The notes under the pieces were generated by a model, which worked only from the letters and a program-made list of their open reading frames with translations, ran no database searches and was not told where the DNA came from. Positions 1 to 64,000 of a stretch of 64,000 bases of DNA are shown here, piece by piece. Position 1 is the first letter of the stretch, and every line of letters begins with the position of its first letter. This stretch comes from Onthophagus taurus (taxonomy: Eukaryota; Arthropoda; Insecta; Coleoptera; Scarabaeidae), in the NCBI RefSeq assembly GCF_036711975.1, contig NC_091973.1, forward strand, positions 9,920,001 to 9,984,000, read 5' to 3'. Position numbers and translations under genes: made by a program.

Positions 1-875
1 ATGTTAGAAGTGTAGAATGTCTTTGCATCTGCCATAGCAAATATCTTGATCCCATACTTATTGGGTTTACTGGGGATGTATTGTCTAAAATTACCTCGCC
101 CCCGGAAAGCCTCTAACTTTTCGTCAATAGTCACAAACTGAAATGGTGTGTAGGCTGTTTTAAAATTATTGACAACAAGCTCAAACACTTCTCTGATAGG
201 TGCTAGTTTGTCAGTTTGCTTTCTTTCATCTCTAGTTGTTAAATTATCGAATCGTATATGAACTAAAAGAAATCTAAATCTACACTGAGACATGGTCAGC
301 CTAAATAGTTCTACACCTGTACCATTTTGACTCCATAATTCGTCAATATTTAGACGATTTGATTTCAGAACCCCGGCCAAATATGACAATCCAAAAAGTG
401 CTTCAATTTCTATAAGGTCGGTATCTTTCGCGTCCCGTTCTCGCTGGTAGTTTGCCCTAAATGATTGAATATGCTGATTTGTGTAATGAACAATCAAATT
501 TAGAACTTGCTTTGAAAAAAAATACTTCCAAATATCAATTTCTCTTTTCAAATCTTTTGCGATTCTCTTTACACCTGGTAGTTGTTTAATTATATTACTT
601 GGCTTTGTTTTTACACTTTTATTTGGGACATGCTTCTTCCATACTGTTACTTTATCTTTGCCAACAAATGTAGGTTGTCTTTCTGAAAAATCATCTTCTG
701 AATCCGAAATTTCCTGTTCTGTGTCAGTATCTAAATCCTGTCTTTCTAAGTTATCCTCTTCCCCAGATTCTTCTTGGTCGTCAAACTCGACATCCGATTC
801 TTCTTTCTCCTCTTCCAAACATTCAGTCATAAGCTTGTTCAAACGTGTTTGTTCTTGTTCCCAGGGACAAGGCAT
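1..875 (-). CDS. piggyBac-like transposase, N-terminal part (cut by window edge)
   Basis: Cut-and-paste DNA transposase that would act on its own TTAA-flanked ends in the nucleus. The frame is open from the ATG at 873-875 to the window edge, about 291 codons. Residues 1-75 are strongly acidic, as is usual for the family, and the DDE_Tnp_1_7 core follows. The first catalytic Asp is D251 in the motif TIDEKLEAFRGRG, followed by IPSKPNKYGIKIF. The second and third catalytic Asp and the Cys-rich C-terminus lie outside the window. The start was chosen because a splice-acceptor-like tttacag sits directly before the ATG. No stop or frameshift is seen, so this copy may be young. It is clearly different in sequence from the piggyBac genes at 37.8-39.6 kb and 62.7-64 kb. 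Confidence 0.85.
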   Translation of the reverse strand, partial: MPCPWEQEQTRLNKLMTECLEEEKEESDVEFDDQEESGEEDNLERQDLDTDTEQEISDSEDDFSERQPTFVGKDKVTVWKKHVPNKSVKTKPSNIIKQLPGVKRIAKDLKREIDIWKYFFSKQVLNLIVHYTNQHIQSFRANYQRERDAKDTDLIEIEALFGLSYLAGVLKSNRLNIDELWSQNGTGVELFRLTMSQCRFRFLLVHIRFDNLTTRDERKQTDKLAPIREVFELVVNNFKTAYTPFQFVTIDEKLEAFRGRGNFRQYIPSKPNKYGIKIFAMADAKTFYTSN

Positions 876-938
876 CTGTAAATATGTTGAATATCTGAAT
901 TAGATACACACAAAAGTCAAAATAATCTCTAAAACTTA
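876..938 (-). other. candidate 63-bp intron before the piggyBac ORF
   Basis: On the minus strand, a GTAAGT donor (revcomp of the bases just below 938) and a TTTACAG acceptor at 876-882 bound 63 bp, a normal size for insect introns. The upstream exon has an in-frame ATG near 985, so the protein could start 16 codons earlier. It could equally be a 5'-UTR intron. This is inference from splice motifs only. Confidence 0.45.
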
Positions 939-988
939 CCTTTATTATTTTTGAAATGAGGAATATCGTAATAAAATATAATAACATA

Positions 989-1196
989 AACGCTCGCTTG
1001 CGGACTCACAATCCGCGTACGCAAAAATGACAACAACAACTACACACTTTAACAGTTAGACGAGTACTAGTTATCGAGGACGCTGTGATCGAAAGATACT
1101 TAGTGGCGCTAGACGCTCTTGCGGCAGGTTTTGAAGTAAACAGCAAAAATGTTTTCCTGCGGAGTGAGAGTCCGCGCGCGACTATCGGAAGGTTAA
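989..1196 (-). repeat. piggyBac 5' terminal region with subterminal inverted motif and TTAA
   Basis: GCGGACTCACAATCCGC at 1000-1016 and GCGGAGTGAGAGTCCGC at 1159-1175 are near-matching copies in inverted orientation, each with GCGGA/TCCGC arms. On the minus strand the outer edge reads TTAA (1193-1196) followed by CCTTCC, which fits the TTAA target and CC start of piggyBac ends. The other terminus lies outside the window, so the boundary is inferred. Confidence 0.5.
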
Positions 1197-1862
1197 GATG
1201 CTGCCACCAGGCAAGTTACGTACTTGGCCGAACGGTTTAAGAAGTTAATGAGTAAAAGGAGGGAGGATCGTAGCCCTTGTGTTGAAATTGAAATAATACG
1301 AAACAAGAATTTATATAAAAAAATATTAATATATTAAATTAAGGAAATTAAAATATAAAAAAAATAGAAAAATAAATCAACCAAAAAAAAATAAGTTTAA
1401 ATATTAAAGAAGAAAAAAAAACTAATTGAACAAATTTTGGATAACGGAACGTTAATTATGGCTACAAATACTAGCGATGATTATGAGTTTCAAGAACAAT
1501 AGTAATTAATTATGCTTACTTATTCTACGCCACGACGACGCTCTTCCACCAGGATTCGGACGCTTCAGGAACTGGCTTCAAGGCACAATTTCGATCTGAG
1601 GATTCGATTTCTCTAGCAAATTACCCAGCACAAACCACCAGCGTATTTAGAAGCCTTTCCGAATTTAGTATTGAGAATTTAAATTAAAAATAAAATGAAA
1701 TGGAGCGAACTCAAGGGGAAGACTGTAGCTTCTATCTACCTTGGTAGTTGGTACTCGACTCCCCGAGTCCAACTCGGTGGCGCATCAACGCCTCACGCGA
1801 TAAAGCTGACTTAAGCAAAATAATTATACAAAACGCCATTTAATATACAGGGCGGTTTGTTA
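1197..1862. other. unassigned AT-rich stretch
   Basis: No frame here encodes anything I recognise. There is a very A-rich tract at 1310-1440 and a more GC-rich patch at 1545-1600 and 1690-1800. It could be an LTR or leader of a decayed retroelement, since BEL pol homology begins at 1863, but no second copy of it is present in the window to prove that. Confidence 0.3.
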
Positions 1863-2585
1863 CAATGGTGCAACCTTTGATTTTGCAGCTAGTAAGTTGA
1901 TCTCTGTCTCTGTATATGTGAGGCATATGTAAAAGTATGTAACTCGATTCGTTGAATCTGTATATCCGTTTGATGTAACTGTAGCTCTTGAAATATGATT
2001 TTTGCAATAACTATGATTGAAGATATAAGACCTAATGGATCGAATAACTTTGCTATTTGTCCTAAAATTGTTTGTTTCAATTCTGCACGGGTATATGTCA
2101 GCTTGTCAGTGTTTGTATTCCATTGAATTCCTAACGTTTTGAAAATTTCTTCGGACATAATTGTTGGATTTGATTTGAAACTTTATTTCTCAATTCTGGA
2201 TGATTGCTATTGAACTTGCTTAAAGTAAAACCTCCTGACTCTAGGATTGTTGTTACGTTTTATTTTACCGCTTTTAGTTTAATGATTCAGCCGGAAATTT
2301 GTTTTCAAATGGTGTCGATGACATTCCAAATGTTACTCTATTCATTTCATAAGATTGCTATTCTTCATCGGAATGATTTCTCCATAGTATTTTTTGCTAT
2401 TTTCTATCAAATTCTGCTACTATTATCTGGCGATACATCTGCGCAATATGTCCCGTCAAAACATACTTGTGTATTCTAAATCTGGTAATTTCGAATTGAC
2501 AGGATCTGTCAAATACCACCCGCAACTTCGTTGTTTGACTTTCTTCCTTTAATAGGACAGGATGTGGTAAATAAACCCATGTCAA
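1863..2585 (-). pseudogene. BEL/Pao pol fragment (RT and following domain)
   Basis: Remnant of the polyprotein of a BEL/Pao LTR retrotransposon. On the minus strand the N-terminal RT segment has YLPHPV and TTKLRVVFD, then QMYRQIIVAEFDRK. After a gap come KTLGIQWNTNTDKLTYT and IAKLFDPLGLISSI, typical of the pol region after the RT. It is split over several frames by stops. The same family recurs at 26.0-27.2, 45.6-47.2, 52.4 and 58.2-58.6 kb. The central RT with YVDD is missing here, and the copy ends where the PLE/R1 composite starts. Confidence 0.8.
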
Positions 2586-2589
2586 AAAT

Positions 2590-3443
2590 TAAGAAAATAT
2601 TTTCTAAAATTAAAGGTCTTAAAATCTAATTAGTAGATTTTTATCGTATTACAAAGTATTATCAAAGTTAGAAACTAGAGGACGCTGGAAGGATTATAAA
2701 AATTTCATAAAAAACCTGTTATTATTAAGCTCAGTAATATCGTTGAGCAGAAGGGATTTATTTTGAGTGTGAATATAGTATTCTTCATATAGATCTAGCT
2801 CTTTTGATTTTTCGACTTTTTCAGTAAAGAGACACAACTGAAATCTATTTGTGTTTAGAGGTGCTTATGTGTTTGTATATAGCTGAAGAATCTTTAGTTA
2901 AGTGTTCTTCGAAACGTGTATGTAAAGTTCGCCCAGTCTGTCCAACGTTTATTTTATCACAATCTCCATATTTAATCCTGTAAACACCACTTTGGTCTTT
3001 GATATCGAATCTGTTTCTTATTAAATAGAAGTGATCCGAGTCTCTTTCATTTGTGTTGGTGCTAGCCCACATTGCGTGGTGAGCATTGGCGTCGCATCCA
3101 ACAACCACTTGTAGGTTATTCCTTCGGCTGTAGGCAATTATGTCTCGCACAGCGGCTGGTGGAAGAACATTATCCGTTCCGGGGAAGTATGTTGAGCAGA
3201 TGACAACTTCTGTCCAGCCCTTCTCACCTCGGATTGTCAGAACCGCAGTCACACAATCGCGGTCGCTATGCTCTGAGATTAAAAATGCATTAATGTTGTT
3301 CCTGATAAGTAAGCAAGCGCTGGGTCTATCCCCCGACACGTGCGGAAATCCTTCCTCGGCCGGGTTTCACACCTGGCGCTCTCTTCACGCTCTTGGTGCT
3401 AGTTGCCGCTGAGGCTGATGATGGAGACAGGGCGACTGTCACG
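2590..3443 (-). pseudogene. R1-type endonuclease fused in frame to a Penelope GIY-YIG domain
   Basis: The minus ORF 3339-2845 is a chimera. Residues 1-100 are the apurinic-like endonuclease (EEP) half of an R1/LOA-type non-LTR element, with VVVGCDANAHHAMW. From about residue 105 the frame runs into SGVYRIKYGDCDKI and VGQTGRTLHTRFEEHL, the GIY-YIG nuclease of Penelope-like elements. One frameshift later (about 2850) the usual PLE tail continues as ELDLYEEYYIHTQN to a stop near 2693. The 3' end of Nanos/CR1 copy A abuts at 3444. A second copy with the same junction sits at 23.83-24.69 kb, so the fusion predates duplication. No complete catalytic set for either enzyme remains. Confidence 0.75.
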
Positions 3444-3599
3444 CCCCCTATTCTTATCCTATCAAACAAATTTTAAAATGATCAAAAAATTAAACACAAA
3501 ACTTTATTTAGAAATAGAAATAAAAAACGCAATGTTACCTTTTATAAAAATACTGGAATATTCAATAAGAGAATATGAATAACTTCGGAAATTAAACAA

Positions 3600-3753
3600 T
3601 TACAATTCATACATTGGGCAATACTTTCTAGTATGAGCACAATCACTGTCTGCATAACAATACGGACACTTCAACGCTCTCAAAACCGGACATGAAACTT
3701 TACCTGTAGAATCTTTCAACGAATGACTTTCATAAAATTCTCGTCCTTCTGAA
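3600..3753 (-). pseudogene. Nanos-type CCHC zinc finger, copy A
   Basis: Nanos proteins are germline translational repressors whose tandem CCHC fingers bind mRNA with Pumilio. This frame holds the end of finger 1, H-x10-C in SHSLKDSTGKVSC, then PVLRALKCPYC and a complete finger 2, C-x2-C-x7-H-x4-C, ending AHTRKYCPMYEL and stop (3600-3602). The spacing matches the family exactly. The first two Cys of finger 1 are absent: upstream, after a frame break at about 3753, related copies read HKWYNFLNGNN where CxxC would be expected. Copy A has lost a short stretch after the finger, changing the last residues. It lies directly downstream of CR1 endonuclease sequence, in the same orientation. Confidence 0.72.
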
Positions 3754-4195
3754 TTTCAAAGAGAATAAGTACAAGAATCTTCTTGGTATGGCTTTTGACC
3801 ACCCGATTACGGTGGAACTGTTTCCATTGAGAAAATTATACCACTTACGTTTAGCTTCCTGTTCTGCGATAGCTTGTCTTTAAAATGCCTCTTTCATTTT
3901 TGTCACGTAATGATCCATTGGTCTTTGTTGCTAATTAAAAAGTAACAACGTGATGGACATTTATTTAGTAGTGTTATGTAGTATTTATTTATGTAGTAGT
4001 TATTTATAACAACATACGAGTCAGGCAGAATGTCAGCTGAAGAAATTCCGGGGTGCAGATTTTCCGCAAAGCAGATCACATCAAAGTCGACATTTAATGA
4101 GTACTGCGCACATTCTGATAATAAAAAGAAAATAAATGGCATTTAATAAATTACAACAAATTGACCTAATAGTTTACATACGCGAAATATTCCTC

Positions 4196-5258
4196 TCGTT
4201 CCCTATCTGAATCAGAAGGGAACACAGAGGGTCTGTCGTACAAAAATTTTACAATCACGGGTCCATATATATTTGTAATTTTTCATAAAATTCTCGTCCT
4301 TCTGAATTTCCTTGGTATGATGGAAACCACCTGTTTACGGTGGAATTGTTTCCATTGAGGAAATTATACCACTTATGTTTAGCTTCCTGTTCTGCGATAG
4401 CTTGTCTTTAAAATGCCTCTTTCATTTTTGTCACGTAATAATCCATTGGTCTAAGGGCCAAGTCCATCTGACCTAGACGCGCGCGGACGTCTTTGTAATT
4501 TTTTTCTTTACCAATCATAGTAAGGGTTCGTTCACAAAGCATCTTTCACCGACGCCATCAATCTTCGTGCCCGGTGATGAGCCCGTGGGCAAGGATTTTC
4601 TCTTCTGGATGCAGGTTGCGAGGAACTACGATGGACCTTGGCTTTGAATTGTCACGGTTGATATGAGGAACACGATAAATGGCGTCTACATCCACACGCG
4701 AAATATCATACCCCACATGAGCAGCAACGGCATCCAACAAATTTTCGTTATTCTTTTCAGGAACACCCTGGATCTCTAAATTGTTCCGGCGGGAATATTG
4801 TTCCATATCATCAACTTGAGCTGTAAGATCAGACACCCGGTCACGCAGTTGTAAGTTTTCGGCTGTTAATTTATCAATAATTTTTATTTTATCCCTTAAC
4901 TCTTTCACAAATTGTTCAAAATCTGATATACGGCCGCTACCGAAGTCGACTGAATGAAGAAGTTAGCTCTTTTTACAACGCAACTCGGATCGCATCTCTT
5001 TAACCAACTCGTAGACGGATTCGAAGGTAATAGCAGGACAGGACGGCGTCGCCGAAGTAGACCCACATGATTTGCGAGAAATAGCGCCTCGTTCTCTTGA
5101 TCTTGAATCATGACATGTCCACGCATCTGCAGACTCCAACGTCTCCTCCGGATCAATGCATTTTGTGTGGAACCAAAGGCAGCAGACCAAGCACTGGACG
5201 CCCGATCTCCTCCCACCACACGATTACACCGTTCGCATAGGTTCATAGGTTCTACCAT
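4196..5258 (-). pseudogene. CR1-type ORF1 protein (PHD finger, coiled coil), copy A
   Basis: RNA-binding first ORF of a CR1-group retrotransposon. The N-terminus holds CERCNRVVG and, in the neighbouring frame, CCLWFHTKCID and DAWTCHDS, a Cys/His pattern of a PHD finger. Next come the heptad region KIIDKLTAENLQLRDRVSDL and the core YSRRNNLEIQGVPE and RVPHINRDNS. The C-terminal motif NYKYIWTRDCKIFVR is displaced by the 208-bp insertion. At least two frameshifts break it. In this copy the 5' end has been replaced at about 5243 by unrelated sequence. Confidence 0.7.
4284..4491 (-). mobile_element. 208-bp chimeric insertion with 12-bp target duplication in copy A
   Basis: The insert is flanked by the direct repeat TTTGTAATTTTT (4272-4283 and 4492-4503). 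It consists of the upstream part of the Nanos segment joined to about 30 bp of CR1 RT coding sequence (revcomp of catctgacctagacgcgcg, encoding RARLGQMDL). Copies B, D, E and F have the uninterrupted target (one TTTGTAATTTTTTTC). Copy C has the identical insert. It interrupts the ORF1 C-terminal motif NYKYIW. The target duplication points to insertion by target-primed reverse transcription. Confidence 0.7.
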
Positions 5259-5332
5259 AGTTCACTAGGTTATTCACTTTTTAACCTAATTATTGCAACT
5301 CAAATCGTTGACTTATTTTTGTTGTTGTTGTA
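5245..5332. other. short flank between copy A and the LOA element
   Basis: About 90 bp, with the LOA-side end carrying ttttt-gttgttgttgta (5316-5332), the candidate LOA target duplication. It may be a remainder of the BEL pol fragment that resumes at 10,945, but it is too short and decayed to prove. Confidence 0.35.
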
Positions 5333-5450
5333 TTTGTTGTTTTTGGCATTTGTTTATTATTATTATTATTATTGCTGCCGGGCTGAGGAGGGCGGCCCCT
5401 CTCGTTACCGCGACCTATAAGATCTATTGTAACTTTAGCCCTCCAATGGT
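5333..5450 (-). other. LOA 3' UTR and (AAT)n tail
   Basis: After the ORF2 stop the minus strand runs through a short GC-rich stretch (GGCCGCCCTCCTCAGCCCGG) into GGCAGC and then seven AAT units. LOA, I and R1 relatives commonly end in such simple repeats and not in poly(A). About 20 bp of non-repeat sequence lies between the tail and the presumed target duplication. Confidence 0.55.
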
Positions 5451-8400
5451 TTAGGGCAAATGTAGGTCCTTAATGAACCTTAGTATTGTCCTAAGGTCTT
5501 GAACCTTTATGTCGGTAGGTAACAGGGTAGTTTTACCGAAGACGTTGTGCCTTAGACGTCCTCTGGCGACGCAATTGCACAGTATATGTTCAGCAGTTTC
5601 TGACTCGTCGTTGCATAGTCGACAAGTTTGATCCTCAGCTTGTCCAATGTGGAAGAGGTGGTATTTTAGGGGCACATGGCCGGTTAGGTAGCCTGAGAGC
5701 GTTCTTAGATCCCCTTTGCTGAGGCACAAAACCTCTTTGGTTTTGTTTTGCGACGGAGTTATCATACTCTTCGCTTGTCTGTGACCTGGAAGTTCTTTCC
5801 AGCGTAAGGCTATCTTTGAAGCCTCCCAGTTATTGATTATTTGTTTTAGGTGGCTTTTTTGTAGTCCACATCCAGGTTGGGGTCCAATGAAGGGCGTGTT
5901 TGCTGCCTCTTTGGCCAGCTTGTCGGCCTTCTCATTGCCCTCAATGTTGCTGTGACCTGGAACCCACCATAAGGTAACATCATTGCCCCTAGCGAGTTCT
6001 TTCAGGTTGTTGGTGCACTCTCTGATCAGTGCGGAGCCACACGTGTAGGCCTGAATTGCCTTTAAGGCGGCCCGACTGTCTGTGAAAATGTTTATGGATG
6101 CACCTTTTTGTCCCTTCTGTAGGTTCAAAGCGGTGCAGAAGTTTATAGCAAGAACTTCTGCTTGGAAAATTGTTAAGTCCGAGCTGAGGGGCAATTTGAT
6201 GTGGCTGTTTGGTCCACTGATGCCCATGCCTACTCCAGATCTTACTGTCTTTGAAGCATCGGTGTACCAGGCTAGGGCTCCTCTTTTTAGTTGAGGCCCT
6301 CCTTTCGCCCAATCATCCCTGCTACTAAATATGACCTTATACGGTTGGTTGAAATTGTATTCCGTCGGTATAAGGTCCGTTTTAATTTCAATCAGGTGAT
6401 TTAGACATGGGTCTTTGAGGATCTCGAGGTGTCCTCTGAGATTACCCTGCATCAACTTGAGTGAAGAAACTGTTTTCAGTGATAAGGCACTTAAGGCTGC
6501 CTCCTTTTGTATATATATGTGGAGCGGTGTGAGACCAAGTAGGGCTTCCAAAGCAGCCGTCGGACAGGATCTCATTGCACCCGTTATGTTAAGACATGCT
6601 AACCGCTGGATTTGTGCCAGCTGTTGTTGAGCTGTCTTATGTTTTGTTTTTGGCCACCAAACCAATGAGGCGTAGGCGACCATGGGTCTGATTATTGCTA
6701 CGTAGGCCCAATGAGCCATTCGTGGTTTGAGACCCCAGTTCCTTCCTAGGAGCCTGCGGCAGATCTGGTTTGCCATGATGGCCTTTTTCCTCACCTTGTC
6801 TAAGTGTGAGTTCCAGTTTAGTTTACTATCAAGTATTACCCCTAGGTATTTAGTTTCTGTTTTGAGGTTAATAGTTCTGCTTTCAATGGAGGGTGCTTTT
6901 ATTTGTAGCTTCCTTCTCCGAGTGAAAGGGACTATTTCGATTTTATTGGGATTGATGCTGAGCCCATTGCTTCTGCACCAAGTACTGGTGAGTAGTAGGG
7001 CTTTCTGCATTAGCTGAGTTATGATTGAATCATATTTACCTCGGATTGTGATTACCAGGTCATCAGCATACCCTTGTATCTTAAATCCGTTTTTAGTTAG
7101 GATGTTCATCAAGTCATCAACTACCAGGCACCATAATAGAGGTGATAGCACTCCCCCTTGGGGACATCCTCTTAGCGCCTTTATAGTCAGCGACTCGCCT
7201 CCCAGACTGGCTGTGATCTGCCGACTTTTCAACATGGCTATACACCACTTGATTGTCGACGGATGTATGTCTTTTGCGTTTAAAGCCTTCTCTATGGATT
7301 CATATGAGGTGTTATCAAACGCACCCTCTATATCTATGAAAGCACAAAGGGCTATCTCTTTGGTTGCAATTGCCTCCTCTAAGGTGCTAGTCAAAGCATG
7401 GAGAGCGGTAATTGTTGATTTTGCTTTCTGGTAAGCATGTTGGCTAGGGTGGAGTGGATTTGTGAGAAGCACTCCGTTCCTTAGGTATTGATCGATTACC
7501 TTTTCCATCCCTTTGAGGAGAAATGAAGTTAGGCTAATTGGTCTGTACGCCTTGGGGTCCGCGTTTGAACGCCTACCACCTTTGGGTATGAAGACCACCT
7601 TTACTTTCCTCCATAGAGTGGGTATATAGCTAAAGCTGTAGCTAGCTATATATAGGGATATTATTATTGGGAGAAGTTCTTCTAAGCCTTTTTGCAGAAA
7701 GATAGGCAGAATTCCATCTCCTCCAGGTGATTTTAGGGGCTTGAAATTCGAGATAGCCCACCTTACTCTGTTGGGTGTGAAAATATTCCCAGCTGTGCTG
7801 CGAACCTTACCTGATGGACGGGTTATGTCCATTACTTCAGGGTCGGCATCTGCATGGGGGCAGACTTTTGAGGAAGGAAAGTGTATACTCAGTAGGAGTT
7901 CCAACGATTCCTTAGCATCCTCTGTATATTTACCATCTTGTTTGCATAGGTGGCCTAGATCAGTGTTGTGATCTTTTGCCAAGATCTTATGCAGACGAGC
8001 AACTGTAGGCGTATTGTCTATGCCTTCACAGAAGCTACGCCAGGTTTTTCTTTTGGCTTTGCGGATAGCCAAGTTATATTCCGTTAGGGCTTTTCTATAG
8101 ACACCCCATGTTTGCTCGAGTTTGGAATTCCTGACTTTATTATATAGTCTTCTAACCATGACTCGCTGGTTTTCAAGGTCCTTGTTCCACCAAGGCACAT
8201 TGGATTGTGCTCTTTTGTGTTTTATTGGACAGCTTGATTCATACGCACTATGTATGAGATTGTTTAGTTGAACAGAGGCTATTTCGAGATCCTCTCTGCT
8301 TTCAATCTTTGTTTTGATTTCATCAACCTCTTCGCCGATGTGTCTACAAAAAGAGCACCAATCAGTGAGTGAGGGGATTCTGAATTCTGTTTGTTTTGTC

Positions 8401-9083
8401 ATGTCTGCTACAATGACAAAGCGAATATGCTTGTGATCCGCTAAAGTGATTTCACGCGAAACATGCCAGTTTGCGATTTGCGAACTAAGGCGAGGCGTGG
8501 CTAGGCTTATGTCTAGCACCTCTTGTCGACTCTTGGTAACAAAAGTCGGTACGTTACCTCTGTTGAGGATATCTAAATTTGTAGTTTGAAGGTATTGGTA
8601 AAGATACTCACCCCTTTTGTTTGTGTCTGAGCTGTTCCATGCGAGATGATGTGCATTCGCATCGCAGCCCAGGAGGAGTTGTTTTCCCCTCTTATTGCAA
8701 TATTCGATGAGGTCTTTTACCTCTTGTGGCGGTGGATCGTCCGAATCACCGGGGAAGTATGCCGAGGCTATAATCGCCTCTTGCTTGCCTCCCGGCGTCG
8801 GCAATACCGCTGACATTGCAACCAAGTCCCTAGAGATAAACTGGGTTAATGGTAGGCAGTTTAAAGAGGATTTAGCGAGTATCGCTGCTCGCGCAGGGCA
8901 CTCTCCTCTGTAATAAAATAACTTACCTGCTTTTGTTGATAGTCTTCTGACTATTCCTCCATATACATATGGTTCCTGAATCAACGCAACATGTATGTTG
9001 GGGCTGTGGAAGCCCTTGACCAGCACGTCGGAGGCGCTTTTACAGTGCTGGATGTTGGCCTGGATGAAGCCTACACCCGCCAT
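5451..9083 (-). CDS. LOA-type ORF2: endonuclease, reverse transcriptase, RNase H
   Basis: This 1,210-aa protein nicks target DNA and copies the element RNA by target-primed reverse transcription. Residues 1-235 are an EEP endonuclease (GFIQANIQHCKSASD, GCDANAHHLAWNSSDTN near residue 140). Residues about 470-740 are the reverse transcriptase, with AFIDIEGAFDNT, GCPQGGVLSPLLW and the catalytic YADD at residues 672-675 (7059-7070). RNase H follows with WYTDASK from W939, IFTDSRAALKAI and WWVPGHSNIEGNEKADKLA. The C-terminus has a CCHC knuckle, CRLCNDESETAEHILC, near residue 1150. There are no internal stops, and the length is normal for the family. The ATG (9081-9083) overlaps the ORF1 stop as TAATG, so translation is probably by termination-reinitiation. 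Confidence 0.93.
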   Translation of the reverse strand: MAGVGFIQANIQHCKSASDVLVKGFHSPNIHVALIQEPYVYGGIVRRLSTKAGKLFYYRGECPARAAILAKSSLNCLPLTQFISRDLVAMSAVLPTPGGKQEAIIASAYFPGDSDDPPPQEVKDLIEYCNKRGKQLLLGCDANAHHLAWNSSDTNKRGEYLYQYLQTTNLDILNRGNVPTFVTKSRQEVLDISLATPRLSSQIANWHVSREITLADHKHIRFVIVADMTKQTEFRIPSLTDWCSFCRHIGEEVDEIKTKIESREDLEIASVQLNNLIHSAYESSCPIKHKRAQSNVPWWNKDLENQRVMVRRLYNKVRNSKLEQTWGVYRKALTEYNLAIRKAKRKTWRSFCEGIDNTPTVARLHKILAKDHNTDLGHLCKQDGKYTEDAKESLELLLSIHFPSSKVCPHADADPEVMDITRPSGKVRSTAGNIFTPNRVRWAISNFKPLKSPGGDGILPIFLQKGLEELLPIIISLYIASYSFSYIPTLWRKVKVVFIPKGGRRSNADPKAYRPISLTSFLLKGMEKVIDQYLRNGVLLTNPLHPSQHAYQKAKSTITALHALTSTLEEAIATKEIALCAFIDIEGAFDNTSYESIEKALNAKDIHPSTIKWCIAMLKSRQITASLGGESLTIKALRGCPQGGVLSPLLWCLVVDDLMNILTKNGFKIQGYADDLVITIRGKYDSIITQLMQKALLLTSTWCRSNGLSINPNKIEIVPFTRRRKLQIKAPSIESRTINLKTETKYLGVILDSKLNWNSHLDKVRKKAIMANQICRRLLGRNWGLKPRMAHWAYVAIIRPMVAYASLVWWPKTKHKTAQQQLAQIQRLACLNITGAMRSCPTAALEALLGLTPLHIYIQKEAALSALSLKTVSSLKLMQGNLRGHLEILKDPCLNHLIEIKTDLIPTEYNFNQPYKVIFSSRDDWAKGGPQLKRGALAWYTDASKTVRSGVGMGISGPNSHIKLPLSSDLTIFQAEVLAINFCTALNLQKGQKGASINIFTDSRAALKAIQAYTCGSALIRECTNNLKELARGNDVTLWWVPGHSNIEGNEKADKLAKEAANTPFIGPQPGCGLQKSHLKQIINNWEASKIALRWKELPGHRQAKSMITPSQNKTKEVLCLSKGDLRTLSGYLTGHVPLKYHLFHIGQAEDQTCRLCNDESETAEHILCNCVARGRLRHNVFGKTTLLPTDIKVQDLRTILRFIKDLHLP

Positions 9084-10360
9084 TATTGTTTGGCGGGTGC
9101 AATTTTGGGAGCGGCAGTTTTGCCCTTACCCTTTTTTTCGGAACTAACCTTACCTTTACCCTTCTTGGGGTCCTTGGCGGTTCCGGAAGTTCCAGGTGTT
9201 GGTTCGGGTTCTTCTTTCTGTGGCGTAGGCTTGCCGCTCTTTTGCCTCAGGGTGATTTGCCCGAACTTGTAGCTAACCTTATAGTTTGTTCTTTTAAGGT
9301 TCTCTACGGAGGGATGGTCAACGGACAACGTAAGAAAGGCACTGCTGCCTTCGGTCGTCCTTTTGAGCACCCTCCATTCGTTGGTGTTCAGGCCTTCGTT
9401 TTGGCCTTTAACAATTTTTAGAATGCGGTCTGATTTTTCATCCGCACTGTTGGGGAAATAGGCGTTCATGATAGTCGCTCTAGGTAGCTCCTTTTCATCG
9501 ATAGCCATTAGGGATGCGCCCTCCCATGGTTGTAGGGTTGGAGTTACGGACTTTATCCAGTCCGCTGTTTCCTGGTTTTCGCAGTTGACTACCAGCCATC
9601 CTGCCTTAAATGTGGTGCCGAGGAACTTAGGCTTGATGTCGCCTTCATGTCCCTCGCTAAGGTCCACAATTCTTGAGATGATGACCTCTTGAATAGCCTG
9701 CATTTGGGCTGTTGTGAGGTTCACCTCTGGAAATAGGGAATCTGCAATACCCATCTTTTTACCTTCCAACACCTGCTTGAAGCTGGCAACTGTAGGCTTT
9801 TGCCCCTGCGGAAGATTGCCTCCGCTAGGAGCGCTACGCCTTTCAGTAGCAGCTCGTTTGGTGTCGGGCCCTTTAGGCGTTGTGCTTTCGGAGCGAGGTC
9901 TCTTAGCCCTCTTCTCCTCCTCACTGATAGGCTGTGTGGCCTTTGCTCGGGCTTCCTCGAGAGTCAGCCCTTGTTTGAGCAGCCACCTGAGCCTTTTCCG
10001 TGCTGCACCACATAACTTTTTTTCCTTGACTTGGAGCTTCTCTATGCTCTCCTGAAGTTCGATGGTCGCAGACGTTAAGACGCTGCTGGCACTGGAGGAA
10101 GCGGGGGACAGTGTGATGTCCTCTACGCTTTCACTAGTTGAAGGCGATTTTTGCCTTGATGCGCTCGGAGTTGCATCTACCTCTACTAAAGTTTTTTTGT
10201 TACTCTGTTCCATGAAAGTCCCACGAGTAGCTAGGGAAAGGAGGTCCGCCGCGACAGAGCCCCGCATGCCGCAGTAAGAGGATTTTGTTGAAACTGGAGG
10301 TCCCCAGGTATCCAGAGTCCGCTTATTAGGAACCAAGTATTTCCCTCTTGGCCAACGCAA
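9083..10360 (-). CDS. LOA-type ORF1: nucleic-acid-binding protein (DUF4780-like)
   Basis: A 425-aa protein expected to coat element RNA. Residues 1-190 are low-complexity, rich in Ser, Thr and Lys. The folded region, about 210-365, contains IADSLFPEVNLTTAQMQAIQ, FKAGWLVVNCENQETADWI and LPRATIMNAYFPNSADEK, matching the DUF4780-type core of LOA ORF1 proteins as I recall it. The tail, KKGKGKVSSEKKGKGKTA, is very basic. No CCHC knuckles are present. The stop TAA at 9083-9085 overlaps the ORF2 ATG by two bases. Confidence 0.85.
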   Translation of the reverse strand: MRWPRGKYLVPNKRTLDTWGPPVSTKSSYCGMRGSVAADLLSLATRGTFMEQSNKKTLVEVDATPSASRQKSPSTSESVEDITLSPASSSASSVLTSATIELQESIEKLQVKEKKLCGAARKRLRWLLKQGLTLEEARAKATQPISEEEKRAKRPRSESTTPKGPDTKRAATERRSAPSGGNLPQGQKPTVASFKQVLEGKKMGIADSLFPEVNLTTAQMQAIQEVIISRIVDLSEGHEGDIKPKFLGTTFKAGWLVVNCENQETADWIKSVTPTLQPWEGASLMAIDEKELPRATIMNAYFPNSADEKSDRILKIVKGQNEGLNTNEWRVLKRTTEGSSAFLTLSVDHPSVENLKRTNYKVSYKFGQITLRQKSGKPTPQKEEPEPTPGTSGTAKDPKKGKGKVSSEKKGKGKTAAPKIAPAKQ

Positions 10361-10928
10361 TTAAGCGATAAAAGTCTTCGGCATAAGCTGTTCCACCTTG
10401 ACTTTGGGGTTTTTATTGAGGTTGTCTCCTCTTGATCCGGGCGGTTAAGCCAAGATCCCCCGTGCTGGAAACCAGCACATGGTATGACGGTTGCTGTAAA
10501 CAGCAGCCGGCGCCGTTACCCTTCCGTGCAAGTCCTTAGCCACGACACGACAGCTTGGACAGGGCCGTTGGAGTGCCATTTAGTTAGTGAATTCCCTTAC
10601 CCCAAAGGAGTAGTGGAAGCCACACATCCAGTGGTGCCACGAGGAGGCAGACACTCGATGGAGCGCTTCCTCCACCCCCGCAGAAAGCCACACTAACCCA
10701 CCCTAAAGCAAGCGTGCAAACTATTCTACAAGCAGTGGCTAGTAGCGCTACCATACCCACCTGGCATTTGTTTACAACACTCACTTTACCAACTTCACGT
10801 CACAGTTCGTGGACAATACGGGAGCAATGTGTGGCGCCTTAGAGAAATTATACCCGACCCAATCTCCAATTGAGCTAGGCGAGGACCGTATTGTGTTTGG
10901 TGTTGTAAATGTGTTGGTATTACATATA
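10361..10928 (-). promoter_or_regulatory. LOA 5' UTR / presumed internal promoter region
   Basis: About 570 bp, more GC-rich than the surroundings, between the presumed 5' end and the ORF1 ATG. Non-LTR elements of this type carry an internal promoter in the 5' UTR. I see no convincing initiator motif, and the small open frames here are not supported by family resemblance. Confidence 0.4.
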
Positions 10929-10944
10929 TTTTTTTGTTGTTGTA

Positions 10945-12050
10945 ATTAAGGTGTCACATGGTTCGGGTATGAATTCGTGAGTTGAGGGCAAATATTCTGG
11001 ACAATCGGTAAGCCACGAAATACCCTTCCACCACAATTAAGATGTAATTAATTGGTCGGGAAGAAGACCTCGAGATGCGCAATTAGCGGGATTGTTAGAG
11101 GATGAAACGTGTCTCCAACATTTAGAAGGTAAGATATTCTGAATCTGAGTTACACGGTTTGCAACATGGATTTTCCATCGGTTAGGTACCGAAGAAATCC
11201 AGGTTAAAGTGACCTGAGAATCAGACCAGGCGAAAATCGAATCGAAAGTGATGTTTGGGGATAACGCTTCTTTTATGGTCTGAAATAAATCAGTAAGGAG
11301 AACTGCACCACACAGTTCTAGTCTAGGAATCGAAATAGTTTTCAAAGGAACAACACGTGCTTTTGCACAGACGAAAGAAGTTTGAATATGAGTAGAAGTT
11401 TGATATCGTAAGTATGCGACAGCGCAATACTCAAGTTGAGAGGCATCACAGAATAGATGGAGTTGGATCGACTTGGTGTCTATCGGAACCATTAAACGGG
11501 GCAAAGTCCAAGTAGATAAAGCAGCTAGGCCTTCTTTGAATAATTTCCACGTATCAGAAATTGATGTGGGAGGGTTTTTCATCCCAAGAAAGATTACACT
11601 GCCAGAGATTTTGCATGATTGTTTTTGCTTTAAATGTGCCAGAAAACCAAGCGGATCGTAAATCTGAGCAATTTCTGACAGTATCGAACGTTTAGTACAG
11701 GAATTATGACGGTAGTAGGATCCCAATGAAGACCCAATACTTTGACATAATTTAGTTCACCAGAATCCATTGATATCGGCTTCTGTAAATTAGTTTTTGA
11801 GACAACTTGTAAGAGATTGACACAATTACTCGCTCATGTTCGTAGCTCAATTTCTCCTTTCTTTAATAAAACAATCAATTCTTGTTGTAGATGTAATGCT
11901 TCTTGACAGATTGAGCTCCGGTTACAATATCATCAATATAAACATTATTTTTGAGAACTTCGGCCGCTCTTGGACTGTCATCGGCGTAAAGGTTCGCAAG
12001 TTCTTGAAGTGTACGTAATGCCAAAAAAGGAGATGAGGCAACTATATACG
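10945..12050 (-). pseudogene. BEL/Pao pol fragment: RT active site to RNase H
   Basis: Reading down the minus strand: SPFLALRTLQELANLYADDS, the RT catalytic motif NNVYIDDIVTGAQS (about 11,940), VLGLHWDP, AQIYDPLGFLAHL, then the RNase-H-like part (ORF 11726-11037) with LHLFCDASQ, SIPRLELCGA and WSDSQVTLTWI. It ends with NPANCASRGL, a stop at 11037, LWWKGISWL and the LOA insertion. Several frameshifts separate the parts between 11,730 and 11,930. This subtype (PRLELCGA) matches the plus-strand BEL elements at 33 and 55 kb and differs from the PRLELCAAVDGAHL family at 26 and 45.6 kb. The N-terminal RT is replaced by unrelated sequence at about 12,050. Confidence 0.8.
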
Positions 12051-12059
12051 TTAAAGTGT

Positions 12060-12275
12060 TCTATTACGGACGATGCCACTTTTTCTCCAAGAGTAGACTC
12101 TTTATTTCGTATTCGTTCTTTCGCTGCTTTATATAATGCTCTATCTGCGTCGTGTCTAAATTTTAAATCTGAGCTTCGTCTAATGGATTCACACCTCGAT
12201 CTCCTCTCAATAATCTCTTTTCCAACTTGCTACCCGGTCCACAAAAGTTATATCCTGGCAAATGAAGTTCTATCG
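12060..12275 (-). pseudogene. phospholipase-A2-like (Parvo_coat_N-type) domain remnant
   Basis: The minus strand encodes LPGYNFCGPGSKL and RGVNPLDEA, the calcium-loop half of the PLA2-like fold found in parvovirus minor capsid proteins and in many arthropod repeat-borne genes. After a stop and frame change it resumes as ADRALYKAAKERI and STLGEKVA. The segment that should carry the catalytic His-Asp pair is deleted, so it is non-functional. It runs straight into BEL RT sequence. In arthropods this domain travels with endogenous densovirus-like sequences and with Polinton-type elements. No other gene of either is recognisable nearby, so its origin is open. Confidence 0.55.
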
Positions 12276-12279
12276 AAAG

Positions 12280-12985
12280 TTTATTGTAACGGAGACTGTA
12301 TTATATTTTTCAGTTTCGTAATAAAACAACATCTTCTCTCGTTCACTACTTCATTAATACTGATTCATTTCCTCCCGGCAAGGTGACTATATCACCCCTT
12401 ACATAAGGCACTCAGGTAGATGCGGAATACACGATAACAAAGGAACAAAGAAATATTTGAACTGACTCACGACATTACCGTGATCTCATACTCTAAATTC
12501 GAATGCTTAAATAACTATTCAAACCAACACTTTTAAATACACTTATACTTTAACTAATTATTTAATTATTTTAATTAATCATATTTTAATAACGAATAAT
12601 AAGTATGATATGAATATGAATACAAATAAGAAAGATAAACGATAATTAAATGTTTATACTACTGCCTCTACTAAATTCTAATTTACATTATCTATTAACT
12701 TGTTAAAAAATCCGCGACCAATTCGTTTGCTTGTCAAACGATAACTGTTACGATTAGGTTCTAACAAATTCATTTTATAATTTCACTCCTTCTTCCTTTT
12801 CTTCACAGTTAAAAACTAGAAATGAAGCTCTGCTGTTGTGCTTTAAGCTTTTATTCCTTTTAAATAGTTTACAAACCCAGTTCTGCTCTTAAGTTATACT
12901 TAAATCTATTATTATTATTATTCAGCTACACTTAAAACTATTAATATCCTAAAAATTAATTGCTACTCACTTAAAAACATTTCAG
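12280..12985. other. AT-rich interval without recognisable gene
   Basis: About 700 bp, extremely AT-rich at 12,500-12,700. No frame has family resemblance, and no terminal repeats were found. It separates the PLA2-like remnant from the unrecognised gene above it. Confidence 0.4.
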
Positions 12986-13507
12986 TTACTCTACAATACT
13001 AAAACATTCTTGATATATATTTAATCTATAATCTACGTCTAAATATTTTTGTAATAACTTATTTACGTTTCTTATCATATTCCTAAATCTAATTACGTCC
13101 AACATCTTTTCTTCCCAGTCACTTATCCTTAATTGTCTGTAAGCAAACGTCCAAGCGTCGGTACACTCTATTTTTCGATTCGCAAAACGTCACTCTTTTT
13201 TCCATTTTGTTCACTTCACATCTTCATTAATGCGTGCAAATCTAAATCCAGTAATACCTTATCCATACCGTATATGAGCAGTTCTTTAGTTACGCACAAA
13301 TGTTCACTTGGTACGCCGTTTGAAGCAACCATATATTCGATTTTATATCACCTTGCATTGTTGATACCACATCGATAACGCTATCATAATAATTTTTATA
13401 TTCCATACACTTTAATACTTCTACCCTACTCGAAACTAAATCGCTAAGATTCCACAATTCGTGTAACGAGTCGTAAGCCAGGTAAAATATTCCTGACCCC
13501 CTTCCAT
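12986..13507 (-). pseudogene. unrecognised degenerate gene of about 170 codons
   Basis: I do not recognise this family. From an ATG at 13505-13507 (MEGGQEYFTW) the coding sense continues through three frame changes: LHELWNLSDLVSSRVEVLK and YYDSVIDVVSTMQGDIKSN, then SEHLCVTKELLIYGMDKVL, then CTDAWTFAYRQLRISDWEE and IRFRNMIRNVNKLLQKYLD, ending at a TAA at 12986-12988. The summed length fits one protein with a few single-base indels. The content is mixed hydrophobic and charged, apparently mostly helical, with no zinc-binding or nucleotide-binding motif. Orientation matches the PLA2-like remnant 700 bp downstream, so both could come from one integrated element or virus-like sequence. That link is only a guess. 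Confidence 0.4.
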
Positions 13508-13737
13508 TTTCAATTTTTAATTTTTTAAAAAAATCACATTAAACCATTTAAACGCAAATAACTCGAAAACCGATTGACTCAAACAAATTAAATAATTTAA
13601 TAAATAATTTAATTTTTGCGTAAAATTAAATTCTCTTTCAGACTGATAACTTCAATTGAATTGAATTAGTAAGCCAATTAATTTAACAAAAAGAAAATGG
13701 CTTTGTTTATGCAACCCAAATATCACTAAAAATGGGG

Positions 13738-14015
13738 TAAAACGTTTGTCAAGCACGCACGATCTCGTGCGCACTTTTAATAGAGAAAAATCAACTGTCG
13801 AGCGATTATCACGTTTGCCGTTCTTACCGAAACTTAAATTCATTTGTGTCGCAACGAAGAGGGTTAGATTAGGATTTATTAATTAAGATTAGGTAATTAT
13901 ACACCTTTTTTATTTTCAAACTTGCTTTTATTTCAAAGAAAATTATTTGAAACCGGCACCTTTTATTTTGAACCCGGTTTTTATCGGCTGTATTAACTAA
14001 CGCCTTCTACAACTA
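13738..14015 (+). repeat. BEL 5' LTR
   Basis: Direct match to 18762-19063. Shared blocks include cgatctcgtgcgcactttta, gagcgattatcacgtttg and gaacccggtttttatcggct. Inner TG...ACA limits could be 13747-14011. The exact edge is uncertain, because the match runs a few bases past both candidates. Confidence 0.75.
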
Positions 14016-14350
14016 TTGATGTAATAATGACTCATATTTGGAGAGGTTTTCTTTAATTTTCGGCGTGGCCATCTGGCACAACGTGGTCAAAATTTTTTTT
14101 TTGTTCCGTCCAACCTTATTGTTCTCTTGAACTAAAAATTTCCTTACAACTTTGAATATTTATTTTCTAAATTTTTCCGCAATTCTTCTTTAAGAATTTG
14201 TTCCCCTTGGAATTTTCTTTCCCGCATTTTCTCATCTGAAAAAATTACCTTTTTAATTTATTCTAATTATTATTGATATTACTTCCAGGAGTTGTAATTC
14301 TTATCTCGTTTCTTTCTTGTTTATTTCCCCTGCCTTCTCCCTGAGACATT

Positions 14351-15042
14351 ATGGCAGATAAACTTAATAAATTAATTTTACCACGTCAAGTCGCTGAGAA
14401 TCGCCTTATCGAAACCACGAAGGTTGGTCAAGACATTATCGACGATCCGAAACAACAAGCGGCATTTCTAGTTCGTGATGAATCTGTAGAAACATCTTAT
14501 ACTGACTTCAAGACGATCCATAATCAGATCGTTGGATTAATTGATGATGATGAATTTGATGATCATGATAAGATTCGGCAACGGGTCGATGGTGCCTATT
14601 TTACAATCAAGGCACTTATACAAAAATTCACGCGAGCCCCGGCGAATCCTCAAGGTGGCTCTCATATGATCACCACATCTAAATTGAATAAACTTTCAAT
14701 TCCAACTTTCAATGGTCAGCAGAAAGATTGGCCTACGTTTTTTGATTTGTTCCGAACCCTGGTACACGAAAACAAGACGTTATCTCCAGTGGCTAAATGT
14801 CACTCACTGGAGAAGCTTTGAAATTGGTAAAGGGAATTCCAGTGACCAATGAGAATTATACCATAGCATTCGATACTCTAAAGCGGCGTTACCAAAATAA
14901 ACGTTACCTGGCCACGATTTATTTTAATGAAATTGTCGCTTTAAAACCGATCCATGAAGAAACAATTAATTTATATGCTCAGAATCACGTCAGGTTTACC
15001 GATGTGCTCAATTTCATGTTAAATCGCCAACTGAAAGATTAG
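14351..15042 (+). pseudogene. BEL gag (DUF1759-type), frameshifted
   Basis: Structural protein of the retrotransposon particle. The ATG at 14351 follows the LTR and leader. Residues 1-156 cover the N-terminal region through KLSIPTFNGQQKDWPTFFDL. A frame change or small deletion near 14,800 moves into TGEALKLVKGIPVTNENY and TLKRRYQNKRYLATIYF, the DUF1759 hallmark. A TAG at 15040-15042 then precedes the zinc-knuckle ORF. The C-terminal part between LNRQLKD and the knuckle appears shortened. Confidence 0.8.
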
Positions 15043-16016
15043 TGATAGCAAGAGATAACAATTTGTGTCGAAATTGTTTAAGCAAAGGTCATATCACTAA
15101 CAATTGCGTTTCAAATCACTGTTGTCATTCATGCAAGCAACGCCATAATACATTACTTCATTTTGGACCTAAACAGCCAATTCCTTCTATTCATGTGGGT
15201 ACAACATTAGATATAAATAATCATTCAAAACCAGAAAATCGTCGAGTTATCTTACCCATCGCCTTTATTCATATTTATGATCAGTTTGGTCAACCTCATT
15301 TGGCATGTGCATTGATTGATTCTGGAAACACGTCAAATTTTATTACCACCAAGCTACTGCAACGACTTCGTTTGCCACGACAAAATAATTCTTCGTTAGA
15401 AATACAGGGTTTAAACTCGATGACGTCCATCTGTAACAAAGGAAGTGTTAATTGCAGCATTCAACCTTGCCATTCCCGAAACTTATCCTTTAATCTGAGA
15501 GCTATTGTTACATCTTCAATATGTTCCGCTCAACCTTCATTATCTTCTATTATACAATCCTACGATTATCTTAAACGCCTCCAATTCCATCCCGAACATC
15601 ATTCTCCTTCCGAAGAAGTGGATATATTATTGGGAGCTGAATTGGTACCTCAATTGTTTACTGGTAGTCGTGTCTGTGGTGGTCAGGACGATCCTGTGGC
15701 TGCACATTCAGTGTTCGGGTGGATAGTGATGGGAAAATCCAAATTATTACCATCCACGTCTTTATCAACATGTATCTCAAGAATTGATGACTCATTACAT
15801 TTATCAATGCAACGCTTTTGGGAATTGGAATCTACTTCTGAAATCAAGATGATGTCAATTGAAGAGGCAAAATGTGAAAATCATTACAAAAATAATTATC
15901 GTCGTGATATTAATGGCAGATTTATTGTATCGCTCCCGTTTAGAACCAAAGAACCTATTCTTGGAAATTCATATGATATTGCTCTGAAACGACTTAAATT
16001 ATTGGAGAAACGTTAG
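15042..16016 (+). CDS. BEL gag zinc knuckles and aspartic protease (DUF1758-type)
   Basis: Open for 324 codons. Residues 8-45 carry two knuckles, CRNCLSKGHITNNC and CCHSCKQRHNTLLH. The retropepsin-like protease starts around residue 75 with ACALIDSGNTSNFI, where D-S-G is the catalytic triad motif. It continues to VDILLGAELVPQLF, and the end reads FWELESTSE and GRFIVSLPFRTKEP, the linker that precedes RT in BEL pol. In a living element this would be part of one polyprotein; here stops isolate it. Confidence 0.82.
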   Translation: MIARDNNLCRNCLSKGHITNNCVSNHCCHSCKQRHNTLLHFGPKQPIPSIHVGTTLDINNHSKPENRRVILPIAFIHIYDQFGQPHLACALIDSGNTSNFITTKLLQRLRLPRQNNSSLEIQGLNSMTSICNKGSVNCSIQPCHSRNLSFNLRAIVTSSICSAQPSLSSIIQSYDYLKRLQFHPEHHSPSEEVDILLGAELVPQLFTGSRVCGGQDDPVAAHSVFGWIVMGKSKLLPSTSLSTCISRIDDSLHLSMQRFWELESTSEIKMMSIEEAKCENHYKNNYRRDINGRFIVSLPFRTKEPILGNSYDIALKRLKLLEKR

Positions 16017-17069
16017 TTGAGAGATGATATACTTCACAAGAAATACATAGAATTCATGAGGAATTATTTGCATTCAGGCTATATGTCTCTAATTCCTTCT
16101 AATATTCGTAATTTCAGTAATTATTATATTCCGCATCATTGTGTCTTTCGCAACGATGCTGCCAATTATAAACTTAGGGTAGTCTTTGACGCTTCCGCTT
16201 CTTCTTCCAATGGAAGATCGTTAAACGATAATTAGTTAATCGTCCCCAAACTACAACAAAATATTATTAATATTCTAATCAATTTTCGATTATTTAAATT
16301 CCTATTTATCTGTGATATAAAGCAGATGTATCGTCAGATCATGATCTCGCCATCTGATCGTGTTTTTCAAAATGTTTTATGGCGATTTTCCCCTGAAGAT
16401 CCCATTCAAATTTATCAACTCAACACCGTAACATATGGTGTCGCTTCAGCACACCATCGTTGCATCACACATCATTGCGAAAGACACAATGGTGCTGCCA
16501 ATTATAAACTTAGGGTAGTCTTTGACGCTTCCGCTTCTTCTTAGAATGGAAAATCGTTAAACGATAATTTGTTAATCGGCCCCAAACTACAGCAAAATAT
16601 TATTAATATTCTAATCAATTTTCGATTATTTAAATTCGTATTTATCTGTGATATAAAGCAGATGTATCGTCAGATCATGATCTCGCCATCTGATCGTGTT
16701 TTTCAAAATGTTTTATGGCGATTTTCCCCTGAAGATCCCATTCAAATTTATCAACTCAACACCGTAACATATGGTGTCGCTTCAGCACCTTACTTAGCCC
16801 TTCGAATAATACTTGAATTAATGAATTTATATTCTGATACACATCCTCATGGTGCTCATATTCTAAAACATAATGTCTATGTTGATGATATTGTCACTGG
16901 TGCAACATCAATCAAAGATTTACTTACATTAAAGGAAGATCTAATTGCTATTCTACGGAAAGGGGGGTTTCAGCTCGGCAAGTGGGCGAGTAATTGTTCA
17001 CACCTTTTGGAAACTGATTTGCAATCATTACTGTCTTTGGACTATGAAGACTCAATTACTGTTAGGTAA
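16017..17069 (+). pseudogene. BEL reverse transcriptase with internal tandem duplication
   Basis: NYKLRVVFDASASSSNGRSL and CDIKQMYRQIMISPSDRVFQ mark the RT palm. NTVTYGVASAPYLALRIIL and the active site HNVYVDDIVTGATS lie near 16,865-16,905. The segment 16,133-16,455 is repeated at 16,490-16,790, so the first half of RT is present twice with stops between. The last residues before the foldback insertion are LLSLDYEDSITVR. Confidence 0.82.
16133..16790 (+). repeat. about 330-bp tandem duplication with inverted junction
   Basis: Two near-identical copies of the RT coding segment from tgctgccaattataaactta to ggtgtcgcttcagcac. At the junction (about 16,462-16,490) the 22-bp stretch cattgtgtctttcgcaacga reappears as its reverse complement, catcattgcgaaagacacaa. 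The second copy differs at a handful of positions, including a stop in one and not the other. Confidence 0.8.
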
Positions 17070-17070
17070 A

Positions 17071-17172
17071 TTTTTTGAAAAAAATATTTGACGTTTCCGA
17101 TGCCATATTGCAACCTTCTTCAGAAACAAGTTCGAAGTGTCACTTCAAACGTCAAAAATTTTTTCAAAAAAC
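17071..17172. mobile_element. about 100-bp foldback element in BEL pol
   Basis: The arms TTTTTTGAAAAAAATATTTG (from 17071) and its inverted counterpart ending at 17172 extend to 25-26 bp and match with two or three differences. Between them is gatgccatattgcaaccttcttcagaaaca. A similar design, tttgaaaagctaatatttcg followed by gtaaccttcctcag, occurs at 36,945-36,995. It replaces the RNase H region of the BEL element. The class is not certain: it could be a MITE or the end of a Penelope-like element. Confidence 0.5.
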
Positions 17173-17174
17173 GC

Positions 17175-18645
17175 ACGGCTTAATCCGAAAGTTTCTAGTT
17201 CTAGGTCTAGTGTTAGTTCTAGTGATAGTGCTAGTTTTAGTTTAATTAACACCGGTCGTGAAAGCCTTCGTACTTATAAAAAACGATTTACCTCTAATAT
17301 CTTATCTACCTTTGAAATTCAAAACTCCCTTCATGTTTTCATTAAACATATTCAGAGTCAATATTTTTCTGATCTCATTCAATCCATTCATCATAACCAA
17401 ACGCCCAAGAACCCTTATCGATAGCTCCCTCCGTTCATCGATAGAGATGGGTTGCTCAGTGTGGGTGGTCGGTTACGTTGTGCTGAAATAGCATTCGAGC
17501 ATAAACATCAATTATTATTACCGCAAAATTGTCGGTTAACACAATTTATAATTGAAGAAACACATCATAAATTTATACATCCTGGTCTTCGAACTTTATC
17601 ATCATTACTAGCACAACAATATTGGATTTTATCTCCAAGAAGTGCTATTTATCAAAGTTCTATCACGATGTATTCGATGTTTTCGTGCGAAACCCAGATC
17701 GTACGTTCCAATGATGGCAGATCTTCCTAGCTTCCGAGCCACAGAATTAAAACCTTTCACTGTGGTTGGGGTTGATTTCGCTGGTCCAATATATACAACC
17801 ATGCATCGAGCAAGAGGAGTACGATCGGTGAAGTCATATATTTGTGTTTTTGTGTGTACATCTATTAAAGCGCTCCATTTAGAGTTGGTTTTAGATCTCT
17901 CTACCGATGCTTTCATCGCGGCTCTACGGAGATTCATCTCAAGACGAGGTAACTGTACAACCATTTTTAGTGACCATGGAACTACCTTTATTGGTGCTAA
18001 CAACAAATTACAAGAATTACTGGTTCCAACTACAGTTACTGGTTCCAAATTTGGTATCCAATGGAAATTTAATCCTCCAAGTGCACCACATTTCAATGGA
18101 TTGACTGAAGCAAATGTGAAGTCCGTAAAAAATCATTTAATTAGAGCTATCGATACCCAGATGCTTACCTTTGAGGAGGTTTACACTGTCCTAACGCAAA
18201 TAGAGGCAGTACTTAATTCAAGACCACTGTGTTCTTTGTTATCAGATCCTAACGATTTGCTACCATTATCACCTCATTTTTTGTGTGTAGAACCATTAAA
18301 CTCTGCGATTCCAGATCCGGACGTCACGACTATTCCTTTGAATCGTTTAAACCGATGGAATCTTTTACAGCGGATGATCCAAGATTTTTGGGGCCGCTGG
18401 AAAATTAAATATCTACATACATGACAACAAAGACGCAAATGAAATCAATCAGTACCTCCAATTGAAAATGGTGTATTAGTAGTAATCAAAGATGATCAAC
18501 GTTCACCGATGCACTGGATCACTGGGAGAGTTATTAAAACATACGCCGGACGTGATGGAAATGTGCGCGTTGTTGATATAAAAACCGTTAACGGTTGTTA
18601 CCCGTGGCGAAAATTTGTATTTTGCCAATCGATTAAATTATCGAC
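17175..18645 (+). pseudogene. BEL integrase and C-terminal domain
   Basis: Remnant of the enzyme that inserts the DNA copy. FIDRDGLLSVGGRL and FIIEETHHKFIHPGLRT form the zinc-binding (HHCC) side. The frame changes near 17,690. The catalytic core follows in ORF 17642-18424: VVGVDFAGPI (D), IFSDHGTTFIGA (D) and HFNGLTEANVKSVKNH (E), so the D,D-E triad is present. After WKIKYLHT a TGA stands where Trp is expected. The sense then continues as VLVVIKDDQRSPMHWITG and DIKT, the DUF5641-type C-terminus. Confidence 0.82.
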
Positions 18646-18761
18646 TTACTTGTGTTTCGTCCCTCATTGTTTTTGTTAATTCATTATATTAACATTTTTT
18701 GATCCTTCGTATTTTATTGTTGTAAAAAAATGTTAACAATAATGTATATTTTTTACAACAA

Positions 18762-19063
18762 TAAAACGTTTGTCAAGTACGCACGATCTCGTGCGCACTT
18801 TTAATAGAGGAAAATCAACTGTCGAGCGATTATCACGTTTGTCGTTCTTACCGAAGCTTAAATTCATTTGTCTTGCAACGAAGAGGGTTAGATTAGGATT
18901 TGTTAATTAGGATTAGGTTGTACCTTTTTTATTTTCAAACCTGTTTTTATTTCAAAGAAAATTATTTGAAACCAGCACCTTTCATTTTGAACCCGGTTTT
19001 TATCGGCTGTATTCAGGCTTGCTAAATTAAATAATAAGGCGTAACTAACGCCTTCTACAACTA
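18762..19063 (+). repeat. BEL 3' LTR
   Basis: Mate of the LTR at 13738-14015. It differs by point changes and by an extra stretch, caggcttgctaaattaaataa, before the shared end. Many differences between the LTRs suggest an old insertion. Confidence 0.75.
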
Positions 19064-19261
19064 ATGAAACAACATCAAATTCTTATTTCTCATACTGAAA
19101 TACCTCAAAATTCCAAATTTTACATAAACACTATTAAAACTTTAAAAGTTATTAAGAAATGAAAGTGAAAAATATCAATTTTGAACACCCTGTATCTCCT
19201 AAACTAGCAACATTGGTAAAAAGCATATTTAGTGTCTACTATCTCCAGTTTCGTGATTTCC

Positions 19262-20955
19262 CATTCTTTCTGACTCAACCTTTATATAGGGTTAGACAAG
19301 GAATATTGCACAGGATTACACTGGATAATAGTAAAACTTTGTTTCAAGAAAATAGGTCCTAAAAGAGTGGAAATTTGAACAATAATCCCTTTTTAAAAAG
19401 AGATTATGAATTAAAAAGAAAAATATGCTTAAAAAATTTCCACTGTTATAGAACTAGCTAGGCTTGCAATACCGGACTAAAATCTCAATGCCGGTATTCG
19501 GTATTCAAAATTTTTAAAACCGGGATACCGGTATTAATATCGGTATTGCTATAAAAAAGTGTACACTAAATTACAATCACTAGATATATCTAATTGTAAG
19601 ATTTTTTTCCCCTCTGCGGCGTCACCTCTACTAACAGGTTAATTCCTACTATATCTTTAGAGTGGCAACAAAGCATAAGATACAGAATCTGAGAAGATAA
19701 TCAAAAAATGGAAAGATATTAGGAATCTGTACAAAGTACCAATAAACTTAAAGGTTTTGATTGTTTTGATGTCTTTCACTTGGTCCAAATGTTCAACTTC
19801 ACTGCCACGTCAAAAATTGAAATTACACTTCATCATCTGAAGCTCTGTGGAATTCTTTCGAATTCCTCCTTTGGAATTTTCTGGAAAGGTGCAGATTCAA
19901 GAAAGAAACTTTAACATAATGGCTCTTGGTAGTTTGTCAAACGTATCATACCACTGTTATACACCATTATGGAGTAAAAACTCCACATCCAAAAATAGTT
20001 GTATACAGAGGGTATTTTATTGTTGGCTAGGTATGACAAATTTATTGAACATGAACATTAAGTTGTCGTCATCAAAGGTTGAGTCTTCATTATCTTCAAC
20101 ATTCTGTCAGAGTGCAAAATGATATTTCTTGTAGATGGTATTCACACTGATCAAAAAATGTCACTTGAAAAAATGAGGTTACTAAGGACATAAGATAGAT
20201 AACAAATTTCTGTTTGGTCAACATCATTTTCCAGCACAGCTTTAAACACGGCCGTTTTCAATCGGTCGCCTTCGGCTAGCATTTTTTTAATGAAACGTCA
20301 AAAAATGTCACTTGAAAATGTAAACTTAGAACGGACAGAAGATAGATAACAAACAAGAATCCTCTACGTCATTTTCCAGCACAACTTCAAACTAGCACGG
20401 CCGTTTACGAAGACATCGGCCGTCCCCTGGCCATCGAAGGCGCTAATTAAAGATAATACTGAAATACCGGTATTTTTCCATCGATACCGGTTTTTAATAC
20501 CGGACAAAAATTGTCCGGGATCCCGGTATTGCAAGCTCTATATAGAACATATTTTTAGAATGAAATAAGACTTGAAATAAGATTTTATAAATTTCTTCGT
20601 TTCTCTCTGCTGCCCTGTATTTTCTTGATACGTACCTATTCTGACTCAACCTTTATATAGGGTTAGACAAGAAATATTGCCCAGGATTACACTGGATAAT
20701 AGTAAAACTTTGTTTCAAGAAAATAGGTCCTAAAAGAGTGGAAACTTGAACAATAATCCTTTTTTAAAAAGAGACTATTTTGAGCTTATTTATTATTTTT
20801 GAGTCAATCGTTTATAACTAAAAGAATTAAAAAGAAAAATATGCTTAAAAAATTTCCACTGTTATAGAACATATTTTTAGGATGAAATAAGACTTGAAAT
20901 AAGATTTTATAAATTTCTTCGTTTCTCTCTGCTGCCCTGTATTTTCTTGATACGT
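19262..20955. repeat. tandem repeat, first unit split by a hAT element
   Basis: Unit 1 (19,262-19,454 plus 20,549-20,639) and unit 2 (20,640-20,955) share ctgactcaacctttatatag through cttgatacgt. Unit 2 has an extra 55-bp stretch near 20,780-20,830. Unit 2 is uninterrupted and shows the pre-insertion site of the hAT element. The nature of the unit itself is unknown, and no coding sense was found. Confidence 0.75.
19455..20540. mobile_element. hAT-type non-autonomous element (1,086 bp)
   Basis: Ends read TAGCTAGGCTTGCAATACCGG and, inverted, TAGAGCTTGCAATACCGG. They are flanked by the 8-bp duplication TATAGAAC (19447-19454 and 20541-20548). The paralogous empty site near 20,862-20,871 has a single TATAGAAC. 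An 8-bp duplication and TAG-start termini are diagnostic of hAT. No transposase sense is visible inside. An internal repeat of roughly 130 bp (about 20,150-20,275 and 20,300-20,420, sharing catcattttccagcacagct-like sequence) makes up much of the right half. Confidence 0.85.
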
Positions 20956-21189
20956 TCCTATGTGCTTGATGCCGAGCAGGTAAAGTATTAATTTTTATTA
21001 AGTCGAACTTTAGGTTACTAAAATTAGCGTTCAGCTTCCGACCACTTATCGTAAGGCAAATTTACACCGTGTTCGTGAGTCCGTTGCGAATTTATTGCAC
21101 ATTCACTGTTTTGCAACTACCTAACCTCATTCACATCACAACGAAATATTCTAGATTATCGACATTGTCGACACTCTGTACATAGTTGA

Positions 21190-21550
21190 CATATTGTGGA
21201 CACGCGGACGTCAATAATCAAAGTCGACGAGTCGACGCCCATCTCTTTGCACAATCAACCATATCCAAAGAGAGAACTAAAGACGTATCAGATGATATAA
21301 TAAGATCTAAAAGTGTAGCGGACAATGCGGTTGTCCTGATCGGACAATCAATCAATTGGGCTGCCTCTTATGTGTCCAGAAAAGAAAATAATCGAAGTGT
21401 ATCTGAGCTTCCAGAGTTGAGCACATTAATGTTAAAATCTCCAAAACAGAGAATTTGGTCAGTCAGGAGCAGGCAGTTCGCAACCATGTCATATAGCTCA
21501 CCCAAAAACAGAGAGCAGTTGACATTACCCGGTCTGTAGTCAACTCCCAC
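21190..21550 (-). pseudogene. non-LTR endonuclease (EEP) fragment
   Basis: CFGDFNINVLNSGSSDTLRL is the conserved GDFN block of CR1/Jockey-type endonucleases. It is preceded by VDYRPGNVNCSLFLGELYDM and followed, after a frame change, by LLDLIISSDTSL. No RT of the same family adjoins. It abuts the LOA/R1-type fragment at about 21,550. Confidence 0.65.
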
Positions 21551-22520
21551 TTTGGGGAGATAAATTGCGACCCAAAAATCGAGAATCTGATACGGTTAAC
21601 AGCAGGGCAGTGGCATAAAACATGCTCAACCGTCTCCGCTTTCTTCGCACATATTCGGCATTTAACATCGTCGGCTAGATCCAACAAGTTGAGGTGTGCT
21701 TTTAATCGACAGTGCCCAGTAAAGACACCCATTATAACTTTAATGCTGCTACGGGCAAGTCCTAAAATATTCCCGAGTTTGACAGTGGCGATGTTAATAA
21801 ACACCTTAGCATGTCTCATTCCAGGAGAACTGGTCCATAGTAGACGAAGTCTCTCTTCAGCCCACAGGTTCTGGCCTCTCGTGCTAGCTCATCTGCCGCT
21901 TCATTTCCAGCAACGCCAGAGTGACCTGGGACCCAGATCAGAGAAACTTTGTTATCACAACTCAGTGTGTTTAATGTTCTCTTACAGTCGTTAACCAGAG
22001 CCGACCCCGTTCTCACAGCTTGCAGCGTCTGGAGAGCGACTTGACTGTCTGTTTGAGAAAAGTCGTACTGTCATGTTCTTTACCCCTCTCTCAAGAATGA
22101 TTAGATCACCCATGTCAATAGCAAATGCTTCCGCCTGGAATACAGTACGTACCCAAGCTGTAAGCTTGCTTAACACGTTCGCTGCCGAGCGACACCGTTA
22201 ATCAAGGTTGTATGTATGTATGCTTAGGGAAGTGCGTAATATTTACGCGCGCACTTAGGCCCCAGTGAACTAGAAACTATTCTACTATTAAGCATATTGC
22301 GGATCCAATCCTCTATAGTTACTTCCACTCCCCTGTCAAAAGCAGCTCTTTCAAGAGATTGTGGTATTGCGTTGTTAAACGCACCTTCTATATCCAGAAA
22401 CGCACAAACCAAGATCTCTTTATCCTGGAGCGTCCTAGATACTTTACCAATTAAGTTGTGTAGAGCGAATTCTGCTGATTTTCCCGCTTGATAAGTGTAG
22501 TGTGGGTTATTCTTACACAC
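21551..22520 (-). pseudogene. LOA/R1-type ORF2 fragments: RT, RNase H, zinc knuckle
   Basis: From the top of the minus strand: an RT piece (22520-22224) with TYQAGKSAEFALHNLI and VCAFLDIEGAFNNA; a jump into RNase H with FQAEAFAIDMGDL, SLIWVPGHSGVAGNEAADE (ORF 22016-21816); then the C-terminal knuckle CRICAKKAETVEHVLCHC (ORF 21819-21463). The catalytic YADD region is deleted. It is a different family from the intact LOA at 5.3-10.9 kb, with low identity in shared motifs. Confidence 0.75.
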
Positions 22521-23280
22521 ACATCTATGCAGGGTGCCCTGTTAAGAGTACGGAGCGGATGTATCTCGACAACGGTAAGGCCTAGAGGTTTGGGAAAAAA
22601 GTCCTTATAGGCAAAGTGGGCAAGAGAAATAGCTGGAAATTATTTTGAAGTTCATAATTCGACCGCTAGGAGGCTTAACTGCCATAGAGAAAATTAAAAT
22701 TGCCGCTATCTCAAAAAGTTAGACGATACGCTTTAATATATAACTTTAATTTATAACTTTGACAACACCATTTAGTAGCTTGGATAATACCGTATCGCTT
22801 TTGTTTTGCGATATTTCTCATATCTGTCATAATAAGGGAGGGGGAGGCCAATGTTTATATTTTCAAATGTTTATATTTTAATATCTCCTGGACCATTCAA
22901 CCGATTTGAATATTTTTGGTCTTGTTTGCAAGAGCATTTTATGTTCTTTTAAAAGATATTTTCAGTAAGACCGCTTGGTTTAAAATGCTGTTTTGGCAAC
23001 TACAAATTTTGAGATATCCAAACGTCGAGGACGGGAAAATGGTACATGAGAATTTGTTATTATACGATGTTTAACGTTATGCAAGACAGGCATTGAAACA
23101 CCTGGAGCAGAAGTCATGTTCGGGAAAGATTTTAGAAGGTTGGTAAATTGAGTTTTAATAGAAAACAGTTTAGGACTTATAAACAGTTTAGAATATTACA
23201 TAACAGTTTAGGATATTAGAATGTATATAATATTAGTGTCAATTAGACGCTTATTTTTGACGTCAACGAGAATACCAAAT
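22521..23280. other. unassigned interval
   Basis: About 760 bp with no recognisable coding sense on either strand, no terminal repeats found and no second copy in the window. Part of it could be host intergenic DNA. Confidence 0.35.
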
Positions 23281-23284
23281 TTAT

Positions 23285-23596
23285 CTAAAAATCGACGCCT
23301 ATAATTGTCGACACAGTAAAAACGGAAGAAGATACAGTCAATATATTCTTACTGTAGGTATTGATTGTAGACCCATTAGCTGCTGAAGGATATGAAGTTG
23401 AATCTTTTTTTAAGGATGTGAAAAGTGTAAATGTTAAAACGGATATGTCAGCACCTGTGTCGATAAGAAAATTTAGATTGTTATTATCGTCGTAGACAAA
23501 AAGACGATGACTAATAAGATTAATTGATGGATGATGTGAATTACGTTGAATTGTTAAAACTAAATTTTTAGGTTGTAGAGGAGGTTTTCGGAGCAC
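23285..23596 (-). pseudogene. Ty3/mdg4-like retropepsin fragment
   Basis: The 103-codon frame contains HRLFVYDDNNNLNFLIDTGA followed by DISVL, the catalytic D-T-G of a retroviral-type aspartic protease, and later AANGSTINTYS, typical of the protease at the start of Ty3-family pol. No RT or integrase of this family is present here. It is the only trace of that superfamily in the window. Confidence 0.65.
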
Positions 23597-23829
23597 TTAC
23601 ACTAACCAAATAAAACTAGTTTGAAGTGACAACAGAAAGAAATACTATCAATAGTCTAAAATATGTTAAAATAAAATCGAAAAAAATTAAAATTAAATGT
23701 ATATGAGACGATACTAAACGTTTGAGATGGACACGTATGACTGAACGATACAAAACAAGACGGAATGCTTAAGCGGGCATGCGTAATATAAAGTTGGAAG
23801 CGTGAAATTGACATATCAAAAGACAAACA
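23597..23829. other. unassigned interval
   Basis: About 230 bp between the protease fragment and composite copy B. Nothing is recognised in it. Confidence 0.3.
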
Positions 23830-24685
23830 ATTAAGAAAATATTTTCTAAAATTAAAGGTCTTAAAATCTAATTAGTAGACTTTTATCGTATTACAAAGTA
23901 TTATCAAAGTTAGAAACTAGAGGACGCTGCAGGGATTATAAAAATTTCATAAAAAACCTGATATTATTAAGCTCAGTAATATCGTTGAGCAGAAGGGATT
24001 TATTTTGAGTGTGAATATAGTATTCTTCATATAGATCTAGCTCTTTTGATTTTTCGACTTTTTCAGTAAAGAAACACAACTGAATTCTATTTGTGTTTAG
24101 AGGTGCTTATGTGTTTGTATATAGCTGAAGAATCTTTAATTAAGTGTTCTTCGAAACGTGTATGTAAAGTTCGCCCAGTCTGTCCAACGTATATTTTATC
24201 ACAATCTCCTCATTTAATCCTGTAAACACCACTTTGGTCTTTGATATCGAATCTGTTTCTTATTAAATAGAAGTGATCCGAGTCTCTTTCATTTGTGTTG
24301 GTGCTGGCCCACATTGCGTGGTGAGCATTGGCGTCGCATCCAACAACCACTTGTAGGTTATTCCTTCGGCTGTAGGCAATTATGTCTCGCACAGCGGCTG
24401 GTGGAAGAACATTATCCGTTCCCGGGAAGTATGTTGAGCAGATGACAACTTCTGTCCAGCCCTTCTCACCTCGGATTGTCAGAACCGCAGCCACACAATC
24501 GCGGTCGCTATGCTCTGAGATTAAAAATGCATTAATGTTGTTCCTGATAAGTAAGCAAGCGCTTTGTCTATCCCCCGACACGTGCGGAAATCCTTCCTCG
24601 GCCGGGTTTCACACCTGGCGCTCTCTTCACGCTCTTGGTGCTAGTTGCCGCTGAGGCTGATGATGGAGACAGGGCGACTGCCACG
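23830..24685 (-). pseudogene. R1-type endonuclease / GIY-YIG fusion, second copy
   Basis: Near-identical to 2590-3443, including the in-frame join after ASTNTNERD. Here the frame stops at SGVYRIK (24210), because the codon after YRIK is TGA where the first copy has TAT. The PLE tail ELDLYEEYYIHTQN remains readable downstream. The pair differs from the first copy at a few positions only (for example TAVL versus AAVL). Confidence 0.72.
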
Positions 24686-24841
24686 CCCCCTATTCTTATC
24701 CTATCAAACAAATTTTAAAATGATCAAAAAATTTAACACAAAACTTTATTTAAAAATAGAAATAAAAAACGCAATGTTACCTTTTATAAAAATACTATAA
24801 TATTCAGTAAGAGAATATGAATAACTTCAGAAATTAAACAA

Positions 24842-25055
24842 TTACAATTCATTACTTGTGATTACTAGCTGATCCCAACGTGCCATTAGCCAACCTTCTA
24901 AGTTCTGGTAGTGTTTCATTGGGCAATACTTTCTAGTATGAGCACAATCACTGTCTGCATAACAATACGGACACTTCAACGCTCTCAAAACCGGACATGA
25001 AACTTTACCTGTAGAATCTTTCAACGAATGACTTTCATAAAATTCTCGTCCTTCT
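24842..25055 (-). pseudogene. Nanos-type zinc finger, copy B
   Basis: The longest C-terminal reading. An 8-bp loss just after the finger changes KYCPMYK-stop into KYCPMKHYQNLEG and extends the frame to VITSNEL and stop at 24842. Finger 2 (CPYCYADSDCAHTRKYC) is intact, and SHSLKD is present. The upstream frame breaks at about 25,055, as in copy A. Confidence 0.7.
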
Positions 25056-25484
25056 GAATTTTAAAGAGAATAAGTACAAGAATCTTCTTGGTATGGCTTT
25101 TGACCACCCGATTACGGTGGAATTGTTTCCATTGAGAAAATTATACCACTTATGTTTAGCTTCCTGTTCTGCGATAGCTTGTCTTCAAAATGCCTCTTTC
25201 ATTTTTGTCACGTAATGATCCATTGGTCTTTGTTGCTAATTAAAAAGTAACAACGTGATGGACATTTATTTAGTAGTGTTATGTAGTATTTATTTATGTA
25301 GTATTATGTAGTAGTTATTTATAACAACATACGAGTCAGGCAGAATATCAGCTGAAGAAATTCCGGGGTGCAGATTTTCCGCTAAGCAGATCACATCAAA
25401 GTCGACATTGAATGAGTACTGCGCACATTCTGATAATAAAAAGAAAATAAATGCATGGCGTTTAATAAATTACAACAAAATGAC

Positions 25485-25995
25485 CTAATAGTTTACATAC
25501 GCGAAATATTCCTCTCGTTCCCTATCTGAATCAGAGGGGAACACAGAGGGTCTGTCGTACAAAAATTTTACAATCGCGGGTCCATATATATTTGTAATTT
25601 TTTTCTTCACAAAGCATCTTTCATCGACGCCATCAATCTTCATGCCCGGTGATGAGCCCGAGGGCAAGGATTTTCTCTTCTGGATGCAGGCTGCGAGGAA
25701 CTACGATGGACCTTGGATTTGAATTGTCACGGTTGATATTAGGAACACGATAAATGGCGTCTACATCCTCACGCGAAATATCATACCCCACATGAGCAGC
25801 AACGGCATCCAACAAATTTTCGTTATTCTTTTCAGGAACACCCTCGATCTCTAAATTGTTCCGGCGGGAATATTGTTCCATATCATCAACTCGAGCTGTA
25901 AGATCAGACACCCGGTCACGCAATTGTAAGTTTTCGGCTGTTAATTTATCAATAATTTTTATTTTATTCTTTAGCTCTTTCAACAACTTGTTCAA
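25485..25995 (-). pseudogene. CR1-type ORF1, copy B (no PHD)
   Basis: ORF 25995-25633 starts in the coiled coil and retains YSRRNNLEIEGVPEKNNE and RVPNINRDNSNPRSIVV. The C-terminal part follows in other frames (KNYKYIW-type reading and SDSDREREEYFAYVNY). The target site of the 208-bp insertion is uninterrupted here. Confidence 0.65.
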
Positions 25996-26002
25996 AATCT
26001 GA

Positions 26003-27240
26003 TAATTGAATTAATCCACGATAGTGCAATTTGTGAGTATGTCCAAAAATATTCTTCATTTATCCGTACTTGTAGAATGGATTTGAATTTCTTAGCAAGA
26101 TGAGCTCCATCTACTGCAGCACACAATTCCAATCTGGGAACTGTTATTGTTTTCAATGGTGCAACCTTTGATTTTGCAGCTAGTAAGTTGATCTCTGTCT
26201 CTATATATGTGAGGCATATGTAAAAGTATGTAACTCGATTCGTTTTTTTCAATTTTATCGTTTTTTAGTTTAATGATGTCATCATGTCCTGTAATCATGT
26301 CGTCGACGTAAAAATCTCTGCATTATTTGAGATTCAGCTGCAAATTTGTTTTCAAATGGTGCCGATGACATTCCAATTGTTACTCTATTCATTTCATAAG
26401 ATTGCAATTCTTCATCGGAATGATTTCTCCATAGTATTTTTTGGTATTTTCTATCAAATTCTGCTACTATTATGTAACGATTTTACGAACATACGATTTT
26501 GGTTCGTTCTCCTTGGATTTACTCATATGTCCTTGTTCAATGTAATCTTGACTGCAATTTGCTTATGCGTGCTTTAATCTGAGTTGTTGTTAAATCTTCT
26601 GTTTAGGTTGATGAGTCGTGACTTCGCTACTTCATTTAAGTATCCTAAATCATTCATGTTTGACTTCAAAGGTAATTTAATGATAAAACGGCCTTCGGGG
26701 TCTCGTGTTGTCGTTTGTTCGTAGAAAATTAAACAGCATTGTTCTTCTTCTGTATACACCCTTTTTGCTTCAATGAATTCGTCCATTCTCCAGAAACGTT
26801 CTACTTGTTCTTGTAATGAATTTGTTACTAGTAATGTTTTTCTTGCTTGACCTTTTCCTTGCTTTGTTGATTTGTTAAGTTTTCAGATACTATCCAACCG
26901 AATTTGGTCTTTTGTAAGGTCGGATTATTTGTAGTTTTTATTTATACAATACCCAATAAATCCCAAAACAAGCCAGCGCCAATAAGAATATCAATTGTAC
27001 CCGGTTGATTGTATGTAGGATCTGCTAATTTGATGGTTGCTGGAATTTGAAATCAGTTATTTGTGGAACCACTAAGCTTGTAATGGTTTCTTGGAAGTTA
27101 CTGTGTTTTGACTTCAACGTGATTTGTGTTTGATGCGATATAGTTAATGTTCCATTATCGATCGTCTCCTTCTTCAGTTTGAGAAAGTTGCAGATGTTTT
27201 CGGTTATGAAATGAGATTGGGATGCTGAATCCAGTAGCAC
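26003..27240 (-). pseudogene. BEL/Pao pol: protease to RNase H, block 1
   Basis: From 27,240 downward: protease LLDSASQSHFITENICNFL (27240-27025); linker and RT start in ORF 26786-26574 (IEAKRVYTEEEQCCLIFYEQ, GRFIIKLPLKSN); an RT segment with ILWRNHS and SSAPF-type sense broken by stops; the active site FYVDDMITGHDD near 26,300; then APLKTITVPRLELCAAV and FWTYSQIALSWI (ORF 26252-25992). Much of the palm and thumb is deleted relative to a full BEL pol. It is colinear with 45,643-47,195. Confidence 0.78.
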
Positions 27241-27242
27241 TC

Positions 27243-27480
27243 TTAACTCATGTATTGCGTCGTAACGCGTTAACTCTCGTAACGTTATTTAATAATAATA
27301 ATAATAATAACTTTATTTTCATTTTTACAATATAACGGAATCATTACAGAATAAGGAAAGAAAACCAAGTACAAATAAAAATTGGTGATGTTTCATTTCC
27401 TGCTAAAATGCAACGAACGGTTTTCAAACATGACCAATCGTAATAATAATTATAGAAGTAATATTACTTAATATAAGAGT
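27243..27480 (-). repeat. 3' end of a non-LTR element with (ATT)n tail
   Basis: On the minus strand, AAAATGAAAATAAAG is followed by seven TTA/ATT units and then flanking BEL sequence, the usual look of a CR1- or RTE-type 3' terminus. The same structure with five units is at 47,236-47,440. No coding sequence is attached. Confidence 0.5.
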
Positions 27481-27815
27481 AAGAGGGAACAATAAAATAT
27501 ATATATATATATGTGGGATTCCCAAATGAAAGCGCTAACGAATAAGAAGATCGAACCGTCGACACAGTTGCCTTTGGGATCCCGCAGAACAACAGTCGTA
27601 TTTTTAAAGCATTACGATCGTGTTAATATTCTTTTATTACAAATTATAAGTTTTAAAGTGTACCCCTAGAAATGATTTCAATAAACATTATTTTACTTAC
27701 TTTACTTATTTTCAATACTTGGGGAAAATACAGTCAACTAAGTTTTATTATTTCAGATAAATATTTGAGGATGCTTCGAAGCAAATCAGGTGTCAAAAGA
27801 GTGTTGCTTACCGAT
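27481..27815 (+). mobile_element. pogo-like element 5' region, internally deleted (block 1)
   Basis: Matches 47,440-47,757, the 5' non-coding part and first 12 codons of the pogo transposase (RSKSGVKR). After caaaagag it jumps directly into CR1 RT sequence (cttaccgatg), so about 2.3 kb present in block 2 has been lost. A third fragment of the same region lies at 58,612-58,800. Confidence 0.7.
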
Positions 27816-28020
27816 GCTCGAAACTCAATTTGTTGCCGGTCTATAACTAAGTCCATCTGACCTAGACGCGCGCGGGCGTGGTCCGATCCAAACACAATAG
27901 CTGTCGTTTTATTATTATTAATGTGCATTATTTATAAAATTCAGTGCACACTAAAAATCTGCAGGTGGGAACGAGTAGTAAATCTGGGTGTTGTCAGCAT
28001 ATGAGTGAAATTTACAGTAT
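27816..28020 (-). pseudogene. CR1-type reverse transcriptase fragment, block 1
   Basis: Minus-strand sense: FHSYADNTQIYYSFPPADF, the RT active-site region with YADD changed to YADN, then INNNKTTAIVFGSD and ARARLGQMDLVIDRQQIEFR. A near copy with YAAD is at 59,634-59,900. The wider open frame, MAFHLKKKVDSRHFEI, runs into unrelated sequence upstream of the RT motif. Confidence 0.65.
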
Positions 28021-28480
28021 TGAAGTTGTTCTGACATCGTGAATGTATATACAGCCTGATTCAGAGTACTACTTTCAAAATATTTGGCAGTTACATGTTT
28101 TAGGACATTCTCTTCCATTGATGGTGATATCATATTTTCAATTGAACAAATTATTTCAAAATGGCGACTATCAACTTTTTTTTTTAAATGGAATGCCAAA
28201 ATTTGTTTTTATTATTGATATCCTAAAAACATTCTTTACATAGTATTTCGTTTTTCTTAAAAATTCATTTCTTTCCCCATCAAAAAGCACACTAACATTT
28301 TAATCTAGTAGCGCATGAATGTTTTCCACTCGATGTTATTTTTGTCCAAATATCAAGTAGCGCTAGACACAAAAGAAACAATTAAACTTTATTTTTTAAT
28401 AAACATCTACTTATTTATTTTCATGGTTCAGTTTTTAATCGGGAAACTTTACTAGGATGTAATACTTTCCAAAATAACAC
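28021..28480. repeat. non-coding repeat shared with block 2
   Basis: Counterpart of 50,150-50,530. The piece gttcagtttttaatcgggaa through ccaaaataacacaag also occurs at 60,455-60,515, next to the Tc1/mariner-type element, and is probably a terminus of that family. The rest contains nothing I recognise. Confidence 0.5.
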
Positions 28481-28664
28481 AAGATTTTGTATATAAACAT
28501 AGCTCTACTTATCAAATCAAAATAAATGTCTTCAAACGTTTCGAGTTCTTCAATTTCTCCTTGAGTTTCAATCTTGTTTTGAATATCGTAAAAGTTGTCC
28601 AAGATCGGAATAATATTGTTCATGCGGGTATCGATATTTCCTAATTGACTCTCGCTAACCTACT
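28435..28664 (-). pseudogene. BEL gag N-terminal fragment
   Basis: The reading ESQLGNIDTRMNNIIPILDN followed by ETFEDIYFDLISRA resembles the N-terminal helical part of BEL gag. The last residues (LCYFGKYYILVKFPD) are encoded by the Tc1-type terminal piece, so the open frame is a chimera. Counterpart in block 2: 50,470-50,705, with a stop and a small insertion. Confidence 0.5.
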
Positions 28665-28898
28665 AACCCCCTATTCTTACCCTATCAAACACATTTTAAA
28701 ATTATCAAAAAATGAAACACAAAACTTTATTTAGAAACAGAAATAAAAAACGCAATGTTAAACCTTTTATAAAAGTACTGGAATATTCAGTAAGAGAATA
28801 TGAATAACTTCGGAAATTAAACAATTACAATTCATTACTTGTGATTACTAGCTGATCCCAGCGTGCCATTAGCCAACCTTCTAAGTTCTGGTAGTGTT

Positions 28899-29150
28899 TC
28901 ATTTATACATTGGGCAATACTTTCTAGTATGAGCACAATCACTGTCTGCATAACAATACGGACACTTCAACGCTATCAAAACCGGGCATGAAACTTTACC
29001 TGTGGAATCTTTCAACGAATAACTTTCATAAAATTCTCGTCCTTCTGAATTTCCTTGGTATGGTGGAAACCACCCGTTTACGGTGGAGTTGTTTCCATTG
29101 AGGAAATTATACCACTTATGTTTAGCTTCCTGTTCTGCGATAGCTTGTCT
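28899..29150 (-). pseudogene. Nanos-type zinc finger, copy C (83 open codons)
   Basis: The longest uninterrupted Nanos reading: QEAKHKWYNFLNGNN, GWFPPYQGNSEGREFYES, the finger, and KYCPMYK-stop at 28899-28901. Ending just after the second finger is normal for Nanos proteins. The His of finger 1 is Tyr here (ESYSLKD), and Arg of PVLRAL is Ile. A TAA at 29151-29153 closes the frame upstream. Confidence 0.72.
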
Positions 29151-29571
29151 TTAAAATGCCTCTTTCATTTTTGTCACGTAATAATCCATTGGTCTTTGTT
29201 GTTAATTAAAATGTGACAACGTGATGGACATTTATTTAGTATTATTAGTGTAGTATTAACAACATACGAGTCAGGCAGAATTTCAGCTCAAAAAATTCCG
29301 GGGTGCAGCCAAGTTTCCGCTAAGCAGATCACATCAAAGTCGACATTTAATGAGCTATTGAATACAATCGGTAGTCTGCCACGAATACTGCGCACATTCT
29401 GATAATAAAAAGAAAATAAATGCATGGCGTTTAATAAATTACGTTTAATTGACTTAATAGTTTACATACGCGAAATATTCCTCTCGTTCCCTATCTGAAT
29501 CAGAAGGGAACACAGAGGGTCTGTCGTACAAAAATTTTACAATCGCGGGTCCATATATATTTGTAATTTTT

Positions 29572-29779
29572 CATAAAATTCTCGTCCTTCTGAATTTCCT
29601 TGGTATGGTGGAAACCACCTGTTTACGGTGGAATTGTTTCTATTGAGGAAATTATACCACTTATGTTTAGCTTCCTGTTCTGCGATAGCTTGTCTTTAAA
29701 ATGCCTCTTTCATTTTTGTCACGTAATAATCCATTGGTCTAAGGGCCAAGTCCATCTGACCTAGACGCGCGCGGACGTC
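29572..29779 (-). mobile_element. 208-bp chimeric insertion in copy C
   Basis: Same insert and same 12-bp duplication (29560-29571 and 29780-29791) as at 4284-4491. A shared insertion shows that A and C descend from one inserted ancestor. Confidence 0.7.
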
Positions 29780-29845
29780 TTTGTAATTTTTTTCTTTACC
29801 AATCATAGTAAGGGTTCGTTCACAAAGCATCTTTCACCGACGCCA

Positions 29846-30540
29846 TCAATCTTCGTGCCCGGTGATGAGCCCGTGGGCAAGGATTTTCTCTTCTGGATGC
29901 AGGCTGCGAGGAACTACGATGGACCTTGGATTTGAATTGTCACGGTTGATATGAGGAACACGATAAATGGCGTCTACATCCACACGCGAAATATCATACC
30001 CCACATGAGCAGCAACGGCATCCAACAAATTTTCGTTATTCTTTTCAGGAACACCCTGGATCTCTAAATTGTTCCGGCGGGAATATTGTTCCATATCATC
30101 AACTTGAGCTGTAAGATCAGACACCCGGTCACGCAGTTGTAAGTTTTCGGCTGTTAATTTATCAATAATTTTTACTTTATTCTTTAGCTCTTTCAATAAC
30201 TTGTTCAAAATCTGATATACGGGCGCTACAAAAGTCGACCGAATGAAGAAGTTGGCTCTTTTTATAACGCAACTCGGATCGCATCTCTTTAACCATCTCG
30301 TAGACGGATTCGAAGGTAATAGCTGGACAGGACGGAGTCGCCGAAGTAGACCCACATGCTTTGCGAGAAATAGCGCCTCGTTCTCTTGATCTTGAATCAT
30401 GACATGTCCACGCATCTACAGACTCCAACGTCTCCTCCGGATCAATGCATTTTGTGTGGAACCAAAGGCAGCACACCAAGCACTGGACGCCCGATCTCCT
30501 CCCACCACACGATTACACCGTTCGCATATCGACATGATCA
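29846..30540 (-). pseudogene. CR1-type ORF1 with PHD finger, copy C
   Basis: From MSICERCNRVVGG near 30,535 through CCLWFHTKCIDPEETLESVD, the coiled coil and YSRRNNLEIQGVPEKNNENL to GLITGHED (29846). A +1 shift within the PHD finger divides the reading between ORFs 30479-30177 and 30415-29846. Otherwise this is the best-preserved ORF1 of the six. Confidence 0.72.
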
Positions 30541-30663
30541 CTTTTTGCGAAACGACAATAATGGAATTAAAAGTGTTATTAATTAGTTATTAATTAACAA
30601 ATCGACCACTTCAGAACACTTAGAAAGTCTATACGGATACTAAGTGAGCAAAGAGCGAAGAAA

Positions 30664-30955
30664 GTGGATTTGAATTTCTTAGCAAGATGAACTCCAACTA
30701 CTGCAGTGTAATTGTTTTCAATGGTGCAATCTTTGATTTTGCAGCTAGTAAGTTGATCTCTGTGTCTGTATATGTGAGGCATATGTAAAAGTATGTAACT
30801 CGATTCGTTGTATGTGTATATCCGTTTGATGTAACTATAGATCTCGAAATATGATTTTTGCAATAACTATGATTGAAGATATAAGACCTAATGAATCGAA
30901 TAACTTTGCTATTTATATTAATTGCTGTTTATATTAATATTTGTTTGAGAAACGT
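30664..30955 (-). pseudogene. BEL pol fragment between copy C and gag
   Basis: Contains reading such as THIYRHRDQLTSCKIKDCTIE, the same stretch as at 1863-1990 and 26,140-26,240. It ends in AT-rich sequence, where gag knuckles begin. Strongly decayed. Confidence 0.6.
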
Positions 30956-32510
30956 GAGCTGTTGTTTTGGTACTGGGACTGGAGAATTTCTTCTCGTACT
31001 GTTACATGTGCCTGTGAATTTGTGACTCAGGCAGTTTCGACATAGATTTTTCGTGTTCACAAATTCTTCCCTTTTCTTTCCGGGGAGTTCTTGAAATTTG
31101 GAACAGGAATGTATGTAATGATCTTCTCCGCAATATTTGCATGTTTTATTTTGTTCGTACTTTGTTTGTTGTGTTGGTACTTGATTTCTTTTTGTTTTTT
31201 CTCCAATTGCTTCTAGCGATTGGAATCGTGTCTGAATACTAATTCCATTAGTTCTTGAAATTCTTGTATCTTGTTAGGATCTTTTAGGGATTGTTCATAT
31301 AATTTGTTGGTGTCGTTGTCCCATTTGCGTACTAAGATTCTACTGATCACAGGACCCCATGCTTCTGTCACAATCCCAATATTACTAATGGCTTGTAGGC
31401 ATTCTGAAGTAGTGTCGTGCAGTTCTTTGATCTTCTCGGATGATTCGATCGATAATTTTGGAAGGTCAAGTATTTTATCCAGTAGCTTGGACAAAATTAA
31501 TCGATTATTTTGGTATCGACGTTGAAGTAAAGCCCATGCGGCATCATAGTTTGTTTCGGAAATGTTGAGATGTTGTATTATTCTGCTCGGTTCCCCTTTT
31601 AGATGAGTTTTTAAGTACTGCATTTTTTCCACATTGGTTAAGGATTGATTAGAATGGATTGTTTTAAGGTAAAGGTCGTGGAATGTTGTCCAGTTTTCAT
31701 ACAATCCATCAAATATGGGCAGTTTTATTGTTGGGAGAGGAATGATAGGATTTTGAGTTGTAGGTCTTACAGATTCATAAGGTTCAGAGGTAATCTTCTG
31801 TACATTTCTTCACAGTTCAAGAATTTTTCTTCTCTGAAGTATTTAGATTTGTACTTGGTTTCGAATATCTGAATATCTTCTTCCAATCTTTGGATGTTGT
31901 CCATCTGTTCTTGAATTTGTTTCTTCAAGTAGTTGTAAGTGCTTTTTGATTTTCTTAGTTTTAGCTCGTTCTCAATCTTGGCGTGAAGTTTCATCAGCTT
32001 CTCTATCCGGACCTCTTACCTCTTGATACGTTGAGCTTGCTCGATGTCTTCGTTTTCTTCTTTTGAGGACGGCCTTGCTTGAAGGATTTCCTCTTCTTCT
32101 CTATCTTCTCCCTGGGATTGCTCGGTTTGATCTCTTGGGATCTCCGTCAATTGGTTCATAACCTCTTGTTATAGTTTCTTTAGTTGCGTAATATAGTTTG
32201 TGGTGAAATACGCGTGAGTCGGAGCATCGAATTCTTCCAACTTATTGTGAGTTTCTTCGATTTCCATCCATAGTTTTTGTAGCCTTTTCCGACGTTGTTG
32301 AATGTATTTTTCATTTTTTCTTGACTGGGAATCTTTTTTATGTTTGTTTGTAGTTTGTAGTTGATTTCTTGCCCCAATTCTTGCTGGCGCATTGCATATT
32401 TGTTCAACTCTTGTTCCGACATTATGACACGAATTTTTTGAGTTGGTGTAAAAAGGATTTTTTTTAAAGGTATCTCCATCGAAGAGCAGCCTCACTCTCC
32501 GTAACGGCAA
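30956..32510 (-). pseudogene. BEL gag: N-terminal helices, DUF1759, zinc knuckles (block 1)
   Basis: N-terminal helical part in ORFs 32510-32169 and 32479-32180 (MSEQELNKYAMRQQELGQEI). Coiled coil follows in 31994-31767 (LKKQIQEQMDNIQRLEEDIQ). DUF1759-type capsid is in 31704-31213 (YENWTTFHDLYLKTIHSNQ, LLQRRYQNNRLILSKLLDKI), then CKYCGEDHYIHSC and LCRNCL knuckles near 31,130-31,000. Frameshifts and a stop separate the parts. This is the PRLELCAAV-family BEL, on the minus strand. Confidence 0.8.
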
Positions 32511-32519
32511 TTTGGCTTA

Positions 32520-32985
32520 AGCCGTAGAGTAGTAGGGGTAGGTCGTTGGCTTGTTGTCGAAGGACCATGAACAGATCCGGACTATGCCTGGTTATCTGAT
32601 GTAGAAAGGTGGTGAAGTAAAGACGAGTAGATAATTAATTCATACTAAATTTTATTATAAAAATTTTCAGTTTATATACAAAACCTTAAAACTACAATGT
32701 GCGATTGATTCCAAAACAATCGTGTCTTATTTACAAAAATTAAATTAACAATAATTATTTTGCGTCCTCAATTCTTGTTTGAGCACTGCCGATATCGATC
32801 CTTAATCGGCAATTGATCGATGGAGCTGCTGAGTTGCAGCGCTTCGTCAGGTGTTGTTGCGACCGGTAGCTGGGTCGGTTCGAACCTTGCGTTATCACTT
32901 TTAATTTATTTCCTAATTTGTTTCTAATATTAAAAAAAATCTTTTTTGTTTAATTAAGATTAAACAATTATCAAGTTTTAACTTA
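32520..32985 (-). repeat. putative BEL LTR and leader (minus orientation), block 1
   Basis: Lies directly upstream of the minus-strand gag. It is near-identical to 54,240-54,655, with an AATAAA signal on the minus strand near 32,650 followed by a short AT-rich tail. That fits an LTR plus leader. No second LTR of the pair is in the window, so it is unproven. Confidence 0.4.
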
Positions 32986-32989
32986 CCTC

Positions 32990-34640
32990 GTATGATATTA
33001 TCGGATTCTTATAACACTTGCCAACATCATTTATTCTGCGATGCTTCTACTATTGGTTATGCTACAGTTACTTATATACGGTGTGAACATTTTGATCAGT
33101 CCATCAAGACCTACTTCATTGGTGGAATGTTTCGTGTAGCACCATTAAAAACCATTTCCATTCCAAGACTGGAATTATGTGGAGCTACACTTTTCGTCGA
33201 CTTTCTCTCAACAATAAAGGATGCTCTTTCATCAGGAATTAAGTTTGAATCAATTACTGTATGGTCTGATTCCAAAGTCATTCTTCGTTGGATTGATTCC
33301 ATTCCTGGAAATTGGAAAATATTCATCGCCAATAGAGTTTCACATATTCAAGACGTGTTACCCGCAGAATCTTGGAGATCTGTTCCATCTAATGAAAACC
33401 CAGCTGATTGTGCTTCACGGGGTCTTTATCCCGATCAACTTATTTCCACATTTTTGATATTTTGCTTACCAAATTGTCCTCATTATCAAAAATAAAACGA
33501 ATCGTATCTTATGTCCTTCGCTTCATTCAAAGAACCCAGAAGAAAAAACGATTTTATTCTTCTGTTGTATCTTCTTTCGAATTACAAGAGTCTCTTCATT
33601 TATTAGTATAGCACGTCCAATCTCAGCACTTTTCTGAAGTCCTTTGCTTTCTCACCAAAAACCAATTACTACCAAAACCAATCAGTAAACTAGCTCCTTT
33701 CTTGGATCGAGATGGGTTACTCAGGGTGGGTGGTCGGTTACATAATGCGGATGTACCATTTGATGAAAAACATCAAGTGTTACTACCAAAAGTGTCGCGT
33801 TTAACTCATCTTATAATAGAAGAAACTCACCGTAAATTTTTGCATCCTGGACTTCGTACGTTTTCAACAATATTGGCTCAACAGTACTGGATTGTGCCTC
33901 CTCGAAGTGCCATCTACCATGTTTTATCAAGATGTATCAAATGCTTCCGTGCCAAACCCAGATCGTATACACCATTCATGGCTGACCTTCCAAAGTTCCG
34001 AGTGACTGAACTCAAAGCATTTAATGTTGTTGGAATAGACTTCGCTTTCCCAATTCTCACCATCATGACAAGAGCCCGGATCCCAGTCTATTTATCTTTA
34101 TCTATCTGTCTTTCCCGTCGAGGTCAATGTTCGGTGTTATTCTCATTCACCCGTTTACGAAATTGTTTCCATTGAGAAAATTATACCAGTTATGTTTAGC
34201 TTCCTGGTCTGCGATAGCTTGTCTTGCTATACGCAAATGCCTCTTTCATTTTTGTCACGTAATAATCCATTGGTCTCTCTGATGGACATTTGTTTAGTAT
34301 TATTAATATAGTATTATGTAGTACTTATTTATAACAACATACGAGTCAGGCAGAATTTCAGCTGAAAAAATTCCCAGTCTATTTATCTACAGCTTCATTT
34401 ATTGCTGCCCTCCGAAGATTTCTTTCCCGTCGAGGTCAATGTTCGATGTTATTCTCCGATCAGGGAACGAATTTTGTTGGTGCTAGCCGCAAACTCCAAG
34501 AACTGGCAGATGTTACTGAAACCACTTTGGGTATTCATTGGAAATTCAATCCATCAGGTGGGCGCCATTTTAACGGATTGGCTGAGGCTGGAATTAAGTC
34601 CATTAAGACACATCTTACAAGAGTGCCGGATCTCTAGCGA
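32990..34640 (+). pseudogene. BEL pol on plus strand: RNase H to integrase (block 1)
   Basis: RNase-H-like region in ORF 32992-33495 (HLFCDASTIGYATVTYIRC, SIPRLELCGATLF, WSDSKVILRWIDS, NPADCASRGL). A tether region follows, then integrase: DRDGLLRVGGRLHNAD, LIIEETHRKFLHPGLRT, VVGIDFAFPI (D), SDQGTNFVGA (D) and HFNGLAEAG (E). The core is interrupted by the 227-bp insertion at 34,148-34,374. It ends abruptly at THLTRVP against an R1-type fragment. It is related to the 13.7-19 kb element and opposite in orientation to the gag next door, so the two are different BEL insertions. Confidence 0.8.
34148..34374 (-). other. 227-bp templated insertion inside BEL integrase
   Basis: Identical by eye to 35,771-35,997 of Nanos/CR1 copy D, same orientation, 1.6 kb away. 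BEL sequence around it is partly duplicated: cccagtctatttatct and tttcccgtcgaggtcaatg occur on both sides, the left copy being shortened. Block 2 has the intact uninterrupted integrase at 55,830-55,920. Confidence 0.8.
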
Positions 34641-35338
34641 GAATCTTGTGAATTCTTGCACTGCTGGGTGTGTCTTTCACTACCTCACAGAACCTCCTCC
34701 AAGACTCTCTTTTTGCCTTACGTATATTTTTAGTGTAATTCGTTAGAGCTTGTTTATATTTCTCCGATTTACCTAATGTCTTGGTCCGATTAAAAAGCCT
34801 CCGCATCTCTTGTCTTTCGGAGCTAAGAGATTCGATACACCAGAGTGTGCCCCGATTATTACTTTACACCATCAGTGGACTGCTACTAACGAATTGCCAC
34901 AGAGATCTACTCCGTTGCTATTTCAATTTGATCACACGGTAGCGATGACACTAGTTAGGTTATCTGCAAGGCAACTCTTAAACAGATCCCAAGTTAGTGC
35001 TACGGGGATTACGGTACATACAGTCCGATTTTATCCTTAGGTCAATTTTAAATTGAATATATCTATGATCTGAACACGACTGTTCAGAGGATAGCCTCCA
35101 GGAGGTTATCTTTGAGCTTAATATGATTGAGCTGAACGTAATGTCAACTACCTCTGCTCTATTTCTAGTAACAAAGGTTGGTTTGGAGCCTACATTATTA
35201 ACAGTAAGCCCCTCCCCTAATAGGTAGTCAAAAAACAACTCACCTCTTTCATTTGTGTTGGTGCTTGCCCACATTGCGTGGTGAGCATTGGCGTCCCATC
35301 TGCGTGTTAACTCGAGACCTACACGCTGAGCCATCACG
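34617..35338 (-). pseudogene. R1-type ORF2 fragment: endonuclease C-half and linker (block 1)
   Basis: The endonuclease half, DANAHHAMWASTNTNERGEL, SKPTFVTRNRAEVVDITF and SCSDHRYIQFKIDL (ORF 35364-34978), is followed by a degenerate stretch and the linker MRRLFNRTKTLGKSEKYKQA and ESWRRFCEVVKDTPSSARIH (34806-34615). It is the same family as the endonuclease in the GIY-YIG fusion. RT is absent. In block 2 only the linker survives. Confidence 0.72.
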
Positions 35339-35495
35339 CCCCCTATTCTTATCCTATCAAACACATTTTAAAATTGAACACAAAACTTTATTTGGAAACA
35401 GAAATAAAAAACGCAATGTTAAACCTTTTATAAAAATACTTTAATATTCAGTAAGAGAATATTAATAACTTCGGAAATTAAACAATTACAATTCA

Positions 35496-35705
35496 TTACT
35501 TGTGATTACTAGCTGATCCCAACGTGCTATTAGCCAAACTTCTAAGTTCTGGTAGTGTTTCATTTATACATTGGGTATTGCCCAATGTATAAATGTTTCT
35601 AGTATGAGCACAATCACTGTCTGCATAATAATACGGACACTTCGACGCTATCAAAACCGGACATGAAACTTTACCTGTGGAATCTTTCAACGAATGGCTT
35701 TCATA
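35496..35705 (-). pseudogene. Nanos-type zinc finger, copy D, disrupted by a hairpin
   Basis: KDSTGKVSCPVL is intact, but CPYC is CPYY and the final KYCP is replaced because a 15-bp perfect inverted repeat, catttatacattggg / cccaatgtataaatg (35,561-35,595), has formed inside the end of finger 2. The finger could not bind zinc. Confidence 0.65.
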
Positions 35706-36179
35706 AAATTCTCGTCCTTCTGAATTTCAAAGACAATAAGTACAAGACCCTTCTTGGTATGGCTTTTGACCACCCGTTTACGAAATTGTTTCCATTGAGA
35801 AAATTATACCAGTTATGTTTAGCTTCCTGGTCTGCGATAGCTTGTCTTGCTATACGCAAATGCCTCTTTCATTTTTGTCACGTAATAATCCATTGGTCTC
35901 TCTGATGGACATTTGTTTAGTATTATTAATATAGTATTATGTAGTACTTATTTATAACAACATACGAGTCAGGCAGAATTTCAGCTGAAAAAATTCCGGG
36001 GTGGAGCCAATTTTCCGCTAAGCAGATCACATCAAAGTCGACATTTAATGAGTTATTGAATACAATCGGTAGTCTGCCACGAATACTGCGCACATTCTGA
36101 TAATAAAAAGAAAATAAATGCATGGCGTTTATCGAAATATTCCTCTCGTTCCCTATCTGAATCAGAGGGGAATAGTCGG

Positions 36180-36840
36180 TTTGTCGTACAAAAATTTTAC
36201 AATCGCGGGTCTATATATATTTGTAATTTTTTTCTTTACCAATCACAGTAAGGGTTCGTTCATAAAGCATCTTTCACCGACGCCATCAATCTTCATGCCC
36301 GGTGATGAGCCCGAGGGCAAGGATTTTCTCGTCTGGATGCAGGCTGCGAGGAACTAAGATGGACCTTGGATTTGAATTGTCACGGTTGATATGAGGAACA
36401 CGATAAATGGCGTCTACATCCACACGCGAAATATCATACCCCACATGAGCAGCAACGGCATCCAACAAATTTTCGTTATTCTTAACAGGAACACCCTGGA
36501 TCTCTAAATTGTTCCGGCGGGAATATTGTTCCATATCATCAACTCAAGCTGTAAGATCAGACACCCGGTCACGCAATTGTAAGTTTTCGGCTGTTAATTT
36601 ATCAATAATTTTTACTTTATTCTTTAGCTCTTTCAACAACTTGTTCAAAATCTGATATACGGGCGCTACAAAAGTCGACTGAATGAAGAAGGTAGCCCTT
36701 TTTAGAACGTAACTCGGATCGCATCTCTTTAACCATCTCGTAGACGGATTCGCAGGACAGGACGGAGTCGCCGAAGTAGACCCACATGATTTGCGAGAAA
36801 CAGCGCCTCGTTCTCTTGATCTGCAATCATGACATGTCCA
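36180..36840 (-). pseudogene. CR1-type ORF1, copy D
   Basis: ORF 36534-36286 has YSRRNNLEIQGVPVKNNENL and ends GLITGHED. A TGA (codon after DLTA, near 36,545) separates it from the coiled coil, and ORF 36826-36617 keeps SVYEMVKEMRSELRSKKG. The PHD finger is lost apart from its last Cys. Confidence 0.62.
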
Positions 36841-36849
36841 CGCATCTAC

Positions 36850-37465
36850 AACGATGCAGGAAAGAAGTATCTACGACCGATACAAGTGAGCAACAAGTAA
36901 ATGCGACTATTCGAGGTGTACGGTCCAGGTTTTAATTAAAGAAACAACTTTTTGAAAAGCTAATATTTCGGTTATTTATTGTAACCTTCCTCAGAGCATT
37001 TTTTATTGCTACAAGAGATTAACAAAGAGTTATAAATTGTAATTTAATAATCACTTACTTGTTTTTTGAAACTAACAATTGTAGAACAACCGAGAAACAT
37101 CATCATAATTAACGGATCATAAAGGATCAAGCGAACTATTAACACAACTGGATGAATCAACGTGCGTACAAGATGTCTGACAGGTAAAACCTCTTTTATA
37201 TAAAAATAACAAGTGCTGTTTAAGAATTGAAAAAAAAAACTCTTTTAAGCATTGATACCAACCAAAAATTTGCGATCAGGAATGTACTGCGCAAGCGTCA
37301 AATCGTTTGCGGTGAAGCCGCCTAAATTTAAACTTGAGAATACAAAATTATAAAAAATTTATAAAAATTGAATCGATTAATAAAAATTAAGACAAGAACA
37401 GATTGACAAACAGTTTAAAATCTTAAAGTTGTGTTGTTTAATTTTAAATTGATTTAGAATTGATT
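36850..37465. other. interval with a possible Penelope-type terminal motif
   Basis: At 36,940-36,995 the minus strand reads gctctgaggaaggttacaat and cgaaatattagcttttcaaa, a layout like that inside the foldback element at 17,071. Since PLE RT follows at 37,466, it may belong to a PLE end. The rest has no coding sense that I recognise. Confidence 0.35.
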
Positions 37466-37583
37466 TCATTAAGAAATATGTTGATGACTTAATTTTGGGT
37501 GTACACAGGGATGATATCGACATAGTTTTAGAATCGTGTTCTCGTCAAATATCGTATTTTTGTTGGTTTTTCGCGATGTTTAA
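37466..37583 (+). pseudogene. Penelope-like reverse transcriptase scrap
   Basis: The plus frame IDFIKKYVDDLILGVHRDDI holds the RT catalytic motif YVDD in the PLE context (K-Y-V-D-D-L-I-L). It continues about 20 residues to FAMFN and is then cut by the TTAA-flanked piggyBac end. It is the only PLE RT in the window; the GIY-YIG domains at 2.7 and 23.9 kb may be of the same family. Confidence 0.65.
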
Positions 37584-39660
37584 CCCATTAATGCCCAGAA
37601 TTATAAAAATATTTGTACTCCTTTAATGCCCAAAGGGTCGTTTACGACCCAACCTGTTAAATACCCAGAATTATAAAATCGTTTTTATTCAGTTAATACA
37701 TACATTTATTTGTGTTTATTTTTTTACACATGTAAAACAATATAATAAAGTAAGATTTTAGAATTCTGATGTAAAATTAAAACTGGGTCTGTAACGACCC
37801 ATAGGGCCTCATAAAGATCGCAGCTATAAGTGGTAATAAAAAACACACTACATATTTAGAACGAAATTTATTCGCAATGGTACACTGAAAAACATTTATC
37901 TGTAGTACCATTGCATGTACTTTACAGGTTTGGCATGCTTTTGTTGTTTTATTCTTGCACACTTGGCAGCCTAGGTTGACTCGTTACGATTATATGTCTG
38001 CCATTGACTACAGATAACGGAAATCTTACTGATGCTCTTTTTCGCCTCGGTTTCTCACTTTTACTGCCATATGTGTTTAACAAATGGTTTGCAATTTCTC
38101 GTCGAAATTGAAGATTATCTTTTTTACAGTTATATTCTCGAGCTAGAATGTAGGCATTTGTTGCACAAACGTCAAGTAACCAGTATACTATTGGTGTGTA
38201 CCATTTTTTTCCGCGGAAACCTATTCTATAGTTGGAAACATGATTGTCTAATTGGTCTACACCACCCATATAATTATTATAATATGATATCAGATTAGGT
38301 TGATCTATAGATATTTTCTTTTTATTCTTTACAGATTATCTATAACATTTTTGGAGGGGATTTATTCCATATTTGTTTGACAGCATTGTAACAACATTGT
38401 TATCTTTCCAACGTACACATACTATATTATTTTTCTTATCAACTGCACTATCCATAGAACCACGGTCTAGTTTCTTCATTTCATTTTTGCCTTTTATAAA
38501 ACACTTTTCCGTACGATTATCACGGACAGTTCCAGTTCCTCCAAACCCTCTGCTCGTGAGACTTCTAATAAGCTTCGGGGAAGTAAAAAAACTATCAAAG
38601 TACAAGGAAAATTTCTTGTTGTAATAATTTTCTAAAATTTCTGCAAAGTTTAGAACTACAGATTCCCCCAGGCCCATTACTTGCGTTTGTTCGCTTCTTT
38701 TTCTCCCCTGGTAAATTTCAAATTGGACACAATATCCTAATTTAAGAGCAGCTACCCAAGCCTTGTAACCAAATCGAACAGGTTTACCTTTTACAAATTG
38801 TTTACATCCATGTCTACCATAGTATGGTATCATAGATTCGTCGATGGAAATGTTATTCTCAATCGGTGAGTATCTGAGGAACTGTCGATTCAAACAATCT
38901 ATAAGGGGGCGAATTTTACCCAGTGTATCATCTTTAGAAATGGTTTCGTTGTTACTCATATGTAAATAACTACAAATTTCTTCAAATCTGCTCCTCCTCA
39001 TCGCATTAGCGACTAAAACATTGTGTACATCCTCGCTTTGTTCCCAGTACATCCGTCTGCGTGGAAGTGGTACGTAACCACTCAACAGTAGAATACCTAT
39101 AAAAGTATACAGTTCTTCTTCTGTTAAATTGAAGTATTCTTTCTGGTTGTGTCGCATAGGTAGTGGTGTGTTCTACTATCATGTTTATAATTTCAGGCGT
39201 TATCATTAATGAAAACAATTCGAATGGATGACTACTAGGTCCCAGGGAAAGGGGAGGCAGAAATCGGAATGTTCCTTCTTGGCAGGAGGTGTTAAGGTCC
39301 CCTTTTTCCCATTTGCATTTTACGTACTCTTCCTTGCGCCTCTTTTGGAATGTTGAAAGCGGTATACAGTCTTCTTCATCCCACTCTGATTCCACTTTAT
39401 CAGCGTATTGTAGTTCGGCTTCAGCTTCTAGTTGGTGACGATTCAAATTATCTGGATCGTTACTCTCTTCATCACCCGAATCGCAATCTGTATTATCGAA
39501 ATCATCTGGAGGGGTAATGATCACTCCATCTGGTATAACATCATCTTCGTTCAAATTCTCGATAATTTCTAATAATTCTGCTGTTGTTAGTTGTTAGAGG
39601 CCCTTTCCTAAAGCAACATAAAAGTTATAAAATCCAAAAACTAATAAAATATGTACGTGT
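37584..39660 (-). mobile_element. piggyBac element inserted at TTAA in the PLE scrap
   Basis: The lower end is precise: TTAA (37580-37583) followed by CCCATTAATGCCCAGAATTA. Subterminal repeats cccagaattataaaa (37,594 and 37,660) and a GGGTCGTTTACGACCC palindrome lie at 37,627-37,642, matching termini of PGBD3-like elements. The upper end is missing, because the 5' part of the gene is fused to hAT sequence near 39,600-39,660. Confidence 0.78.
37850..39597 (-). pseudogene. piggyBac (PGBD2/3-like) transposase, frameshifted
   Basis: Acidic N-terminus in ORF 39554-39006 (DDVIPDGVIITPPDDFDN), then a one-base shift near 39,150 into ORF 39157-38336 (NLTEEELYTFIGILLLSGY). Catalytic Asp are visible in NISIDESMIPYYGRHG, LYFDSFFTSPKL and, beyond a TAA at about 38,335, MGGVDQLDNHVSNYRI (ORF 38269-37949). 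The Cys-rich tail, CKNKTTKACQTCKVHA, lies in a third frame and appears shortened. No start codon remains: the frame reaches a stop just above ELLEIIENL. Confidence 0.82.
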
Positions 39661-41985
39661 ACAGCTCGATGGGTCACAAAGCATAAAAGCTTCGATGGCA
39701 GTATTAGGAAGGTTTCCATCAAAAGAAACCCATTTGGTTTTCCAAAGTTCTAACTCGGCGTCAAGAGTGATTGATGTAAATTTTTCATTTTCATTATTGA
39801 CGTTAACCAAATAATTTGTGACGTTCTTTATAATATTCGTAAAATCTCCGCTTTGATTTTTCATTACTTGTGATGGTACGAAATAATTGATGTCCAGAGC
39901 CGCAAAAAGCTTTGAACCAAACCGAAAATCAATGTCTTGTAAAACATTATCTAGAAGTGGAATAAAAATGGAAGTTCTGAAATAATCAACTGGAACACTG
40001 GTATTTACATTATCGCGATATCCCTGTCTTGCATTAGTTCGAGGCATCAATATTGGAATATTCAATTTTTTATGCAGATCTTCTGCTTCCTGATAAATAG
40101 CTTTAAAACAAATTTCCGCATCTTGTCTTTTTTTAAGCAAAATTGATTTAATATTATCAATAAGTGTTTTAGCCATATTAACGTCGATTGCTTTATTTTG
40201 TAATATTTTGCTTAGATTTAAGGTAAGGTTTAAAAAATAAGATAAACAAAACAGTGAAACAATAAATGTTGATTTTGACATGGAATTTATTAACAATTGA
40301 GCTTTTGTTGATGACTCATTATCTTTCCACTATGCGATTAGTTCCAGAGCATCTATAATATTTTCGAAACAAACTTTAAATCTTAAAACTGAATCATGAC
40401 GCTCTACCCATCTTGCTTCGCACAAACTTATCAATTGTTCGGAATTGATGAACTTAATAACTTTGTTCCTTTAGCCGAAGAATTAAAAAATGCAATGGTT
40501 TCTTTAATGGTACCCATTGTATTTCTTATGGCTTGAACATTAGTTGCTTTGGATATTGAAAGATTAAGAGAATGATTGTAGCACGGACTTGCAATTGCAT
40601 TGATTAATGTTTCCCGAATTTCTGAAACAGCCCCTTTGGTATCAGATAACATTACACTGCATGTATCAGTACCTATTCCAACACAATTATGTACTGGCAA
40701 ACATATTCTGTTTACAAACGCAATAACTGTCTGTCCTAATATTTTTCCAGTGAGTAAGGGTTCATGTGTAAAGTCATAATTTTCCTGATGGCAATCGAGA
40801 AAACCAAGAAAATCTCCGCAAATTTTACAATTTTCGTCCACATATCGAACAATTAAGGACATTTGTGATTTGTGACTTATATCGGTGGTTTCATCAAATA
40901 TGATACTATAATATTTACTTTTTTTAATTTTTTCAATTGTAGAATTTAAAATTTCATCTCCACAACAGTTTATAAGTTGATTTTGTATTGTAGGGCTTAT
41001 ATATTTATTACGAACTGAAGCTGTTTCAAAATGATTCTTCAAAATTAAATCATCTCCACACGTTTCAATCCGATGTCGTATAAATTCACGTAAATTTCCT
41101 TCATTAACGTCGGACGTTTCTACAACATCAGAGTAAACTCTATGACCACGAAGAGAAATATTTTGTTTCCCCAAAAAATGTACCGTGCTAATTATAGATT
41201 TTATTTTATCTCTATTAATTTTAATTTGCTCCAAACGTTTAACGTCCAGCATGTTTTGTATTTGCTTTTGAGGGTTTTCAAATGTTTTTATAAAATTAGT
41301 TTCAAATAAAACAGCTTGGACGTGATAATTAGATGAATTATGTACCACCAAAGCACAGTCTTTACCCAATAGTTTTGAATATTTTTGAACAGGACTAACA
41401 ACAAATTTATTTAGTTAATTTGTGAATGCCTCCGTAGTTTGCAAATAGTACACAATATTTACAAAACAAACCATTCAAATGTTTTGAAAATGTGAGCCAG
41501 TGGAAAGAGTTAAAATGTTTGACCGATAAAAAGCATTTTACGTCTTTCTGATTTTTACAATGAACAGAATAGGGAAATTGATAGTGGGTGTTAGGTACAA
41601 AAGCATTTTTTAAGATATTGTATTTTTCCATATCTGTTATTTGTTGTTTTTTAATGTAATAGCCGATATCTACGTCACCACTATATTGTGCCTGTCCGCT
41701 TGATTGCGATGTTCCTGATGTCGAAATTGGATCTAGAGGATGATTTGTAGTAGGATTTTCTTCATTTATGTCGTCCAACTTATTTTCGATATTCGGCAGG
41801 ACAGAAATCGTATCAGGTGTAGATTGTAGTTTATTTACCAAGTCATCTTGAGTGTCGTCAGTTTCGGTTTTTTTTTTTTTTGGTATTAGAAACGTGTCTA
41901 TTGTCTTCTGGAGGGTGCGTTTACTCATCTTGTATTTTAATATAATTAAATGATAAGGATTAACGATAATAATACGGGACAACAT
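39625..41985 (-). pseudogene. hAT transposase with TTF-type zinc finger and DUF4371
   Basis: The N-terminus, MSKRTLQKTIDTFLIPKKKK (about 41,920), is basic. A TTF-type finger follows around SFHWLTFSKHLNGLFCKYC. After a stop, ORF 41369-40431 has the DUF4371 part (SIIFDETTDISHKSQMSLIV, first catalytic Asp region, and VGIGTDTCSVML). WVERHDSVLRF marks the domain junction near 40,400, with a stop in CEARW-downstream reading. ORF 40296-39625 continues the catalytic domain but ends at IEAFMLCDPSS, so the C-terminal dimerisation (hATC) domain is missing. Non-functional. Confidence 0.8.
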
Positions 41986-41999
41986 TAAATTTGCTGGCT

Positions 42000-42360
42000 A
42001 CAATCGACTCGTCGACTAAAAACTAAATAATAAAAATTGCATTCGGAATTTATAGACGATCAAATCGCCAGACGGACGCCTTTGAATTTTCTTGTTCCGT
42101 CGAACATAAAAGAGTCGTACTCGTCCAACTACCGAAGTAGGCGACAAAAAGTCGATCTGCTTCTAAACAAGTCGATTCTTGTCAACGCTTCCTACGTACA
42201 CAATATACCTACAGGTCTGCTTGACGACGAGACAGGTCGCATCTCGGGGTACGATAAGTAGGTTCGGGTATAAGAGGCGTTGTTCTTGTTCATTATACTA
42301 ATTAAATTAGATTTAGTTTAAATAAAAGTAGTAGTAAATTAAAAAAAATATTTATGAAAA
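42000..42360 (-). other. hAT 5' non-coding region
   Basis: Between the transposase start and the terminal inverted repeat. It contains no coding sense on the minus strand; small plus-strand frames are not supported. Confidence 0.45.
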
Positions 42361-42454
42361 TACACATTTTCTTTTCATTATTCTGGGGGGGGGGTAATTA
42401 CGCCCCTTTACCCCCCCCCCATATCTACGCCCTTGGAAACGGCTCGAGTCTGTT

Positions 42455-43012
42455 ACCGCTGTGAATGTAAAGCTTAGATCTGCGGTTGATGACCTGACCT
42501 CACGGGTGGAGCATCTGGAGCAATACTCTAGATTAAACAATTTAATCCTGTCTGGGATCCCTGAGAAAAGAGATGAAGATCTTTGTTCTTCATTATCAAG
42601 GATTGGAGAAGTAATAAACTGTCCAGTAACCAAACAAGACGTTGATACAATACACCGTCTTCCGTAACGTTCGAATGCTGGAAATGACACTGGTATTCCT
42701 AAACACAAGAACATTGTGGTTAAATTCCTATCCCGCGGTTTGCGTGATCATTTTCTCACGGCTTCGAAGCGGTACCGCAAAAACAATAATAATGGCTCCC
42801 CTGGTTTAAACATTCCCAACATTACTGAAAGGTTATTCGTCAACGAACATCTAACTGTACACAATACCGCGCTGTTGAAGTCTACTAAATCGGCTTGTCG
42901 TAATAAAGGTTATAAATACGTGTGGTTGAAAAATTGCGTCATTCATGTATGTCGGGATGATAAAGCAAGAGCCATGGTTATCAAGTCTGAAGCTGATTTA
43001 ATAAAACTTTAA
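42455..43012 (+). pseudogene. CR1-type ORF1 fragment
   Basis: LRSAVDDLTSRVEHLEQYSR is coiled coil running into NLILSGIPEKRDEDL, the same landmark as SRRNNLEIQGVPEK in the Nanos chimera. After a TAA at HRLP (42,667) the sense continues in ORF 42716-43012, VKFLSRGLRDHFL to NKGYKYVWLKNCVIHVCRDD. The N-terminal finger is missing. Confidence 0.72.
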
Positions 43013-43046
43013 GTTTCGATCGCTGACATGATCCGGCCGTTCTAAT

Positions 43047-43991
43047 TTGATTCTCTCCAGAGTCATGGCTCTGTCAATGTTGTATCAGAGCGTGCGTGGT
43101 TTGCGCAGTAAAACTGAAACTGCTTACGTGAATTCGTTAAATTGTAATTATGAGGTTATTTGTTTGACTGAGACGAATCTTAATGACTCAATTTATGATG
43201 GGGAGCTGCTTTGCAGTGATTATATTATTTTTAGACGTGACAGAAAGTCTTCGATCTCTCATAAGGAGGAAGGTGGTGGTGTTCTTGTGGCTATACGAAG
43301 AAGCGTTTCAGCTACACCTCTACCAGAATTAACTACCGGTGCTGAAGATTTGTGGCTCTCCGTCCATGTTGGTGATAAAAGAGTGCTCTTGTGTTGTGCC
43401 TACCTTCCCCCCAGTGATATGGTTCCTGTTACTATGTTCCTTCAACAATTACAACGTGTTTGTGAGCTTTATCCTGAAGATACTCTTCTTATAGTGGGGG
43501 ATTTTAACTTACCTAATATTTTATGGCAACAATCGTCTTCCGGGCATCTGGTTCCTATCGGTGGTAATGATGCTCGTTCAAGGGAATTTCTGTTAGCGTT
43601 TTCTTATTGTAACCTTGTACAATATAATAACATTGTTAACTGCAATAGTAGAACGCTCGATTTAATTTTGTGTAATATGGATACGATATGTTCTGTGCGT
43701 TTATGCGATGATCCGCTTGTTGGCATCGATGTCCATCACCCTGCCTTAGTTAGTCCTTGTACCAAATATGTATTTAGTCGAGCTGACTTCAATAGTATTA
43801 AGAGTGCGTTGCTGAGTGTGGACTGGGATGTAATACTTAATAATCGTGATGTTAATCAATGTGTTACCGAATTTTATGACCATGTTAATCGTATTATTTT
43901 TGATAATGTACCACGTGTTGTTGCCAGTAAATACCGTTATCCCAGTTGGTATTCATCCTCTACAATCAAAACCATTAATCTAAGACGTTGA
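43047..43991 (+). CDS. CR1/Jockey-type ORF2, endonuclease domain
   Basis: Open for 314 codons. MLYQSVRGLRSKTETAYV is the start of the EEP domain (usual Q-N changed to Q-S). VICLTETNLND carries the catalytic Glu, DTLLIVGDFNLPNILW the Asp/Asn pair, and SRTLDLILCN and GIDVHHPAL the C-terminal blocks (usual S-D-H changed to V-H-H). The asparagine and histidine-partner changes suggest a weakened or dead nuclease. A stop follows INLRR, before the RT linker. Confidence 0.78.
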   Translation: MILSRVMALSMLYQSVRGLRSKTETAYVNSLNCNYEVICLTETNLNDSIYDGELLCSDYIIFRRDRKSSISHKEEGGGVLVAIRRSVSATPLPELTTGAEDLWLSVHVGDKRVLLCCAYLPPSDMVPVTMFLQQLQRVCELYPEDTLLIVGDFNLPNILWQQSSSGHLVPIGGNDARSREFLLAFSYCNLVQYNNIVNCNSRTLDLILCNMDTICSVRLCDDPLVGIDVHHPALVSPCTKYVFSRADFNSIKSALLSVDWDVILNNRDVNQCVTEFYDHVNRIIFDNVPRVVASKYRYPSWYSSSTIKTINLRR

Positions 43992-45448
43992 TTTCGAGTG
44001 ATTATAATATCTATTTAACTAATATACAATCTGACTTAATTAATCATCCGGCTCATCTTTGGTCATATGCAGCTAATAGAAAACGTGGCAGTGGCGGTGT
44101 ACCGGCTCGTATGGTATATAATGGTGAGTCCGCAACTGAGGGTCACCAGATTGTGGAGTTATTCTCTAAATATTTTAGTTCGGTTTTTATTCATAGTAAA
44201 AATCTGCAACAAGCACGTCAAACTATATTAAATAACTTTTGCCCCTGGTTCTCGGTTGATGATGTTTTGGATGGTCTTACTTCCGTTGATGGTAACTTGG
44301 GACCAGGTCCCGATGGATTACCGGGTATTTTCATTAAAACATGTGCGCCGGAGTTTGCTAAATCACTTTTCATTATTTTCTACCGTTCTCTCTCACAATC
44401 AATTTTCCCCTCTGAATGGAAGAAAGCGTTTGTTCTGCCAATATTTAAGTCGGGTAGTAGAAATATCGTTTCGAACCTTCTCTGATTCAGCAACAACATG
44501 GCTTTCTCCGTGGTCGTCCGGTTGATACTAATCTGGTGTCTTACATCAACTTCATTCAATCATGCATGAACGAAAACTGTCAGGCAGATTCCATTTATAC
44601 GGATTTCTGTAAAGCGTTTGACAAATTGAATCATGCAGCACACCTATCTAAATTAGAAAGGTTTAATATGTCAAATTGGCTGCTATCGTGGTTGGCTTCT
44701 TATATTTCCGATAGATGTCAAGCTGTAAAAATAAATAACTATATTTCTAACATCGCCTTAGTTACTTCTGGTGTTCCTCAAGGAAGTCACTCACAAGTCA
44801 GCAGAAAAAGATACACCGTAGGCTATGATTGCAGACTTGTATCGGAGTACTTGAGAATTACTTCTAGTGTAAAGGATCTGGGTATCGTTTTCGATTCTAA
44901 ATTGCTTTTCACAAATCATTCGAAAGAATTATTCTTTAAGGCTAATAGGATTTTAGGTTACATCATATGTTGATCAAGTTTACATGGCATATGTAAACAG
45001 TGTTCTAAATTATGCATCGGTTGTCTGAAATCCTGTATATGCTGTGTATATTGACCGCCTTGAGGGATTGCAGAAAAGATTTGCTCGATATTTGGCTCAC
45101 AAATTTTACTTACCGTACTATTCCTACGAGCAGAGGTGCACCGTCTTTGGTTTGCGAACGCTGCGCGGACGTAGATCTGCCGCTGATATACTGTTCTTGT
45201 ATAAATTGATCAACGGTTTGCTTGATTCGCCCGAATTTATGAATCATATTTCATTCGCTGTGCCCAGCTATTTTACTCGAGATCAGTGTTTATTTAGATT
45301 GCCCACTTCTAGCACTAATGCGTACTTTAATTCGCCGTTACCTCGTATTATGAATACGTATAATCGTTATTGTCCTGACGTGGACATTTTTGTTTTATCT
45401 TTTAGTACTTTTTGGAATGCTATTTGTAAATTGAACGTGTGTCAATAA
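43988..45448 (+). pseudogene. CR1/Jockey-type reverse transcriptase, internally deleted
   Basis: ORF 43988-44485 covers the thumb-linker and first RT motifs (GPGPDGLPGIFIKTCAPEFA, WKKAFVLPIFKSG). After a gap, ORF 44536-44973 has YTDFCKAFDKLNHA and TSGVPQGSH, then skips the YADD region directly to KDLGIVFDSKLLFTNH. ORF 45044-45448 is the C-terminal domain (DRLEGLQKRFARYLAH, LRGRRSAADILFLYKLING). It could not be active. Confidence 0.8.
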
Positions 45449-45642
45449 TACTTTTTATTTTGTAATTTATTTTAAATATCATTCCTGTTATCTTTTAGTT
45501 GCTTAAATTGTAAATGAGTTCTTTTGTATTTCTTTTTTAATTATGTTTTTATATTTTAGAGGATACTGTTGTGGGGATTACCCTGTATGTATCCCAAATA
45601 GTAAAATAAATAAATAGACAAATGTCTTATATTTGTTTGGCC

Positions 45643-47195
45643 TTGAATTAATCCACGATAGTGCAATTTGTGAGTATGTCCAAAAATATTCTTCATTTAT
45701 CCGTAGTTGTAGAATGGATTTGAATTTCTTAGCAAGATGAGCTCCATCTACTGCAGCACACAATTCCGATCTGGGAACTGTAATTGTTTTCAATGGTGCA
45801 ACCTTTGATTTTGCAGCTAGTAAGTTGATCTCTGTCTCTGTATATGTGAGGCATATGTAAAAGTATGTAACTCGATTCGTTGTATCTGTATATCCGTTTG
45901 ATGTAACTGTAGCTCTTGAAATATGATTTTTGCAATAACTATGATTGAAGATATAAGACCTAATGGATCGAATAACTTTGCTATTTGTCCTAAAATGGTT
46001 CTTTTCGTGATTAGCATGGTATGTTTCAATTCTGCACGGGTATATGTCAGCTTGTCAGTGTTTGTATTCCATTGAATTCCTAACGTTTTGAAAATTTCTT
46101 CGACATAATTGTTGGATTTGATTTGAAACTTTATCTCTCAATTCTGGATGATTGCTATTGAACTTGCTTAAAGTAAAACCTCCTGACTCTAGGATTGTTG
46201 TTACGTTGAATTTTATCGTTTTTAGTTTAATGATGTCATCATGTCCTGTAATCATGTCGTCGACGTAAAAATCTCTGCATTATTTGAGATTCAGCCGGAA
46301 ATTTGTTTTCAAATGGTGCCGATGACATTCCAAATGTTACTCTATTCATTTCATAAGATTGCAATTCTTCATCGGAATGATTTCTCCATAGTATTTTTTG
46401 GTATTTTCTATCAAATTCTGCTACTATTATTTAACGACTTTACGAACATACGATTTTTGTTCGTTCTCCTTGGATTTACTCATATGTCCTTGTTCAATGT
46501 AATCTTGACTGCAATTTGCTTATGCGTGCTTTAATCTGAGTTGTTGTTAAATCTTCTGTTTAGGTTGATGAGTCGTGACTTCGCTACTTCGTTTAAGTAT
46601 CCTAAATCATTCATGTTTGACTTCAAAGGTAATTTAACGATAAAACGGCCTTCGGGGTCTCGTGTTGTCGTTTGTTCGTAGAAAATTAAACAGCATTGTT
46701 CTTCTTCTGTATACACCCTTTTTGCTTCAATGAATTCGTCCATTCTCCAGAAACGTTCGACTTGTTCTTGTAATGAATTTGTTACTACTAATGTTTTTCT
46801 TGCTTGACCTTTTCCTTGCTTTGTTGATTTGTTAAGTTTTCAGATACTATCCAACCGAATTTGGTCTTTTGTAAGGTCGGATTATTTGTAGTTTTTATTT
46901 ATACAATACCCAATAAATCCCAAAACAAGCCAGCGCCAATAAGAATATCAATTGTACCCGGTTGATTGTATGTAATATGCTAATTTGATGGTTGCTGAAA
47001 TTTGAAATCAGTTATTTGTGGAACCACTAAGCATGTAATGGTTTCTTGGAAGTTACTGTGTTTTGACTTCAGCGTGATTTGTGTTTGATGCGATATAGTT
47101 AATGTTCCGTTATCGATCTTCTCCTTCTTCAGTTTGAGAAAGTTGCACATGTTTTCGGTTATGAAATGAGATTGGGATGCTGAATCCAGCAGCAC
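45643..47195 (-). pseudogene. BEL/Pao pol: protease to RNase H, block 2
   Basis: Colinear with 26,003-27,240 but longer, because the post-RT part is kept: NKLTYTRAELKHTML-type reading, ILGQIAKLFDPLGLIS in ORF 46029-45817, FYVDDMITG near 46,245 and TLGIQWNTN. ORFs 46743-46531 and 47195-46980 mirror the linker and protease pieces (LLDSASQSHFITENMCNFL). Block 1 therefore lost about 310 bp here, including the stretch after YVDD. Confidence 0.78.
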
Positions 47196-47235
47196 TCTTA
47201 ACTCATGTGTTGCATCGTAACGCGTTAACTCTCGT

Positions 47236-47440
47236 AACGTTATTTAATAATAATAATAATAACTTTATTTTCATTTTTACAATATAACGGAATCATTACA
47301 GAATAAGGAAAGAAAACCAAGTAGAAATAAAAATTGGTGATGTTTCATTTGCTGCTAAAATGCAACGAACGGTTTTCAAACATGACCAATCGTAATAATA
47401 ATTATAGAGGTAATATTACTTAATATAAGCATAAGAGGGA
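47236..47440 (-). repeat. non-LTR 3' end with (ATT)n tail, block 2
   Basis: Counterpart of 27,243-27,480, with five repeat units where block 1 has seven. Confidence 0.5.
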
Positions 47441-49660
47441 ACAATAAAATATATATATATATGTGGGATTCCACCATTAAAGCGCTAACGAATAAGAAGA
47501 TCGAACCGTCGACACAGTTGCCTCTGAGATCCCGCAGAACAACAGTCGTATTTTTAAAGCATTACGATCGTGTTAATATTCTTTTATTACAAATTATAAG
47601 TTTTAAAGTGTACCCCTAGAAATGATTTCAATAAACATTATTTTACTTACTTTACTTATTTTCAATACTTGGGGAAAATATCAACTGAAGTCAACTAACT
47701 TTTATTATTTCAGATAAATATTTGAGGATGCCTGGAAGCAAATCAGGTGTCAAAAGAGCACCTATAAATTCTCAATATTTAATTGCGGCGGTGAAAAAAT
47801 TTTTAAGCGGTGAATTATCAATTAGGGAAGCTGCAAAATCCTTTAATATATCTAAAATCACGCTGATTAGGCACGTAAAATTGTATAAAGAATCGGGAGC
47901 CACAGTATTTCGATATGAAGCTAGTAATAACTGATAAGCTAGTAATAATTGACTAAAGTAGAAGTTCGTACTTTAGCATACCAGTATGCTGTTGCAAATG
48001 CAAAATCCCATCCGGCTTGTTGGGACATAGGCAAAGACATCAAGATTTATCACTTCGAAAGCCCGAATCCACAAGTTTGGCTAGATCAACATGTTTCAAT
48101 AAAACAAATATATCGTCATTTTTTAAAAATTATAAAGAACTTCTATCGCCTGGCAATCTTACTCCAGAAAAAATCTGGAATTGTGACTAAACCGGTCTAA
48201 CAACAGTTCATGTTCCACCAAAAATTATAGGACCTAAGGGAATAAAACAATTAAGCCAAATGACTAGTGGTGAACGGGGTCAAAATGTTACAATGATCGC
48301 CATAATCAATGCGATTGAAAATCATATTCCGCCTATGATGATATTTCCGAGGGTCAATTTTAAACCGCATATGCTGAAATGTTGCCCGATTGGTAGTATC
48401 GGAGCTACCAATCCATCCGGCTGGTCAAGCGAACAGTTATTTTTAAAATATTTGGAACACTTTAAAAATCATATCAAACCAACAGTTGAAAATCCTGTCA
48501 TATTACTTTTGGATAACCATGATAGTCACGTGAACGTTAACGCCATTGATTTCTGCAAGAATAACGGAACTCTTATGATAACATTTCATCCTCATACTAG
48601 CCACAAAATACAACCGCTCGACAGAACAGTTTTTGGGCCAATGAAGACCTATTACAAAACTACCTGTAGCGAATGGATGATTATGAATCCAGGGCAAGCC
48701 ATTTCAATATATGACATAGCTGAACTTGGGGGTAAAGCTTTTACCACTTCTAACATTCAAAAGGGATTTGAAGCTAGTGGACTTTATCCCATGAACGAGA
48801 ATATTTTCGCTGAAGATGAATTCTTATCTGTATACGTAACTGATCGACCTTTGAGTGAAGCTACCCACGCTCATGAACGAATCAATGATGAGCAACAAGA
48901 AGAAAGAGATGGGATAGTAGCTGACATCTCTATCCCTTCCACCTCAAATGCTATCCAGGGAAAGACTTCCAAAAGTTCTATTACGCCTGAAATGCTACGG
49001 CCGTATCCAAAGGCATCTGCACGCAAAATAAAAGTAGGAAGACGAAGAGGAAAGTCACGTATACTTACCGATACTCCAGAAAAAGAAGAAATAGCGCGTC
49101 TTAAAAGAGCAAATGCAGCGGGAAAGATATGTCAAAAAGTTCGAGCAGTTTGTAAGCAAATAGGAAATGAAGATGGGACCAAGAAGATAACAAAAAAAGT
49201 TACCAAATACCACGACGAGTTAAGTAGTAGCGATCAAGAAACGCTTGAGGATATGATAGCCAAGGAAAAGAATTAGTAAATGATAAAGAATTAGACTATT
49301 TATGTGACAATGACATCAGCAAAGGTGAGTTTGTTTTAGTTAAACTGTCAGGAAAGAAATCTTTTATTTATTACATTGAGGAAATAATAAGCTGGGGGAA
49401 TAACAATAAACTTAAATATCTACGTAGAATTGGAAATTCTAACAAATTTATCAATGATTCCACCGAAATTTACGATTTTTTACACAGTGATATTGTACGT
49501 AAGCTTCCAAAACCACACTCGGTATCTGGCACTGCACGTTACGATTCAACATTGCAATTTAATGTTCATTTCAGCGGCTACAATGTGAAATAGATTTACC
49601 TCTTGTTCTTGTTCCTTTGTTAAAAAATAAAATATTTAAAGTTAAATTTTCTGAATAAAC
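47441..49660 (+). mobile_element. pogo-like DNA transposon
   Basis: Contains a 5' non-coding region with a likely intron end (tttattatttcag before ATAAATATTTGAGGATG), the transposase, and about 50 bp after its stop. Terminal inverted repeats were not identified with confidence. A (TA)n run at 47,449-47,462 marks the lower edge region. Fragments of the same family are at 27,481 and 58,612. Confidence 0.72.
47728..49593 (+). pseudogene. pogo-type transposase (psq HTH and DDE), interrupted
   Basis: The N-terminal helix-turn-helix of psq/CENP-B type is complete (YLIAAVKKFLSGELSIREAA, ISKITLIRHVKLY). A second frame (47949-48200) gives the linker up to LTPEKIWNCD, read in another frame, where the Glu codon of the D-E-T-G motif is TAA. 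ORF 48260-49276 holds the rest: VILLLDNHDSHV (second Asp) and FHPHTSHKIQPLDRTVFGPM (third Asp). A TAG at 49,274-49,276 precedes a C-terminal extension in another frame, DKELDYLCDNDISKGEFVLV to FHFSGYNVK-like end near 49,593. Confidence 0.8.
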
Positions 49661-49809
49661 AATTTTTACATTTTTTTCTAAAATTTTACGTCATCGTAAT
49701 GAGAAAAAAAAGTCTATCAAATGAGCCTAACAAAAGGGTACATTGCCATTTAAAAAACTGCAAGTGTTTTTCGTTGCTCATTTGTTTTCTGACATAAAAA
49801 CAATTTATA
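49661..49809. other. short interval between pogo and CR1 RT
   Basis: Nothing recognised. It probably includes the pogo 3' terminus. Confidence 0.3.
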
Positions 49810-50148
49810 CCGTATAATCTTACACCGTATATCAATCTCAGACATGATTTTTGTAACCTCTATACTCTACTCGCATTCGCCATGGATAGAAAAGGACCAT
49901 ACACAGTATTACAATAATTAAATCTAGACAACAGTAATATATCGCAAAGATACTTTTTTGTATTCTGATTCAAAGAAAATCTATCGTTAAAAAGTACGTT
50001 TAAAGCAGCGAAGGCTTTTTACATATGGTGAAATTAATGTGCTCCGTAAAATTTAATCGGATGTCCATTACAACACCCAGATTCCTTACCGATGGTCGAA
50101 ACTCAATTTGTTGCCGGTCTATAACCAAGTCCATCTGACCTAGAGGCG
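49810..50148 (-). pseudogene. CR1-type RT C-terminal fragment, block 2
   Basis: Matches 59,440-59,760, the region from RT palm end to the C-terminal domain (TTAIVFGS side is lost; DLVIDRQQIEFR and SRFNYCDTVYG-type sense remain). At the 5' edge the motif for ARLGQ is cut (gaggcgcg then unrelated sequence). Confidence 0.6.
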
Positions 50149-50707
50149 CGTTTCACCATATTTTCAACTGGACGAATTATTTCAAAATGGCGACTATCAA
50201 CTTTTTTTTAAATGGAATGCAAAAATTTCTTTTTATTATTGAGATCCTAAAAACATTCTTTATACCATAGTATTTCGTTTTTCTTAAAAATTCATTTCTT
50301 TCCCCATCAAAAAGCACACTAACATTTTAATCAGTCGCGCATGAATGTTTTACACTCGATGTTATTTTTGTCCAAATATCAAATAGCGCTAGACACAAAA
50401 GAAACAATTAAACTTTATTTTGTAATAAACATCTACTTATTTATTTTCATGGTTCAGTTTTTAATCGGGAAACTTTACTAGGATGTAGTACTTTCCAAAA
50501 TAACACAAGTTTTTGTATATAAACATAGCTCTATTTATCAAATCAATATAAATGTCTTCAAACGTTTCGCGTTCTTCAATTTCTCCTTGAGTTTCATCAG
50601 CAAGGCACTCAATCTTGTTTTAAATATCGTAAAAGTTGTCTAAGATCGGAATAATATTGTTCATGCGGGTATCGATATTTCCTAATTGACTCTCGCTAAC
50701 CTACTAA
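50149..50707 (-). repeat. shared non-coding repeat and BEL gag N-terminal fragment, block 2
   Basis: Counterpart of 28,130-28,664. The gag reading (ILDNFYDI, stop, ETFEDIYIDLINRA) carries an insertion of about 12 bp (tcagcaaggcac) and a stop not found in block 1. The Tc1-type terminal piece is also present. Confidence 0.5.
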
Positions 50708-50916
50708 CCCCCTATTCTTATCCTATCAAACACATTTTAAAATTATCAAAAAATGAAACACAAAACTTTATTTAGAAACAGAAATAAAAAACGCAATGTT
50801 AAACCTTTTATAAAAATACTGGAATATTCAGTAAGAGAATATGAATAACTTCGGAAATTAAACAATTAAAATTCATTACTTGTGATTACTAGCTGATCCT
50901 AAGTTCTGGTAGTGCT

Positions 50917-51168
50917 TCATTTATACATTGGGCAATACTTTCTAGAATGAGCACAATCACTGTCTGCATAACAATACGGACACTTCAACGCTATCAAAAC
51001 CAGGCATGAAACTTTACCTGTGGAATCTTTCAACGAATGACTTTCATAAAATTCTCGTCCTTCTGAATTTCCTTGGTATGGTGGAAACCACCCGTTTACG
51101 GTGGAATTGTTTCCATTGAGGAAATTATACCACTTATGTTTAGCTTCCTGTTCTGCGATAGCTTGTCT
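50917..51168 (-). pseudogene. Nanos-type zinc finger, copy E (83 open codons)
   Basis: Same length as copy C, with SHSLKD intact (His present), CPYCYADSDCAHSRKYCP (Thr to Ser) and the normal MYK-stop ending. All four Cys/His ligands of finger 2 and the second half of finger 1 are present, making this the best-preserved copy. Confidence 0.73.
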
Positions 51169-51559
51169 TTAAAATGCCTCTTTCATTTTTGTCACGTAAT
51201 AATCCATTGGTCTTTGTTGTTAATTAAAATGTGACAACGTGATGGACATTTATTTAGTATTATTAGTGTAGTATTAACAACATACGAATCAGGCAGAATT
51301 TCAGCTCAAAAAATTCCTGGGTGCAGCCAAGTTTCCGCTAAGATCGCTAACAATCGGTAGTCTGCCACGAATACTGCGCACATTCTGATAATAAAAAGAA
51401 AATAAATGCATGGCGTTTAATAAATTACAACAAATTGACTTAATAGTTTACATACGCGAAATATTCCTCTCGTTCCCTATCTGAATCAGAGGGGAACAGT
51501 CGGTCTGCCGTACAAAAATTTTACAATCGCGGGTCCATATATATTTGTAATTTTTTTCT

Positions 51560-52223
51560 TTACTTTAGGATTTTCTCTTCTGGATGCAGGCTGCGAGGAA
51601 CTACGATGGACCTTGGATTTGAATTGTCACGGTTGATATGAGGAACACGATAAATGACGTCTACATCCTCACGCGAAATATCATACCCCACATGAGCAGC
51701 AACGGCATCCAACAAATTTTCGTTATTCTTTTCAGGAACACTCTGGATCTCTAAATTGTTCCGGCGGCAATTTTGTTCCATATCATCAACTTGAGCTGTA
51801 AGATCAGACACCCGGTCACGCAATTGTAAGTTTTCGGCTGTTAATTTATCAATAATTTTTATTTTATCCCTTAACTCTTTCACAACTTGTTCAAAATCTG
51901 ATATACGGCCGCTACCGAAGTCGACTGAATGAAGAAGTTAGCTCTTTTTACAACGCAACTCGGATCGCGTCTCTTTAACCATCTCGTAGACGGATTCGAA
52001 GGTAATAGCTGGACAGGACGGAGTCGCCGAAGTAGACCCACATGCTTTGCGAGAAATAGCGCCTCGTTCTCTTGATCTTGAATCATGACATGTCCACGCA
52101 TCTACAGACTCCAACGTCTCCTCCGGATCAATGCATTTTGTGTGGAACCAAAGGCAGCACACCAAGCACTGGACGCCCGATCTCCTCCCACCACACGATT
52201 ACACCGTTCGCATATCGACATGA
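51560..52223 (-). pseudogene. CR1-type ORF1 with PHD finger, copy E
   Basis: ORFs 52165-51938 (CCLWFHTKCIDPEETLESVD), 52101-51880 and 51883-51560 (RDKIKIIDKLTAENLQLRD) cover the same parts as copy C. The core motif is changed to QNCRRNNLEIQSVPEKN. The end is missing after LHPEEKIL because of the deletion noted for this copy. Confidence 0.68.
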
Positions 52224-52365
52224 TCACTTTTTGCGAAACGACAATAATGGAATTAAAAGTGTATTAATTTATAGGTAAATTATTGGTTATTAATTAACAA
52301 ATCGACCACTTCAGAACACTTAGAAAGTCTATACGGATACTAAGTGAGCAAAGAGCGAAGAAAGT

Positions 52366-52670
52366 GGATTTGAATTTCTTAGCAAGATGAGCTCCAACTA
52401 CTGCAGCACATAATTCCAATTTGGGAAGTGTAATTGTTTTCAATGGTGCAACCTTTGATTTTACAGCTAGTAAGTTGATCTCTGTGTCTGTATATGTGAG
52501 GCATATGTAAAAGTATGTAACTCGATGCGTTGTATGTGTATATCCGTTTGATGTAACTATAGCTCTTGAAATATGATTTTTGCAATAAGTATGATTGAAG
52601 ATATAAGACCTAATGAATCGAATAACTTTGCTATTTATATTAATTGCTGTTTATATTAATATTTGTTTGT
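52366..52670 (-). pseudogene. BEL pol fragment, block 2 (upstream of gag)
   Basis: Counterpart of 30,664-30,955, slightly better preserved: ORF 52585-52379 has YNASSYILLHMPHIYRHRDQ and TSQIG. Confidence 0.6.
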
Positions 52671-52679
52671 TCCTTATTT

Positions 52680-54190
52680 GTTTGAGAAACGTGAGCTGTT
52701 GTTTTGGTACTGGGACTGGAGAATTTCTTCTCGTACTGTTACATGTGCCTGTGAATTTGTGACTCAGGCAGTTTCGACATAGATTTTTCGTGTTCACAAA
52801 TTCTTCCCTTTTCTTTCCGGGGAGTTCTTGAAATTTGGAACAGGAATGTATGTAATGATCTCCTCCGCAATATTTGCATGTTTTATTTTGTTCGTACTTT
52901 GTTTGTTGTGTTGGTACTTGATTTCTTTTGTTTTTTCGCCAATTGCTTCTAGCGATTGGAATCGTGTCTGAAGTAATTCCATTAGTTCTTGAAATTCTTG
53001 TATCTTGTTAGGATCTTTTAGGGATTGTTCATATAATTTGTTGGTGTCGTTGTCCCATTTGCGTACTAAGATTCTGCTGACCACAGGACTTCATGCTTCT
53101 GCCCAATATTACTAATGGCTTGTAGGCATTCTGAAGTAGTGTCGTGCAGTTCTTTGATATTCTCGGATGATTCGATCGATAATTTTGGAAGGTCAAGTAT
53201 TTTATCCAGTAGCTTGGACAAAATTGATCGATTATTTTGGTATCGACGTTGAAGTAAAGCCCATGGGGCATCATAGTTTGTTTCGGAAATGTTGAGATGT
53301 TGTATTATTCTGCTCGGTTCCCCTTTCAGATGAGTTTTTAAGTTCTGCATTTTTTCCACATTGGTTAAGGATTGATTAGAATGGATTATTTAAGGTAAAG
53401 GTCGTGGAATGTTGTCCAGTTTTCATACAATCCATCAAATATGGGCAGTTTTATTGTTGGGAGAGGAATGATAGGATATTGAGTTGTAGGTCTTACAGAT
53501 TCATAAGGTTCAGCGGTAATCTTCTGTAGTTGTTCCATTACGGAATGAAATATTTCTTCACAGTTCAAGAATTTTTCTTCTCTGAAGTATTTGGATTTGA
53601 ACTTGGTTTCGAATATCTGAATATCTCCTTCCAATCTTTGGATATTGTCCATCTGTTCTTGAATTTGTTTCTTCAAGTAGTTGTAAGTGCTTTTTGATTT
53701 TCATAGTTTTAGCTCGTTCTCAATCTTGGCGTGAAGTTTCATCAGCTTCTCTATCCGGACCTCTTGTCCCTTGATACGTTGAGCTTGCTCGATGTCTTCG
53801 TTGTCTTCTTTTGAGGACGGCCTTGCTTGAAGGATTTCCTCTTCTTCTCTATCTTCTCCCGGGGATTGCTCGGTTTGATCTTTTGGGATCTCCGCCAATT
53901 GGTTCATAATCTCTTGTTATAGTTTCTTTAGTTGCGTAATATAGTTTGTGGTGAAATACGCGTGAGTCGGAGCATCGAATTCTTCCAACTTATTGTGAGT
54001 TCCTTCGATTTCCATCCATAGTTTTTGCAGCCTTTTCCGACGTTGTTGAAGGTATTTTTAATTTTTTCTTGATTGGGAATCTTTTTTTTATGTTTGTTTG
54101 TAGTTTCTTGATTTCTTGCCCCAATTCTTGCTGGCGCATTGCATATTTGTTCAACTCTTGTTCCGACATTATGACACGAAATTTTTGAGT
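52680..54190 (-). pseudogene. BEL gag, block 2
   Basis: Same order as 30,956-32,510. ORF 53907-53701 preserves an acidic N-terminal region (EDREEEEILQARPSSKEDNE), 53676-53386 the coiled coil plus QKITAEPYESVRPTTQYPII, which block 1 lost by a deletion, and 53359-53066 the DUF1759 part. Knuckle reading begins near 52,900. Frameshifts are at different places from block 1. Confidence 0.78.
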
Positions 54191-54239
54191 TGGTGTAAAA
54201 AGGATTTTTTTTTAAAGGTAGCTCTATCGAAGAGCAGCC

Positions 54240-54655
54240 TCACTCTCCGTAACGGCAATTTGGCTTAAGCCGTAGAGTAGTTGGGGTAGGTCGTTGGTTT
54301 GTTGTCGAAGGACCATGAACAGATCCGGACTATGCCTGGTTATCTGTTGTAGGAAGGTGGTGAAGTAAAGACGAGTAGATAATTAATTCATACTAAATTT
54401 TATTATAAAAATTTTCAGTTTATATACAAAACCTTAAAACTACAATGTGCGATTGATTCCAAAACAATCGTGTCTTATTTACAAAAATTAAATTAACAAT
54501 TATTTTGCGTCCTCAATTCTTGTTTGAGCACTGCCGATATCGATCCTTAATCGGCAATTGAGCGATGGACCTGCTGAGTTGCAGCGCTTCGTCAGGTGTT
54601 GTTACGACCGCTAACTGGGTCGGTTCGAACCTTGCGTTATCACTTTCAATTTATC
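54240..54655 (-). repeat. putative BEL LTR and leader, block 2
   Basis: Near-identical to 32,520-32,985, with small indels (for example one aat repeat missing near 54,500). Confidence 0.4.
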
Positions 54656-54662
54656 TCCTAAT

Positions 54663-56091
54663 TTGTTTCTAATATTAAAAAAAAATCTTTTTTGTTTAAT
54701 TAAGATTAAACAATTATCAAGTTTTAACTTACCTCGTATGATATTATCGGATTCTTATAACACTTGCCAACTCCATTTATTCTGCGATGCTTCTACTATT
54801 GGTTATGTTACAGTTGCTTATATACGGTGTGAACATTTTGATCAGTCCATCAAGACCTACTACATTGGTGGAAAGTCTCGTGTAGCACCATTAAAAACCA
54901 TTTCCATTCCAAGACTGGAATTATGTGGAGCTACACTTTTCGTCGACTTTCTCTCAACAATAAAGGATGCTCTTTCATCAGGAATTAAGTTTGAATCCAT
55001 TACTGCATGGTCTGATTCCAAAGTCATTCTTCGTTGGATTGATTCTATTCCTGGAAATTGGAAAATATTCATCGCCAATAGAGTTTCACATATTCAAGAC
55101 GTGTTACCCGCAGAATCTTGGAGATATGTTCCATCTAATGAAAACCCAGCTGATTGTGCTTCACGGGGCTTTATCCCGATCAACTTATTTCCACATTTTT
55201 GATATTTTGCTTACCAAATTTTCCTCATTATCAAAAATAAAACGAATCATATCTTATGTCCTTCGCTTCATTCAAAGAACCCAGAAGAAAAAACGATTTT
55301 ATTCTTCTGTTGTATCTTCTTTCGAATTACAAGAGTCTCTTCATTTATTAGTAAAGCACGTCCAATCTCAGCACTTTTCTGAAGTCCTTTGCTTTCTCAC
55401 CAAAAACCAATTACTACCAAAACCAATCGGTGAACTAGCTCCTTTCCTAGATCGAGATGGGTTACTCAGGGTGGGTGGTCGGTTACATAAAGCGGATGTG
55501 CAATTTGATCAAAAACATCAAGTGTTACTACCAAAAGTGTCGCGTTTAACTCATCTTATAATAGAAGAAACTCACCGTAAATTTTTGCATCCTGGACTTC
55601 GTACGTTTTCAGCAATATTGGCTCAACAGTACTGTATTGTGCCTCCTCGAAGTGCCATCTACCATGTTTTATCAAGATGTATCGAATGCTACCGTGCCAA
55701 ACCCAGGTCGTATACACCATTCATGGCTGACCTTCCAAAGTTCCGAGTGACTGAACTCAAAGCATTTAATGTTGTTGGAATAGACTTCGCTTTCCCAATT
55801 CTCACCATCATGACAAGAGCCCGGATCCCAGTCTATTTATCTACAGCTTCATTTATTGCTGCCCTCCGAAGATTTCTTTCCCGTCGAGGTCAATGTTCGA
55901 TGTTATTCTCCGATCAGGGAACGAATTTTGTTGGTGCTAGCCGCAAACTCCAAGAACTGGCAGATGTTACTGAAACCACTTTGGGTATTCATTGGAAATT
56001 CAATCCATCAGGTGGGCGCCATTTTAACGGATTGGCTGAGGCTGGAATGAAGTCCATTAAGACACATCTTACAAGAGTGCCGGGTCTCTAG
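54663..56091 (+). pseudogene. BEL pol on plus strand: RNase H to integrase, block 2
   Basis: Only one frame change (near 55,180, after ENPADCASRG) separates the RNase-H part (54663-55202) from the integrase (to 56091 in ORF 54967-56091). The integrase triad is complete: VVGIDFAFPI, LFSDQGTNFVGA, HFNGLAEAG. Missing compared with the 17.7-18.4 kb relative is a stretch after RARIPVYL. The integrase is not interrupted, unlike block 1. The C-terminus is cut at THLTRVPGL by R1-type sequence. Confidence 0.8.
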
Positions 56092-56450
56092 TGAGAATCT
56101 TGTGAATTCTTGCACTGCTGGGTGTGTCTTTCACTACCTCACAGAACCTCCTCCAAGACTCTCTTTTTGCCTTACGTATATTTTTAGTGTAATTCGTTAG
56201 AGCTTGTTTATATTTCCCCGATTTACCTAATGTCTCGGTCCGGTTAAAAAGCCTCCGCATCTCTTGTCTTTCGGAGCTAAGAGATTCGACACCAGAGTGT
56301 GCCCCGATTATTACTTTTCACCATCAGTGGACTGCTACTAACGAATTGCCACAAAGATCTACACCGTTGCTATTTCAATTTGATCACACGGTAGCGATGA
56401 CACTAGTTAGGTTATCTGCAAGGCAACTCTTAAACAGATCCCAAGTTAGT
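56069..56450 (-). pseudogene. R1-type ORF2 linker fragment, block 2
   Basis: Contains MRRLFNRTETLGKSGKYKQA and ESWRRFCEVVKDTPSSARIH, as in block 1. The endonuclease half and the 3' end of the adjoining Nanos copy have been deleted together, fusing tcccaagttagt to tacattacttgtg at 56,450. Confidence 0.65.
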
Positions 56451-56517
56451 TACATTACTTGTGTTACTAGCTGATCCCAACGTGCTATTAGCCAACCTTC
56501 TAAGTTCTGGTAGTGTT

Positions 56518-56668
56518 TCATTTATACATTGGGCAATACTTTCTAGTATGAGCACAATCACTGTCTGCATAACAATACGGACACTTCAACGCTATCAAAA
56601 CCGGACATGAAACTTTACCTGTGGAATCTTTCAACGAATGACTTTCATAAAATTCTCGTCCTTCTGAA
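56518..56668 (-). pseudogene. Nanos-type zinc finger, copy F
   Basis: SHSLKD, KVSCPVLIALKCPYC and AHTRKYCPMYK-stop (56518-56520) are intact. Upstream the reading breaks at about 56,668, because this copy has the longer gaatttcaaagacaataagt variant shared with A, B and D. Confidence 0.7.
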
Positions 56669-57190
56669 TTTCAAAGACAATAAGTACAAGACTCTTCTTG
56701 GTATGGCTTTTGACCACCCATTTACGGAATTGTTTCCATTGAGAAAATTATAACAGTTATGTTTAACTTCCTGTTCTGCGATAGCTTTCTTGCTATATGA
56801 AAATGCCTCTTTCATTTTTGTCACGTACTAATCCATTACGTCTTTGTTGTTAATTAAAAAGTAACAACGTGATGGACATTTGTTTAGTATTATTAATATA
56901 GTATGTAGTATTATGTAGTACTTATTTATAACAACATACGAGTCAGGCAGAATTTTAGCTGAAAAAATTCCGGGGTGGAGCCAAGTTTCCGCTGAGCATA
57001 TCACATCAAAGTCGACATTTAATGAGTTATTGAATACAATCGGTAGTCTGCCACGAATACTGCGCACATTCTGATAATAAAAAGAAAATGAATGCATGGC
57101 GTTTAATAAATTACAACAAATTGACCTAATAGTTTACATACGCGAAATATTCCTCTCGTTCTCTATCTGAATCAAAGAGGAACTGTCGGT

Positions 57191-58002
57191 CTATCGTACA
57201 AAAATTTTACAATCGCGGGTCCATATATATTTGTAATTTTTTTCTTTACCACGCGAAAAAAGCGACTTGTTCTTAGAAGTAAGCGTTCGTTCATCTTTTA
57301 CCGACGCAATCTTCATGCACGGTGGTGAGCCCGAAGGCAAGGATTTTCTCTTCTGGATGCAGGCTGCGAGGAATGAATACCTTTTAAGACGACCACAAAA
57401 ACGCGCTACGATGGACCTTGGATTTGAATTGTCACGGTTGATATGAGGAACACGATAAATGCCGTCTACATCCCCACGCAAAATATCACACCCCACATGA
57501 GCAGCAACGGCATCCAACAAATTTTCGGTATTCTTTTCAAGAACACCCTGTATCTCTAAATTGTTCCGGCGGGAATATTGTTCCATATCATCAACTCGAG
57601 CTGTAAGATCAGACACCCGGTCACGCAATTGTAAGTTTTCGGCTGTTAATTTATCAATAATTTTTATTTTATCATTTAGCTCTTTCGTAACTTGTTTAAA
57701 ATCTGATATACGGCCGCTACAGAAGTCGACCGATTGAAGAAGTTAGCTGTTTTTACAACACAACTCGGATCGCATCTCTTTAACCATCTCGTAGACGGAT
57801 TCCAAGGTAATAGCCGGACAGGACGGAGTCGCCGAAGTAGACCCACATAATTTGCAAGAAATAGCACCTCGCTCTCTTGATCTGCAATCATGACATGTCT
57901 ACGCATCTGGAGACTCCAACATCTCCTCCGGATCAATGCATTTGGTGTGGAACCCAAACTCCCCACCACACGATTACATCGTCTGCACATTGTCATGACC
58001 AC
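57191..58002 (-). pseudogene. CR1-type ORF1, copy F
   Basis: The PHD region is shortened: the CCLW motif is deleted between RVVG and the TPNAL reading in ORF 58002-57676. ORF 57628-57191 holds YSRRNNLEIQGVLEKNTENL and, after a local insertion, reaches KNYKYIWTRDCKIFVR in one frame, the only copy in which the C-terminal motif is still in frame with the core. Confidence 0.66.
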
Positions 58003-58139
58003 TTTTTGCGAAACGACAATAACGGAATTAAAAATGTTATAATTTATAGGTAAATTACTGGTAAAATTAACAAATCGACCACTTCAGAACACTCTGAAAG
58101 TCTATACGGATACTAGGTGAGCAAAGAGCGAAGAAAATC

Positions 58140-58611
58140 GGCCAAAAAACTCGGCAAAAGGCAATTAGTTAACGTAGCGAAAGAAAACACGTGTACCGTG
58201 TACAGAGTACTGAGAATAGATGTTACATCCTTCCTTTAGCCACGTAGGACCATGCCACCAGAGGTCGTTGTTTATTAAATTGTTTTATACGTTCCTCTTG
58301 ATAACAAATTTGCAGGATTATGTTGTGACTTTACGTGGAACCATGTGACTGGGTCGCTTGTGGACTGAATTTCGGTAATTGCATTTTGTGAATATGTCTA
58401 AAAATATTTTTCAGTAGTTGCATGCTATAGCTCTTATATAAGACCTAATGGATCGAATAACTTTGCTATTTGTCATAAAATTGTTCTTTTCGTGATTAGC
58501 ATGGTATGTTTCAAATCTGCACGGGTATATGTCAGCTTGTCAGTGTTTGTATTCCATTGAATTCCTAACGTTTTGAAAATTTCTTCGGACATAATTGTTG
58601 GATTTGAGAGA
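58140..58611 (-). pseudogene. BEL pol fragment (RNase H tail and post-RT), block 3
   Basis: The minus strand reads WFHVKSQHNPANLLSRG and LWWHGPTWLKEG, the end of the RNase-H region, then QIAKLFDPLGLI-type sense and TLGIQWNTNTDKLTYT (58,440-58,590). It is the same family as 26.0 and 45.6 kb, rearranged so that these two parts are brought together. Confidence 0.65.
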
Positions 58612-58800
58612 ACAATAAAAAATATATATATGTGGGATTCCCCCATGAAAGCGCTAACGAATAAGAAGATCGATCCGTCGACACAGTTGCCTCTGAGATC
58701 CCGAAGAGCAACAATCGTATTTTTAAAGCATTACGATCGTGTTAACATTCTTTTATTACAAATTATAAGTTTTAAAGTGTACCCCTAGAAATGATTTAAA
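58612..58800 (+). mobile_element. pogo-like 5' region fragment, block 3
   Basis: Matches 47,443-47,640 (gtgggattc through gtacccctagaaatgattt) and stops before the transposase exon. Homology starts at gagagaacaataaa, directly against BEL sequence, which helps place the element edge. Confidence 0.6.
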
Positions 58801-59160
58801 TAAACATTATTTTATTATGAAGTGAACGTTTTTTAAAAACACCCCTAGAAATAAATTAAATAAAACGTGAACCCTACATATATAAAACAAAAGAAAGTTA
58901 AAATCCTATAGTTAATAAAGTATAATACCACTTTTCCAATAAATCAGCCACATTCACGAAAAGCAAGAGTTTGAACTTTGAAAAATTTTTGTGTAGTGAA
59001 TTGATAAAAAGAGAAAAAAAAATTAAAATAATTTAAAATTGGGGCAGCATCAATGAAGTAGAAACCTGATGGTTGTCTGGCAGGGAAAACAGCTAAATGA
59101 AGGAAAGAAGATCACATGCAGAATCCGGACCGAGCACAGAGGTATGTTTTATATTTGATT
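58801..59160. other. unassigned interval
   Basis: AT-rich, about 360 bp. A second cacccctagaaat motif at 58,838 repeats the pogo-region phrase. No coding sense. Confidence 0.3.
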
Positions 59161-59216
59161 TTACATTTTCGTCGTAGAGTTCTTAATTTCCAATGAGAGG
59201 GAACTATAATTAAAGA

Positions 59217-59830
59217 CTATTTCATATGAGAAACAACTCTTAAAGAGTTCGGTTCTATGGCTAGGTATTTCGAGTACATTCCGATGTCTAAGATTAAGAT
59301 TCTGTATATCAGTCTGGGTGGCGATTTGGTGGTGATGATTTTGTGATATAAACTTAAGCTATGTAATAATCGCCGATTTTCCATATTCAACCAATTTGCT
59401 TCTTTTAATTTGAAGGAAATAGGTTGTCGGGATCTTATACTGTATATCAATCTCAGACATGATTTTTGTAACCTCTGTACTCTACCCGCATTCGCCACCG
59501 ATAGAAAAGTACCATACACAGTATCACAATAATTAAATCTAGACAACACTAATATATCGCAAAGATACTTTTTCGTATTCTGATTCAAAGAAAATCTATC
59601 GTTAAAAAGTACTTTTAAAGCAGTGAAGGCTTTTTACATGGTGAAATTAATGTGCTCTGTAAAATTTAATCGGCTGTCCATTACAACACCCAGATTCCTT
59701 ACCAATGCCCGAAACTCAATTTGTTGCTCGTCTATAACCAAGTCCATCTGACCTAGACGCGCGCGGGCGTCGTCCGATCCAAACACAATAGCTGTCGTTT
59801 TATTATTATTAATGTGCATTATTTATAAAA
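59217..59830 (-). pseudogene. CR1-type RT and C-terminal domain, block 3
   Basis: ORF 59819-59634 reads INNNKTTAIVFGSDDARARL to VRNLGVVMDSRLNFTEHI, the end of RT. ORF 59588-59217 is the C-terminal domain (TKKYLCDILVLSRFNYCDTV, RVQRLQKSCLRLIYSIRSR). It is the most complete representative of the family whose fragments sit at 27.8 and 49.8 kb. It ends at VVSHMK-stop, so the true ORF2 end may be slightly lost. Confidence 0.72.
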
Positions 59831-60222
59831 TTCATTGCACACTGAAAATCTACAAGTGGGAACGAGTAGTAAATCTGGGTGTCGGCAGCATATGAGTGAA
59901 ATTTACAGTGTTGAAGTCGTTTTGACATCGGGAATGTAGATATACTATATAAAAGTGGCCGTCGAGACTGGCGATTTATGATTCTTGATGAATAATTTGC
60001 GATCGTTCGGTTGCATGTTGCCTTTGGAGTATTAGATTGAGGAGCTAAATGAAGCAAACTGTAATGTTCTTTGGAAGATAATTTACATTTGTTTCTAGAT
60101 TGGCAATTCTGAACGTAATGACCCCTTTTCAAACAATTGATGCATAATCTTAAATCTCTAGCTTTAACATTTCTTTCGTGACTACTTAATTTGGAGAAAG
60201 TTTCACAGTTGTTGATTATCAC
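59809..60222 (-). pseudogene. BEL gag zinc knuckle fused to CR1 RT
   Basis: Residues 1-75 are BEL gag: VKARDLRLCINCLKRGHYVQ with NC following (CCHC) and KCKLSSKEHYSLLHL. At about residue 95 the frame continues into CKFHSYAADTQIYYSFPLVD, the CR1 RT active-site region (YADD changed to YAAD). The join is in frame but neither half is functional. Confidence 0.65.
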
Positions 60223-60437
60223 CTTGATAAATAATATAAATGTTGTGAATGGTTGTAAATGATTCTGTTGTTTAGTTTTAATTGAATATATTTGGTGGTA
60301 TCTTAGAACTATCTGATTGTTTTAATGATATTACGTCTAAAGTATTTACGTTCCCATTTAAGAATTCTATCAACTCAAAAGCAGTTGGAATGTGATCGTG
60401 GTTTGAAGTTCTCTTATTTATTCGTGCTTTCCATTCT
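60223..60437 (-). pseudogene. BEL gag, DUF1759 C-terminal part
   Basis: The minus frame NKEWKARINKRTSNHDHIPT followed by AFELIEFLNGN is the end of the DUF1759 capsid-like region. The upstream part of the same gag resumes at 62,226-62,515, on the far side of the Tc1/mariner-type element. Confidence 0.65.
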
Positions 60438-60439
60438 TT

Positions 60440-62225
60440 ATTTGTTTACAGGGTGGTTCAGTTTTTAATCGGGAAACTTTACTAGGATGTAGTATTTTCC
60501 AAAATAACACAAGTTTTTTTATATAAACATAGGGTCGCAACTCTTTTGTTTTCAAGCTATGAGCGATCAAAGTTGACCTAAGAATTTGTGTTTATCACCT
60601 TCATAAAAAAATCTAGGCAAACAAATAAGCTAGAAACGCTATTATGAGCTAAATTTATTCCCCAAATTTCATTTTCCTGGCGTTTTTAGTTCTCTAGTTC
60701 TCGAGAAAAAAAAGTTAAATCAAAATTTTCCGCCATTTTTGAATTTTTGCTCCTCAGGGGAGTCGAAGTCACTCATAGTTCATATAAAAAAGTACCCTTA
60801 AAATTTGCTAAAGAATCACCCCCTGAAGTTTGGGAACGTCATTCAGATACACCTGTATATATCAAGTTTTGATAACAAAATAATCTCCGATTTTTCTGAT
60901 GGTTTTTATGACCCTCAGTAACAGTAGCGGCAGTAATTATCACCCCGAAAAAGTACCTGGTCGTGATTTATGATAGGCCCTTGAAGGTCCAGGGACGTAT
61001 TTCTTTTTTTATTTTATTTAAATATGACATTTCTAACAGTCGATTGTCGTTAATTCAAGATTCTTCATCAGTGTCATAACAGTTGTCACTTTCCGCGCAT
61101 TCTAAGTTGTGGTCATCAGAAGAATCATCAACACAAATAATAAAATGCTGTACATGTGGCAACACATACGAATCTTCGACATCTTTCACGTGTTTTACGC
61201 ACTGCGACCACAATTCGAATGAAATATTATATACAACTTTGGCACTTATCTTCGGAGTTGTATTGTGTTTTCTTATGTTCCTCTTTAATTTGCCCCAGAT
61301 TAATTCTATAGGATTTAAGACGCAATGCATTTTTTGCCATGTCATCAATTATTATTATTATTTTCATTAGCTTTTTCTAATAATTTATCTTTAGTTATTT
61401 TTCCTTCTGGTATAGCAATGTTATTTTCTTTCATATAATTTAAAATATACTGCTTCTTGTGCCTTTTTGATGGTTTGGGATTTTTAATGCGGGAGTGGTA
61501 ACTGACATTATCGAGCACTACTATCGAATTTGGTTTTAAATTCTTCAATAACTGGTTTTGAAACCAGCTTTCAAACAATCCATATCTTGATGGTAATCAG
61601 CAGAGCAATGTCTGATGTTTTTTGCAGACACTAACTGGGCATTTTTTTGTGAAACCATTTTCTCCGCCTGCATGAAAAATAATCACACGCTTCCCTCTTG
61701 AACATGGAGTTGCCAGTGCGCATTTCTGACTTCCATCAGATAAACCTTTTTTTAATACATTGTGAGTTTTACACCAAATTTCATCCAGATAAATTATGTC
61801 CCGCTTCTCTTCACGATATTCTCTGATTTTTTGTATAAAGTTCGATCTCCATGTTCTTAGTCGCGGAGTTTCGATAATATGAGCACTTTCATCAAGTGTC
61901 ATATAACGAAATCCAATGCTTTTAATACCAATATTGAATTAAAGAATTATTTACGCCTTAAAAAAAAAGAAAAAACGCTTAAACAGTACTTAGAGTACTA
62001 CATTCGAAAAATACAAATTTTAAATAAATTGTTGTATTTTCACGCAAAGTAATGATATTCAAGTTTTTAAATATTATGTTTTTGTAATTTCCGTTAATGC
62101 GGATCTGAACAACTCACGCCAGAGTTTGGCGTTCGTCAACTACCTGTTTACAACCCCGTCTTTGTTCGTTATATGACTGCAATTAAGTCATAAAAGAAAC
62201 CAAAAAAATCTATACTAAGTGGAGA
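60440..62225 (-). mobile_element. Tc1/mariner-superfamily element inserted in BEL gag
   Basis: The lower edge is acagggtggttcagttttta at about 60,446, and the same terminal phrase without the gene occurs at 28,423 and 50,450. The gag reading stops at ALLV (62,226) and resumes at NKEWKAR (60,437) with only about ten residues missing, so the intervening 1.79 kb is an insertion. The upper terminus is not defined precisely. Non-coding parts are 60,440-61,050 and 61,930-62,220. Confidence 0.65.
61055..61930 (-). pseudogene. IS630/Tc1-type transposase, long D-E spacing
   Basis: Catalytic core in three frames: IIYLDEIWCKTHNV (first Asp, 61,773-61,790), FHAGGENGF, SIVVLDNVSYHSRI (second Asp, about 61,500-61,515) and CVLNPIELIWGKLKR (Glu, about 61,300). 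The second Asp and Glu are about 70 residues apart, far more than the 34-39 of typical Tc1/mariner; the same YLDE(T/I)W family is common in insects. The N-terminal HTH is absent (a stop lies just above 61,930). Frameshifts are near 61,600 and 61,350, and part of the spacer is an AAT repeat. Confidence 0.75.
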
Positions 62226-62515
62226 CTATACTAATAGTGCGTTCCATGAATCAACAGGCTGATTCCAGGTTTTGAAGCATTCAACATGCGTTCCGATCGA
62301 ATTAACAAAATTGTTATAGACCATGCAAGGTATCGCGTGATACAGGTGATAAATCTAATAAAGTTCGAACATGGGTATAAACTATTTTGCGTTTATTATC
62401 ATATCTCTTTTTTACTTTATCCCAAGCAATAACATAATTCTCGTCTGTAATCTCCAACAGTCGTAACAAGTAGGCAGGTTCTATGTTCTCCGGCTTCTTT
62501 CTGTGAAGATTTTGA
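62226..62515 (-). pseudogene. BEL gag, DUF1759 N-terminal part
   Basis: Reads AYLLRLLEITDENYVIAWDK and KKRYDNKRKIVYTHVRTLL, then, after one frame change, NNFVNSIGTHVECFKTWNQP and ALLV with a stop at 62,226-62,228. The sense is that of the capsid-like domain, as in LKRRYQNKRYLATIYF at 14.9 kb. Family membership by motif is clear. Confidence 0.68.
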
Positions 62516-62554
62516 ATAATTCAGTTTCCTACCTTCTGGTATGTCGTTATTTAA

Positions 62555-64000
62555 CCCTAGAATACTGAACTGTAGTAAGCATACATTAATACTGGACTAT
62601 CGTAATTTTTACGACTTTTTACAAAACTCCACATTTGAAAAAAAAACATATATTTTAGAAAGTTGACAAAAATAGTATTACATATAATGTACTTTTAAGA
62701 ACATAAAAAATAGGAAGCAATATAGTATATATATATTATTACTTTGCGCACATAGTGCATATTTCTCCTCGGTGTTCCCCACATATCGCATGCTTGCATT
62801 GGTTACAATACGTCGTAGTCATACGCCTCTTTTTACTAGGACAATAAAAACAAATTTTGCGTTTCTTATCTTGACATGCTTGTGTGTCATTTTCAATAGA
62901 AATGTTGAGAATGGCACTAATATCTTGGCGAATATCCCTACGCAAAGTATTAGTATTCAACTTGTCCCTCATCCACGGTTCTGCAAGACGATGACTTAAT
63001 TCTAACATATATTGGTACCTGGATAAGGGTTTTTTGTTCATATTTAGTGTGTTTGTAGAATAAATGACGTATGAATTTATGCTTCCAATATTTATCATAT
63101 CCTAACAGATAAAAGATAACCATCGGCAGGAGTTCATATTTGAACACATTTGATCAAATGTGTCCACTCCTCCTTTAGTTTGATTATAATTTTGTATTAT
63201 TGCTGGCTTGCCTGTTGCTGTTATCTCAGCCCCTTCGTGAAGAGTGGAAAGAAGCAAAACTATTTTCTGTCTTTTTGGCATATATGATAATAAGGTTTTC
63301 TGTCGAACGTAGCAAAACATAGATGTGTTTGGGTTTCTACCTTTTACATTTAACAATTCCGTAGGGATTTCCTTTTTGTTTTTGCGAAGAGTTCCTAAAA
63401 TGGTAAGTTTATAGGGATCTTTTAGTAACTCATCAGCTAAAGGGACTGACGTAAACCAGTTATCCATGGTAACGTTTCTATTACTACCATGGACTGATTT
63501 AGTCAGTTCCTTGACGTAGTATGAAGCCAGTGGCAAACCATTTCTCTTTGTTAATTTTCCCAGATAAGGATCAGCATCGATCATGTACTTGGACGAAGAA
63601 TCGCATAGCATGACAATCTTTATACCGTACTTGGACGGCTTATTTGGAATATAAATTTTAAATGGACAACGTCCACGAAATCCAACCAATTGTTCATCGA
63701 TAGTCAGGTATGACGACGGTGTATATGAACTCCTGCATGTTGTTATAAAAATATCCCATATTTCACGAATGTGCGCCAACGGATCTTTCAGCACCCTCTC
63801 TTGCCTCGTTTCTTTATTATCGAATCTAAGACAATTTAGTAGGAAAGAAAAACGTTCACCACTCATACAAGCTCTGTAAAATTTTCCGGATATGTTGGTA
63901 TTAAACATGTGTTTCATCGACAAATGATTATCTTTGTTCGCTGCAGACATTATCAAAATTGCAAAGAGGGCTTTTAATTCGTTTTTTGTAATTTCAGATA
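62555..64000 (-). mobile_element. piggyBac element, 3' end and most of the gene
   Basis: The lower end is TTAA (62551-62554) followed by CCCTAGAATACTGAACTG. The minus-strand 3' UTR runs 62,555-62,738 with a (TA)n run. The other end is outside the window. It is inserted immediately beside the BEL gag fragment. Confidence 0.75.
62739..64000 (-). pseudogene. piggyBac transposase, frameshifted, 5' end outside window
   Basis: The open frame enters from the right edge (ITKNELKALFAILIMSA) and runs to 63,102. The three catalytic Asp are visible: SYLTIDEQLVGFRGRC, NVTMDNWFTSVPLADELL and QTKGGVDTFDQMC. At CRW two small indels move the frame through MVIFYLL into DMINIGSINSYVIYSTNT (ORF 63098-62739). 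The C-terminal Cys-rich domain is complete: CFYCPSKKRRMTTTYCNQC, HAICGEHR and CTMC. Apart from those indels near 63,100 the gene looks whole. Confidence 0.85.

Follow-up and report, generated by a model that had tools for sequence, protein, structure and literature searches.

A putative CR1-nanos pseudogene chimera multiplied within the X chromosome of the beetle Onthophagus taurus, and a separate array of open relatives on a satellite-rich scaffold

Examination of a 64,000-nucleotide stretch of the Onthophagus taurus assembly (C8:9920001-9984000; hereafter, the window) identified six segments related to the 3' half of a nanos-like gene, each located behind a CR1-type sequence. These segments are probably the remains of a dead CR1-nanos pseudogene chimera that was multiplied locally on the X chromosome, with an array on another scaffold, C4, representing a sister lineage that stayed open and was amplified separately. 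Under this scenario, an intronless nanos-like gene would have contributed its 3' half, which became joined behind a CR1-type 5' part consisting of ORF1 and the start of the endonuclease; the fused piece would then have lost its reading frame, and tandem and segmental duplications of the broken chimera would have produced at least 27 finger copies within C8:9.64-10.85 Mb. The sister lineage would have remained open and, in a separate amplification, would have reached 14 near-identical copies on the satellite-rich C4, where the encoded protein lacks one of the zinc ligands of finger 2. Nanos, a regulator of the germline, is deeply conserved; amplified, partly disabled derivatives that are X-linked and possibly Y-linked would be an unusual fate for it.

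The 83-codon stop-to-stop frame at 28899..29150 (minus strand), in which a Nanos-type zinc finger had been recognized from the sequence alone, passes the profile check, scoring 60.6 bits with Pfam zf-nanos, whose curated cut-off is 27. For the copies at 24.8 and 35.5 kb, the scores are 67.8 and 49.4 bits, respectively, and because all three of the six window copies that were scanned match at 49-68 bits, the similarity is not due to chance. A sequence search of PDB chains at E<=0.001 returned three Nanos sequences only. Finger segments were located for all six copies that had been proposed, all on the minus strand, and three additional partial nanos copies were detected near 4.3, 29.6 and 34.2 kb. 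The original prediction, which ascribed the same set of motifs to every copy, is sound at its core and partly confirmed, with corrections in the details: H-x10-C is found in five of the six copies, the His being replaced by Tyr in the named 28.9-kb copy itself; C-x2-C-x7-H-x4-C is likewise found in five and broken at 35.5 kb; the wording KDSTGKVSCPVL is present in five copies and AHTRKYCP in four; and AATAAA occurs within 300 nt past the stop in five of the six.

All six window copies are broken: none has both CCHC fingers complete, and none has a start codon. When each finger frame is read from stop to stop, the CxxC of finger 1 falls outside the open frame in every copy; the alignment shows that the 28.9- and 50.9-kb copies have deleted it and that the remaining four (3.6, 24.8, 35.5 and 56.5 kb) have it on the far side of an in-frame stop. 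The window sequence corresponds to the 3' half, with internal deletions, of the gene that is seen in open form on C4. The nanos-derived segment of the 28.9-kb copy spans 28782..29235 (coding 3' half and the start of the 3' UTR; finger at 28911-29051), and its 83-codon frame combines the deletion of the CxxC and the His to Tyr replacement in finger 1 with an intact finger 2. The other segments, also on the minus strand, are at 3557..3964 (finger 3615-3755), 24799..25269 (finger 24920-25060; the top Pfam score of the three scanned), 35443..35897 (finger 35598-35726; finger 2 lost), 50823..51253 (finger 50929-51069) and 56448..56881 (finger 56530-56670; tail not found). In other parts of C8, numerous copies of the array have a single stop within the domain.

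Because the finger-1 CxxC is out of frame and no Met precedes the finger in frame in any of the six copies, the window copies are, as judged from their sequences, unable to make a Nanos domain, and the X fragments would make no protein, although the array may still be transcribed or give rise to small RNA. The suggestion that such a repeat expresses part of a germline regulator accordingly finds no support in the window copies, all of which lack the start and finger 1. Given that the finger 2 pattern is complete in five of the six window copies, one could conceive of the X copies as encoding a working mini-Nanos that consists of finger 2 alone; the lack of an in-frame Met in all six, along with the requirement of Drosophila Nanos for both fingers that is stated in PMC4995099, makes this extremely improbable.

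CR1-type ORF1 and the start of the endonuclease are found upstream of each of the six copies and in the same orientation, as had been proposed. In the 28.9-kb copy, the endonuclease start lies at 29258..29431, upstream of the nanos segment, and is preceded by an ORF1 fragment at 29846..30415 (a 189-aa open frame), next to which a frame at 30177-30512 encodes a PHD-like finger just below the cut-off (all on the minus strand). The endonuclease starts and ORF1 parts of the other copies, in the same strand, are located at 4008..4138 and 4561..4902 (3.6 kb), 25323..25462 and 25636..25977 (24.8 kb), 35956..36129 and 36289..36630 (35.5 kb), 51276..51417, in two pieces in different frames, and 51566..51877 (50.9 kb), and 56930..57103 and 57309..57682 (56.5 kb). 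The PHD-like finger of the chimera ORF1 scores 23.6 bits, slightly under the Pfam cut-off of 24, and its baculovirus-FP-like end is weak (18.4 bits, with the cut-off again at 24); from these below-cut-off domains and the general features of CR1 ORF1, we take this frame to be of the CR1 type. Of a full CR1 ORF1 and ORF2, the sequence preceding the nanos piece yielded just ORF1 and the endonuclease start. The finger frame is not continuous with the endonuclease frame, so that the domain does not appear here as a normal part of a CR1 ORF2.

Two of the additional partial nanos fragments, at 29561..29738 and, in the same arrangement, at 4281..4450 (both on the minus strand), are located inside ORF1; by eye, each is bounded on both sides by a 12-bp word and has a leader that resembles another element in the window. 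The third partial copy is at 34148..34274 (minus strand), within a stretch, 34148-34374, that is identical to 35771-35997. On the plus strand, the window also contains a decayed CR1-like element at 42437-45448, with ORF1, endonuclease and reverse-transcriptase-like frames that are 37-38% like those of the chimera where compared.

The chimera is confined to a single region of C8. The zf-nanos profile has 48 matches in the genome, of which the C8 array accounts for 27 and C4 for 14; 6 more, all partial, lie in other parts of C8, and C11 has 1. The 27 array finger matches all fall within C8:9.64-10.85 Mb, in a left group of 14 and a right group of 13, and all have one orientation. The 124-base tail, which comprises the AATAAA and the common 3' end (28667..28790, minus strand, in the 28.9-kb copy), also has 27 matches in the genome, all within the same interval, and the genome search did not find it on other elements. 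The same holds for ORF1 copies of at least 74% identity, the best match elsewhere being at 70% (150 of the 361 candidates scored). All seven tested pairs of left and right units are 99.65-99.94% identical over 2.5-3.2 kb at distances of 856-879 kb, although in one of them the high identity extends over just 2.5 kb, with an added 0.6-kb piece at 97.4%. The remaining comparisons within the array show 84-99% identity, and the unit stretches inside the window are about 78-98% alike. The DNA source of the assembly was one male, as given in PMC10942260, and because the X is single in a male, the near-identical pairs should not be two haplotypes.

Because one 1.2-Mb region of the X holds all these matches and all seven tested pairs are 99.65-99.94% identical, we infer that most of the copies arose by duplication rather than by retrotransposition. 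The shared 3' end with AATAAA occurs in copies with three different flanks, the 5' ends are variable and a CR1-type ORF1 lies upstream, as could be expected of a non-autonomous CR1-like element that captured a nanos 3' end and moved by retrotransposition. A few such events are possible, given that some units share the 3' end and not the flank. As an explanation of the whole family, such an element is nevertheless quite unlikely: neither the array-type finger and tail nor, among the candidates scored, a close ORF1 copy occurs outside the interval, the blocks come in near-identical pairs, the tail is not shared with other elements, and no target-site duplications were seen by eye at the 24.8-kb unit. 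Of the original prediction, the fusion, in which CR1-type ORF1 and endonuclease sequence precedes a Nanos-type domain, and its subsequent multiplication hold up, whereas amplification as a dispersing repeat is not supported, with 27 of 27 tails and 27 of 27 fingers lying within 1.2 Mb.

The apparently local multiplication of what looks like a dead chimera took place on what we conclude to be the X chromosome, because the voltage-gated sodium channel (VSSC/para) has its best match on C8 (97% over 78 residues), this gene being X-linked in two beetles according to PMC11318108, and the O. taurus X is named 'Scaffold 8' in the assembly paper (PMC10942260). Scaffold rank was dropped as a pointer to the X, C8 being 7th in size and 8th in file order, and para was used instead. 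The 19 listed kinase matches on C8 (one gene family; 129 of the 413 candidates scored) are all located below 7.5 Mb, so C8 beyond this point, the window included, looks like a gene-poor part of the X. In the window, positions 4001-12000 have a G+C content of 0.43-0.48, compared to about 0.36 in the stretch upstream and 0.31-0.37 in the stretch downstream.

The surprise of this analysis lies outside the window, in a 14-copy, disabled-looking nanos derivative on C4, a scaffold that is a candidate for sex linkage. C4:1984228-2542755 contains an array of 14 near-identical nanos-like genes spaced at about 25-72 kb, with a 222-aa frame that is intact and has a start codon in all 14. In the 120 kb examined, which include four of the 14 copies, the repeat is head-to-tail, with a unit of about 27 kb that is mostly about 99.5% identical between copies and in which the nanos-like frame is, by eye, the sole sizeable open frame recognized as non-transposon. 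The C4 protein matches zf-nanos with 72.7 bits (cut-off 27) over profile positions 1-53 of 54. In all 14 copies, the first Cys of finger 2 is replaced by Tyr, at the position that corresponds to Drosophila C354 when counted along the Nanos PDB alignment from the first finger-1 Cys, numbered C319. In Drosophila Nanos, C319Y or C354Y fully blocks repression and eliminates the ternary complex with Pumilio and RNA, according to PMC4995099. Because one zinc ligand of finger 2 is lost, the C4 protein is predicted to be no longer a normal Nanos repressor; hence normal Nanos activity would be expected neither of the window copies nor of those on C4.

In a midpoint-rooted tree of 14 sequences, the X array forms a clade (support 100) that is joined to C4 (100), with the decayed X and C11 copies placed apart (100). 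Over the 112 codons compared between C4 and X, with three ambiguous changes excluded, the C4 branch has 9 nonsynonymous and 8 synonymous changes; this nonsynonymous count is below the neutral expectation, with P between 0.010 and 0.074 depending on the assumed neutral synonymous share. On the X side, the raw counts of 17 nonsynonymous changes, 3 synonymous changes and 2 stops are reduced to 7 nonsynonymous and 1 synonymous by dropping 14 changes at codons 83-93 that adjoin a deletion and were removed upon inspection, and the contrast between C4 and X does not reach significance (Fisher P 0.18). These comparisons give a weak signal that may reflect purifying selection on the C4 lineage. Among the C4 copies themselves, the six variable sites, five nonsynonymous and one synonymous, are as expected without constraint. 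The flank of the C4 gene was considered as a pointer to its origin and set aside: apart from repeats common to many contigs, the 3' flank occurs on C4 only (40 of the 286 candidates scored).

Searches of the whole assembly for a canonical nanos with the Pfam profile, the Drosophila finger and the AHTxKYCP motif (one mismatch allowed) returned only this nanos-like family, the motif having 39 sites, 14 on C4 and 25 in the C8 array. This result could reflect a gap in the assembly, divergence, introns interrupting the finger or outright loss. Two extra relics were detected at C11:3.92 Mb and C8:21.06 Mb. As a possible parental first exon, the C11 match (69% over residues 2-90) was rejected, as its sequence stops partway through finger 1; the half-domain matches found at C8:14.46-15.39 Mb, considered as parental exons, proved upon translation and alignment to be frameshifted, intronless pseudogenes. 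The searched protein databases yielded no beetle nanos, only the O. taurus protein itself, which is listed as an 'uncharacterized protein', and among the best 120 of 534 matches to a consensus query there was no beetle nanos, the named ones coming from fish, amphibians, sponges and hemichordates, with many unnamed. Among the listed literature on nanos and O. taurus, transposable elements and X/Y drive, neither a nanos-CR1 chimera nor a sex-linked nanos array appears in the titles or the opening parts of the abstracts, and a word search of the available text of PMC12902608 gave no mention of nanos.

C4 is a 2.69-Mb scaffold with satellite wherever it was sampled outside the array. A satellite word has 11,431 sites in the assembly; among the matches listed (C1-C4), 14 are scattered on C1-C3 and those that follow are on C4. 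The 153-base and 152-base satellites of C4 also occur on C12 (2 of 2 samples), C14 (2 of 3) and C8 (4 of 14, with the 153-base satellite in 1 and the 152-base satellite in 3), and the 153-base satellite was found at 7 of 20 contig starts, three of the 20 reading N. Because they are common to C4, the X and further small contigs, the satellites cannot separate X from Y and were abandoned as a discriminator; gene density was uninformative for placing C4, with none of 132 kinase matches where about 1 would be expected (129 of the 413 candidates scored). C4 thus resembles heterochromatin and may belong to the X or Y. C12, C14 and the small contigs that carry the satellites of C4 and the X may likewise be heterochromatin of the Y or X.

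The alternative with the broadest implications is a sex-chromosome conflict, in which C4 would be Y-linked and supply male germ cells with a Nanos-derived protein, and small RNAs from the X array would silence C4, or the reverse. Several observations fit this possibility. The family is multicopy on the X, where the array has 27 zinc finger copies, and also on the satellite-rich C4, whose 14 copies form a clade of their own; the nanos-like frame stands out as the only sizeable one in the 27-kb unit recognized by eye as non-transposon; and X/Y co-amplification is an established pattern, as described in PMC6690552 and PMC10618873. The assembly, moreover, derives from one male, and its Y is not identified in the literature consulted, PMC12902608 describing earlier assemblies, including that of O. 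taurus, as agnostic about the Y. Against it, C4 may be X heterochromatin because the same satellites occur on the X, and no hairpin could form among the array copies because all 27 have one orientation. On balance, we consider the conflict unlikely. A fuller version, in which C4 is the O. taurus Y or part of it, the finger-2-disabled protein of its 14 copies interferes, by competition or as a poison, with the normal Pumilio-Nanos pathway of male germ cells, the X array is a source of silencing RNA, and the ordinary nanos has diverged, been lost or failed to be assembled, is still more doubtful.

On the preferred reading, that of a dead, locally multiplied chimera, the lesson is a plain one, namely, that motifs of germline genes in repeats can be fossils. 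The C4 array marks a candidate Y scaffold, and the family offers a specific candidate case of conflict between beetle sex chromosomes; should C4 be the Y, this would be a case of X/Y co-amplification of a nanos derivative.

The family can be compared with several known systems. It resembles Nanos (zf-nanos, PF05741; Drosophila 5kl1 and 5kl8, zebrafish 3alr) in the spacing and wording of the fingers and differs in that the X copies are without an in-frame finger-1 CxxC and a start codon, whereas C4 has Tyr at the equivalent of C354. With the CR1-group non-LTR retrotransposons, the chimera shares an ORF1 with a sub-cut-off PHD-like finger and FP-like end, followed by an endonuclease start; unlike them, it keeps only this start of ORF2 before the nanos piece, and its tail is unique to the array and confined to one X region. 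Conflict between X and Y is exemplified by Stellate/Su(Ste) and by co-amplified genes in mice and flies. As in Slx/Sly, S-Lap1/GAPsec and Stellate/Su(Ste), the O. taurus family has one amplification on the X and another on a scaffold that is a candidate for sex linkage; in contrast to these systems, its X side is non-coding and C4 is only a candidate Y. Seed beetles reportedly have Y-linked TOR copies (PMC10414808); the gene is a different one and C4 is only a candidate for sex linkage, but the likeness is that a conserved gene varies in copy number on a sex chromosome of a beetle.
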